Shown here: in pieces, positions 1 through 49,744 of the stretch
Numbering within the stretch: the first letter of the stretch is position 1
How the letters are laid out: every line of letters begins with the position of its first letter
Source: a virus
Virus record (IMG/VR): IMGVR_UViG_3300022591_000014
Span: 1 to 49,744 of that record
Direction: 5' to 3' (one strand)
Length of the DNA: 49,744 bases
The notes under the pieces: model-generated
Seen by the model: the letters and a program-made list of their open reading frames with translations, nothing else
Databases searched by the model: none
Told to the model about the DNA's origin: nothing
Position numbers and translations under genes: made by a program

Positions 1-1140
1 GAAGAATTTCAGGTCGGCGGAGTAGATATATATGTTCACAAGTATATGGGGCCGGTTAATCCGTTAGCTGGAGAAGCTACTCCGGGTGTTCCTACCCAAG
101 CAAATCCTATTCCCGAATTAGGGATACAAGATATCATCCTAATGGAAAATCGTGATCGTCATTATGCACCGGATGTGTATGTGATGCGTGGCATTTATCA
201 AATGCAGGACTTGGATTTTAACCTAAGTCAGTTTGGTATATTCCTAAACAACGATACAATTTTTATGCATCTACACTTTCGTAACTGTGTAGACACGCTA
301 GGTCGTAAAATTATGGCAGGCGATGTATTAGAATTGCCACACTTAAAAGACGAGTATGCCTTAGATGATGCTATGGTCGCTCTTAAACGTTTTTATGTTG
401 TACAAGAAGTAACACGTGCTAGTATGGGATTCAGCCAAACATGGTATCCTCATATTTTAAGAATTAAATGTACACCGATGGTTGACAGTCAAGAGTTTAG
501 TGAAATCCTTAATCAAGAACAACTTGATGCTAACGGAGTTTCAACAAATCAAACCATTAGAGATCTATTGTCAACTGTTAATAGTGCTATCGCCACTAAC
601 AATGCTGTTCTTGCTCAGGCAGAAGCGGACTTGCCACGTAGTGGATATGATACAACACCATATTATGTTATTCCAACAAACGATAAAGGTTTGTTAGATA
701 TTGAGGACGTAAGTGATACTAACGTTGATGTAACCGCAGAAGGTTCTATTGATGCTAGCGTTGTCTTACGTAGCCCAGGACATGATTATTATGTGGGGTA
801 TCTAACTGGTGACGGCACACCTCCAAACGGAGCTCCTTATACCTTTGGTATTTCGTATCCTTCAAATCCTATCCTAGGACAGTTCCATTTACGAACAGAT
901 TATTTTCCAAATCGTCTGTTTAGATTTGACGGAAGTCATTGGTTAAAATACGAAGACAATGTTCGTATGGAAGTTACTAATACTCCTAGAGATGGTAACG
1001 AAACAACTCCTAATACTCAAACACGTCAGACACAAGTTACTGGCTTTATTAACAACACCACTACTGCTACAATCGCAGGTAAGGTGGTGCCAGAGCGCCA
1101 AGCACTAAGTAAAGCATTACGTCCCAAGGCAGATAATTAA
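1..1140 (+). CDS. Neck protein, gp14-like (5' end outside window)
   Basis: The reading frame is open from base 1, so the first visible ATG at 46 is probably internal and the true start lies upstream; the first visible residues read EEFQVGGVDIYVHKYMGP. In T4, gp14 sits in the neck joining the filled head to the tail. The assignment rests on the core pattern SQFGIFLNNDTIF, then GRKIMAGDVLELPHL, then KRFYVVQEV and a WYPHILRIKC segment, which matches the beta-rich core of gp14 proteins as I know it, and on the gene order gp14-gp15. The C-terminal part (after about residue 200 of the visible protein) is not in T4 and contains FRFDGSHW, a motif type that recurs in the next protein. The stop overlaps the next start (TAATG). 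It could be another neck or connector protein, but the context supports gp14. Confidence 0.68.
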   Translation, partial: EEFQVGGVDIYVHKYMGPVNPLAGEATPGVPTQANPIPELGIQDIILMENRDRHYAPDVYVMRGIYQMQDLDFNLSQFGIFLNNDTIFMHLHFRNCVDTLGRKIMAGDVLELPHLKDEYALDDAMVALKRFYVVQEVTRASMGFSQTWYPHILRIKCTPMVDSQEFSEILNQEQLDANGVSTNQTIRDLLSTVNSAIATNNAVLAQAEADLPRSGYDTTPYYVIPTNDKGLLDIEDVSDTNVDVTAEGSIDASVVLRSPGHDYYVGYLTGDGTPPNGAPYTFGISYPSNPILGQFHLRTDYFPNRLFRFDGSHWLKYEDNVRMEVTNTPRDGNETTPNTQTRQTQVTGFINNTTTATIAGKVVPERQALSKALRPKADN

Positions 1141-2537
1141 TGGAATATTTTTATGACGGTCAAATCCGTCGATACTTAACTCAGTTCATGCGTCTAATGA
1201 GCAACTTTAGCTATAAAGATGCCAAAGGAAATTTAGTACAAATTCCAGTACGCTACGGCGATATGAGTCGTCAAGCGGCATTAGCGCAAAGAAAGAACAG
1301 TGAAAATACTATTCCTAGTGCCCCGTTTATTGCTTGTAATATTAAGAATTTAGAAATCGCACGTAACAGATTACAAGAACCTACGCATATCAGTAAGGTA
1401 CAAATTAGAGAACGTGATACTTGGATTAATCCAGAAACCGGCTTAGAAGAATATATTAATGTTCAAGGCGAAAACTATACTGTGGAACGCCTAATGCCAG
1501 TTCCTTACAACTTAGTGTTGACTTCAGATCTATGGACAACAAACACAGATCAAAAATTACAAATTATTGAGCAGTTACTAGTATTATTTCGTCCTAGTTT
1601 AGAGTTACAAACTACCGACAATTATTTAGATTGGACTAGTTTAAGTACTATTGAATTAACTGATATGACTTTTACTAATCGTTCAATTCCACAAGGTACT
1701 GAACAAGATATTGATATTTGTAATATGCAATTTACAACACCTATCTGGATCACTACTCCAGCTAAGGTTAAACAGTTAGGTATTGTTACTAAGATCATTA
1801 CTAATACTTTTGTTGATGCGCAAGGTACAATCGAATCAGGAGCTTATCAGAACTATCAAGAAGTTGATTATTTTAGCGGCAGAACTCCAACTGCGGTTGG
1901 CGGTGCTACTATTGGTAACTTTAGTCTATTAGTATTAAACGGTTCTGCTACATTAGTCGATCCTGCTGAAGGACTTAATATCAACTGGTATCGAATCTTA
2001 GATTTATTTCCAGGAAAATTTACTGCCGGCTTAAGTCAACTTAGATTAACAAAACCCAACGGCACAGAGATTTCTGCTCGTATCAGTTTAGATCCATCAA
2101 ACGAAAGTATCATGCATCTTGATATTGATCAAGATACCATTCCTCAAAATTCAGAAGTTCCCCCTAATAGTGGTAAAACGTATGTAGATGCTATTATAGA
2201 TCCTACAACATTTGTGCCTGTAAATCCTGCTATGGGAATTCGATATCTTATCTTAGAAGATATTAACACTAATCCAGAACTTGTTACACCGATGGCTAAC
2301 GGTGAAGCCGCAAGTGCGTGGCGCAATGATGACGGTACATACCTAATTGCTCATGCTAACGACATTGTAACATGGAATGGATCTCACTGGTTTGTAATAT
2401 TCAATTCGTCAAGCGTTGCTGACTTTACCTATATAACTAACATTAGAACTGGCTTACAATATGTTTGGGACGGCACTATGTGGTCCAAGAGTTATGAAGG
2501 TGAGTACAGTCCAACAAATTGGCGATTGATACTATGA
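1140..2537 (+). CDS. Tail sheath stabilisation and completion protein, gp15-like, with C-terminal extension
   Basis: The protein (465 aa) starts MEYFYDGQIRRYLTQFM, closely following the T4 gp15 N-terminus pattern (YFYNSSFRRYATLM). It continues with a VQIPVRYGDMSR segment and NTIPSAPFIACNIKNLEIA, again collinear with gp15. A later region, PVPYNLVLTSDLWT followed by QIIEQLLVLFRPSLELQ, matches the gp15 core. In T4, gp15 caps the tail after sheath assembly and contacts the neck. T4 gp15 is about 270 aa, so this protein carries roughly 190 extra residues. The extension ends with WNGSHW and VWDGTMWSKSYEGEYSPTNW repeats. The start is fixed by the TAATG overlap with the upstream gene, which suggests translational coupling. 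Confidence 0.82.
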   Translation: MEYFYDGQIRRYLTQFMRLMSNFSYKDAKGNLVQIPVRYGDMSRQAALAQRKNSENTIPSAPFIACNIKNLEIARNRLQEPTHISKVQIRERDTWINPETGLEEYINVQGENYTVERLMPVPYNLVLTSDLWTTNTDQKLQIIEQLLVLFRPSLELQTTDNYLDWTSLSTIELTDMTFTNRSIPQGTEQDIDICNMQFTTPIWITTPAKVKQLGIVTKIITNTFVDAQGTIESGAYQNYQEVDYFSGRTPTAVGGATIGNFSLLVLNGSATLVDPAEGLNINWYRILDLFPGKFTAGLSQLRLTKPNGTEISARISLDPSNESIMHLDIDQDTIPQNSEVPPNSGKTYVDAIIDPTTFVPVNPAMGIRYLILEDINTNPELVTPMANGEAASAWRNDDGTYLIAHANDIVTWNGSHWFVIFNSSSVADFTYITNIRTGLQYVWDGTMWSKSYEGEYSPTNWRLIL

Positions 2538-2962
2538 GCAACATAATCTGTAGTGGTGGCATATTCCTAGCAAAAGATACAAAAAGGTTCCTGTTTTTGC
2601 TTCGTAACCAAGGCAAAACTGCCGGAACTTGGGGTATTGTTGGTGGTAAGAATGAACCCGGTGATACTGCTCCCATCGACACTCTTAATCGAGAGATTAT
2701 AGAAGAACTAGGACATTTACCAGTTATTGATAAGTTTGTACCGTTAGAATGGTACACTAGTAAAGATGAAGAATTTTACTATCATACGTACTTGTTATTA
2801 ACTAAGGAAGAATTTATTCCTAAACTCAACGATGAACACGTTGGATATTGTTGGTGCGACTTAGACCACTGGCCTAAGCCGCTACACTCTGGTGTTAGAG
2901 TAACTCTAAATAATAAAATTATTAGAGCTAAAATTGATACTGTAATTGATATCTTAACTTGA
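2534..2962 (+). CDS. Nudix hydrolase
   Basis: A 142-aa protein with a Nudix box at about residues 37-61: GGKNEPGD, then 8 residues, then REIIEELG. The REIIEELG half, which supplies the metal-binding glutamates, is intact. The first half has Asp where the canonical motif has Glu, and one residue more than the usual seven-residue spacer. Nudix enzymes hydrolyse nucleoside diphosphates linked to another moiety, such as damaged NTPs, NADH, ADP-ribose or capped RNA; the substrate cannot be told from sequence. I chose the ATG at 2534, which overlaps the gp15-like stop as ATGA; a TTG at 2519 would lengthen it by five residues. It is the last plus-strand gene and its end overlaps the convergent minus-strand gene by 9 bp. 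Confidence 0.86.
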   Translation: MSNIICSGGIFLAKDTKRFLFLLRNQGKTAGTWGIVGGKNEPGDTAPIDTLNREIIEELGHLPVIDKFVPLEWYTSKDEEFYYHTYLLLTKEEFIPKLNDEHVGYCWCDLDHWPKPLHSGVRVTLNNKIIRAKIDTVIDILT

Positions 2963-4651
2963 ACGTCTAAGTACTAACAAGTAGAAACCATTCCACCACG
3001 CACGTAAATCTTCTTGCTCATTTAGTAATACTTTTGAGTATAGAATATCTAATCCTAACGCTTTAATTCCTGCGTCAGTTCCAGCAACTACTCCATCCCA
3101 ATTAGCATCATCAACTAAAATAATTGCTTCGTCAGATAAACAAGGAGCATAATATTTGAGTGCGTTCACTGTATTAGCAAAATCGTGTGGGCCATCATAG
3201 AAGAAAAAGTCTACATCCTGAATTTCTTCACGATTTACACTAAGCATATCTGCTTCGTAAACAATAATTTTATTGTTGCCTTTAAATTTCTTAACATTTT
3301 CGATAAATGTTTCTTTATTATTCGGCGGCATTTCAAATGATTCATTTGCTGGTTGATATGTATCTTGCCAAGTATCAATACAAATAGCTTCAATTGTATT
3401 ATCTTTCAAGGCCGCACAAGCAGTAGCACCTAACGCACTACCTACTTCTAAGTAACGCTTGCTACCTTTAGCAAGTTTATTAATTAGGCTTTCCATCTTC
3501 CAACTTGTAAGTCCAGGAATATCGCTACCTAAGTTATCAATCGCACTATCTAATACAGCGTTAATCGCAAGGTGAACTTTATCACTGATCTTTTCAGTTT
3601 GTTTTTTGCTAATAATCTTATCGCAATAATTACAATCCCAGCAATCAAACTTACAAGTCTTAATCTTATCACGCCAAATATTGATTGGCTTGTCTACTAA
3701 GTTACTCTGGTCGATAAATTCTTCAAATCCGCCAATTAAGATTTCATCACCGTTAACATAACGAGTAATAATGTCCATAGTTTCTTCTAAACGAGTCGCA
3801 CTTTCACGACCGTGCATTTTAAAAACATCAACACCTAGGTCAAAGAACTCTACCCAGTCAGCTCTCCAAGGAGGCAAGTTTGCGGTCTTTAATGGAACTG
3901 CTGGATCTTCGTGATCCCATTTAGGGCAACTTACACGACTAATAGCATCATTAAAATATTGAGGACGATTTCCAGTGCGTGTATTATTAAATTCATAATG
4001 CTCGTCCATCATTGGGCAAGCACCTAAACAGCCTTCATTTGCTAACAAGCTAATAGCAACATCACGTCCTAGATTAGTTTTAACCCATTCTTTAGCTTTT
4101 TTTAGTTTTAACAATGCTTCGTGGTCACGCATCAAATCACGATCAATACAGATATAATCAAACCCTGCCTTTGCGTAAGCAATATAATCAGCAGGTGTTG
4201 TTACATTACGTAGAATAGTATTTTTAACATACAAGTCAGGATATCGTGCTTTAACTTGTCCAGTAGCCATCCAATGTAAATGAGGTAAAATTACACTTCT
4301 AACACCAGCATCATATAGCGGTTGAAAATTATCTAACCATACTTCTAATAGTTGCTGAGTTGGAGGAACTTGAATGTTGTTAAAGGTAGCACATACTGGG
4401 ATTCCAGTTTGTTGCTGAATATGTAGAGCGGCATCGATGGCACTAAAAGCATCTTCCTGATTTAGGAATATATCTCCCATCGCATCCTGAGTGAAAGGAG
4501 CAATCCTCGATGTAAAATACACATCGAAAATCCACTCCTTATATTTCTTACAAAAGTCTAAAAAATTAAAGAACTGTTGTTCCGTTAATTTTGGGTTGAT
4601 CGGTAAGCTGAATATTTTTTGCGGTGTCAAGTAAGTTTGGGATTCGGTCAT
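2954..4651 (-). CDS. U32-like iron-sulphur TIM-barrel protein fused to class I methyltransferase
   Basis: A 565-aa two-domain protein. Residues about 10-350 look like a U32/UbiU-type TIM barrel: alternating beta-strands, SLLANEGCLGACPMMDEHY (Cys208, Cys212), SCPKW (Cys242), and a terminal cluster CKFDCWDCNYC (Cys333, 337, 340, 343). Proteins of this group often bind a 4Fe-4S cluster, and some take part in oxygen-independent hydroxylation; the reaction here is unknown. Residues about 395-565 are a SAM-dependent methyltransferase (Methyltransf_24-like): motif I YLEVGSALGATACAAL, acidic strand ICIDTW, then FFFYDGPHDFANTV and ILVDDANWDG. The ATG at 4651 lies inside the upstream gene, giving an 86-bp overlap; it is kept because the first barrel strand begins soon after it. 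The call of two domains is firm; U32 membership is less so. Confidence 0.72.
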   Translation of the reverse strand: MTESQTYLTPQKIFSLPINPKLTEQQFFNFLDFCKKYKEWIFDVYFTSRIAPFTQDAMGDIFLNQEDAFSAIDAALHIQQQTGIPVCATFNNIQVPPTQQLLEVWLDNFQPLYDAGVRSVILPHLHWMATGQVKARYPDLYVKNTILRNVTTPADYIAYAKAGFDYICIDRDLMRDHEALLKLKKAKEWVKTNLGRDVAISLLANEGCLGACPMMDEHYEFNNTRTGNRPQYFNDAISRVSCPKWDHEDPAVPLKTANLPPWRADWVEFFDLGVDVFKMHGRESATRLEETMDIITRYVNGDEILIGGFEEFIDQSNLVDKPINIWRDKIKTCKFDCWDCNYCDKIISKKQTEKISDKVHLAINAVLDSAIDNLGSDIPGLTSWKMESLINKLAKGSKRYLEVGSALGATACAALKDNTIEAICIDTWQDTYQPANESFEMPPNNKETFIENVKKFKGNNKIIVYEADMLSVNREEIQDVDFFFYDGPHDFANTVNALKYYAPCLSDEAIILVDDANWDGVVAGTDAGIKALGLDILYSKVLLNEQEDLRAWWNGFYLLVLRRSS

Positions 4652-5405
4652 TTTTGGTCTCTATCATTTTATCAATACCAGGTTGTACTGACATTGATAT
4701 ATTATGTATCCCTGCTTGAATCTCACCACTGTACTTCATGGCTAGCGCAATAGTCTGCATCTGATCTTCTTCTGGCATTTGGGTAATGCTATCCATATTA
4801 CCAGCGCCGATACGACCATAACTAATTACGTCAGTTGCCGCTTGTTTAGCTAAACGTGCTATCCAGTATTTGCGTTCTTCTTCAGGACGCTCTTCTGCGA
4901 AGAACTGTAAATCATCTTCAGTAGTAGCATGTTTCTTAACAAAACTCATAAACGCATTGATTTCAGTTTCAGCTTGTAGTAGCTTACGCTTCCAAATAGT
5001 AATATCGTAATCATTCTTTTCGATATCTACTTGTAACATTTCTTTTGCGATTTCGTCTGTTGCTTCGGCTTGATCACGCATCCATTTCTTGCGGATGAGT
5101 TCAGCTTTGCGTAGACTGGTTTTAATTTCTTGATATGAATGGTAACGTGATTCTAGTTCCATAAATGCTTGACGTACTTGGCGCCAAGGAGTAATACCAG
5201 CTCCTTTAGCAACAAAGTTTTCGCATTGATACGCAGTCATACTCATATTGGTATGAACTGCGTATGACATGATTTCTTTTTCAAAATCATTTAAATCGTA
5301 TCGATTACAGAAATCTGCGTCGATCTTAATTTCTTTTACATCTGATGTTGATATACTATCTAAATCTTTTAAATACGTACTTACTTTGTTAGAATTGGAA
5401 TCCAT
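4566..5405 (-). CDS. Unidentified helical protein
   Basis: A 279-aa protein I cannot assign to a family. It is mostly charged and helical, with a probable coiled coil around residues 95-165 (RYHSYQEIKTSLRKAELIRK onward) and an acidic patch EERPEEERKYW. No signal peptide or membrane segment is visible. The start at 5405 has a GAGGT Shine-Dalgarno seven bases upstream and overlaps the end of the preceding gene by 17 bp. Its last 28 codons overlap the start of the U32-like/methyltransferase gene. The tight coupling on both sides suggests these three genes act or are expressed together after the fibre genes. A fibre-assembly or virion-associated role is only a guess from position. Confidence 0.7.
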   Translation of the reverse strand: MDSNSNKVSTYLKDLDSISTSDVKEIKIDADFCNRYDLNDFEKEIMSYAVHTNMSMTAYQCENFVAKGAGITPWRQVRQAFMELESRYHSYQEIKTSLRKAELIRKKWMRDQAEATDEIAKEMLQVDIEKNDYDITIWKRKLLQAETEINAFMSFVKKHATTEDDLQFFAEERPEEERKYWIARLAKQAATDVISYGRIGAGNMDSITQMPEEDQMQTIALAMKYSGEIQAGIHNISMSVQPGIDKMIETKNDRIPNLLDTAKNIQLTDQPKINGTTVL

Positions 5406-6303
5406 GTTTTACCTCAGTTATTCTATTTGGGCTATCTGGACCTTCAGTTAACCCAAGCGCCTGAGCTTGTTTAATAGGCATCTGAAGTCCAAAATACTGC
5501 TCGTATTTAATATTCATGTCCCATACAGTGGTTGCGGATTGGAAATCTTTTAGTACTCTTTGTAAGTTTACTAGCATAGTAGATAAACCATCTTCGTATG
5601 CTTCTGCTTTTGTTAAAATCTTGTTAGCTAATTCGGTTTTATCACGATTGTGCTCGCTAGCCATATAATCTAAGAACGGAGTTTTGTGACCGTCTGCGCC
5701 TTGATAGCGTAGCCATTCGCGAGCTTCGTGTTTTTGTATTTCCCAAGTAGCTTGTTCTACTTTGCCTGCTGGTGCATACGCAAGGAAACGACGTTCGTAT
5801 TCATCTTCAACAATTTCCTTAGCAAATAGGTACATAAATTGTACTACGTCTGCTACGATTTCATCTGTGATTTCTACAGGTACTTTCATTGCTTCTGGTA
5901 AATTAGCAGAAGCAGTAGGATCAGTATTAGACATCCATACTTTAGCCGCTGAACGATAGTCAGCAAAGAATTGGCGACCGTTACGGGCAACTCGTTCTTC
6001 AATTATAACAAATTTTGACTTAGGCCATAATGGACTCATTGTATCAAAAAAGTGCTGACTCATTGCTACGCATTGTACGTTGAATAACTGATAAAGATCT
6101 TCGCAATATAACGCAGGGTCTTGGTGAGTTTGATCGTAGTACTTAGGATCAATTACATGATCCCCTACTATCATAAACAATGTTCCTGTAGCAATAAAGC
6201 TGTTTGCAGGAATTGGATCTCCACCATATACTACCGGAGGAAGTGCTGGTACGTTTGGAGCAATAGCTACGTCCCAAAAATCTAAGTTTGTTGCTGTTGT
6301 CAT
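5389..6303 (-). CDS. Unidentified protein downstream of adhesin gene; possible fibre accessory protein
   Basis: A 304-aa protein starting MTTATNLDFW. I chose the ATG at 6303 because it has GGGAG upstream and lies one base past the stop of the preceding gene; an in-frame start at 6333 would add ten residues inside that gene. The N-terminal 40 residues are Pro/Val-rich (APNVPALPPVVYGGDPIP). The middle is helical and acidic. The region TPFLDYMASEHNRDKTELAN followed by KILTKAEAYEDG resembles a motif I associate with small proteins encoded beside tail fibres in marine myophages, but I cannot name the family. It sits directly downstream of the adhesin-like gene, consistent with an assembly or attachment role for the fibre; this is inference. 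Confidence 0.68.
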   Translation of the reverse strand: MTTATNLDFWDVAIAPNVPALPPVVYGGDPIPANSFIATGTLFMIVGDHVIDPKYYDQTHQDPALYCEDLYQLFNVQCVAMSQHFFDTMSPLWPKSKFVIIEERVARNGRQFFADYRSAAKVWMSNTDPTASANLPEAMKVPVEITDEIVADVVQFMYLFAKEIVEDEYERRFLAYAPAGKVEQATWEIQKHEAREWLRYQGADGHKTPFLDYMASEHNRDKTELANKILTKAEAYEDGLSTMLVNLQRVLKDFQSATTVWDMNIKYEQYFGLQMPIKQAQALGLTEGPDSPNRITEVKHGFQF

Positions 6304-6304
6304 A

Positions 6305-7423
6305 TTAAACTCCCGGACGACCTGAAGCGGCAACTAGAGCAGCCGCGGACGACGCAGAACCCGAACTGGCTCCGTAGTGTCCTTTGTTACGTGTTGCCGC
6401 TGGCATACGTGTTTGTGCGTTGTTACTATAAGTTGTCTTATCGCACTTGTTATTTTGTTGACCGTCATAGTTACCAGTCATGTAGCCCCAATCTTGTCCC
6501 ATCATCATAACGTCTTCGCCGTATGCTGAGATTTGGTTAAAGTAAGCAATTGCCGCACCCGATGTATCGTTGAACTGTACACGGTTTACGTTAACGTTAG
6601 ATTGTGTACCTACATAGTGCCAACCGTACTTACTTGGAAGGAATTTCATAAAGCTGTCAGTTGTAAATGTAGTAGGAGCTACAAACCAAGAATCGTTTGA
6701 ATGGTACATACCGCTTGGACCACCACCAATTGACCACCATGATACCTCTTGACCGCCGCCTGCTGTCGCACTACCAGCACCACGGTTGTTACCAGTTGTG
6801 TTGTACATAACTTCAGTTGGCATGTGCATCTTTTCAGTAGGACCAGCACCACCAGCGGCATATCCATATTGATATGTAATTGCGGTTGATGCTCCAAATG
6901 TTCTACGAGCTGTACCCATATCCCATCCACCTACTGTACCGTATCCCATAACTGCCTGTGGGTTATCATCAGTATATCCAAATGAGTAAGGAGAGAAAAC
7001 AGAACCGCCACGAACACGACCAGTACCTGTGTACAAGTTATATGATTCAGTATGCGCTGAAGATCCACCAAAGCCGTTGTTACAACCTAATGTGTATCCG
7101 TTGTAGTCAGAAAAGAAACCGTCAATATAGTCACCGGTGTTAGTTAACTGGTCACCACAGTAATATGTAATATCAGTAGTGTGCCAAGTCTTGTTTAACG
7201 AACGCCATGCGTTTGAACCTTTATACCCGGCAGTACTAAAACCGTGAGTAATAATAGCACGGTATCTCCAACCTGCTTGCGGGTTACCTGATGGGCTTCC
7301 CGGATATGTCCAGTATGCTACTGATCCGTCAGTTACTAGCGAAGCACCTCTTGAGTATGCGTCAGTACTAGGTAGAGGATAGATACCTGGAATAACGTTA
7401 GTGTTACCAATGTATAATGCCAT
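6305..7423 (-). CDS. Gly/Tyr-rich adhesin-like virion protein
   Basis: A 372-aa protein beginning MALYIGNTNVIPGIYPLPS. It is very rich in Gly, Tyr, Ser, Asn and Trp, with glycine-rich stretches such as YGYAAGGAGPTEKM, GSATAGGGQEVSWWSIGGGPSG and a Ser/Ala-rich end GASSGSASSAAALVAASG. There is no signal peptide or membrane segment, and little Lys or Glu, as in compact beta-rich extracellular domains. Its position after an S74-type fibre gene recalls the T4-like arrangement of a fibre gene followed by a Gly-rich adhesin, but there is no clear sequence match to gp38. An AAGGAAA Shine-Dalgarno and an AATAAATA late-promoter box lie upstream. Receptor binding is the most likely role, inferred from composition and position. 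Confidence 0.72.
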   Translation of the reverse strand: MALYIGNTNVIPGIYPLPSTDAYSRGASLVTDGSVAYWTYPGSPSGNPQAGWRYRAIITHGFSTAGYKGSNAWRSLNKTWHTTDITYYCGDQLTNTGDYIDGFFSDYNGYTLGCNNGFGGSSAHTESYNLYTGTGRVRGGSVFSPYSFGYTDDNPQAVMGYGTVGGWDMGTARRTFGASTAITYQYGYAAGGAGPTEKMHMPTEVMYNTTGNNRGAGSATAGGGQEVSWWSIGGGPSGMYHSNDSWFVAPTTFTTDSFMKFLPSKYGWHYVGTQSNVNVNRVQFNDTSGAAIAYFNQISAYGEDVMMMGQDWGYMTGNYDGQQNNKCDKTTYSNNAQTRMPAATRNKGHYGASSGSASSAAALVAASGRPGV

Positions 7424-7448
7424 TTTCTTATTTCCTTAATATTGCTGT

Positions 7449-7456
7449 TATTTATT
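7449..7456 (-). promoter_or_regulatory. Candidate T4-type late promoter box AATAAATA
   Basis: On the minus strand the box reads AATAAATA, fitting the NATAAATA late consensus of T4-like phages. It overlaps the TAA stop of the 841-aa fibre gene and would start transcripts about 20 bases before the adhesin-like gene at 7423. No -35 element is expected for this class. Confidence 0.5.
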
Positions 7457-9977
7457 TTAATAGCTGGGCTACTAATTCTTTTAGTTGCGCGATTTCTGCT
7501 TTTAAAGCATCAATTTCGTCTGCGTTTTCTTTAACACCTTCTGCTAATAACGGTACTAATTTTTCGTACTGTACACTTAGATAGTTTTCACCTGATTTAG
7601 AATCACCGTTTTCGTCTACATCAAACCCTGCTAATCCAGTAGCTTCTGGTTGTACTGCGAATACATCTTGAGCTGAAAGACCAACACGTAATTGTCCTTC
7701 TTTGCCCTGTCCTAAACTTAGTGCTAGTTCGCTTGCTGTATAAACGAACCCGTTTAATTTACGAATCTTAGCAACGGCATCGGTAATAGGAGCAACTACG
7801 TTCTTAAGTCTAATATCAGAATAGTTAGTGTATGCGTCGCCTGTTACGTATAAAATACCGTTTACTTGAACAGCGCCGGTACCGTTTGATTGTAGGTTCA
7901 ACGTACCTGTACGATACATATACCATTCACCGGTTCCAGATCCTGTAATTCTTGTACCAGTTGCGTTACTATAATTACCAAAGTATATACCTGCACCTGA
8001 TGTCATGTTAATGTCACCTGATCCACTAACTGCTAAACATACACCAGAACCCGGTGTACCACCGTTAGATAAAGTTAGTGCGCCACCTAGTGGACCAGTA
8101 ATTGCGTGTGTGGTTCCACCGTTAGTAATTGTTAACTGTGTTCCTGCTAATGTTGTAAAGTTACCAGAGTTGGCTGTAGTAGCACCAACTGTACCGTTAT
8201 GAGGACCTAAGAATCCGCCGGCAGTTAAAATACCACTACTTGGGTTATATTGTAAGTGACTACTATCAACATATTCTGTAGTAATTGTTCCACTTACTGA
8301 GTTTGTAAACACTGGGTAATAAACGGCATTGGTTGTAATATTGGCAATGGTCATCGCTGCCTGTGCCCACTGTAAACCAGTACCAGTTGACTGTAAGAAA
8401 TAACCACTAGTACCTGCCGAGCCACCAATATATAGCGCACCGCCTAATGTTAATCCACTAGCTATACTTGCGCCACCACTAACTGCCAAGGCACCTGTAC
8501 CAGCAGTACCGTTGGCTGCAGTTGTTGCTGGAATACTTGCGTTACCACTACCGTCAAAACTCATACGAATGTTACCAGCGCCGTCTGAAACAATAACTGC
8601 GTTATTAACTGCTCCAGAACCAGTTGCTCCGCCGATAATAACTACGTTAGCTTGACCAGCTAGTGCGTTACCAGCACCATATCCAATAACAGTATTTTGA
8701 TAGCCGCCGGCAATATTGTTACCTGCGTTATAACCAATAGCAACGTTATTATAGCCGCCTGTTACGTTTGCTAGAGCATAGTAACCGATACCAGTATTTG
8801 CGTAGAATCCACCGTTACCTAATCCCATCGCACGATAACCGATGGCGGTGTTGTTAGTCATTGCGGTATTGTTAACGCTGTACATTGATTGATAACCAAT
8901 CGCAGTATTTGCTCCACCAGTTGCTTGTTGAAGCAACATAGCTTGGTAACCAATTACAGTATTTTGTCCTGCTGATGTTAATGCGTTACCTGCTTGGTAA
9001 CCAATTAATGAATTTGAACCACCAGTTAATAAGTTTGCGCCGGCGGCATTACCAACAACGGTGTTTGAACTAATGTTTGCAGATCCTGTACCAATACGTA
9101 CTCCGCTGTGATAAGCATCTCCAGCAGTAACAATACCGCCACCTGCACTAATACCACCGTAAGTAATAATTGCGCCAGTACCTGTGGATGCTGTTCCGCT
9201 TGCTACGGTAATTGCTGTTGATTGAGGAACTACAATACCGGTAGCACTAACACTTAATCCCATAAGTTGCGTAGCAATAGATGCCGCTGACTGACTTGCG
9301 GCCGATACGTTAAATGTTAAAGTACCGCCAATTAGTTGTACCTGTGCGTTATAACCAGTACCACTTACATAAGTTGTACCTACGTTATTATAACTGTTAA
9401 AACCAATACCTAGAGGATATGTACTTGCGCCAACTTGTAATGCTACTGCCTGTGAATTACCTGCGTTATAAAAATAGCCTGCCACATTAGTAGAGGTATT
9501 AACTGTAATGCCGTATGTAGATCCTGCGCCGCCAACACCTAAGTTAGCGTTCATGGCAAATGAGCCACCGATGTTTAAGTTTCCTGAAACACCTACACCG
9601 CCTAAAATTTGTAAGGCGCCTGTTGTTGTATTTGATGATGCGGCATTGTTACCTAGATAAACTGTACCTTGATACTTGGCAATATTAATTGAACCAGTGT
9701 CAAATATTTCAATGCTAGGTATACCTGATCTATCTGTTTGCGACCATAATGTATTTGCGCCACCTGATCCGCTACTTGGACCGTCTTGAATTAACTGAGC
9801 TTGTCCGTAACCTAGAGCAGGTCCTTCGTTTGAAACAGCACCTGTATCTAAAACACGGATATAAGTTGATGCTGAGGTCGACGCAGTGGCACCAGTAAAC
9901 CTAATTGTAGGTTCGCTTGCGCCTAGTCCTATAGGACCTTGCGGTGTTATAACTATATTGCGATCAGTAAGTGCCAT
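7452..9977 (-). CDS. Tail fibre with YadA-like head repeats and S74 intramolecular chaperone
   Basis: An 841-aa fibre. Residues about 1-300 contain two or three copies of the TTGALQILGGVGVSGNLNIGG type fibre repeat. Residues about 305-450 hold a run of NTAIGYQSM / NTGIGYYAL / NVAIGYNAG / NTVIGYGAG repeats, the signature of a trimeric left-handed beta-roll as in YadA-type adhesins. The end is a Peptidase_S74 chaperone domain: YSDIRLKNVV starts it (Ser720), followed by RVGLSAQDVFAVQPEA and a short C-terminal coiled coil (EIDALKAEIAQLKELVAQL). In characterised S74 proteins this domain directs trimer folding and is released by self-cleavage just before the Ser of the SD-x-R-x-K motif, so cleavage near residue 719/720 is predicted. 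A TATAAATA box lies upstream. Confidence 0.88.
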   Translation of the reverse strand: MALTDRNIVITPQGPIGLGASEPTIRFTGATASTSASTYIRVLDTGAVSNEGPALGYGQAQLIQDGPSSGSGGANTLWSQTDRSGIPSIEIFDTGSINIAKYQGTVYLGNNAASSNTTTGALQILGGVGVSGNLNIGGSFAMNANLGVGGAGSTYGITVNTSTNVAGYFYNAGNSQAVALQVGASTYPLGIGFNSYNNVGTTYVSGTGYNAQVQLIGGTLTFNVSAASQSAASIATQLMGLSVSATGIVVPQSTAITVASGTASTGTGAIITYGGISAGGGIVTAGDAYHSGVRIGTGSANISSNTVVGNAAGANLLTGGSNSLIGYQAGNALTSAGQNTVIGYQAMLLQQATGGANTAIGYQSMYSVNNTAMTNNTAIGYRAMGLGNGGFYANTGIGYYALANVTGGYNNVAIGYNAGNNIAGGYQNTVIGYGAGNALAGQANVVIIGGATGSGAVNNAVIVSDGAGNIRMSFDGSGNASIPATTAANGTAGTGALAVSGGASIASGLTLGGALYIGGSAGTSGYFLQSTGTGLQWAQAAMTIANITTNAVYYPVFTNSVSGTITTEYVDSSHLQYNPSSGILTAGGFLGPHNGTVGATTANSGNFTTLAGTQLTITNGGTTHAITGPLGGALTLSNGGTPGSGVCLAVSGSGDINMTSGAGIYFGNYSNATGTRITGSGTGEWYMYRTGTLNLQSNGTGAVQVNGILYVTGDAYTNYSDIRLKNVVAPITDAVAKIRKLNGFVYTASELALSLGQGKEGQLRVGLSAQDVFAVQPEATGLAGFDVDENGDSKSGENYLSVQYEKLVPLLAEGVKENADEIDALKAEIAQLKELVAQLLK

Positions 9978-9999
9978 CTCGTTGTTCCATTATTCCTAA

Positions 10000-10007
10000 T
10001 ATTTATA
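10000..10007 (-). promoter_or_regulatory. Candidate T4-type late promoter TATAAATA
   Basis: The minus strand carries TATAAATA, an exact match to the T4 late promoter box, 23 bases upstream of the ATG at 9977. It overlaps the stop codon of the LamG-type gene, so the transcript would begin in the short intergenic gap and serve the S74 fibre gene. Confidence 0.6.
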
Positions 10008-10662
10008 ATCCAAAACTTGAGCGATAAGCGTTGAATACAGTTTTAATTTCTGTAGCACTTAACGCACGGCTGTAAAACAATGATGGTCCTATGCTACCTG
10101 TCATCGGTCCAGAATATATACCAATCTGGAATGTCGAGTTGATGCTAGCAGATCCTGCTTTAGTTGCGGTGTTGTCTAAGTTACCATTATAGTAAATTGA
10201 ACTAGTTCCGCTACCACCTGCTGATCCAGTACCGCTAAATGTTCCAGCCCACATTGCCCAAGTATTTGCTTGGAATGTTTGATTGCTTGATAAATCGCCA
10301 CCTGTTAGATATGTTTCCCAACGCATTGTTGTTGCGCCGCCCATATAAAAGTTCGCAGTATTACTACCACTAGTAAAACCAAAACTTCCACCAGTTGGGT
10401 TAGTACTAGTTAAGTTCAACCATTGGATAACTGTATAACCAGATCCTAAAGTTAAGTTGTAACTAGCATTACTGATAATAGTACCTGCCGCGGCATTGAC
10501 CCAGTAACCACCAGAGTAAGTAATACCACTCAAAGTTAGTGCGGTATTGTCCATTTGATTAATGGCGGCTGTACCAGATCCAGGATAACATTTGACGTTA
10601 CGAGGATCGGCCATCAGCTGTAGGCCGCTTAGGGGTATGTATGTTCCGTTAATGACTGCCAT
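10003..10662 (-). CDS. LamG/concanavalin-like lectin-fold structural protein
   Basis: A 219-aa protein with the pattern of a concanavalin-A-like (LamG/Laminin_G_3) jelly roll. After an N-terminal linker come YTVIQWLNLTS, FYMGGATTMRWETYL, NTWAMWAGTFSG, SSIYYNGNLDN and the characteristic closing segment GPSLFYSRALSATEIKTVFN. In phages such domains usually decorate fibres and bind carbohydrate. The start at 10662 lies one base after the stop of the 4458-aa giant protein, with AAGGAAT as Shine-Dalgarno inside the end of that gene, so the two are likely co-translated. No catalytic residues are evident; binding rather than hydrolysis is expected. Confidence 0.78.
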   Translation of the reverse strand: MAVINGTYIPLSGLQLMADPRNVKCYPGSGTAAINQMDNTALTLSGITYSGGYWVNAAAGTIISNASYNLTLGSGYTVIQWLNLTSTNPTGGSFGFTSGSNTANFYMGGATTMRWETYLTGGDLSSNQTFQANTWAMWAGTFSGTGSAGGSGTSSIYYNGNLDNTATKAGSASINSTFQIGIYSGPMTGSIGPSLFYSRALSATEIKTVFNAYRSSFGL

Positions 10663-10663
10663 A

Positions 10664-13600
10664 TTATTCCTTATGCTCCACGTCTAATTTTTTAATATCT
10701 TTACGTTCTGCCCATACTACGTAGAAGCAGTTAATCTTAGCGCCAATTAAATTTGAATTTCCTACAACAACTTTATTGTCACCAATTGATTCTACAAATA
10801 GTTTTTGATGGTATCCAATTGGTGTTAAGTCAACTGTAATAGTATCTTCATCAACCAATTCTGTCCAGTACTCTGGAAGTTCAATTGTATTAGACGCGGT
10901 TAATTTGCCACGAACGTAAACACCATTCTCTGGACCTTCTAAAGAACCGTATTGTAACTTGTAACCTTCTTTAGTTGGGTGATCGATTAAGAAGCTCTTA
11001 GCTGTAGCGTATAATGTACCACCAACATAAATGTTACCACCAACTCCAATACCACCGTTAGTAATTACTAAAGCACCAGTAGTTGTACTTGTTGAGTTTG
11101 TAGCATTGTTTAGGGTAAAGGAGTTAGCACTTGTACCACCCCAATACGTCATAATGTTTGCTTGAGTTACAACGGTACTTCCGCCAACTGTTGCTGTATT
11201 AGCAACATATAAGCTACCACCTGAGTAAACGTGTGCCGCAGGAGTTACTGCCGCCGCTGTTGTTGGAACATACGCACCTGGATAGTAACCTGGCTCTGCT
11301 TGAATACCGTAACAGTAAACACCAAATCCTGCGCTACCTGAGAACAAGCTCAATGTACCACCAATGCTTGTATCACCGCCTAGTGCTGTGTAAGCGCCAA
11401 CGGCTGTTGCTGTTGCTGTCTGAGGTGCCCATACTGTTACAGAACAACGGTACCAAACCGCACTACCTTGTAAGTAAGGTATTGGGTCAATACGTGCTGT
11501 TACTGGATATGTTACACCTGCTGTACTTGCTACAGCTCCAGTTGATAAGTTAAACCATGCCGCATGACTTGTACCGCCAACAGTAATGTTTAAAATACTG
11601 TATGTACGATCAGCTGCCGCCATGTATGCGCTAACTGTTACTGGACCTGATTGATTAATTGTCTGCTGGATATAGTGGTTACCACTTGCGCCAGTTTCAA
11701 TAATCTTACTACCGTTTAGTGTACCGTCTGGACTTGTTGTAGAACCAGCTTGATATGTACCGTTAAACTTGCTCCAGTTAGCCTGTGAGTAGTCTGAACT
11801 GTAAACTAATAAGTTTCCACCTTGAGAATATTGTCCGTTGCTTACTGATGCGCCACCAGACTCAATATTATTTTGTGCTTGGACACTTGCTGAACCGTCC
11901 ATAAACGCACGGCCAACAACAACTGGACCACCAACAAACAAGTCTTTACCAATACCAGCACCACCAACAGTTGTTAAGCCACCTGTTAATGTTGAGAAGC
12001 TGATTGTCGCTGTATAGACGTTAATGTACGGAGTACTTGTTGAAGTACCACCACCGCCACCAGATCCACCAGAACCAACTAATGTACCGTTAGCGTAAAT
12101 GTTGCGAGCGTAAATGTCGCCTTGTACACCTAAGCCACCTGTAATTTGTACTGCGCCTGTTAGTGTACTTGTTGCTGATGTAGCATTTGTAAACTGAGCA
12201 ACGCCAGTAACTGTTGCGGCCTGTAAGTTTGCTGAACCGACAGTATTTAAAGTACCGCCAATCCAAACGTTACCACCAATGCCTGCTCCGCCGTTAACAA
12301 TTTGTAGTGCGCCAGTAATTGTGCTAGATGCTTGAGTAGCATTATTAATTTTTACAATACTTGGAGTATTGATAGTGCCTAACGCATTACCAATATTCAT
12401 TGTTGTTGCGGCACCAGCAATGTTTACAGTAGTTGCTGTTGAGTTAACAATATTAAATGTTGTTTGATCAGTACTAATTGTACCAACTGTATTAACTGCT
12501 AGACCGTTAGTAGTAATTAGACCAGCGGCTTGTACTGTGCTACCAAATATAGCATTACCGCCAACTCCTAAACCACCGTTAGTAATTACTACTGCGGCTG
12601 TCGTTGTTGAACTTGCTAGGGTAGCATTAATATGATTTGTAGTACCGCTAATTGTTAAGTTACCGGCGGCAGTTAATGTACCACCAACATATAACTGTTT
12701 AGATATACCAACACCACCAGTTGTATATAACGCACCAGAGCTTGTTGATCCGCTGTCTGTTGGATTAGCAATATATAACGGAGTAGAAATAGTACCGCCG
12801 TTGAACGCACCAGTGAATGCTCCAATGTTATTAGTTGTAACAATTTGGTATCCACCAATCCAGCTGTTAGCTTGTAGGTTAATACTGTAAGCACCAATAC
12901 CACCGGCAACTTGTAATGCGTTACCTGCGATAGTTGATGTATTGAATATTGCTGAACTGATTACAGTTGTACCTGTAAAGTTAGCAGTACCGCCAACGTT
13001 TAAGTTACCTTGAATACCAACACCACCGTATGTTACAATGCTACCGCTTTGTGTGCTGATACTTTGAGTAGCAGTACTAATCAATAATTGTGATCCACTA
13101 AAGCGAGCAACTTCATAATTGCTTTGTGAGCCAATTAATAAGTTTGAGTTGTAAGTCATTACAGCATCGCCTTGAGCGGCTGTTGGTAGGAAGTTACTTG
13201 CGGCGCCGGCTACACCAATACGCCAGTCTGCGTTAGAGCCTGTGCCTGTTCTTGTTAACTGAATATCAGCGTATTGTGAAATGTTATTAGTTAAGAAGAT
13301 ATGATCAGTGTTACCAGCACGTACATACATGTTACCACGTACATCTAGTTTAGCTAATAATCCACTAACTGCTCCAATACCAAAGTTACCTGAGGTATCA
13401 AACGCACCGCGAGCAACTTGTGATGTGCCGTTAGTTGTATAGAACCCTAAGTAACCATTTGATCCACTTAGCGCACCAACACCAGCACCACCTGCTGACA
13501 TCGATTGGTTAGCATTCATGAACGCAATACCGCTTGTTGCTATGCCAAATAAGTCACGGCCAACAGTCCAACGTGGGTTTGATTCAGTTGTTGCTATTTC

Positions 13601-16600
13601 ATAAATTGCGTTAGCGCCACCACCGTTAGTAATCTGTACACGTGAGTTATTGTATGCGCCAACGACAAAGTTGCCGTTAACTTCAAGTGCCTGGCCTGGA
13701 GTAGTTGTTTGAATACCAACGTTACCACCTAACCAAGTTGTACCACTTACGTTCAATATACCGCTTACACTTGCGCCACCTAATACTTGTAATGAACCAG
13801 AACCAGTTGTACCAATTGTACCAGAAGCATTAGCAGTAGAACCAACGTTTAAATATCCGCCAGCATAAATGTTACCACCAATACCTAAACCACCATTCTG
13901 TACAATTAATGCGCCAGTTGTAGTTGATACTGCTTGTGTTCCATTATTAATTGTTAGTGCGGCATTAATTGTACCACCACTAAAGTTATTAATATTAGCC
14001 GCAGTTACAATTGGGCTTCCGTTAATCCAACCTTCTGTAGTTAAGTAGATTGAACGTGCGCCAATTCCACCTGTTACTTGTAATGCGTTATTAGCAATAG
14101 TCGATGTGCTGTATGCTGAACTAGCAATAGTAGCACTTGATCCAACTTGTAACTGTTTAGCAATTGCCGCACCACCTGCTGTTACAATAGAACCAGTTGT
14201 TAAACTTGTAGCATCAGTTGTAGTTGTTTCAATAATAGCATTGTTTACATAACCACCATTGTAAGCATAACCACCAATGTTAGCCGCAGTAATAATCTGA
14301 CTGTTATTGATATAACCAGCACCGCTGATGTTTAAGTACTGAGCACCAATACCGCCTGGTGTGTAAATTGCGTTGTTTGTAATTGTTGTTAAGCTGAATA
14401 ATGTGCTTTGTACAGTTGCCGAACTTCCAACTACTAAGTTCTTAGCAATACCAACACCGCCTAATGTTTGTAAAGCGCCAGTTGTTGTGCTTGAAGCATC
14501 TGTAGTACTTTGAATTCTAGAATTCAATACATATTCAGTGTTCCACGGATTTGTAGAACTACCTAAACTCCAACCGCCTGCTGTTGAAGGAATAATGTTG
14601 CCTTGTGATTGCCAAGCACTTACACCGTCAAATAATAAACTAGCGAACGGAGTAGTTGTGTTTCCAACTGCGATGCCTGAACTTACTGCGGCAGCCGCAT
14701 TTGGAGCGCCTGCGCTTAGGTAAAGTACTTTGTCGCCTGTTTGAATATTTGTAGAATTTAGGAATGTTTGTGTACCGTCTACGTATAAATCACCAGTAGC
14801 ATGAATACTTCCGCCTACATATAAATCGCCACCAATACCAACGCCGCCTACTACTGTAAGTGCTCCGCTGTTTGTGCTTACGCTTGGAGAATTATTACTT
14901 AAATTTAACTGACTAGCAATAGTACCGCCAGAGAAGCTGTTAATTGTAGCCGCTGTTACGATTGGTGATCCATTAATCCAACCACTTTGTGCTAGGTATA
15001 ATGTTTGCGCACCAATACCGCCATTAGGTAATTGTAATGCGTTACCTGTAATTGTACCAGTATTACTTGCGGTCTTGTTGATCCAAGTTGTACCAGCAAT
15101 ATAAGCGCCACCTTGTGATATCTGTAATGCTCCAAATCCTGGACCAGTAGTATCAGACGTTGTTGAAATTGTTACAGTACCGCCAATAGTTAACGGATTC
15201 AATGCCGCATTAATATTTGTAGCAGTAATGTTTGTAGCAATTAAATTACCGTAGAAGTTTTGACCAGCAAAAATATTACCGTATGCCGCAATACCACCAA
15301 TAGTTCTAATAGCGCCAGTTACAGAGCTAACTGCTTGTGTAGTTGTGTTTACATACAACGGTGAAGTAATTGTTCCACCGTTAAATTGGTAACTGTTGAT
15401 AGTTGCCGCAGTAATAATTGGACTGTTATTAATCCAACCTGCTGTAGCTACACGTAAGTAACCTACACTTGCTCCGCCTACTACTTGTAAGGCATTGCCA
15501 AGTGATGTTGCTGTATTGAACGAATTACTTGTGATATAACCTGTTAATGATTGTACTCCACCTGCGGCAACAAAGTTACCACTGGATGTAAAGCGAGCCC
15601 ATTCAGTTACTGTATTTGTACCTAAGTTGTCTACGTCTGGGAATGTACCGCCAGCAAATACTAATGGCTGAGCTGACCCGTACTGTGTTGTACCAGCAGT
15701 AATCCAGTTTTCAAAACTTGCGCCACTATTATTAGAAATTTGAACAATATCTAATCTTGGAATATCTGCGGAAATAATTGTATTCCATAGACTTGATTTT
15801 AAGCTCAACAAGTTAGATACTGTGTTGACGCTCCATGCTGGGCTGTTGCCAGTTTGTAAATCAATACCGTATGCTGGAGTTGTAGTGCCAACACCAAAGT
15901 TCTTGTTGGCCGCAAAACGTCCAACTTCGCCTTTATTAATAATAAATGCTAAAGGTTGAGCAGTATTATTTGAACCTAACTGAATTGATGTTAATCCAGT
16001 ATCCGGACCAAAATATCCATCAGCAGTAAATGTAGGATCAATAAAGTTTAATGATCCGCCTGACCAAATATTTCCACCAACACCTAAACCACCATTGATA
16101 ACTCTTAACGCACCTGTTACTGTGCTAGTTGCTTGTGTTGGATCACTAACTGCTAGTGGGTTATTAATAGTACCACCAGAGAAGCTGTTAATAGTTGCCG
16201 CAGTAATTACCGGACTACCGTTAACCCATGCTTGGTTCGCCACACGTAAGTAACCAAAGCTACCGCCGCCGACTACATTTAATGCGTTGCCTGCCGCAGT
16301 TGCGGTATTAGCTACGTTTGAAGTAATTGTAGCAGTTGTAATTGATGCTGTAGTTGCTACAAGGCCTTTGCTAAATGTTGCTGTGCTCTGGAATGTACTT
16401 GTACCACCTACGTTTAAGTATTGGCCTAACCATAAGTTACCACCAATACCAGCACCACCATTAACAATCTGGAAAGCACCAGTAATTGTACTTGTTGCCT
16501 GTGTTGCAGAATTGATTGTAATTGGCTTGTTAATTGAACCACCGTTGAACGCATAGTTACCAATTGTAGCTGTTGTAATTACAATGCCACCGTTTACTGT

Positions 16601-19600
16601 TGCGATTGTATTAAACATCGCAGAGTCAGCATAGATACCACCACTTACTACTAACGCATTTGATGTGTTAGTTATTGTAGACTCTGATATGTTGTTGATG
16701 AATACTTGTCCACCAACGTTAATATTTTTACCTACTCCTAAGCCGCCAGTTAATACTAGTGACCCATTGTTATTAGCAGAAGAGTCAGTACCGCTTAAGA
16801 ATGTTACATCGTATCCGTGTGTAGCAGTTAAAATTGGACTGCCGTTAATCCACGCATCTGTACCAGCAACATTCAATTGTCCACCAATCCATGCGCCACC
16901 TACAGTAGTTAACGCATTTTGTGTATTTGTTAATGTGCTTGAGAATGTTGAACCTAGGTATAAGTTTCCTGCGCCAATACCACCAGCTACTTGTAACGCA
17001 CCAGATGATGTTGAAGTTGCGCTAGTGCCATTTTTAACAACACCGGCATTAACATAGAACGCACCCCACGCATTTGTTGCGGTACCTAAGAATAAACCAT
17101 TTTGACCAGGTACAAGGTTAACGCTTGACTGCCAAGAAGCATTACCATCAAATGTTAACTTAGCATAGTAACCTGTTGAAGGTCCAACTGTAATTCCAGA
17201 ACCTAAAGCGGCAAACGCTGTTACTGATGCTGTACTTACACCAATTGTCTTATCACCGGTTTGGATACTGTTTGAATTAATAATTGTTTGAGTACCGTCG
17301 ACATATAAATCGCCAACTAAGTGTAGGCTACCACCGATGTACATGTCTTTACCAACACCAACACCGCCTACTACTTGTAATGCTCCAGACTGTGTATTGA
17401 CTGCGTTTGTCTGATTAGTAATAATTAAACTGTTATTAATTGCGCCACCAGTAAAGCCATTCAATGTAGCAGTAGTAATAATTTGTGCGCCATTGATCCA
17501 ACCACTATTGCTTAGATATAATGTTTGTGCGCCAATGCCACCGTTACCTGCTTGGATAGCGTTGCCTGAGATTGTGCTTGTACTAGATAATGTTGAGTTA
17601 GCAATTACTGTACTGCCTGACATAACATCGCCAGCAATTAATGATATAATTGTTGCTGTGCTTGTTACAAATAAACTGCTGTCAATAATTGTACCAGTTG
17701 TGCCGCCAATGCCAGCACCTTTAATATAAACTGAGCCAATAGTTGCTGAAACAGCAACTCCCCATGCTCCGCTACTTGTGCTAGCAACACCCTGAATGTG
17801 AATTCCATCAGACGCTTGAATTAATAATTCGCCAGTGCCTGCGCCAACTATTGGAGCAATAACACCAGATGACTGAATAAGGTTTGGACCTGTTGGATTT
17901 TGTAAGTATACATTACCCATGTTCGCATAATATGCCGCCGCACTTACAGTCATTGGAGTATTGATTGGACCACCGGAATCAATACCAAAGAAGTTACCGC
18001 CAGCAACTACACCAGCAACACGTAAATTACCTAAAATTCCAACTCCACCGTCGACTACTAATGCGCCGTTATTATATGCGGTTGATGAGTTTGTATTTTG
18101 AATTAACGCAGTACCGTTTACAGTTAAGTTTGTTCCAACGTTAACGTTATGGCCTACATATAAGTTATAACCAATACCTGCGCCGCCCTTAACAATTAAC
18201 GCACCTGTTGTAGTACTTGAAGAATCAGTAGTATCTAATTCTGTTAGAGGGAAGTGTAATGGAGTTTGACCATCATATGTTCCGGCGTATGTTGATAAGT
18301 TACCGGTTGTAATAATTTTACTACCGTTAATCCAACCATCTGTTGTTAGGTATAATGATCTACCAGCAATGCCGCCAGCAGTCATTAAACTGTTACCGGC
18401 AATTGTTGATGTACTATAAACTGTGCTTGTTGAACTAGCAGTATCATAGTATAATGCTTTTACATATTCGCTTGCGAACCATGATGTAGCACTACCTAAG
18501 CCAATCGTATTATCAAACTTTGGTTGAATTCCAGCTGTTGTTATCCAGTTACCTGGGCTACCGCCATCATACAGGAATTCTGCCCATTGAGCATTTAGTT
18601 GGCTAGCATCTTTACCAATGATAATACCAGCGCCTGTTGAATTGATTGCGCTACCTGACAATGTACTTAGGTATAGAACTTTAGTACCGATGTCTGTGTA
18701 ATTACTATTAATGTATGTGCTTGTTCCAGCAATACTAATACTTCCACCAATGAATAAGTTTCCACCGATGGTTGCTCCGCCTGCTACTGTAAATGCGTTA
18801 GAGCTTGTGTTTGTAATGTTAAAGTTACCAGTAACTGCTGTAGAACTGCTGAACGCATTTCCTAAAGTTGCTGTAGTAACAATTTGTGCGCCGTTGATCC
18901 AACCGTTATCTTTTAGATAAAGTTCGTATGCGCCAATGCCACCTGCTACGCTTAATGCGTTGCCTGCGGTTGTTGCTGTGTTTACGCTACCATTATTGAT
19001 TGCGATAGCGGCAGTAGTTGAACCGCCACGTTGCGCAACAAGATCTAATGTATCGGTTGAGTTAATTGTAACAGTACCAGTTGACGCACTAACACTAATG
19101 CCAGTGCCGCCGGTTACACTTTGTACACCTAAGTTAACAATATTAATAGTAGCAGTTGTACCATTCTTTGTTACACTTGCGCCAATGTATGCGTCGGTAG
19201 TTGCTGTAATATTTGTTAATACAGAGCCACCACCTAATAGGTTTAAGTTGCCACCAACTGTTAAATTGCCACCAATGCCAACGCCGCCGTCAACAATTAA
19301 CGCACCAGTTTGTGTGCTAGTTGAAGATGCTGTTGATGTAATATGTAATGCGTTTGGAACAATACCGCCTAAACTTTGACCAATTGTCGCAGTTGTAACG
19401 ATTGCGCTTGTACCAATATAACCACCTTGTGCTAGGTATAATGTTTGTGCGCCAATTCCGCCGTTGATTGCTTGGAACGCATTGTTAGCAATAGATGAAG
19501 TACTAATAGCAGAACTTAATGATGTAAATGTTCCGCCAATATTTAAGTTGCCACCAATACCGGCACCACCGCCAACAGTCAACGCACCGCTATTTGTAGA

Positions 19601-22600
19601 TGTGCTATTTGTTAAACTTGGAACTGATAATGTATTAACTGAGAACGCACCACTTACTTGTAAGTCGCTGTTAATTGTAGTTAATGTACCAGCTGGGTCA
19701 ATTGTAATATCGCCGCTTAAACTTGCTATAGTATTTCCAGCAAGTGATAAATCACCAACACTAATGCTTGTTGGGTAGATTGTTGCGTTATGTGTACCGT
19801 CAGTAATAACTAACTGATTTAATCCAGATAAATTAACCTGAGCTGAACCAAAACTTACATTGCCTGTACGTTGATTAACTGTAAAACTTGAGCCAACACG
19901 GAAGTCGCCTGATTGGTCGACTGTTTGATAGTAAACATGTCCGTTGTTAGTTTGAATTACTTCATTCGACTGAACTACTAAACTTGCGTCATCTGTTAAA
20001 TCGCCACCAGCTCCAATGAAGCTCATGTTGAACGCAATTAGTTTTAAATCTGTACCAGTACCGTTAGCAATAACACCTTGATTACCAAATACTGCGGCAG
20101 AACCGATACAACGTAATTCAGCACCGAACTGATGGTAGTCAGCTAACGCAATTTGTTTAGCAGTACCACCGCTCGATGAGCGAACGTCTTGTGTTCCGCT
20201 AGCATCGTCAATAAATCCAGTTACTCCGTTTCCGGCATCCATGTGTAACAATAAGATCGTTGACGCATCTGATGTTTCTGCTGAAGCAGGCGGAGTAAAT
20301 GCTAATGGGTAACGATAGCTATTGCTTACACGGAAATCATCCATGTATCCTGATAGACTATCTGCTGGAGAGCCAGCAAGGCCGCCAATATCTAAAGGAT
20401 CAGTATTATTAATATTACCGCTAGCGGCGGCGCTTGATGCTTCTAAATTACCATCTAGGTACAGTTTAATAGTGTTTGAACTACCTTGATGCGATAATGC
20501 TACATGGTACCACTGGCCTGCTGAAATTACACTAGCACCAGTAATAATTGTGCCAGCATGTGTGGCTTGTAGCAAGTTACCTGCACTTACGCTAAGTCTA
20601 ATACTAGAGCTTAGTGTTGTACCTTTGTACATAATACGATTAACTTTACCTATACTTGTTAAGTAAATCCAACCCTCAAAAGTATAATCGCCTGTACCAA
20701 ATTGGAAATCGTTATCGTTTAATACTTCAAGGTAAGAACCGCTTGTACGGAAATCACCTGCTGTAGTACCAAATTTAACAATAGTATTTTGTTGTACTGC
20801 GCCGCCGTAGGTAGTAACGTTCTTACCTGGACGACTTGAAATTGTTTCAAAGCCCCATACTGGACCGTTGAAATAAACATAGCTACCACTTACGCTTGCG
20901 ATAGTACCACTAGCAAGTGTTGTTCCAGTTGATGAGTAATAAGTTACTACATCGCCAGGATTAAATGTTCCCGAAGTATTAGCAAGTTTAATTTTTGTTT
21001 TACCAACACCACCATATCCAGTTGTTCCTGATTGTGCGTTAATTGCTTTATCAGCAAAGTACACGAATCCGTTTAGTAACTCTGCGCGAGCACCGTTGGT
21101 CATGAACATACCAGTAGCATTTGGAACGATAAATGTTGCTTCATTAAACAACATCGCTGGTTCTAAACTTGTTGAATCTAATGCGCTACCGTCAATTAAA
21201 ACACCGTTACCAGCGTCTGCTTGTATAAATCCGTATGGATCTGATGAGCTTGTTACACTACCTTTTGTAATTACAGAAAAACGTTCAACGTATGCTGATT
21301 TTGTTGTAACTTTTGCGCCAGCCGCATAACGTAATGCGTAACCTGGTTTGTAGAATCCAGTAACTGTAAAGTCACTGATTGTTGTTTCACCGTTTAATAA
21401 GAAACCGTCTAATGTATTTGTTCCAACAGTTGGTTGAACGATTGTAGCACGTAAGCCTGCACCTTTAACTGTTACACCAGTTGGAACTGTTAACGGGAAT
21501 ACTTCAGTGTAAGTACCTGCCTCAATATAAACGGTATCGCCACTTTGCGCTACTGCTAACGCATGTTTAATTGTCTTAAATCCTGAGGCAATTCGACGAC
21601 CATCATTTGTATCCTTACCATTGCTAGTTACAAACCAAACGTTAGCAGAATAATTTAAAATATCAATACCGTTAATATTAACAGTACCTGTACCAACGCT
21701 AACTAAATCTAATCCTAGAGTTAAGGCAGAAACTGTGTTAGCATAAACAACATTTTTAAACTGTGCTGTACCAGCAATTGATAAACCAACAGTATTAGTA
21801 TTCCACTGTGTTAATGTATTCCAAACGTTAATGTTGTCGCCAACACCAATACCACTAGTTACAACTAATGCACCTGTTGTTGTGCTAGTTGAAGTATCTG
21901 TTGCGGCAATTTTTAATTTGTTATTAATTGTTCCACCAGAGAAACTATTAATAGTTGCTGAGGTAACAATTTCAGCACCATTTAAGAATGCCTTGTCTGT
22001 GATCATCAATGTCTTAGCACTGATACCACCAAGTACCTGTAATGCGTTAGTTGATGTAACGGTTGTACTTGTTGTTTGATTTAAAACTTGAATAATGCTA
22101 GTTGTAGAATTACCACGAGCTACTACGGTATCAAGAGTTGAACTGTTGTATATACGAACATTACCAGTATAATACGCAGTACCGTCCCATGTAGAATACA
22201 TGTCGCCTTGCGCTTGTACTGATAAAACACCAGTGTTAGTAATAGTCGAAACACCAACTTGCATACCGTTCGGTGCTAAAGTTCCAACAACACTAATACC
22301 AGTACTGCCTACTAATCCAATAATACCAGTGTTAGTTAAATTAACTGTTACATTAGATCCTGTTACTACTGTTGATAGAACAGCAATACCAGATCCTGCG
22401 TTGCCTACAGTTACTAATGTAGATGTAAGGTTAACTGATGTAACTACACGATTGCTGTTATCATATACTGAACCGGCATATATTGCGCCACCAACACCTA
22501 CCCCGCCGCTTACAACTAATGCGCCTGATGTATTGTTTGTGCTTGCCTGAGCTGAGTTAAGAGTTAACTTACCAAATCGAGCATTACCAAAGTTACCACT

Positions 22601-24040
22601 AAATGGATTTGGAACAACTTCATTTCCGCCCGGAACAACATCAGTTAAGTAAACAAATTCACCTGTGCTAGACTGACGGCCTACATAGGCATGGTTGTCA
22701 AATAATGTACTAGACCCAGTATTGTAGTGCATTAACAGACCGCGATCTAAACCATCATTAATAGTTAGAGCAGAGTTATTAATTCCTGAACCAATATCAA
22801 GAACTGGATCACGGAAAACTGTTTGAGTTGAATTTACTGTAACAGTAGTATAGCTACCTACTACAGTTAGTCCGCCGTAGAATACAGAATTACCTGTAAC
22901 ATTTAAACTACGTCCAATGTAAAGATCTTGACCAATACCAACACCGCCAGTAACTACTAGGGCGCCAGTTGATGTATCAATAGAACTTGTAGTGTTCGCA
23001 ATACGTAATGTTTGAGTTATTGTACCACCCAAGTATTGATTAATTGTACTTGTTGTAACAATAATTGCGCCAGCAATAGTAGAAGTATTTGTTACAAATA
23101 ATTGTTGAGCGCCGATACTACCTGCTACTGTTAACGCATTTCCAGTAATTGGATCTGTACCTACGCTATTATTGTTAATAGAAATCGTTTGATCGGTATA
23201 GTTACCGCGACTAGCTACAGTTTGGAAAGTACTAGCATCGTTAATTATAACGTTACCAATAGGTTGACCTAGGCCGTTATAGTTGTCTGCTGTTACTGAA
23301 ATATCATTACCGGCTGTTACAGTTAAAATACCTGCGTTGAATATTGTTACGCTTCCAGTTGAAGTGCTAACAACAATACCACTACCAGTAGTAATTGAAA
23401 CAACACCAGTATTAGTTAAAGCAATAGTAGCGGTGTATCCACTATATGTTACTTTAGAACTTATACCTTGACTGTTGTTTGTTAAAATTGTGTTTAATAA
23501 GTGTGAACCACCACCAGTTACATCACCTGTTACATTTAAATTAGTTAGGACATTAAGAGTACCACCAATGTACATGTCCGATCCAATACCAATACCGCCC
23601 GGAGTTGATAAAGCTCCAGTAGTTGTTGATGTTGAATTTGTTGTTGTGTTAATTAATAATGGTTCACTAATTACACCGCCTTTGAAACCATCGGCTTGTG
23701 TTAAAATTTGTGAGCCTTTAATGAAACCTAGGCCAGCAATATTAATATTTTGTGCGTATATGCCACCAGATACTTGTAACGCATTGCCATCTGGTACTAC
23801 GGTTGCTGTATTAACCGCAGTTGAGAGAATCTTTGTAATGTCGCCAAACTGTGCGCCTACTTGAAATGTACTAGATGAAGCTACATTAAGCTGTCCGCCG
23901 ATAAAGGCATTCTCGCCAATTCCGATGCCGCCTGGCGTTGTGATTGCACCTGTTTGTGTGCTAGTTGATTGATAGTTCGCTAAGTTCGTTGCACGAACCA
24001 CGAGACCATTTTTGACTATAAAATCGTCATTGTAAGCCAT
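10664..24040 (-). CDS. Giant modular tail-fibre protein (4458 aa)
   Basis: A single uninterrupted frame built mainly from about 30 copies of the repeat STSTTTGALVVTGGVGIGG + NLYVGG, alternating with a second repeat of the type NALQVAGGIGAQTLYL-GWINGSPIVTAATI-FSGGTI. Inserted modules: residues about 797-1010 a pectate-lyase-like beta-helix (WFVTSNGKDTNDGRR, GFKTIKHALAVAQSGDTVYI); about 1100-1265 a LamG lectin domain (DYTFEGWIY, WYHVALSHQG, YMDDFRVS); about 4075-4270 a carbohydrate-binding-like domain (NLLVYSSDYSQANWSKF to AYVPTTAAAV); about 4350-4458 a terminal module FLIDHPTKEGYKLQYGSLEG. A DQSGDFRVG motif follows the lectin domain. The start has a strong GGAGAGGG Shine-Dalgarno. The protein must be an extended virion appendage; which tip faces the host is unknown. 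Confidence 0.9.
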   Translation of the reverse strand: MAYNDDFIVKNGLVVRATNLANYQSTSTQTGAITTPGGIGIGENAFIGGQLNVASSSTFQVGAQFGDITKILSTAVNTATVVPDGNALQVSGGIYAQNINIAGLGFIKGSQILTQADGFKGGVISEPLLINTTTNSTSTTTGALSTPGGIGIGSDMYIGGTLNVLTNLNVTGDVTGGGSHLLNTILTNNSQGISSKVTYSGYTATIALTNTGVVSITTGSGIVVSTSTGSVTIFNAGILTVTAGNDISVTADNYNGLGQPIGNVIINDASTFQTVASRGNYTDQTISINNNSVGTDPITGNALTVAGSIGAQQLFVTNTSTIAGAIIVTTSTINQYLGGTITQTLRIANTTSSIDTSTGALVVTGGVGIGQDLYIGRSLNVTGNSVFYGGLTVVGSYTTVTVNSTQTVFRDPVLDIGSGINNSALTINDGLDRGLLMHYNTGSSTLFDNHAYVGRQSSTGEFVYLTDVVPGGNEVVPNPFSGNFGNARFGKLTLNSAQASTNNTSGALVVSGGVGVGGAIYAGSVYDNSNRVVTSVNLTSTLVTVGNAGSGIAVLSTVVTGSNVTVNLTNTGIIGLVGSTGISVVGTLAPNGMQVGVSTITNTGVLSVQAQGDMYSTWDGTAYYTGNVRIYNSSTLDTVVARGNSTTSIIQVLNQTTSTTVTSTNALQVLGGISAKTLMITDKAFLNGAEIVTSATINSFSGGTINNKLKIAATDTSTSTTTGALVVTSGIGVGDNINVWNTLTQWNTNTVGLSIAGTAQFKNVVYANTVSALTLGLDLVSVGTGTVNINGIDILNYSANVWFVTSNGKDTNDGRRIASGFKTIKHALAVAQSGDTVYIEAGTYTEVFPLTVPTGVTVKGAGLRATIVQPTVGTNTLDGFLLNGETTISDFTVTGFYKPGYALRYAAGAKVTTKSAYVERFSVITKGSVTSSSDPYGFIQADAGNGVLIDGSALDSTSLEPAMLFNEATFIVPNATGMFMTNGARAELLNGFVYFADKAINAQSGTTGYGGVGKTKIKLANTSGTFNPGDVVTYYSSTGTTLASGTIASVSGSYVYFNGPVWGFETISSRPGKNVTTYGGAVQQNTIVKFGTTAGDFRTSGSYLEVLNDNDFQFGTGDYTFEGWIYLTSIGKVNRIMYKGTTLSSSIRLSVSAGNLLQATHAGTIITGASVISAGQWYHVALSHQGSSNTIKLYLDGNLEASSAAASGNINNTDPLDIGGLAGSPADSLSGYMDDFRVSNSYRYPLAFTPPASAETSDASTILLLHMDAGNGVTGFIDDASGTQDVRSSSGGTAKQIALADYHQFGAELRCIGSAAVFGNQGVIANGTGTDLKLIAFNMSFIGAGGDLTDDASLVVQSNEVIQTNNGHVYYQTVDQSGDFRVGSSFTVNQRTGNVSFGSAQVNLSGLNQLVITDGTHNATIYPTSISVGDLSLAGNTIASLSGDITIDPAGTLTTINSDLQVSGAFSVNTLSVPSLTNSTSTNSGALTVGGGAGIGGNLNIGGTFTSLSSAISTSSIANNAFQAINGGIGAQTLYLAQGGYIGTSAIVTTATIGQSLGGIVPNALHITSTASSTSTQTGALIVDGGVGIGGNLTVGGNLNLLGGGSVLTNITATTDAYIGASVTKNGTTATINIVNLGVQSVTGGTGISVSASTGTVTINSTDTLDLVAQRGGSTTAAIAINNGSVNTATTAGNALSVAGGIGAYELYLKDNGWINGAQIVTTATLGNAFSSSTAVTGNFNITNTSSNAFTVAGGATIGGNLFIGGSISIAGTSTYINSNYTDIGTKVLYLSTLSGSAINSTGAGIIIGKDASQLNAQWAEFLYDGGSPGNWITTAGIQPKFDNTIGLGSATSWFASEYVKALYYDTASSTSTVYSTSTIAGNSLMTAGGIAGRSLYLTTDGWINGSKIITTGNLSTYAGTYDGQTPLHFPLTELDTTDSSSTTTGALIVKGGAGIGYNLYVGHNVNVGTNLTVNGTALIQNTNSSTAYNNGALVVDGGVGILGNLRVAGVVAGGNFFGIDSGGPINTPMTVSAAAYYANMGNVYLQNPTGPNLIQSSGVIAPIVGAGTGELLIQASDGIHIQGVASTSSGAWGVAVSATIGSVYIKGAGIGGTTGTIIDSSLFVTSTATIISLIAGDVMSGSTVIANSTLSSTSTISGNAIQAGNGGIGAQTLYLSNSGWINGAQIITTATLNGFTGGAINNSLIITNQTNAVNTQSGALQVVGGVGVGKDMYIGGSLHLVGDLYVDGTQTIINSNSIQTGDKTIGVSTASVTAFAALGSGITVGPSTGYYAKLTFDGNASWQSSVNLVPGQNGLFLGTATNAWGAFYVNAGVVKNGTSATSTSSGALQVAGGIGAGNLYLGSTFSSTLTNTQNALTTVGGAWIGGQLNVAGTDAWINGSPILTATHGYDVTFLSGTDSSANNNGSLVLTGGLGVGKNINVGGQVFINNISESTITNTSNALVVSGGIYADSAMFNTIATVNGGIVITTATIGNYAFNGGSINKPITINSATQATSTITGAFQIVNGGAGIGGNLWLGQYLNVGGTSTFQSTATFSKGLVATTASITTATITSNVANTATAAGNALNVVGGGSFGYLRVANQAWVNGSPVITAATINSFSGGTINNPLAVSDPTQATSTVTGALRVINGGLGVGGNIWSGGSLNFIDPTFTADGYFGPDTGLTSIQLGSNNTAQPLAFIINKGEVGRFAANKNFGVGTTTPAYGIDLQTGNSPAWSVNTVSNLLSLKSSLWNTIISADIPRLDIVQISNNSGASFENWITAGTTQYGSAQPLVFAGGTFPDVDNLGTNTVTEWARFTSSGNFVAAGGVQSLTGYITSNSFNTATSLGNALQVVGGASVGYLRVATAGWINNSPIITAATINSYQFNGGTITSPLYVNTTTQAVSSVTGAIRTIGGIAAYGNIFAGQNFYGNLIATNITATNINAALNPLTIGGTVTISTTSDTTGPGFGALQISQGGAYIAGTTWINKTASNTGTITGNALQLPNGGIGAQTLYLAQSGWINGSPIVTAATINSFSGGTIASQLNLSNNSPSVSTNSGALTVVGGVGIGGDLYVGGSIHATGDLYVDGTQTFLNSTNIQTGDKVLYLSAGAPNAAAAVSSGIAVGNTTTPFASLLFDGVSAWQSQGNIIPSTAGGWSLGSSTNPWNTEYVLNSRIQSTTDASSTTTGALQTLGGVGIAKNLVVGSSATVQSTLFSLTTITNNAIYTPGGIGAQYLNISGAGYINNSQIITAANIGGYAYNGGYVNNAIIETTTTDATSLTTGSIVTAGGAAIAKQLQVGSSATIASSAYSTSTIANNALQVTGGIGARSIYLTTEGWINGSPIVTAANINNFSGGTINAALTINNGTQAVSTTTGALIVQNGGLGIGGNIYAGGYLNVGSTANASGTIGTTGSGSLQVLGGASVSGILNVSGTTWLGGNVGIQTTTPGQALEVNGNFVVGAYNNSRVQITNGGGANAIYEIATTESNPRWTVGRDLFGIATSGIAFMNANQSMSAGGAGVGALSGSNGYLGFYTTNGTSQVARGAFDTSGNFGIGAVSGLLAKLDVRGNMYVRAGNTDHIFLTNNISQYADIQLTRTGTGSNADWRIGVAGAASNFLPTAAQGDAVMTYNSNLLIGSQSNYEVARFSGSQLLISTATQSISTQSGSIVTYGGVGIQGNLNVGGTANFTGTTVISSAIFNTSTIAGNALQVAGGIGAYSINLQANSWIGGYQIVTTNNIGAFTGAFNGGTISTPLYIANPTDSGSTSSGALYTTGGVGISKQLYVGGTLTAAGNLTISGTTNHINATLASSTTTAAVVITNGGLGVGGNAIFGSTVQAAGLITTNGLAVNTVGTISTDQTTFNIVNSTATTVNIAGAATTMNIGNALGTINTPSIVKINNATQASSTITGALQIVNGGAGIGGNVWIGGTLNTVGSANLQAATVTGVAQFTNATSATSTLTGAVQITGGLGVQGDIYARNIYANGTLVGSGGSGGGGGTSTSTPYINVYTATISFSTLTGGLTTVGGAGIGKDLFVGGPVVVGRAFMDGSASVQAQNNIESGGASVSNGQYSQGGNLLVYSSDYSQANWSKFNGTYQAGSTTSPDGTLNGSKIIETGASGNHYIQQTINQSGPVTVSAYMAAADRTYSILNITVGGTSHAAWFNLSTGAVASTAGVTYPVTARIDPIPYLQGSAVWYRCSVTVWAPQTATATAVGAYTALGGDTSIGGTLSLFSGSAGFGVYCYGIQAEPGYYPGAYVPTTAAAVTPAAHVYSGGSLYVANTATVGGSTVVTQANIMTYWGGTSANSFTLNNATNSTSTTTGALVITNGGIGVGGNIYVGGTLYATAKSFLIDHPTKEGYKLQYGSLEGPENGVYVRGKLTASNTIELPEYWTELVDEDTITVDLTPIGYHQKLFVESIGDNKVVVGNSNLIGAKINCFYVVWAERKDIKKLDVEHKE
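11200..24000 (-). repeat. About 30 tandem fibre repeats (TGALxVxGGxGIGGNLxVGG)
   Basis: Counting by eye gives about 30 occurrences of the repeat in the 4458-aa protein, interrupted by the beta-helix, lectin and carbohydrate-binding-like modules. The copies diverge at protein level but keep short identical DNA runs, visible on the plus strand as recurring strings such as ccaataccaacaccacc. Such runs give many possible sites for unequal recombination. Confidence 0.85.
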
Positions 24041-24081
24041 TAGTTTCCCTCTCCACGTATGGCAATAATTGCTGTATCAAC

Positions 24082-24089
24082 TATTTACC
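24082..24089 (-). promoter_or_regulatory. Possible late promoter variant GGTAAATA
   Basis: In the 84-base gap between the 2302-aa and 4458-aa genes the minus strand reads GGTAAATA, sharing TAAATA with the late consensus but lacking the first AT step. It lies about 42 bases before the ATG at 24040, a plausible leader length. This is a weak match. Confidence 0.3.
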
Positions 24090-24124
24090 ACGGAAAGGAA
24101 AACTAGGGCGTTTACGCTGTATTA

Positions 24125-27100
24125 CTACCTGCTAAGGGTTAATCTGTGTACTTTGATCACCATGTTTGTTGGAACATAGTTAGGTTTGAATGTTAGCTGA
24201 ATGTTACTTCCACCACTCAATACTGCGTCAAATGTACCTAAATCACCAAAGTTAGAAACCATACCGTATTCTGAGATATAAACTGCTGGTACTGTGTTAC
24301 CGTCATGGAATACAATAATCTCGCTAACGTACATCTTATTAGGTTGTCCTACTGCTGTGTTATCAGCAACCTGTACAAAGTACTTGGCTGATTGATATGT
24401 ACCAATCGCAAAAGTATCTAAGTTTACAGTTGATGTAGAACTAATACTTGGGCTAGTATATGTGTAGGTTTCTGAATTACCAACATTTAATGTATTTCCA
24501 TTAAAGTCGCCGTTACCGTCAACATTTAAGTCGCCTAATATTCCTACACCGCCTGCTACTTGTAAAGCACCAGTTTGCGGGCTGTTACTTGCGGTTGCGT
24601 CAGCAATCTTAACTTTGCCTGAACCTACATATAAACTCCACGCATTTGATAACGATGCGCTACCTGTTGCTATAGGTGCTCCGCCAATATAAACTGTAGA
24701 AGCGTTTGTATAAGTTACTGAATTAGTAGACGCTAATGTTGGAATACCAAAAGCGTTAATAAAGTTGCCAGCAACTACTCCAACACTATTTGAATCAGTA
24801 TAGGTTGCAGCTGGTACTGCGATACCTACTCCAGCTGTACCCCAAGCAGTTTTAGTTACGTTTCCAGAACGAGTAATTGTTCCTGTAGAAACTATATCTG
24901 AACCGTTTATAGTTACTGGAACATATACGTTATTATTGTAGAATGTAGTAACTTGAGTTCCTTGAACAACTACATCAATTTCTCTTGTTCCTGCTCCACT
25001 ATCTACGACTGTTACGTTACTTGTACCTGTAAAGATTGTGTATGGATTTAGGCCAATGTAGCCGCCCTGTCCCCAAACTTTACCAGCGACTGTTACTAAG
25101 CCGCCTACGTTTAGGTCTTTCTGTATTCCTACACCGCCTGTTACTACTAGGCCACCTGTTGTAGTACTTGTGCTATTTGTTGAAGTTGTTACTCGAACGA
25201 TTGCGTTAGCATCAATCTGTAGACCTTGATTCAACTGTAGGGTACTAAATCCAGTTCCTGTAGAATTTAATACGTCAATATGTGAACCATAGCCAATTGT
25301 TGCTTTGCTAGAAATTGCTAGCTGATCTCCTGAGCTACTACCTTTAACACGTAGGTCATATTCTTCAATACCACTACCGATAACAGTTAACGCACCGTTA
25401 ATTGTAGCAGTTGAACCTACACTCAAATATCCTGTTAATACAGTATTGTTTCCAACGTTTAAGTTGTTACCAATCCACGCATTTTGACCAATCCCAACAC
25501 CGCCGGTTACTTGTACAGCACCTGTTGCGATATTACTTGCACCTGTAGCATTTGTAATCAACAGTTGATTTGATGTAGCATTACCACGATCAGTTACTGA
25601 CTGTAATGTGCTTGCGTTGTAAACTGTAATGTCACCTGTTGCGGCTGTAACTACAGTATCTGTACCAGCTGTTAAACTTGTTACACCAGAGTTTAATAAG
25701 AATACTGATCCTGTTGATGTTGTAGCAGTGATACCGTTACCGATAACTCCAATGCTATAAACACCAACGTTGGTAATAATTACACTACCTGTACTTTGAT
25801 TTACGTTAATACCAGCACCGGCTACCGCACTTGTTACACCAAAGTTAGCAATCGTAACTGCGCCAGTTGATGTACTTGCTCTAATACCATTACCAGAAGT
25901 TATTAAACTTGTTACACCAATGTTTGTTACAGTAGTTGTAGCACCGTAGACTGTTGCTGTAGTAATTTGAATACCAGGACCGCCAGTTAAATTAGCAATA
26001 CCTGTATTAGTTAACGCAATAATTACAGAACCTGTACTTGTTGTTACAGTACCAGTTAAGCCAGCGCCTAGGTTTAGACCAATTGATGTTGTAATCGGTT
26101 GACCATTTTGTAGAACTACGTTAGCATTTAATGTACCACCTACCCATACATCACCGCCAATACCTGCACCACCGTCATGTACAATCAACGCACCAGTTAA
26201 TGTGCTTGTAGCACTTGTGCCATTTGTAACAATAATTGGGTTGAATACTTCGCCACCGTTATATGCTGTTGCTGTTGTTAGAACAAATCCACGTACAATA
26301 ACGTTTCCGCCAACATATAAGTCTTTGTTAATGGCTTGACCGCCTTCAACAATTACGGCACCAGTTTGTGTATTGCTTGCGTTTAGACTGCTTCCAAATA
26401 CTGTTTGGCCGCCAATATAACTTGCGCCACCAACTCCAATACCGCCAGCAACTTGTAAGTCACCTGAAGACGGAGTCGTACTTGCGATGCCACCTTGTAA
26501 ACTCAAGCTACCAAATAATGCCGCGCCTAATGTTCCAGTTGATGAGAATGGATTTGGAACATTCTCTCTGCCACCTGGCCAAATGTTTGTACGATATGTT
26601 AATACACCAGTGGCATTATCACGTCCTAAGAACGCATGATTGTCATACGCAGGATTACTTGTACCAGTGGTACTATAATGCATTAATAAGCCGCGATCGA
26701 AACCGTCGTTTACTAATAATGGAGTGTTTCCTGGGCCTGTTCCAAGGTCAATAACTGGATCTTCAATACTTAACTGTTGACTGTTTACATAGGTATATGT
26801 ACCTGCTACAGTTAATTGTCCAGTGATTAAAGTATCGCCTGCTGTTAGGCTTGTAAAGGTTGCTGTATTACCAACGATGTTACTTGTACCAGCATTAAAG
26901 TTTCCAGTAACAGTTACGTCATTGAATATACTTCCGCCTGCGACAGTAAACGAGCTTGTACCTGTGTTAGTAATGTTGATACCATAACTTGTTGAGTTGC
27001 CTCGTTTAGTTACGCTATCTAATGTTGCTGTACTATAAACTGTAATACCGCCAGTCGATGTTGTTACTGCTGTATCTGTTCCTGCTGTTAAACTTAGAAC

Positions 27101-30100
27101 ACCAGCATTGCCAATACTAATATTTCCGCTTGATGTGCTAACTGAAATACCAGGACCGGCTGCGGCAGTTAATACACCTGCGTTGCTGATTGTTACAGTT
27201 CCGTTAGGACTATCTACAGTAATACCAGTGCCAGCGACTGCTGTTACAACGCCTGCGTTGGCTATGCTAATTGTTGCTGAGTTTCCTGCTGAAACACCAC
27301 CACCTGATAAACCATATCCTGCTGTAATGTTTACAAAACTTACAACACGATTTCCGTTATCATATACGTTACTAGCTTTTAGGTCACCGCTTAGTTGTAC
27401 ACCGCCTTGAATACCAACACCACCAGCAACGCTTAGAGCATTAGCTAGATAGTTAGTAGCACTTGTAGCTGTTGACCCAATGTGTACTTTGCCATCATTT
27501 ACCCAAACTGCGTATGTACTTGATAATGTAGTATTACCGTTGGCAGCTTTTGGAGCTCCTTCAATACGAACAGTTTGTGCTTGATCATACTGTGAACCAA
27601 ACAATGATTTAATTGTTGGACGACCAATATAAACAGCTTGTGTATTTGTAAATGATCCACTTGCTTGATTGTCTGTGTAAGTTGCGTCAGCAAGATTTAC
27701 AGCAATACCTAGGTCACCCCAGTTAGCAGTTGTGATATCACCTTCTCTACGAATTGTTCCGCCTACAAATAAATCTTTAGCGGCGGCTATACCACCAATT
27801 GTAACAATTGCACCAGAGTCTGTACTAACTGCGTTAATAGTCGAGTTAACTGTAATACCAATTGTGTTTAATGTACTTGTGTTTAGGCCAACAACTAACG
27901 GATAGTGAATTGTACCACCGTCAAATCCTGTCGGAGTTGCTGTTGTAAGTACACGAGCACCGTTAACAAACAAGTCTGACATAAAGCCAGTTCCGCCAAC
28001 ATATAAGTCACGTCCAATACCTTGTCCACCTGCTACTACTACCGCACCTGTTGTAGTACTAAATGCGTTTGATGTGTTAGCTTCTACTAATGGTTGTGTA
28101 ATTGTACCACCATCAAATATTACTGATGTGCCGTTTTCTGTAAAGATTCTGCGTACATATAAGTCACCTTGAATACCAACACCACCAATAACTTGTAGAG
28201 CACCAGTAGTTGTACTTGTTGCTACTGTGTTGTTACCAATCTTAACTGGACCAGCAGTTTGTATACCACCTTGTACACCTAAGCCGCCAGCAAATAATAC
28301 TGCGCCAGTTGTAGGACTAGAAGTTGCGGTAATGTTACCAAACTGTACTACGCCAGCAAAGTAGCTGTCGCCTTGTACTCCAATGCCGCCGTTTGTAAGC
28401 ATAAGAGCATGATTCAATGTTTGTGTTGAATTTGCTCCGCTGTTTGCTAATGTAATACGTCCAGCAAAATACGAGTTAGCAGTAACTCCGATACCACCTA
28501 ATACTTGTAAGTCACCTGTGTTGGTGCTAATAGAAGTAATACCGCCAGTAAGTTTTAATGTACCAAAACGTGCTGTACCATAGGTACCTGTGTTAGTAAA
28601 TGTTGCTGGGAAGTTTTCGTATCCACCTGGATAGATGTTATACTTGTAAACTAAGTCGCCTGTAGAAGCGTCACGTCCTAAGAACGCATGGTTATCAAAT
28701 GCTGTACTTGCGCCTGTGTTATAATGTAATAGTAAACCACGATCCATTCCATCGTTGGTTGTTAACGCAGTATTGTTAATACCAGTACCAACGTCAATAA
28801 CAGGATCGACAATGTATGTATTTTGCGAATCAACAGTTGTTTGTGTACCTAATACAGTTAAGTTACCGCTGATTACAGTATTACCGTAAACGCTTAGGTC
28901 TTGTTTAACTGCTGTACCACCTTCAACATACAATGCGTTATTTGTAAAGTTACTTGTATCACTTGCTGTGCTTGTGATGTGAATACTTACAAAGGTAGCT
29001 GTGAATGATTTGTTAAATGTTAACTGACCACCTAAGTCTAAGTTACCACCAATAACAACATCTCTACCAATACCAACACCACCGTCAACAACTAGCGCAC
29101 CTGTTGTTGTGCTTGTTGATGTAGCTGTACCAGTAACACGAACTTGTTGTGCGTTAATTTGACCTTGCGCACTGGCAAAGAATAAGTTTCCGCCTAATAC
29201 AATATCTTGTCCAATTCCAACACCACCAGTAATTGTTAATGCTCCTGTTACAGTTGATGTTGAATTAGTTGTAGAGGTAACTGCTAGAGTATTAACTTTT
29301 AAATCGCCTGCTTTTCCTTGGAATAATAACTGTCCGCCAAGTACTAAATTACCACCAATACCAACACCGCCAACTACAGTCAGTGCGCCAGTATCAGTTG
29401 ATGTGCTTTGTGTTGAGCTAGTAACTGCTAATGTGCTAACAGATAAGTTTGTACCAGAACCTTGGAATATTAATTTACCACCAAGCACTAAATCTTGAGC
29501 AATACCGACACCGCCTGATACTACAAGAGCACCACTATTAGTACTTGTTGAGTTAGTTGATGTTGAGAATGTTACATGACCACGTGCTAATAAGTTGTTT
29601 ACCGCAAAAGTATCAGCTAAACCGCTGAATATTAATTGGCCACCTAGTACTAAGTCGCCAGCAATACCTACACCACCGTCAACAATTAAGGCACCAGTAG
29701 TTGTGCTTGTTGATGTAGCAGTTGAATAAATGTGTTCTTGAACTTGTACAGTTAAATTAGTAAAGTTACCATTCTTAGGAATATTGTTACCAATATCCAT
29801 ATTGTCAATAGTACCTTTAGTTGCTGGATTAATAACAACGGTACCGGCACCGGTTGGTTGAACATAAACAGTCGCATCTTTAGGACTGATGTTTGCTTGA
29901 CTTAATACATTTAAGCCGCCTGTAATATTTGTTGAACCACCAACATATAAATTCTTTTGAATACCAACACCACCGGCAACTACAAGAGCGCCGACTGTAG
30001 TGTTTGTTGATTCTGTTCCGTCAATAATATTAACTTGATTTGTTGCTGTTAAGTATGTAAAACGTGCTTTAGCGGCAATTGATAAGCCTAGTGTTGTGTT

Positions 30101-31033
30101 ATCAAGACTCTTATTAAGAATTTCTTGACTTGAATTTGAGTCAACAATTTCATACCAACCTACTGGATCTGTATCAACTACGTTATATGTCGCAAAGTTT
30201 GTAAAGAATAAACGGCCAGCATAAGTTGTTCCGCTAGTTACAGGAATAGTGGCGTGTGCTATTTGTTTTGTTGTGTTAGCATCAGTAGCACGAGTTAATG
30301 TTACTGAATTTTCGTATTGTTCATAAACATACAAACGGCTTACTGGCCAACTTCCGCCTGTTGGATCTGTAGCAAATACAATAGTGCTAGTAGTAATAGT
30401 ATAATCAGTAGAAGCTAAAGTAACAGTTACAGGAGGTCCAGCAGGAGTATATGTAATTTGTACATTTGCTACTGAGGCAGTATTATGTGCTGTAGTTAAT
30501 GCGATTGTGTTTGGTAATAATCCAGCAACACCGTCAAATAACGGAGCGGCTGAGAATGTAGTAGTGCTTACAACATAAACACCGTTTTCTACAGGGTTAG
30601 TTTGCGCACGTACAACTAATCGATCTAAGTAACTTACAGTATAGCTATCATATACTAATGTGCTAGTGCTTGTGTTTAAAACAATATTAGCAGTTGTAGC
30701 AACTACCGCTTCTTTCTTATAACCAGAACCAACAATACCTTGAGGAATATTAACAGGACCGTTAAGTGTAATTGTACCTGTACCGCTTGGATTTAATGTT
30801 AAGTCGCCTGTTGGACTTTGACTTGTTATTGTACCAGTACTAAACGCTATTTGACCTAGTGTATTTGTAAAAGTTGCTTGTCCGTTTGGACCAATAACTA
30901 GTGTATAGCCAGTATTAGTCGAGGGACTTTGACCTAAACCAGCCTGTGCCTGGCTTAAGGTGATGTAGTTGTTGTTAATTGTGTAATTGACCCCTGTTGA
31001 GATCTTTACACGTCCACTAAGTAATACTGGCAT
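24125..31033 (-). CDS. Giant modular tail-fibre protein (2302 aa)
   Basis: Second giant fibre. Residues 1 to about 340 form a non-repetitive N-terminal region, probably the attachment end. They are followed by about 20 copies of the STSTTTGALVVDGGVGIGGDLVLGG repeat, many with LVLGGQLxF at the end, unlike the 4458-aa protein. Two copies of a DPVIDVGTGINN-DRGLLLHYNTG-DNHAFLGRD module lie at about residues 744-821 and 1423-1500, and a run of VTAVAGTGITV-GTVTISNAGV repeats lies between and after them. The C-terminal 110 residues (YRSAKYF-like QSAKYFVQVADN, YVSEIIVFHDG, AVYISEYGMV, NMVIKVHRLTLSR) form a separate module I know from virion proteins of marine T4-like phages. The Shine-Dalgarno is a doubled AGGAT before the ATG. 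No catalytic domain is visible. Confidence 0.9.
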   Translation of the reverse strand: MPVLLSGRVKISTGVNYTINNNYITLSQAQAGLGQSPSTNTGYTLVIGPNGQATFTNTLGQIAFSTGTITSQSPTGDLTLNPSGTGTITLNGPVNIPQGIVGSGYKKEAVVATTANIVLNTSTSTLVYDSYTVSYLDRLVVRAQTNPVENGVYVVSTTTFSAAPLFDGVAGLLPNTIALTTAHNTASVANVQITYTPAGPPVTVTLASTDYTITTSTIVFATDPTGGSWPVSRLYVYEQYENSVTLTRATDANTTKQIAHATIPVTSGTTYAGRLFFTNFATYNVVDTDPVGWYEIVDSNSSQEILNKSLDNTTLGLSIAAKARFTYLTATNQVNIIDGTESTNTTVGALVVAGGVGIQKNLYVGGSTNITGGLNVLSQANISPKDATVYVQPTGAGTVVINPATKGTIDNMDIGNNIPKNGNFTNLTVQVQEHIYSTATSTSTTTGALIVDGGVGIAGDLVLGGQLIFSGLADTFAVNNLLARGHVTFSTSTNSTSTNSGALVVSGGVGIAQDLVLGGKLIFQGSGTNLSVSTLAVTSSTQSTSTDTGALTVVGGVGIGGNLVLGGQLLFQGKAGDLKVNTLAVTSTTNSTSTVTGALTITGGVGIGQDIVLGGNLFFASAQGQINAQQVRVTGTATSTSTTTGALVVDGGVGIGRDVVIGGNLDLGGQLTFNKSFTATFVSIHITSTASDTSNFTNNALYVEGGTAVKQDLSVYGNTVISGNLTVLGTQTTVDSQNTYIVDPVIDVGTGINNTALTTNDGMDRGLLLHYNTGASTAFDNHAFLGRDASTGDLVYKYNIYPGGYENFPATFTNTGTYGTARFGTLKLTGGITSISTNTGDLQVLGGIGVTANSYFAGRITLANSGANSTQTLNHALMLTNGGIGVQGDSYFAGVVQFGNITATSSPTTGAVLFAGGLGVQGGIQTAGPVKIGNNTVATSTTTGALQVIGGVGIQGDLYVRRIFTENGTSVIFDGGTITQPLVEANTSNAFSTTTGAVVVAGGQGIGRDLYVGGTGFMSDLFVNGARVLTTATPTGFDGGTIHYPLVVGLNTSTLNTIGITVNSTINAVSTDSGAIVTIGGIAAAKDLFVGGTIRREGDITTANWGDLGIAVNLADATYTDNQASGSFTNTQAVYIGRPTIKSLFGSQYDQAQTVRIEGAPKAANGNTTLSSTYAVWVNDGKVHIGSTATSATNYLANALSVAGGVGIQGGVQLSGDLKASNVYDNGNRVVSFVNITAGYGLSGGGVSAGNSATISIANAGVVTAVAGTGITVDSPNGTVTISNAGVLTAAAGPGISVSTSSGNISIGNAGVLSLTAGTDTAVTTSTGGITVYSTATLDSVTKRGNSTSYGINITNTGTSSFTVAGGSIFNDVTVTGNFNAGTSNIVGNTATFTSLTAGDTLITGQLTVAGTYTYVNSQQLSIEDPVIDLGTGPGNTPLLVNDGFDRGLLMHYSTTGTSNPAYDNHAFLGRDNATGVLTYRTNIWPGGRENVPNPFSSTGTLGAALFGSLSLQGGIASTTPSSGDLQVAGGIGVGGASYIGGQTVFGSSLNASNTQTGAVIVEGGQAINKDLYVGGNVIVRGFVLTTATAYNGGEVFNPIIVTNGTSATSTLTGALIVHDGGAGIGGDVWVGGTLNANVVLQNGQPITTSIGLNLGAGLTGTVTTSTGSVIIALTNTGIANLTGGPGIQITTATVYGATTTVTNIGVTSLITSGNGIRASTSTGAVTIANFGVTSAVAGAGINVNQSTGSVIITNVGVYSIGVIGNGITATTSTGSVFLLNSGVTSLTAGTDTVVTAATGDITVYNASTLQSVTDRGNATSNQLLITNATGASNIATGAVQVTGGVGIGQNAWIGNNLNVGNNTVLTGYLSVGSTATINGALTVIGSGIEEYDLRVKGSSSGDQLAISSKATIGYGSHIDVLNSTGTGFSTLQLNQGLQIDANAIVRVTTSTNSTSTTTGGLVVTGGVGIQKDLNVGGLVTVAGKVWGQGGYIGLNPYTIFTGTSNVTVVDSGAGTREIDVVVQGTQVTTFYNNNVYVPVTINGSDIVSTGTITRSGNVTKTAWGTAGVGIAVPAATYTDSNSVGVVAGNFINAFGIPTLASTNSVTYTNASTVYIGGAPIATGSASLSNAWSLYVGSGKVKIADATASNSPQTGALQVAGGVGILGDLNVDGNGDFNGNTLNVGNSETYTYTSPSISSTSTVNLDTFAIGTYQSAKYFVQVADNTAVGQPNKMYVSEIIVFHDGNTVPAVYISEYGMVSNFGDLGTFDAVLSGGSNIQLTFKPNYVPTNMVIKVHRLTLSR
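24500..30010 (-). repeat. About 20 tandem fibre repeats in the 2302-aa protein
   Basis: Copies of the same repeat family as in the 4458-aa protein. Five consecutive copies near 28980-29700 are more alike than the rest (each ends with DLVLGGQLIF or a close variant, separated by 35-40 residues), suggesting a recent local expansion. Confidence 0.8.
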
Positions 31034-31049
31034 TTTCTATCCTATCCTA

Positions 31050-31436
31050 TTATGCGTTAGCTGTTTCGAGAATACTTAAAATTAATTTCATTGTGCCTGG
31101 TGTATCAGATCCTGCTCTAATACTATCTAAACTTTCAATAATCATTTTACCAGGAATCATGTTAGCAGAGTCTTGCGGAGGAATTTGAAATCCAGATACC
31201 ATTTCTGTAGTAACGTTAGCCGACTGTCCGCCATTACCCTGCGCATCCGGTAGAACCGGTAAATTTCTATGATGACTAAATGTCACCGCACAGGTCGCTG
31301 TTGTACTTACGTTAGCAACGTTAGCCATCAATACGATAGACGTAATACCAACTGGAGCAGTATATACTGTTGTATTGCTATTAGTAGTCAACACTACTGT
31401 TTTTGTTTTAAACGTGTTTAATGGAATTAGTGCCAT
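31050..31436 (-). CDS. Small beta-rich structural protein, paralogue of the 109-aa protein
   Basis: A 128-aa protein of unknown name. It aligns by eye with the 109-aa protein encoded at 43038-43367: TVYTAPVGITSIVLMANV versus QVYKAVGQNALTTVFFCN, then a central IPPQDSANM...KMIIESLD versus VPPSETFVM...KIILENND, and a closing beta-strand. Both look like small beta-sandwich virion proteins that could join fibres to the baseplate or trimerise. The start has AAGGAT upstream. It sits between the two giant genes, 13 bases after the 3590-aa gene stop and 16 bases before the 2302-aa gene, so it is likely co-expressed with both. Function beyond virion structure is unknown. Confidence 0.75.
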   Translation of the reverse strand: MALIPLNTFKTKTVVLTTNSNTTVYTAPVGITSIVLMANVANVSTTATCAVTFSHHRNLPVLPDAQGNGGQSANVTTEMVSGFQIPPQDSANMIPGKMIIESLDSIRAGSDTPGTMKLILSILETANA

Positions 31437-31449
31437 TTTATTTTTATCC

Positions 31450-34400
31450 TTATAGTGCGATCGCTAAGATGAACGGAGTCAAGTTAGCAAATAGCGATTT
31501 AGTAAATGTACGTCCTGATAATACACCAGTTGCCTGACTAATTACCAATCCTGGACCAATACGGAAGTCACCGTTTTGGTCTGTTGATGTGAAGAACACT
31601 TTACCATTGTTCAACTGTATAACTTCTCTTTCTTGAATCGGGTCAGCACGTCCTACCTGTGGTAAAGCACCGTAGTTAGAACCAGCACCAACATACTCAA
31701 ACAAGTAACCAGAAGCAGACATGTATGAACGTTGATAGAAGTTAACCAATGCCTTATCTGGGAACAATGTAGCATCAGCAACGTTATCTTCTAACTGTAC
31801 GTAGTGGTGTGTGCCATTACGAGCAAAATAACTTTGTCCTGATAATACTGTGTTGTAATTGCCGCCTGATAATAAGTCAGCGGAAATAGCATCAACAATA
31901 TATCCTACATCACGCTTACAAATTGCTTGGTTATATTCAAATCCATTATACTTGTTATCAATATATGTAATTACCTGATTTACTAAGTTAGTCTTCTGTG
32001 TTTGAATAATATTATAAACATGTTGTAATGTTGAACTGTATCCATTGATGCTTGGATATACAATCGCAGGAGCCGCAGTTGTTCCGTTGGCTATGATAGT
32101 TGTAATAATCGTAGCGTACTGGTCAATTAATGTGTTAGCATTGTCGCCTTGAACTAATAATTGATTTTCAAACTGTGTAAATGTATTCTGATAACTTTGT
32201 GCCGGAGCTAAGTTAACTGCTACACGCTTCATTAAGTATGCTAGATAATTGTATGCGCCAACTGTTTGAGTAATCTCATTTGGAATTAAACTTACACTTC
32301 CGTTATAATAGTTCAATGCCGCATCAACTGTTTGCCAGTTTCCGCCGTATGTCATGTCGTACATCATGCTCCAGATTACATATTCAGCATCACGACGGCA
32401 TTTGTCTTGATTGTAACTGAATACTGTAAAGTTCTGATCAATGAATGTAATTGCTTCACTAGCGGCAGCACCTTTGTCTGCGTTAATTGCGTTTACTGCT
32501 GTTTGAATCAAACTGTTAACCCAACTTGTATCAGGACCAGTAACTAATGGTGCGGCACCTGGACCTGTGCTAACAATGTTAGACATTTCTGTAACTAAGT
32601 TAGCTAAGTCAGCGGATGCGTTATCACCAGATACTAAACCAGTATTCTTATATTGAGAAACACTTGACTGATATGATACAGTAGGAGATGCGTTAACAAC
32701 TACTTTTTGTAATAGTGTATTAATGTAATTAATAGCCGCTACAGTTTGTGTAGTTTCATTTGGAATAAAACTTACATTGTTATTTGCGTTATTGAAATAT
32801 TGTAATGCCGCATCAACACTCATACTGTTACCGCCATAGGTAACATCATACACAATCGCATCGACTAATACACCAACGTCACGCTTACACTTAACTCTAT
32901 CGTATGTAAATCCGCTACTTGTAAATGTTGTGTACACGTATGCTTCAACTTCTGCTTGAATAAACGAACGGTTAGCAGTAATTAACTGACTAGCACTTGC
33001 GTAACCGGTGTCAATATTGCTTGGTAATGTATATGTTACTGTTGGAGCAACACCGCCGTTTAACAAGATTGTATTAATTGTAGCAAAGTCACTAATAACT
33101 GTTTGTGTAGCAGTTGAACTTGCCGCCACTGAAGTTAGTGCCAAGCAATAATCACGTACAAAATTAAATGCCGCAATAGTTTGACTCTTCTCATTTAGAA
33201 GAACATTGTTAGCATTGCCTCTGTAATACGCTAATCCTGATTTAACAGCACGATAGTTTGTACCTAATAACATATCAGCTTCTAAGCCGTCAAGTACTAG
33301 ACCAATATCACGCTTACACTTAGTTTGATCATAAGTGTATGTTGGGTATGTTGCGTTAATCCAACCAATTAATTCTTCTTTGATAAAGTCAATGTTGCTA
33401 GTAATCAATGTTTTGGCACTAGCTAGTCCTGTATCATATCCTGCTGGATTAGGTAAGTTGTATGCTGGTTGACCCGCAACACCTTGGCTGATGATGTTTT
33501 GAATAGCAATGCCATCTAAGTTGATTTGACTGATCGCACTAGTTACAGTATTAATACCTGCTAGCTGAACAGTAACAGCACTTAGCTTGCCTACCGCATC
33601 AAGTGTTTCTGGCTTCTCATTTTTAAGAACATACGCACTCTGCGCACGTAGGTAAGCATTACCGCACTTGATTGCTTGATAGTTACTACCAAATACTGCG
33701 TCGTATCCAAAGCCGTCTAAAATATAACCTAAGTCTCTACGGCATGTCTTATGATCATAAACAAAATATTGACTATTAATATATTCAAGTATTTCTGCTT
33801 GTAGGAATGACTTGTTAGCTTTTAATAATGCCGCCGCACTTGCCGCACCTGGAGATACAATACCTGTCTTTTCAACTGGCGGAGCTTGATCTAAGCCACC
33901 AGTAATGATGTCAGTTAATGTTCCAAATAGTTGACCAATGCGTACACTTGACTGTGAACCGCCAATTAAGGCAATGTTTGTAACCTGTGTCGCAGTTGTT
34001 TGTAGAGCATCAACTAATTGATTATTAATAATTTGATTTGTTAAGCTATTAATATAGGTAATTGCTTGTACTTCTTCAATTGTATTATCGTTACCAGTTG
34101 AGTTAACGCTTGGGCTAATGAATGATACACCTTCTGTTAATGGATCCGGTGCTAGTGTACTACTTAAAATTGTATAGTAAGCATTACCAGCAACATATAA
34201 AGTAAAGAATGTTGAGTTTGTTACATCACCGCCACCAGCATTAATACTATTGCTTAGTGTAACTGATTTAAAGTTAACGTCTGTAACAATAGTGCCTGGA
34301 GTAATATACTTGTTACCACTTAGGTCACTGTATGAACCGTATTGGTCACGAGCATAAATGCCTTGACCGATAACAATACCTGTAGTATCAATACCGCTAA

Positions 34401-37400
34401 TAGTAATACTACCAGTAGTTAATGTACTTGTATTCAACTGAGCTGATAAGAAACCAGGTAGACCTTGATTATTAGTATATGACTCAGGTGGAATAACTTC
34501 CATAATCAATCCAATGTGTGGACGATAGTCTGGATCAGGTACATAAATTTCTACTTGCTGAGCCTGTGGATAGAAACCATTTGGATAATATGGTAGTACT
34601 GGTGGGTTATATACCTCACCGAAGAAACTACGCTTGCCGTAGCCTTTAGCTACTAGACAGTAATCACCAAAGTTGGCGTTTGAGTTAGTAATAGAACAAA
34701 TACCACCGTTCTCTACAATAACTGATGTTCCGCAGAAAATTGTAAACACAGATACTAACTGCGCATAGCCGTTGTTTGTAATGTGTACGCCAATACCGCC
34801 TTGGTTCAATTGTGTGTACGCATCAAATACGAACGATTGAATTGGTGAACGATCTGAAATAACTGCGCCGTCGATTAGAGCACCGCCGCATGAACCAAAC
34901 GGATCAATCTTACGTTGTGCCCACTGTGGAGGAACGTCTTTATCTAATGTTGGATATACTGAAGTTTGACCAAAGTATAATATAGCGTTAGTGCCTAATG
35001 AACGAACTGGCTGACTTAATGTTACACGATACTGATTGTGATAAATCTTTTCAACATCTAATACTGTAGAAGCACGAGAAATATTATCAACTGAACTATC
35101 AAATGTCGCAAACACTCCGCTACCTTGGTAAGGAGTTGGACTTGCCGCAGGACCCTTGGCAACAATTTCAGTGAATACATTAATTAATCTATCTAAAGGA
35201 ATTAATGCGTTTTCGCCACCACCAAAATATGTGTTAGTTACTTGACGAGTTGTGCTTAACTGATTAAATGTTGTATTAGTTAAAATGTTAGGCAATATCA
35301 TCTTCATGTATTCAAAGGCCGCATTGAACTGAGGGATTTCGTTGTAAACAACGTTAGCTCCGCCTGTCCAATATGTTAGTGCGGCTTCAATAGTTTTCTT
35401 ATTGCCTGTTAGTAATATGTCTTGTGAGAACGCATCAACAATTAAGCCAAGGTCACGATGACATTTTTCTTGATTGTAATTAAAGTAATAATTATTACCG
35501 TATGATTTATCAATAAAGGCAATAACTTCTGCTTTGATAAATTCTCTATTCAACTGTAATAAAGACATCGCATGCTGAACGTTAGCATCAGTATTTTGTA
35601 TTAGGCCGATTGGAGTTGGAGCATCTGCTACACTAGGACCGTTGCTAATAATATCAATAATCTTATCAATCATTAGATGAATTGCTTCGCCTGTTTCAGC
35701 TGGAGCAGATTGACTTGTAAATTGTTGAGTTACTGTGTTACCTTCAGTTACTTGAATTGGCGTATTAGTAATAATACTTGTTACAATTTCACGCATACGA
35801 GTGTATGCTAAAGTTGTTTGAGTTTGTTCGCCCGGAATAGCACTCAGTGTTCCTGAGAAGCCATAGTAGTAAACACCACTCATAATTGCTTGACGGTTAC
35901 CGCCATACAGAATATCGTAGCTGATACTATCGATTAGGTATCCAGTATCACGATAGCATTTAGCTTGATCGTATTGGAATCCTGCTGGATACATTGTGTT
36001 GATATATGCAACAGTTTCTGCTTGGATGAACGCACGGTTAGCTTCAAGTAATAACGCACCGTTAACTGTATTAGTATCTGTAGAAACAGTTAATCCAATT
36101 GGAGTTGCTGTATTCGCAACACTTGGACCGTTGTTAATAATATTTGTAATTGTATCAACTAGGCCTTGTGCCGTTGTTGCTACAGATGAGTTACCGTGTG
36201 TTGCGCTTATTACTTGGCTTACTGCTGTTTGATAAGTTGTTGGTACTGCAACACCTGTAATAATATCTAAAAGAATTGATTTAATATGATTGTATGCCGC
36301 AGTTACTTGTACTGATTCACCAGGTATAGCACTTGAGCTTCCTGAGTAACCATAGTAATATGTACCTGACTGAATTGCTTGACGATTTCCGCCGTATAAT
36401 AAGTCAACACATACTGAGTCAATCATGTAACCAACGTCACGCTTACATTTTACACCATCGTAAGTAAAGCCAACTGTCTTAGTTGATTCGACATACGCAA
36501 CTGCTTCTGCTTCAATGTATGCCTTGTTTGCTTGTAACAATGCGTATGCGTTATTGTAATAAGTATCTGAACTAGCAATTAAACCGTTTGGTTCAATTTT
36601 GTCAGTTACCGCAGTAACACCGTTTTCTAAAATATCTAAAATAACATCAAAGTCAACCCCTACTGTATCAGCGGCTTGTGCGTTACCTGCTGATAAATTA
36701 GTTACCTGAGTTACTGTTGACTGATAACGTGTTCCAGCTGTAGAGTTAAGAATAACTTTCTTAGCTAGATCTTTAACGTAGCTAACTGCGTTAGTTGTTG
36801 TAGTTAATTCACTAGCAATCGCACCAACATACCCTGTTTGATTCCAGTATTGAATTGCGGCAAATGTTGATTGGCTTGTTCCGTTGAATAGTAAGTCTTG
36901 AGCAATTGCATCAACAATTAAACCTGTATCACGATAGCACTTAGGCTCATTGTAATAGAAACCTTGATCTTTAGTAGACTCAACAAACGCAATAGTTTCT
37001 GCTTGTAAGAAACCTTTGTTTGCTTGTAAAATGTTAAATGCTTTCTGTGCGTTAACACTTACCGGAGTTGTTCCATTGCTTACAATTAAATCAGTAACAC
37101 CGGCAGTACCGTTTGTTAAGATTGTTAATACATCTCCAAACTCTGACTGAACGCTTGTTGCTTCGCTAATAGAAGCTGGCGGTAAATTAAAGATCTGAGT
37201 TACAGTACTTTGATACGGTGTTTGAATAATTGTGTTTGTTACTAACTTCTGAGCGATTGTACTGATATAGCTTAATGCCGCAGATGTAGTTGTTAATTCT
37301 TGTGTAATGTTGCCAGTGTAACCATCTTGGTTCCAATATTGTAAACCAACAAAGTTACTTTGAGTGTAACCATTTGAACTCCAACCTAAGTCAGTTACTA

Positions 37401-40400
37401 AGCCGTCGATAATTAATCCAGTATCGCGAGCACATTTAGTCTTGTCGTATGTATAACCAGTTGTAAATGTTACGTCAGCATAGGCAATTAATTCAGCACG
37501 GATAAAATCTCTGTTAGCTAATAAAATTGCCGCGGCATTTTTAGCATCTTGATCTACTGTCTGACTTAAACTAATTGGAACTTCTGGTAAAGCGGCTCTT
37601 GGACCATCATGAATAATTTTAACAATCAAATCAACCATTGCTTGAACTTCTGTACTTTGTACATTAGTTGCGGCTGGTAAGTTGACAACCTGTGTCTGAC
37701 CATTGCCAACACTTGCTCCAACGGTTTGATTGGTTATAATTAATGGAAGAATACTACGCAGTCTTTCGTATGCGGCAGTTACTTGAATTGATTCATTTGG
37801 AATCGCACTAGCTGTATTTGAGAAACCATAATAGTAAACGCCTGCTTGAGTAGCTTGACGATTACCGCCGTACAATACGTCAAAACTTACGCAGTCAACC
37901 ATGTAGCCAACGTCACGAGCGCATTTAGTTTGATCGTATGTAAAGCCGTTTGATTTAGTCTGTTCAACAAAGGCAACCGCTTCAGCTTCTAAATATGATT
38001 TATTAGCTTGTAGTAAGTTAAATGCCTTAACAGCATCTGCGCTTACTGTAGTTTGTCCTGGGGCAACTAATCTGTCTGTTACTCCAGTGGTACCGTTTTG
38101 TAAAATGTATGTAATAACACCAAAGTCTGTAGAAATACGTCCTGCTTGAGCGACTGTTGATGTAGGTAAGTTAGTTACCTGTGTACTAGTAGAATACCGT
38201 GTACCGCTAGTATCTAACTGAACAATTTGTTGTGCTAATCCGCTGATATAATTAATTGCGGCAGTAGTTGTAGATAGTTCACGACCAATTTGACCTGTGT
38301 ATCCATCTTGGTTCCAATATTGTAAACCAGAGAAATTACTCTGAGTATAACCATTTGCTGGGAATAATAAATCAGTAATAATGCTGTCAACTAAAATACC
38401 AGTATCACGTGAACATTTAATTTTGTTATAAGAGAACTTAGCACCATTATACTGTGTATTGATGTAAGAAACAATTTCTTGAGAAATGAAATCTCTATTA
38501 GCCTCTAGTAACGCAAATGCCTTTGAAACATCTGTGCTTGTGTCAGCAGTTTGGCTGATTGGTAATAGTGCTGATGCTACGCTTGGACCATTCTCAATGA
38601 TGTTGATAATTTTATCAACTTTCATTCCTAATAATGATGCTTGAGCAGTAGTAGCTGGAGCTAAATTAATTACTTGACTTAATGTGTTTCCTGGGCTACG
38701 ACTAATTGGAGTTGCTGTTACTACAGCCGCAACAACATCTTTTAGGTATGTGTAGGCATTTACTGTTTCTGTAACTTCGTTTGGAATAGCAGTTGAGCTA
38801 CCGTCAAAGCCATAGTATGTTACACCGGCTTGTACTGACTGACGTGTGCCGCCGTGTAATAAGTCAAATGCTACAGAGTCAACAATGAACCCAACATCAC
38901 GAGCGCACTTAGTTTGATCGTATGTAAAGCCCGATGTCTTGGTTGACTCGACATAGGCAATAACTTCTGCTTTTAAGTAAGCAAGGTTAGCAAATAATAA
39001 AGTGTAAGCATTTACAGTTCCCGGAACACCACTTGCTAAACCGTTTGGAACAATCTTATCTGTAACGCCATATGTACCGTTGTTAATAATATTTAATACT
39101 AGATCAAAATTTGTTTTAACTGTAGTAACATCAATAATAGTACCAGGGGCAACTGAAACGTCTTGAGTTAATGCTGTTTGATATCTTGGACCACTTGTAT
39201 CGTTGATAACAATCTTCTGGGCAAGACTACTTAGATAGCTAATAGCATTCGTAGTAGTTGAAAGTTCAGCACCAATTTGTCCTGTATAACTACCTTGGTT
39301 CCAATATTGTAAACCGGTAAAGTTACTTTGACTATCTGTGATGGTTGGATATAATAAGTCAAATGCTAACGCATCAACAACTAATTTAGTATCACGTGCG
39401 CACTTGCTAGAATTAAATGGAAAGTTTAAGAATGACTTGTTTACAAATGTAACGATTTCATCTTGAATGAATGTTCTGTTGGCTTGAAGTAAAACTTCAG
39501 CACTCATGTAATATGGATCAGGTGCGCTACCAGCAATACTAGCAGGAGCAACGCTTGGGCCATTTAAAATAATGTTGTTGATTGTGGCAAAGCCGTTATC
39601 TAATGCTGTTTGAGCTATGCCGCCGCCAGTTAATACATAGTTAATTACTTGTGAATGTGTAGCTGTGCTACCTAATAAATTAGGAGCCGCTTGGTTTCTA
39701 ATAATTGAGCTAGCTAATGTAGAAATATAATTAATAGCACCAGTCGTTTGTACTTCTTGTCCACCAATAACTGATGTAACTCCGCTATAATAACTTAAAC
39801 CTGATTCAACAGATTTCTGATTACCACCAAACAGAGCATCGTAAGAAACGTTTTCTAAAATAATTCCAACGTCACGTGCGCACTTGTCTTGATTATAAAC
39901 AAAGTTTGGCAATGAGCTAACATACGCAGTAACTTCTGCTTTGATAAATGCTTCGTTAGCTTTTAATAATGTATAAGCGTTTAGTAATCCCGTATCTGCT
40001 GTTTCAGATAATCCAATTGGAATTAACGCAGGAGCTGCCGCAGGTCCTACACTAATCAATCGTGTAATAATATCAATGTTATTTCCAATAGTAGTTGCGG
40101 CTATCGCACTACCTGGATTGTTAGTATCTAATACTTGACTAATTTCTGATTGATAGAAACTGGTTAATGTTTGACTTTGTACTACCGCTTCTATTACATT
40201 CTTCATGTAATTGTAAGCCATTGTAGTTTGAACTCTTTCGTTTGGAATTTGACTTACAGTACTTGAGAATCCGTAGTAGCATACACCAGACTGGATAGAC
40301 TGTCTGTTGCCGCCGCGTAATAAGTCAAAGCTAACTGAGTCAACAATGTATCCTACATCACGTTTACATTTTGCGTGGTCGTATACAAATCCAGGAATAT

Positions 40401-42222
40401 TGTTAGTAATGTAGGCAATAGCTTCAGCTTCTAAGAATGCCTTGTTTGCTTGTAACAATGTATAAGCATGTAGTGTAGAGGTTGATGTTGTTACTTCACC
40501 GTTGCTTACAATCCAATCTGTAACTCCAACAGTACCATTACTAATAATATTTGTAACAGTTGACATTAGAGTATTAATACGTGCCGCATCGCCGATGCCA
40601 CCGGGATTGCTATTAATTACCTGTGTAATTGTACCTTGATATGGACTTGCTACTGTAATGTTTCTAACAACTTCTTGAGCGATAGAACTGATATAATTAA
40701 ATGTCTCTACAGTTTGAGTTACTTCTGAACTAATTTGTCCAGTGTAACCGTCTTGAGCCCAATACTGAATACCAGAGAATACTGATTGACTTGTACCACC
40801 ATAGATTAAATCTAGGCCTAAACTGTCAACAATTAAACCTGTGTCGCGAACGCACTTGGCTTTGTTATACTGGAACGGTCCGCCGTATGTTTGATTAACA
40901 TAGGCAACTGTTTGCTCTTGAATAAAAGGCTTGTTAGATAATAATAAGGTACGAGCATTATAAAAACCAATGTCAGGAGGTCCGCCGTTAACTGCTTGAC
41001 CTATTGTTAATGTACCTGTTGTTAATGTAACAGTGATTGTACTATCACCTGGAGCATAATCAGCAAAGCCAACTGCTTCAGGAACTTGAACTGTTTGGTT
41101 TGGTACAAACATTGTACCATCATATAACCATGGACCAGATTGGTTTGTACAGTTTTGAATGTATGGTGACTGGAATAAGTCAATAACTTCTGTGTTAGGG
41201 AATGAGGTTGCGTAAGCACCACGATTAGTGTTTGGCTTGTAACCGTCGCCAGGGAAACGACCTGAACGACCATTAAACATCATTAACTGAGCAATATAGC
41301 AACCAGAGCGAACGTGGAATAAATCTTGAGTCTTGTTAGCAGGTTCAACGATTGTTGTACGTAAGTCAGATCCAATAACAGAAGTGTATGGCTTCATTTC
41401 AATTGGATTGTTTTCAATATAATGACCTGGAGAAACTTTAATGCTTGTACCTGGACGATATAATGGAGATTTTGTAGCACCGCTAATTGTACGGCAAGCA
41501 CGACTAGCGTCCATTGCTGAACCATCGTTAGTATCGCTACCATCTTCGTTAACGTATAATACGTTTGTTGTCTGCGGTGCTGTACCTAAAGGAGTACCTT
41601 CCCAGATGCGTACTTTACCATAGACGTTTAATACACCATCTTGAGGGATGATGTCAATATTACCTGGAATTCTGTTTGTTAATGTATTACCTGATAACTC
41701 CATGTTACCAGCAAGAACATTACTGAAGTAACCGTTTAACCAATTGTTAGTTCCGCTACCAATGTTAAATGCGTTTGGTGTTTTAGGAATTAAATCACTA
41801 ACAATTTCTGCGCCAACTGTTAACGTGTCGTTAGTAACTTGATTACCAAGAACAATGTTACCGTCGGCAGTGATGTTTCCAGTTGCGTGTAAGTTACCGC
41901 CAACTTCAACATTAGAATTTAAGTTGATATTATTGCCAGCGGCAGGAGTAATATTAATAGGACCTAACGTAGAAGCAATAGTGCCGCTAGTTAAGGATTT
42001 TGAAACTGTTAATAAACCAAGGGTGGAAGTGTTTGAAACTCTTAGTACGCCTACATTGGCTGTGCCATTGACGTCTAAATCGTATTGAGGAGACGCAGTT
42101 TTAATACCCACGCGGCCTGTTGTTACATCTAAGTATAGTAGATTTGTCTCTACTGCTAAGTTTACACCGTCACGTAGCAAATTGCTTGCAAGTAACGGAC
42201 CTGTTATGCGACCTACGGCCAT
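31450..42222 (-). CDS. Giant structural protein with beta-helix and 17 Cys-containing repeats (3590 aa)
   Basis: Third giant protein, different in design. The N-terminus MAVGRITGPLLASNLLRDGV followed by YLDVTTGRVGIKTASPQYDLDV matches the start of virion proteins I know from marine T4-like phages. Residues about 219-356 are a beta-helix (LYVNEDGSDTNDGSAMDASR, SIKVSPGHYIENNPIEM). Then come 12 tandem repeats of about 160 residues, each with xCxRDxGxIVDSxxxDLLYGG and YYYGF or YWNQDGYTGQI. An intervening domain (about 2370-2710, WAQRKIDPFGSCGGALIDGA) is followed by five more repeats. The end, FEYVGAGSNYGALPQ then FFTSTDQNGDFRIGPGLV, is shared with other phage structural proteins. Shine-Dalgarno AAGGAG precedes the ATG. 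Role is inferred as long fibre or baseplate appendage. Confidence 0.88.
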   Translation of the reverse strand: MAVGRITGPLLASNLLRDGVNLAVETNLLYLDVTTGRVGIKTASPQYDLDVNGTANVGVLRVSNTSTLGLLTVSKSLTSGTIASTLGPINITPAAGNNINLNSNVEVGGNLHATGNITADGNIVLGNQVTNDTLTVGAEIVSDLIPKTPNAFNIGSGTNNWLNGYFSNVLAGNMELSGNTLTNRIPGNIDIIPQDGVLNVYGKVRIWEGTPLGTAPQTTNVLYVNEDGSDTNDGSAMDASRACRTISGATKSPLYRPGTSIKVSPGHYIENNPIEMKPYTSVIGSDLRTTIVEPANKTQDLFHVRSGCYIAQLMMFNGRSGRFPGDGYKPNTNRGAYATSFPNTEVIDLFQSPYIQNCTNQSGPWLYDGTMFVPNQTVQVPEAVGFADYAPGDSTITVTLTTGTLTIGQAVNGGPPDIGFYNARTLLLSNKPFIQEQTVAYVNQTYGGPFQYNKAKCVRDTGLIVDSLGLDLIYGGTSQSVFSGIQYWAQDGYTGQISSEVTQTVETFNYISSIAQEVVRNITVASPYQGTITQVINSNPGGIGDAARINTLMSTVTNIISNGTVGVTDWIVSNGEVTTSTSTLHAYTLLQANKAFLEAEAIAYITNNIPGFVYDHAKCKRDVGYIVDSVSFDLLRGGNRQSIQSGVCYYGFSSTVSQIPNERVQTTMAYNYMKNVIEAVVQSQTLTSFYQSEISQVLDTNNPGSAIAATTIGNNIDIITRLISVGPAAAPALIPIGLSETADTGLLNAYTLLKANEAFIKAEVTAYVSSLPNFVYNQDKCARDVGIILENVSYDALFGGNQKSVESGLSYYSGVTSVIGGQEVQTTGAINYISTLASSIIRNQAAPNLLGSTATHSQVINYVLTGGGIAQTALDNGFATINNIILNGPSVAPASIAGSAPDPYYMSAEVLLQANRTFIQDEIVTFVNKSFLNFPFNSSKCARDTKLVVDALAFDLLYPTITDSQSNFTGLQYWNQGSYTGQIGAELSTTTNAISYLSSLAQKIVINDTSGPRYQTALTQDVSVAPGTIIDVTTVKTNFDLVLNIINNGTYGVTDKIVPNGLASGVPGTVNAYTLLFANLAYLKAEVIAYVESTKTSGFTYDQTKCARDVGFIVDSVAFDLLHGGTRQSVQAGVTYYGFDGSSTAIPNEVTETVNAYTYLKDVVAAVVTATPISRSPGNTLSQVINLAPATTAQASLLGMKVDKIINIIENGPSVASALLPISQTADTSTDVSKAFALLEANRDFISQEIVSYINTQYNGAKFSYNKIKCSRDTGILVDSIITDLLFPANGYTQSNFSGLQYWNQDGYTGQIGRELSTTTAAINYISGLAQQIVQLDTSGTRYSTSTQVTNLPTSTVAQAGRISTDFGVITYILQNGTTGVTDRLVAPGQTTVSADAVKAFNLLQANKSYLEAEAVAFVEQTKSNGFTYDQTKCARDVGYMVDCVSFDVLYGGNRQATQAGVYYYGFSNTASAIPNESIQVTAAYERLRSILPLIITNQTVGASVGNGQTQVVNLPAATNVQSTEVQAMVDLIVKIIHDGPRAALPEVPISLSQTVDQDAKNAAAILLANRDFIRAELIAYADVTFTTGYTYDKTKCARDTGLIIDGLVTDLGWSSNGYTQSNFVGLQYWNQDGYTGNITQELTTTSAALSYISTIAQKLVTNTIIQTPYQSTVTQIFNLPPASISEATSVQSEFGDVLTILTNGTAGVTDLIVSNGTTPVSVNAQKAFNILQANKGFLQAETIAFVESTKDQGFYYNEPKCYRDTGLIVDAIAQDLLFNGTSQSTFAAIQYWNQTGYVGAIASELTTTTNAVSYVKDLAKKVILNSTAGTRYQSTVTQVTNLSAGNAQAADTVGVDFDVILDILENGVTAVTDKIEPNGLIASSDTYYNNAYALLQANKAYIEAEAVAYVESTKTVGFTYDGVKCKRDVGYMIDSVCVDLLYGGNRQAIQSGTYYYGYSGSSSAIPGESVQVTAAYNHIKSILLDIITGVAVPTTYQTAVSQVISATHGNSSVATTAQGLVDTITNIINNGPSVANTATPIGLTVSTDTNTVNGALLLEANRAFIQAETVAYINTMYPAGFQYDQAKCYRDTGYLIDSISYDILYGGNRQAIMSGVYYYGFSGTLSAIPGEQTQTTLAYTRMREIVTSIITNTPIQVTEGNTVTQQFTSQSAPAETGEAIHLMIDKIIDIISNGPSVADAPTPIGLIQNTDANVQHAMSLLQLNREFIKAEVIAFIDKSYGNNYYFNYNQEKCHRDLGLIVDAFSQDILLTGNKKTIEAALTYWTGGANVVYNEIPQFNAAFEYMKMILPNILTNTTFNQLSTTRQVTNTYFGGGENALIPLDRLINVFTEIVAKGPAASPTPYQGSGVFATFDSSVDNISRASTVLDVEKIYHNQYRVTLSQPVRSLGTNAILYFGQTSVYPTLDKDVPPQWAQRKIDPFGSCGGALIDGAVISDRSPIQSFVFDAYTQLNQGGIGVHITNNGYAQLVSVFTIFCGTSVIVENGGICSITNSNANFGDYCLVAKGYGKRSFFGEVYNPPVLPYYPNGFYPQAQQVEIYVPDPDYRPHIGLIMEVIPPESYTNNQGLPGFLSAQLNTSTLTTGSITISGIDTTGIVIGQGIYARDQYGSYSDLSGNKYITPGTIVTDVNFKSVTLSNSINAGGGDVTNSTFFTLYVAGNAYYTILSSTLAPDPLTEGVSFISPSVNSTGNDNTIEEVQAITYINSLTNQIINNQLVDALQTTATQVTNIALIGGSQSSVRIGQLFGTLTDIITGGLDQAPPVEKTGIVSPGAASAAALLKANKSFLQAEILEYINSQYFVYDHKTCRRDLGYILDGFGYDAVFGSNYQAIKCGNAYLRAQSAYVLKNEKPETLDAVGKLSAVTVQLAGINTVTSAISQINLDGIAIQNIISQGVAGQPAYNLPNPAGYDTGLASAKTLITSNIDFIKEELIGWINATYPTYTYDQTKCKRDIGLVLDGLEADMLLGTNYRAVKSGLAYYRGNANNVLLNEKSQTIAAFNFVRDYCLALTSVAASSTATQTVISDFATINTILLNGGVAPTVTYTLPSNIDTGYASASQLITANRSFIQAEVEAYVYTTFTSSGFTYDRVKCKRDVGVLVDAIVYDVTYGGNSMSVDAALQYFNNANNNVSFIPNETTQTVAAINYINTLLQKVVVNASPTVSYQSSVSQYKNTGLVSGDNASADLANLVTEMSNIVSTGPGAAPLVTGPDTSWVNSLIQTAVNAINADKGAAASEAITFIDQNFTVFSYNQDKCRRDAEYVIWSMMYDMTYGGNWQTVDAALNYYNGSVSLIPNEITQTVGAYNYLAYLMKRVAVNLAPAQSYQNTFTQFENQLLVQGDNANTLIDQYATIITTIIANGTTAAPAIVYPSINGYSSTLQHVYNIIQTQKTNLVNQVITYIDNKYNGFEYNQAICKRDVGYIVDAISADLLSGGNYNTVLSGQSYFARNGTHHYVQLEDNVADATLFPDKALVNFYQRSYMSASGYLFEYVGAGSNYGALPQVGRADPIQEREVIQLNNGKVFFTSTDQNGDFRIGPGLVISQATGVLSGRTFTKSLFANLTPFILAIAL
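31800..34080 (-). repeat. Five C-terminal copies of the Cys-x-Arg-Asp repeat
   Basis: Copies 13-17 of the repeat in the 3590-aa protein, spaced about 152 residues apart, more divergent than the first twelve. Copy 13 has TCRRD and copy 17 ICKRD in place of KCxRD; copies 14-16 keep KC. They carry NYxxVxxGxxYY in place of NRQxxQSGVYYYG. Confidence 0.85.
35100..40970 (-). repeat. Twelve tandem copies of the Cys-x-Arg-Asp repeat
   Basis: Each unit is about 160 residues (about 490 bases): ANxxFIxAExxAYI, YxxxKCxRDxGxIVDSxxxDLL, a YYYGF or QYWNQ segment, an xxTxAxxYIxxx helix, SQVxN, then IxxIIxNGPS. Two subtypes partly alternate: type A with SNFxGLQYWNQDGYTGQI (copies 1, 4, 6, 8, 9) and type B with GGNRQxxQSGVYYYGF (copies 2, 5, 7, 10, 11). 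Copies 3 and 12 belong to neither. Confidence 0.88.
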
Positions 42223-42289
42223 GCTAGCTCCTTATACACCGAGTTTCACGGATAACCACCTTTCATTGCGGGTTTACCACAGTATATTC

Positions 42290-42305
42290 TGCCAGACTAC
42301 CGGCA
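42290..42305 (-). promoter_or_regulatory. Small hairpin in leader of the 3590-aa gene
   Basis: The minus strand reads TGCCGG-TAGT-CTGGCA, a six-pair stem (one G-T pair) with a four-base loop in the 99-base gap before the giant gene. It has no U-tract, so it is not a standard terminator; it may be a 5' leader hairpin. Confidence 0.3.
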
Positions 42306-42312
42306 TCATATA

Positions 42313-42320
42313 TATTTAGC
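42313..42320 (-). promoter_or_regulatory. Possible late promoter variant GCTAAATA
   Basis: Minus strand GCTAAATA, sharing TAAATA with the late consensus, lies just after the stop of the 238-aa gene and about 90 bases before the 3590-aa start. The gap of 99 bases before this giant gene is unusual in this compact block, which favours a promoter here, but the match is imperfect. Confidence 0.35.
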
Positions 42321-42321
42321 T

Positions 42322-43038
42322 TTATTGTTCGAAAGGTGGATAGTAGCCGTCAAAACCGCTTAAAGTGTAGATAGGTTTTGTAGGAGGAGCACTTGTAAAT
42401 GTTACGTAAGTGCCAGTTGAATAAGCAAAGCTAACTTGAACGCCTGCTTGGATTGTACCCAGCGTTGCTGAGCTTAGTAGTACTTGACTTGATACAGTAC
42501 TAATACTTTGAATTGTTGTTCCTGGAGCAATACTAATATCACCAGATACAATCATTCCGGGAATTAAATTAAGTTCGTCGGCAATGTTTAATGTTGTTAC
42601 ACCGGGGTTTGTAACACCGACTGTAGATTTAATTACAATAGGATCGTTAACTAGTGTATAATTAACTGTTGGAATTTGTACTACGTTTTCTACTAACACT
42701 AGCACGTTAGCAGGTTTTGTTGGATCAACTCTATAAGGTAGTGGTCCAAAAATTGTGCTTAGATAGTTGCCTGTAGCAATATTTTGAAAGGTAATATTAC
42801 CTTGACGTCTAGTTGTAATGATTTCCCATGTGCCGTTAACGTATGCTTCAATTTCGTTAATAGTTTTGTTGTAACGAATTTGTCCGTTAACATAACTTTG
42901 TACACGTTGGCTTGTTGTTCCGCTAGGTAGCTGTAAACTAGCTACAGTATCTGTAACAATTTTGCCGTTGGCTTGTAACGTCAATTGATTACTCAACGGA
43001 CGATGAGGATTGAAGTTTAGACGTTTAATAAATTTCAT
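42322..43038 (-). CDS. Virion structural protein, possible fibre/baseplate protein
   Basis: A 238-aa protein beginning MKFIKRLNFNPHRPLSNQLT. The segment SNQLTLQANGKIVTDTVASL followed by YVNGQIRYNKTINEIEAYVN is of a kind I know from T4-like phage structural proteins whose exact role is not established. The rest is beta-rich, with a repeated element PGMIVSGDISIAPGTTIQSI that resembles a threshold-type beta fold, and a Pro/Tyr-rich end GFDGYYPPFEQ. Its ATG overlaps the upstream stop (TAATG), pointing to coupled translation with the 109-aa gene, and there is no strong Shine-Dalgarno of its own. Confidence 0.7.
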   Translation of the reverse strand: MKFIKRLNFNPHRPLSNQLTLQANGKIVTDTVASLQLPSGTTSQRVQSYVNGQIRYNKTINEIEAYVNGTWEIITTRRQGNITFQNIATGNYLSTIFGPLPYRVDPTKPANVLVLVENVVQIPTVNYTLVNDPIVIKSTVGVTNPGVTTLNIADELNLIPGMIVSGDISIAPGTTIQSISTVSSQVLLSSATLGTIQAGVQVSFAYSTGTYVTFTSAPPTKPIYTLSGFDGYYPPFEQ

Positions 43039-43367
43039 TATGCTGTACTTACTGAACTTACTGTAACTGTTACGGCATTAGCAGTATCTGTACGAACTAA
43101 TAATAAGTCGTTGTTTTCTAAGATGATTTTCTCAGAATCCATTACAAAAGTTTCGCTTGGAGGAACTGGAACTGCGCTTAAAATTTGTGTTGCTGGGCCA
43201 GCTGATAAACCGCTAGCATCTGAAACTACGTAAACATCTAATGTTGCTGTAGCTACTGTTGAAGTATTACAAAAGAAAACAGTAGTCAGCGCATTCTGGC
43301 CAACTGCTTTGTAAACTTGAACTGGAGGATTGCCAGAAGTCGTTAGTTGTGTATTTGTGATTGCCAT
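43038..43367 (-). CDS. Small beta-rich structural protein (109 aa)
   Basis: A 109-aa protein rich in Thr, Val and Ala, with the pattern of a small beta-sandwich: QVYKAVGQNALTTVFFCN, ATLDVYVVSDAS, VPVPPSETFVMDSEKIILEN, and a closing VTVTVSSV strand. It is a likely paralogue of the 128-aa protein at 31050-31436. AAGGA lies eight bases before the ATG. It is followed with a one-base overlap by the 238-aa gene. Its role is unknown; virion structure is inferred from context and fold. Confidence 0.72.
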   Translation of the reverse strand: MAITNTQLTTSGNPPVQVYKAVGQNALTTVFFCNTSTVATATLDVYVVSDASGLSAGPATQILSAVPVPPSETFVMDSEKIILENNDLLLVRTDTANAVTVTVSSVSTA

Positions 43368-43376
43368 GTACTGTCC

Positions 43377-44378
43377 TTAAAATATTAAACCGTAAATAAT
43401 TGCTTTTTTACGTGATATGAATTCGCCCGATGTAGCACTATTTACATAATAAATTCCAGTGCCACCTGCGCCAACGTGTCCTGTTGCGTATAGCGCAGTA
43501 GTATTCGTAGTTGCTACAGGTGCGGTTGCTTGATTAACTAATCGTAAATTTTGACTGACATAGATACCACCGTTACCTGCTGGTTGGAGATATATGTCTG
43601 AATTAGTACCGCGAGCTGATATTGCGTTTTGTGTAAAAATTAATCCAGGGAATGAAATGTTTGCGTCGGTAAACACTACGCTGTTTAATCCTGGAGTAAA
43701 TTGTAATGTCATGTTACTTGGTTGACCAGTAACACTAATATCGTTAATGTTTAAACTTGTATTCCCTTGGAATACTCTGCTGATGTTTGCGCTAGATGCG
43801 GCATTTTCTACTTTAGCATCAACGTATGCTTTATTTGGGATGTCGTCTTTATCAATAATACGACTTTCGTAAGAGTTAGTACCTGCTACAGAAAGAACTG
43901 TTCCTGGATTATCACTACCGAATAAATTTAAGCGAGGATAACCGCCAACTCGAGGTGCTGTATTTTCATCAATACGAATAGCATTAATTTTAATAGCACT
44001 TACATTGCCTGCTACTTTAAATTCAAAAATACCACGTTCTGAAATATCTGTAGTGTGCCATGTAAAGCCGTCGGCGCCAATTGCGTCATTGTATAGTATT
44101 GAAGCGGCATTAGCAGGGTTAGCACCATTACCACGATCAACAACAATTCCTGAAGTACCTAATGTAACATAACTGTTTGTTTCACCAGAGTTTAATGTTA
44201 ATAAGTTATCTTTAATTGTTGCGTTTGTTGCTTGAATTACAGTAGTTGTACCTTTAACATTCAAGCTACCAGTAATCGTTACAGTACCGGTGTTGACGCC
44301 AGTGTCCAAAATAATTTGGCCATTGTCTGGTGTTTGAATCTGATAATTCCCGGCTGTGCGAACGACATTTGTGGTCAT
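43377..44378 (-). CDS. Fibre-like virion structural protein (333 aa)
   Basis: A 333-aa beta-rich protein. The N-terminus (QIQTPDNGQIILDTGVNTGT, then VTITGSLNVKGTTTVI) resembles the repeat unit that begins modules in the giant fibres. NATIKDNLLTLNSGETNSY followed by GIVVDRGNGANPANAASILY is related to the DPVIDVGTG-DRGLL modules of the giants. NKAYVDAKVENA is a short helical linker, and the protein ends GEFISRKKAIIYGLIF, a C-terminal motif I associate with phage structural proteins. It appears to be a one-repeat relative of the giant fibres, perhaps a baseplate-proximal or whisker-type component. AAGGGA and a late-promoter box lie upstream. Confidence 0.75.
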   Translation of the reverse strand: MTTNVVRTAGNYQIQTPDNGQIILDTGVNTGTVTITGSLNVKGTTTVIQATNATIKDNLLTLNSGETNSYVTLGTSGIVVDRGNGANPANAASILYNDAIGADGFTWHTTDISERGIFEFKVAGNVSAIKINAIRIDENTAPRVGGYPRLNLFGSDNPGTVLSVAGTNSYESRIIDKDDIPNKAYVDAKVENAASSANISRVFQGNTSLNINDISVTGQPSNMTLQFTPGLNSVVFTDANISFPGLIFTQNAISARGTNSDIYLQPAGNGGIYVSQNLRLVNQATAPVATTNTTALYATGHVGAGGTGIYYVNSATSGEFISRKKAIIYGLIF

Positions 44379-44398
44379 ATGATAAATCCCTTATGCTT

Positions 44399-44406
44399 TA
44401 TTTATT
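44399..44406 (-). promoter_or_regulatory. Candidate T4-type late promoter AATAAATA
   Basis: Minus strand AATAAATA (NATAAATA class) in the 29-base gap between the 223-aa and 333-aa genes, 21 bases upstream of the ATG at 44378. Confidence 0.5.
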
Positions 44407-44407
44407 C

Positions 44408-45079
44408 TTAGCCTTGCTCTGATATAAAGTAAGAATTACCGCTTGAGTCTTCGGTTTCGTATATTATGTCGGAATCAGGATCTTCCACAAAGTAATTGTA
44501 CGGATATACGGACATTAAAACGCTATAAACTAGCATTCCTTCCTTGTGCGGATACATCGGGTTACTAGCAAATCGTAATAAAACACCAAAACTAGGATCC
44601 ATAACCATTTCATTAGTTAATTCAGCATCCCATAAATCTGTCTCGCCGCCGTATGTTTGTACATTTCCGTTACGCAACTGCCCTTCTCGATGTGTTGATA
44701 AATCTGTTTTATTCTTGCTAATAACTTGATCTTTGTAAACTAAACATACAGTATCGTCTACAATTTTACCAAATCGTTGTGTATCTAGTGTAAGTGTAAT
44801 ACCAGTCAACGCATCTGTTAATCCCTTAAACCCAAAATTAGTACATTTAAGATAGTATGTTTTATCTAGCTTTGGACCAAAGCTAAGATTTGATACATGA
44901 GTTAACGGTTTAATAACTGAGATATTATTGCGATTACCTGCACCTGTGTTAGCATTAGCTAGATTATAATCTGGGTTATCGATGATTGTAGTATCGCTGG
45001 CATTATTAGTCCAGCTAATATTAATATCTGGATATTCAGCGTATTGTACAATTGACTTAGGTTGGTATGTTACCGGCAT
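44408..45079 (-). CDS. Unidentified structural protein (223 aa)
   Basis: A 223-aa protein beginning MPVTYQPKSIVQYAEYPDIN. It appears to be a beta-sandwich: KTYYLKCTNFGFKGLTD, TGITLTLDTQRFGKIVDDTV, LVYKDQVISKNKTD, then YGGETDLWDAELTNEMVMDP and SFGVLLRFASNPMYPHKEGM with an acidic tail DPDSDIIYETEDSSG. I do not recognise a named family; the position inside the structural block and the lack of enzyme motifs suggest a virion protein. The ATG is chosen from frame and length; only a weak TAGG precedes it. Confidence 0.68.
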   Translation of the reverse strand: MPVTYQPKSIVQYAEYPDINISWTNNASDTTIIDNPDYNLANANTGAGNRNNISVIKPLTHVSNLSFGPKLDKTYYLKCTNFGFKGLTDALTGITLTLDTQRFGKIVDDTVCLVYKDQVISKNKTDLSTHREGQLRNGNVQTYGGETDLWDAELTNEMVMDPSFGVLLRFASNPMYPHKEGMLVYSVLMSVYPYNYFVEDPDSDIIYETEDSSGNSYFISEQG

Positions 45080-45091
45080 ACCAGTATTTAC

Positions 45092-45361
45092 CTACTGCGC
45101 AAGTAACGCCATTAAATGAAATTTCTGAAATAATTTGAGGGTTTCGTTGATTTTAGCAACCTGTGTACGGCATTGCTGTTCTAACGTTCTACTACGAGTA
45201 CTACGCTGTTCAACTTCTAATTTACTTAAAACAGTAACTTCTTCTCTAACTGTTTTTGTTAATCGCACGATATCATGCTTAAACATAGGAAGGGTATTGC
45301 CCAACTTATGTATTTCTGTTTCAACGTGTTGCCAATCTAAACTTGTTTTAATTTGTAACAT
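45092..45361 (-). CDS. Small helical protein (89 aa)
   Basis: An 89-aa, Lys/Arg/Glu-rich protein predicted to be mostly coiled coil (MFKHDIVRLTKTVREEVTVL, KLEVEQRSTRSRTLEQQ). I cannot name it. Its ATG lies at the end of the U-tract of the terminator that follows the 176-aa gene, and the only GGAG upstream is inside the terminator stem, 13 bases away. Expression would therefore depend on read-through and weak initiation. It precedes the 223-aa structural gene by 12 bases. It may be a chaperone or assembly factor; this is a guess. Confidence 0.6.
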   Translation of the reverse strand: MLQIKTSLDWQHVETEIHKLGNTLPMFKHDIVRLTKTVREEVTVLSKLEVEQRSTRSRTLEQQCRTQVAKINETLKLFQKFHLMALLAQ

Positions 45362-45365
45362 AAAG

Positions 45366-45391
45366 AAAAAAGGGCTCCGAAGAGCCCTTTA
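45366..45391 (-). terminator. Rho-independent terminator with UUCG loop
   Basis: On the minus strand a GGGCTC-TTCG-GAGCCC hairpin with flanking A/T pairs is followed by TTTTTT. The C(UUCG)G tetraloop is an especially stable type. It follows the 176-aa gene stop (45394) by two bases. Confidence 0.9.
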
Positions 45392-45393
45392 AT

Positions 45394-45924
45394 TTAGAAG
45401 CCTTCTACTACTGCGTAGTTGAATGGAACTGCTCCGTTGTAAGTTGTATTAACTCCTGAAGTAGAATCAATATAAGTTACAGAATCAGTTGTACCAAGAA
45501 CATACGGATAACGAGTTGTATTGTTCCATACATAGTTGTCTGTTATTCTAGAAGCAAAAAATAGTGTGCCATCTGGGGCAACTGCTTTGATATACATCTG
45601 ATTTGCGGCTAGTGTTGGTTGGCTTGAACCACCAACTAGTGTGCAACGTGTTAATGTTGCGGCACCGCCTGCGGCACTTTGGCAATTAAATTGCTTGCTA
45701 CCTTTTTGTTTAACAATTTGACCGTCGGTTTTTGCTACACCTGCGGCTGTTTTATAATTTACTTGAATTACTAAACTTGTTGTACCTGCTTGAACACCGC
45801 CTGTACCGCCACGATATACTGTTGCGTTTGTGTTTGTGCTATTTGCGTATGTTAATACGATCGGGCTAATTGCCTGGTCGACCTGTACTGAATTCGCTCT
45901 TGAGATTTTTAATCCTTTTGCCAT
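45394..45924 (-). CDS. Probable abundant virion structural protein downstream of the capsid gene
   Basis: A 176-aa protein beginning MAKGLKISRANSVQVDQAIS. The core is beta-rich: TTSLVIQVNYKTAAGV, GQIVKQKGSKQFNCQSAAGG, TRCTLVGGSSQPTLAANQMY, and DGTLFFASRITDNYVW. The KQKGSK-x-F segment followed by a Cys/Val and Ala-rich strand resembles small structural proteins I know from cyanophage-like genomes, but I cannot name the family. It has its own leader after the capsid terminator, a strong AAGGAG Shine-Dalgarno and its own terminator, which favours high expression on its own transcript, as expected of a decoration or tail-associated protein. Confidence 0.72.
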   Translation of the reverse strand: MAKGLKISRANSVQVDQAISPIVLTYANSTNTNATVYRGGTGGVQAGTTSLVIQVNYKTAAGVAKTDGQIVKQKGSKQFNCQSAAGGAATLTRCTLVGGSSQPTLAANQMYIKAVAPDGTLFFASRITDNYVWNNTTRYPYVLGTTDSVTYIDSTSGVNTTYNGAVPFNYAVVEGF

Positions 45925-45982
45925 TTTAACTTCTCCTTAATTGTTGGCGTTCTAGGCCTGCGCGGATGGCTCCGTTCAAGTT

Positions 45983-45994
45983 CTTGTGAACAAG
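45983..45994. promoter_or_regulatory. 12-base near-palindrome CTTGTGAACAAG
   Basis: Arms CTTGT and ACAAG flank a two-base centre in the leader of the 176-aa gene, just downstream of the promoter-like sequence. It could be a protein-binding site or a short RNA hairpin. Confidence 0.35.
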
Positions 45995-45995
45995 T

Positions 45996-46025
45996 ATATT
46001 TACTATAATATAAATTTTAGTCAAC
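45996..46025 (-). promoter_or_regulatory. Candidate promoter for the 176-aa gene
   Basis: On the minus strand TTGACT, a good bacterial -35 element, starts immediately after the capsid terminator. TAAATA follows after 16 bases, and the surrounding AGTAAATA also matches the late-box core. It could work as a sigma-70-like promoter, a phage late promoter or both. Transcripts would have a leader of roughly 65 bases. Confidence 0.45.
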
Positions 46026-46053
46026 AAAAAGCCCAGTAAAAACTGGGCTTTTG
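46025..46053 (-). terminator. Rho-independent terminator after the capsid gene
   Basis: Minus strand GCCCAGT-TTTT-ACTGGGC stem-loop followed by TTTTTG, 22 bases after the major capsid stop at 46075. A-rich sequence on the other side makes it look bidirectional, but no plus-strand gene ends here. Confidence 0.9.
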
Positions 46054-46074
46054 TTTATTACGTTGCTTCCTGGA

Positions 46075-47253
46075 TTACTTGAATGATACGTTAGCAGAAG
46101 TAATAGATACTTTGCCTAAGTAGTCAGCCGCGTTACCTAGTGAAGAAGCAGTATTTGTTAACTCAACATAGCCGTAGCGTGTTAAGAAACCAACTACTGG
46201 TTCAAATGTATTAGGATCTAATACAACACCAGATGACATTAGAGGAATGTATGGGCAATAGAATGCCGCTGCATCAGCCTCTGATGGGCCTTTGTAACCA
46301 ATAAGAACTTGATCGTTATCGCGACCTGTATCAGCTAAGTAAGCGTCAACATAGATACGCATAGCGTTATTCAATGTACCAACAAACTTAGTGTTTGTAG
46401 GTGCTTCGAATGTACCTTCTGTTGTACGAGCAAAAGCTGAAGTAGTAGCTGACTGAAGAATTGTTAGTGCTTGCGCAGAAACAACAGCCCAGTTACCAGC
46501 ACCACGACGTGTGCGTTGAGCAATCTTGTTAGCAACACGGTTGATTTGAATTGCCAATGCGGCATGTTCGTCACCAACGAATGTAGCTGTACCAGAAACT
46601 AATGATTGGTCATAAGTTTCTTCTACTGTAGCTAAGCCACGTAGAGAAGCTAAAATTTCTTGGTCGATTTCAGCAGTAATTTCTTGTGCTAAAGCGGCCA
46701 TGATTTCTGCTTCGATATCAATACCTTGTTGCGCTTGTGCATCTTGAGCAGCCTCAAAAGTCCAACGAGCTGATAGCTTGCGGCTCTTAGCTTCTACTGG
46801 AGCTTTCAAGATTTGAATGCTCATACGCTTACCTGGTTGACCTTCTAACGCCGCTGTGGTTTGAGCACGTGGAGTTGAAGCATCGTTGTTACCAGAATAC
46901 GCTTGAGCGATCTTGAATGGGCTTAATGCTTCCTCACCTGCATATACTTCACTGCTGTTGTCAGCGTAACGTACACGTAGAGTGTGGATTTGTCCTACTG
47001 GACCAGTCATTGGTTGTACACCAACGATTTCGTTCGCAATAACTGTCGGCATTACACGACGGATTACTGGAAGAATAACACGGTTAAGTGTTGCGATGTT
47101 ACCTGCAGATGTAGCACCTGCTGTAGCACTTTCTGACAAGTACTTACGTGTATTTTCCAAGCAAGTTGCCATGGAACTACGACGGTTTCCTTGTAACCCT
47201 TCTAATAGGGCTTCTTTGGTATCTGACCATCTTTCGTTCAGAAGTTGTGACAT
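46075..47253 (-). CDS. Major capsid protein, gp23-like
   Basis: A 392-aa protein with the T4 gp23 pattern: NTRKYLSESATAGATSAGNI, then TLNRVILPVIRRVMPTVIAN and EIVGVQPMTGPVGQIHTLRV, KLSARWTFEAAQDAQAQ, EIDQEILASLRG, and an end with PYIPLMSSGVVLDPNTFEPV and VGFLTRYGYVELTN. These are the hallmarks of the HK97-fold capsid protein of T4-like phages. A (L/I)xE prohead-protease site, YLSE, places the likely cleavage after Glu41; LLE at 16-18 is a second candidate. At 392 aa it is well below T4 gp23 (521 aa), with a shorter N-terminal propeptide. AGGAGA lies before the ATG, and a strong terminator follows. Confidence 0.95.
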   Translation of the reverse strand: MSQLLNERWSDTKEALLEGLQGNRRSSMATCLENTRKYLSESATAGATSAGNIATLNRVILPVIRRVMPTVIANEIVGVQPMTGPVGQIHTLRVRYADNSSEVYAGEEALSPFKIAQAYSGNNDASTPRAQTTAALEGQPGKRMSIQILKAPVEAKSRKLSARWTFEAAQDAQAQQGIDIEAEIMAALAQEITAEIDQEILASLRGLATVEETYDQSLVSGTATFVGDEHAALAIQINRVANKIAQRTRRGAGNWAVVSAQALTILQSATTSAFARTTEGTFEAPTNTKFVGTLNNAMRIYVDAYLADTGRDNDQVLIGYKGPSEADAAAFYCPYIPLMSSGVVLDPNTFEPVVGFLTRYGYVELTNTASSLGNAADYLGKVSITSANVSFK

Positions 47254-47271
47254 TATTTTTCTCCTAAAATA

Positions 47272-48372
47272 TTACTTTGCTAAACCCGCTAATTTGCGGA
47301 TATCAACAATGTTGTCAAAGCCTACCTCAGGCTGATTTTTTACCTCACGGTCGCCTGTAACTTCAGCGGAATTATTTGCTGATTCAGCAATAACCTGCTT
47401 TGTCTTACGTGCTCCGCCTTCCATTACTGCGGGTAGGTATTTGTCATAAGAAGTTGCTAGTTTTGCTGTTTGAACAGACTCTAGTAACTCACTCATAACA
47501 GCTCTTTTCTCAGCACTTAGAGGTGCTAATAGTTCGCCCATAACTTTTGTACGCTCTGCTAAGTCAGCTTTGATACGTATTTCACGATCTTTGCTTTCTA
47601 ATACAGTTTGTGCTTTGTTAAGAGCTTGCTGTGCTTCGGCGATTTCTTGTTCTTTCTTATCTACAATCTTTAACAAGCGACTTGTCTCTGATTTTTCGTT
47701 AAGATATGAATGTTGAAACTCCTGTGCAAATGCTTCAAAAATACGACGTCCAAAATTGCTTGTACGAGCAGATTCGATATCTTCTTTCAACTGATGTAAC
47801 TCAGTTGTTAGTTGACGGCTAACTGTTTCCTTAACAAGTTCGGCGCTACGACTAATGAATTCTTTTTTAACTTCAGCAAATTTTACTTTTGCTTCACGGA
47901 CTAGTTTAACTTTCGCTTCAACTATGTCTTTCTTGTCTTGAGCAAATTCACTGATTTCTTTCGCTAAAGCAGTTACAACGAACTGTTCTAACTTAGAAAA
48001 GTTCTCAGAAACTGTTTTACGGTCACTTTGGAACTCTACTAATTCTTTGGCTAACTGAGTCATAACAAATGATTCCATTACTTGGGCATCACCTGCCATT
48101 TTGTTCTTGTACTCTGCCTTGACTTCCGCCAATGCTTTGCGATCTTGAACAAACTCACCTAACTCTGCGGCTAAGCGTTCGCTTACTAGCTTGTCTAATG
48201 CTTCTACCATAACACCTTTATCGTGCGTATAGCGTTGAGCAAATTCCTCACGTAGTTGAGCGGTTACTTGGTCGCGATTCTCTTGAATCTTAGTTGCAAA
48301 AGCAGACTCTAGCTCAGATTTAACTTCTTCGCTAATAATACCACTTTCGACTAACTGTTTGAATGCGTCCAT
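47272..48372 (-). CDS. Prohead core scaffolding protein, gp22-like
   Basis: A 366-aa protein, almost entirely charged helix, located between the protease and capsid genes as gp22 is in T4. It holds at least three repeats of about 35 residues with the pattern LAxELxEFxxDRKxxxE (ERLAAELGEFVQDRKALAEV, QLAKELVEFQSDRKTVSE, ALAKEISEFAQDKKDIVEA), suggesting a repeated coiled-coil strut. The C-terminal part (KATQVIAES-like KTKQVIAESANN to VDIRKLAGLAK) is less helical. In T4, gp22 forms the inner core and is degraded by gp21. The start has AGGAG 7-8 bases upstream. The assignment rests on composition and gene order more than on sequence identity. Confidence 0.86.
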   Translation of the reverse strand: MDAFKQLVESGIISEEVKSELESAFATKIQENRDQVTAQLREEFAQRYTHDKGVMVEALDKLVSERLAAELGEFVQDRKALAEVKAEYKNKMAGDAQVMESFVMTQLAKELVEFQSDRKTVSENFSKLEQFVVTALAKEISEFAQDKKDIVEAKVKLVREAKVKFAEVKKEFISRSAELVKETVSRQLTTELHQLKEDIESARTSNFGRRIFEAFAQEFQHSYLNEKSETSRLLKIVDKKEQEIAEAQQALNKAQTVLESKDREIRIKADLAERTKVMGELLAPLSAEKRAVMSELLESVQTAKLATSYDKYLPAVMEGGARKTKQVIAESANNSAEVTGDREVKNQPEVGFDNIVDIRKLAGLAK

Positions 48373-48381
48373 ATATTTCTC

Positions 48382-49017
48382 CTAGGCTTTAAGGCCACTG
48401 ATAATACTAAGCATCGCCTCGCGGAGATACTTTTGTGCCTTAGGATCTTCTTGTACTTCATGACTTACCCGTAACGCATTATAACCACCACGCATGTTCA
48501 TGATATGCTCATAAACAGGTGTAGGGTATGCGCCGGGTGCGCTTGGTTGGGCTACTATATCAACTGTAATAATTTCAAAATCGGAAACATTGCCAGTAGC
48601 TTCGTTAACGTTGCCGCTACCTCTGCTACTTACGCCCAGTTTTACACCGCTCTCGAGCATAGTCTTGATTAGTTGACCCATTGGTGTTGGAAGGATTTTC
48701 ATCTTTCCATAACCGTTCGGACCGTCCATCCACATATCTGTAATCATATGGCTGACACGGTCTAAATTTACTTTTAGGTCATCAGGATGATCAACTTCGC
48801 CGAGAACACTATAACCATTATGAATCTGATCATTGAGAGTTTTAACGGCATTTGTAATTTCATTTACCGGATAAACCCGCTGGTTTTGATTGCGTATTCC
48901 ACCTTGGATGGCAATTCCCTTTAGATAAAGGCTCTTACCGTTTCCGTCTTTGTCTTCACTCTCTACAAGTTCTGCACGAGCTTGATCAAAGCTAAGGTGT
49001 TCTCTTAGAAATCTCAT
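48382..49017 (-). CDS. Prohead core protease, gp21-like
   Basis: A 211-aa protein, nearly the length of T4 gp21 (212 aa). Motifs: GKSLYLKGIAIQGGIRNQNQ and RVYPVNEI near the N-terminus; GEVDHPDD with His77; LDRVSHMI; GVSSRGSG with the likely nucleophile at Ser130/131; and FEIITVDIVAQPSAPGAYPT with an Asp that may complete the catalytic site. This is the herpes/T4-type prohead protease fold. It cleaves capsid, scaffold and core proteins after (L/I)xE during head maturation and degrades itself. AGGAA lies upstream. It is separated from the scaffold gene by 9 bases. Confidence 0.95.
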   Translation of the reverse strand: MRFLREHLSFDQARAELVESEDKDGNGKSLYLKGIAIQGGIRNQNQRVYPVNEITNAVKTLNDQIHNGYSVLGEVDHPDDLKVNLDRVSHMITDMWMDGPNGYGKMKILPTPMGQLIKTMLESGVKLGVSSRGSGNVNEATGNVSDFEIITVDIVAQPSAPGAYPTPVYEHIMNMRGGYNALRVSHEVQEDPKAQKYLREAMLSIISGLKA

Positions 49018-49034
49018 TTCCTAATGTTTCCTAA

Positions 49035-49744
49035 TTAAGATTGCTTTTTGTCTACAACTGACTTAGTGTTACCAGCACCTGTTTCGCTTGTTGAAGCGCC
49101 ACCAGCACCGTAGGCTTTACCTTTACCGTCTAATGTAGAACCACTCTTCATTCCAGCTTTTGAGCTAGAAGCAATGTTCTTTTCTACACCTTTAGTAAAT
49201 TCACCTTTAACACCACCAACTAAACCTTCGCCGCCTTTGATACCTTCAGTACCATTGTCGCCTTGTGCAATGTTCTTAGCAGTTGCACCTGATGTTGGCT
49301 TGCCTTTTCCAGAACTTACTGGACCTTGACGACCATCACCACCTTCGGTTTTGTTAGAGATACCGTTACCTGAACCATATGGCTTACCAACTGTTTCACG
49401 GTATTCACGTGTCATTTGACGTGACTCGAATGGGTTACGACCTTCGTCTTCTTCCTCTTCTTCATCGCTATCTTCTTCTGAATCTTCTTCGCTATCATCG
49501 CCGAACTGATCAAGAGCACCACCGTGTACATCTGGGTTCTCTTCTTCTTCATGCTTCTCGCCAGCCATTAAGGCTTCAAATTCAGCTTTTAATTCTTCTA
49601 ATGCATCTTCAAGATCTTGAACGTCTGACTTAGTAGCTGGAACGCCATCACCGTCAACATCGCCTTCTTCGTGCTCTTCGCCATCTTCTGCATCAGCATC
49701 AGTAACGTCAGCAACTTCGTCATCAGTAGCGTCGCCACCTGGGA
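49035..49744 (-). CDS. Acidic prohead-core-like protein (5' end outside window)
   Basis: The frame runs open through the right edge of the window, so this is the C-terminal part of a larger protein; the ATG at 49568 is probably internal. The visible N-terminal portion is extremely acidic, rich in Asp, Glu, Ala and Val with a short helix ALEELKAEFEALMAG, followed by another Glu/Asp run (DDSEEDSEEDSDEEEEEDEG). The C-terminal 110 residues are Gly/Ser/Lys/Thr-rich and low-complexity. In T4, small acidic prohead-core proteins (gp67, gp68) are encoded between portal and gp21, and this gene lies in that position. It is likely cleaved or ejected on head maturation. Homology to gp67/68 is inferred from location and composition, not from a clear alignment. 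Confidence 0.7.
   Translation of the reverse strand, partial: PGGDATDDEVADVTDADAEDGEEHEEGDVDGDGVPATKSDVQDLEDALEELKAEFEALMAGEKHEEEENPDVHGGALDQFGDDSEEDSEEDSDEEEEEDEGRNPFESRQMTREYRETVGKPYGSGNGISNKTEGGDGRQGPVSSGKGKPTSGATAKNIAQGDNGTEGIKGGEGLVGGVKGEFTKGVEKNIASSSKAGMKSGSTLDGKGKAYGAGGASTSETGAGNTKSVVDKKQS

Follow-up and report, generated by a model that had tools for sequence, protein, structure and literature searches.

A giant phage tail protein with repeated phycobiliprotein-like modules that may carry bilins

Background

In phycobiliproteins and globins related to them, C-x-R-D is known from published work as the site of bilin attachment, in which the Cys bonds ring A of the bilin and the other two residues hydrogen-bond the chromophore (PMC10151467). 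Phycobiliprotein relatives with C-x-R-D or C-x-Q-D also exist outside light harvesting as the bacterial bilin-binding globins (BBAGs, photoglobins; Rockwell 2023), and the genes of some of these are neighbours of heme oxygenase and bilin reductase genes (PMC10151467). In the phage groups considered here, ho1, pcyA, pebS, pcyX and cpeT serve bilin synthesis or handling, and their products are enzymes or chaperones. The role of phage pcyA and pebS has been called 'a mystery' and that of cpeT 'unresolved' (PMC3037559), the role of hemO with bilin reductases in phages of presumed non-cyanobacterial hosts is described as 'still enigmatic' (PMC11480375), and how phage bilin genes are used in the infected cell is likewise unresolved in the literature (PMC3037559, PMC11480375).

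The closest described relatives of the protein analysed here are the cyanophage tail families phrog_4527, phrog_5342 and phrog_701, T4-GC 734 and the gp7-like T4-GC 507, in which the module recurs and the protein that bears it is of one kind with ours; the cyanophages that share it include S-PM2, Syn1, P-HM2 and S-WAM2, among others. The cyanophages that we looked at carry few, diverged copies (at most nine matches per genome), whereas in the best-preserved relatives of our protein the copies are regular and number about 13-21 per protein. Among open-access papers, we found no published phycobiliprotein-like module in a phage tail. Here we describe a tail protein of an aquatic phage with 17 such units and put forward, as a tentative reading, that it is a fibre with phycobiliprotein-like modules that would probably carry bilins.

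The locus and its tail-fibre gene

The window, by which we mean the whole stretch of 49,744 nucleotides that was analysed, is a 49.7-kb virus record (IMGVR_UViG_3300022591_000014) that is mostly filled by three giant structural proteins (2302, 3590 and 4458 aa), which by their PHROGs are virion structural, tail fibre and baseplate wedge proteins. The genes that concern us are:

10664..24040, minus strand: 4458-aa baseplate-wedge-type protein
24125..31033, minus strand: 2302-aa structural protein with STSTTTGALVVxGGVGIG repeats
31450..42222, minus strand: tail-fibre/baseplate-type gene, 3590 aa, 17 units (PHROGs tail fibre and virion structural families)
46075..47253, minus strand: major head protein, about 70% identical to that of jumbo myoviruses of Proteobacteria

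The two adjoining giants at 10664-31033 are made largely of STSTTTGALVVxGGVGIGxDLYVGG-type repeats, and three ORFs without a PHROG match lie between the capsid and fibre genes (43377-45924).

The third giant, which begins with an ATG at 42222, belongs to known phage tail families (phrog_4527, E = 1e-156; phrog_5342, E = 4e-153) and is flanked by baseplate, sheath and capsid genes, so that by both PHROG assignment and context it is a cyanophage-type tail fibre or virion structural protein; the preliminary description had called it a phage fibre from its letters alone, and the tail-fibre and virion-structural families bear this out. The phage itself does not classify as a cyanophage. Its capsid is nearest to that of proteobacterial jumbo phages, and because of this identity of about 70% a cyanobacterial host cannot be assumed. 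No psbA was found in 37 relatives, a set that does not include the window itself.

An old array of 17 units

Within the 3590-aa protein, the units are distributed over two arrays as follows:

40981..42222, minus strand: N-terminal region (aa 1-414), a virion-protein-like start followed by a beta-helix-like segment
35128..40980, minus strand: first array, units 1-12, of types A B x A B A B A A B B x
35761..35982, minus strand: stretch of unit 11 (aa 2081-2154) that matches positions 65-139 of the PF00502 profile, helices E-F-G
33871..35127, minus strand: central domain (aa 2366-2784), Cys-rich and beta-like, without C-x-R-D
31585..33870, minus strand: second array, units 13-17, with C-x-R-D at aa 2827-3435
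31450..31749, minus strand: conserved C-terminal segment (aa 3492-3590), common to phage tail-fibre families (phrog_17885, phrog_3442)

The N-terminal region has the look of a right-handed beta-helix or pectate lyase, which is a resemblance only; compared with the PDB by sequence it gave no significant match, and the central domain (aa 2366-2784) gave no match to the PDB. The Cys-rich, beta-helix-like segments at 40981-42222 and 33871-35127 flank the 12-unit array as if one beta-helix domain had been interrupted.

A recount of the C-x-R-D motifs puts their number at exactly 17. Those of the first array stand at aa 457, 619, 781, 941, 1106, 1270, 1434, 1597, 1762, 1926, 2089 and 2254, and those of the second at aa 2827, 2969, 3112, 3275 and 3435. 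The motifs are spaced by 160-165 aa in the first array, then by 573 aa, and then by 142, 143, 163 and 160 aa. Both the number of units with a Cys two residues before Arg-Asp and their layout as 12 tandem copies, a separate domain and five more copies thus agree with the preliminary description; its further statement that a DLLYGG-like segment follows in every unit fails for units 4, 6 and 8, which have PTITDS, PANGYT and SSNGYT. The motif Cys is invariant (17/17 units) and is the only conserved Cys, the 12 further Cys of the protein being scattered and out of register. When 16 of the units are aligned, the invariant positions include C, R and D of the motif, Asp(C+14), Tyr(C+30) and a Gly near the unit end.

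The two subtypes reported before stand as far as the assignment of units goes (A: units 1, 4, 6, 8 and 9; B: units 2, 5, 7, 10 and 11), with weak to moderate support, and unit 3 and units 12-17, including all five C-terminal units, belong to neither. In a tree of the 17 units, B forms one clade (support 87/86), and A as a clade is only not rejected (p-AU 0.44). It had also been suggested that the array grew by duplication of an A-B block. Most units of the window show 51-86% identity to the unit at the same position in near relatives, compared with at most 56% to any unit within their own array. For most units, then, the closest match among the near relatives that were compared is the same-position unit. 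The array is thus older than these phages, and this positional orthology rules out recent growth by A-B duplication: the array is old and has not recently grown.

Sequence likeness to phycobiliproteins

For the whole 3590-aa protein, the only Pfam family found is the Phycobilisome family PF00502 (E = 1.7e-8, 35 bits against a cut-off of 22.2), and the match spans just E-F-G; a six-frame search finds the same place in unit 11 at 16 bits, and single units score 16-18 bits, under the cut-off. Searched against 24,736 Pfam families, related two-unit sequences match PF00502 in 31 of 110 cases and any other family once, and related single units match it in 9 of 108 cases, with no other family recurring. 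A profile of 16 units compared with the whole PDB retrieves ten chains, all ten of them phycobiliproteins (best E = 0.003). In the opposite direction, phycocyanin alpha was searched against 50,697 phage records; the query is a valid probe because it finds cyanobacterial cpcA at 81-91% identity. Its 12 matches, none of them individually significant, include seven in Synechococcus phages, all in structural or tail proteins of this module's family.

The two kinds of protein have in common a C-x-R-D that opens a long helix E, the helix order B-E-F-G-H, a Lys preceding the Cys (68%), Gly at C+5, an aromatic residue at C+13, and GG at C+18/19, and their lengths are similar (160-165 aa per unit here, 161-172 per phycobiliprotein subunit). 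They differ in that the N-terminal X/Y helices are not seen in the module, which has an extra strand between F and G, stands in tandem in one giant chain, gives a low TM-score, and has an invariant Asp(C+14) and Tyr(C+30), the first of these positions being Cys or Ala in the phycocyanins used for comparison; a bilin is only predicted for the module. The BBAGs and photoglobins are bacterial globins and the module is part of a virion protein, and we liken the two from the published description (PMC10151467).

Aligned by hhalign with 140 phycobiliprotein ORFs out of cyanobacterial genomes, the unit profile reaches a probability of 80% (92.5% for the alpha subset, pairwise E = 4.8e-7), compared with <0.5% for column-shuffled controls. 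Once C, R and D are masked, the whole-domain score is 13.0, which is background (shuffles reach up to 15.0). The whole-domain sequence link therefore rests on the motif, and homology of the whole domain beyond it is unsupported. This loss of signal favours the main rival of the bilin reading, namely that the helix with C-x-R-D serves the fibre as a structural motif and nothing more, either convergent or a very distant homolog minus the pigment. The Cys would then pack inside the core or against a three-fold axis, while Arg, Asp and Asp(C+14) would form buried salt bridges. We consider this quite possible, and about as likely as the carrying of a bilin.

Helix E itself tells against it. When C, R and D are masked and the profiles are slid past each other free of gaps, from C-1 to C+20 or only from C+4 to C+20, the true register of helix E ranks first of about 140 offsets in both directions and for both subunit types [alpha, score 20.7, next 4.0; beta weaker, score 3.3, next 2.9]. 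The positions in common are K(-1), G(+5), hydrophobic residues at +8 and +11, an aromatic residue at +13, L(+15) and GG(+18,+19). The similarity reaches over C+4 to C+20, and from these sequence comparisons we read it as real, arising from homology or from strong shared constraint.

Predicted fold and modularity

An AlphaFold model of two units, built from 110 sequences (pLDDT 92.3, pTM 0.82), has helices at the expected B, E, F, G and H places with a strand between F and G, and its helix 44-64 starts just before Cys47, which places C-x-R-D at the start of the predicted helix E. Compared with the PDB, 43 of the 44 top matches of this model are named phycobiliprotein or phycobilisome chains, the other being an unspecified bacterial fluorescent protein, and for a single-unit model the figure is 20 of 23. 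The Foldseek values are E = 0.03-0.4, none below 0.001, with TM-scores of about 0.3-0.38 and an rmsd of about 18-20 A, and as Foldseek also scores amino acids, the motif may add to these matches. With TM-scores so low and an rmsd so high, the model does not predict a closed globin fold; in it, local structure follows the same order as in phycobiliproteins and the overall packing is different. The purely structural reading gains from the low TM-scores, but it leaves aside that the best matches by sequence and by fold fall in one and the same protein family.

In relatives, the E-F-G part (about 75-90 aa) is also repeated alone, and B and H are also present without E-F-G. To our knowledge, no phycobiliprotein has parts that occur separately in this way. 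In three loci of relatives (L327, L328 and L334, on contigs G042 and G046), full units alternate with short B+H units that lack the C-x-R-D core, and cores are doubled inside one unit. These core-less units and doubled cores suggest a two-helix repeat into which the core, as a module of its own, has been inserted. A plain phycobiliprotein domain is ruled out, since the closed globin-like fold (X, Y, A-H) is absent and the E-F-G core stands alone; an independent core of 75 aa is also what a purely structural motif would allow.

Under the bilin reading, the tail-fibre or baseplate protein would be built largely from a phage-specific helical module of about 162 aa, with helix B, helix E opened by C-x-R-D, a short helix F, a strand, helix G and helix H, whose E-F-G core of about 75 aa would correspond to the chromophore half of a phycobiliprotein. 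We infer that the invariant Cys covalently carries a bilin (biliverdin or a phycobilin), while Arg and Asp would hold its propionate and pyrrole nitrogens as they do in phycobiliproteins, and the assembled fibre would be a rod studded with bilins. Such bilins might stabilise the module, or might serve a tail function responsive to light or redox.

Conservation of the motif and the role of the Cys

Among 753 near-full related copies from the loci of relatives, C is kept in 97%, R in 98%, D in 99%, and Asp(C+14) and Tyr(C+30) in 100%; F, S, W or Y replaces the Cys in about 3% of the copies, 593 of the 753 have exactly one Cys, and the neighbourhood of the motif has neither a conserved His nor a second conserved Cys. 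In 42 diverged copies from deposited cyanophages, the Cys is kept in 40, Asp(C+3) and Tyr(C+30) in all 42, and the Arg in 25. This drift of Arg with Cys and Asp retained resembles the C-x-Q-D photoglobins (PMC10151467), and the conservation of Cys together with Asp(C+3) favours the bilin reading. A merely structural role would agree with the complete conservation of Asp(C+14) and Tyr(C+30), the former being Cys or Ala in those phycocyanins, and with the occasional F, S, W or Y in place of the Cys; Cys is however a poor choice for a merely structural site that is kept at 97% over hundreds of diverged copies.

The preliminary description had proposed metal binding or inter-subunit disulphides for the Cys and had overlooked both the bilin-attachment motif and the Pfam match; its two roles were dropped as first readings because conserved partner residues are lacking. 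A metal reading, as we would put it, has the Cys, with Asp, hold an iron-sulphur centre or a metal ion, which in a trimeric fibre might lie on the three-fold axis. The short fibres of T4-like phages have metal sites along their axes, and each unit offers one invariant Cys and several invariant Asp. The missing conserved His or second Cys nearby, the Arg right beside the site, which is unusual for a cation, and the lack of any database match to a metal domain make this improbable in our view, and nothing in the analysis points towards metal. In a disulphide reading, inter-chain or inter-unit bonds would stiffen the extracellular fibre, for which a conserved Cys in a virion protein is a starting point; we consider it very improbable, because the number of units is odd, each has a single conserved Cys about 160 aa from the next with no conserved partner, three equivalent Cys in an assumed trimer cannot all pair, and fibres assemble in the reducing cytoplasm.

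Distribution of the module and its bilin-gene neighbours

A search of deposited phages with a cyanophage query found the module in 388 records, all 388 of which are cyanophages. It is absent from all five proteobacterial jumbo phages with a similar capsid, from plasmids and, in a scan for close relatives, from cellular genomes, and is present in 11 of 16 uncultured aquatic relatives by capsid.

If the modules carry bilins, these could in some relatives come from phage genes, through heme oxygenase and bilin reductase with cpeT as a chaperone or lyase, and elsewhere would have to come from the host. In S-PM2 and Syn1, only a few small genes separate cpeT from the module-bearing tail fibre gene downstream of it, and a 2OG oxygenase gene immediately precedes the latter; a distance of about 1-3 kb between cpeT and the module-bearing tail gene downstream is found in S-PM2, Syn1, S-H9-2, S-RIM32 and S-RIM44, and in P-SSM7 cpeT and pcyA stand directly before the baseplate hub gene. 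No CpeS-type (S-type) lyase was found. Adjacent heme-oxygenase and bilin-reductase genes occur in three of 37 module-bearing contigs, and the other 34, many of which are fragments, show no bilin genes.

All five of the bilin-reductase contigs of at least 140 kb that were tested have the module, two of them having been known beforehand to have it, and so do P-SSM7, P-SSM4, S-TIM4 and S-SSM4, mostly in a diverged form. The module is however frequent in these groups in any case (11 of the 16 aquatic relatives by capsid carry it, and only one of them has a reductase), for which reason we do not count the association as significant. A statistical link is suggestive at best, and there are two counterexamples: heme oxygenase and bilin reductase occur without the module in Mosig, a Pelagibacter phage, and the module is absent from P-SSM2, which is reported to have bilin reductase genes.

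Three observations in these genomes stand apart. In Mosig (L312), genes for ferrochelatase, heme oxygenase and bilin reductase are clustered next to those for neck and sheath. Adjacent heme oxygenase and PcyA-like reductase genes occur in uncultured contigs 230-328 kb long (L214-L216, L228-L230), in which psbA was not found. The RefSeq annotation of S-PM2 places a cluster of tRNA genes within the reading frame of the tail fibre and on its strand (L217, 4893-16232).

A possible link to light-dependent adsorption, and implications

A bolder extension of the bilin reading, to which we give little probability, is that the virion itself would be a photoreceptor, in which bilins on the tail modules would let light gate or trigger adsorption. 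The module is absent from P-SSP7, a phage that infects in the dark, and S-PM2 gives nine module matches. P-HM2 fails to adsorb in the dark (PMC7112961), and its gp7 contains modules with the canonical KCARD and KCIRD; light-dependent adsorption has been reported for several cyanomyoviruses. This tentative comparison comprises four phages (P-HM2, S-PM2, P-SSP7 and P-SSM2, the last of which has no module) and is confounded by phage family. If true, the idea would account both for some cyanomyoviruses that are unable to attach in the dark and for the presence of bilin-synthesis genes and cpeT in phages.

A pigmented virion, if true, would be categorically new. Published work seeks the target of phage bilin genes in the host, and a virion module with a bilin-attachment signature is a possible target inside the particle. 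A module that is so widespread and conserved might connect the pigment genes of these phages to light-dependent adsorption.
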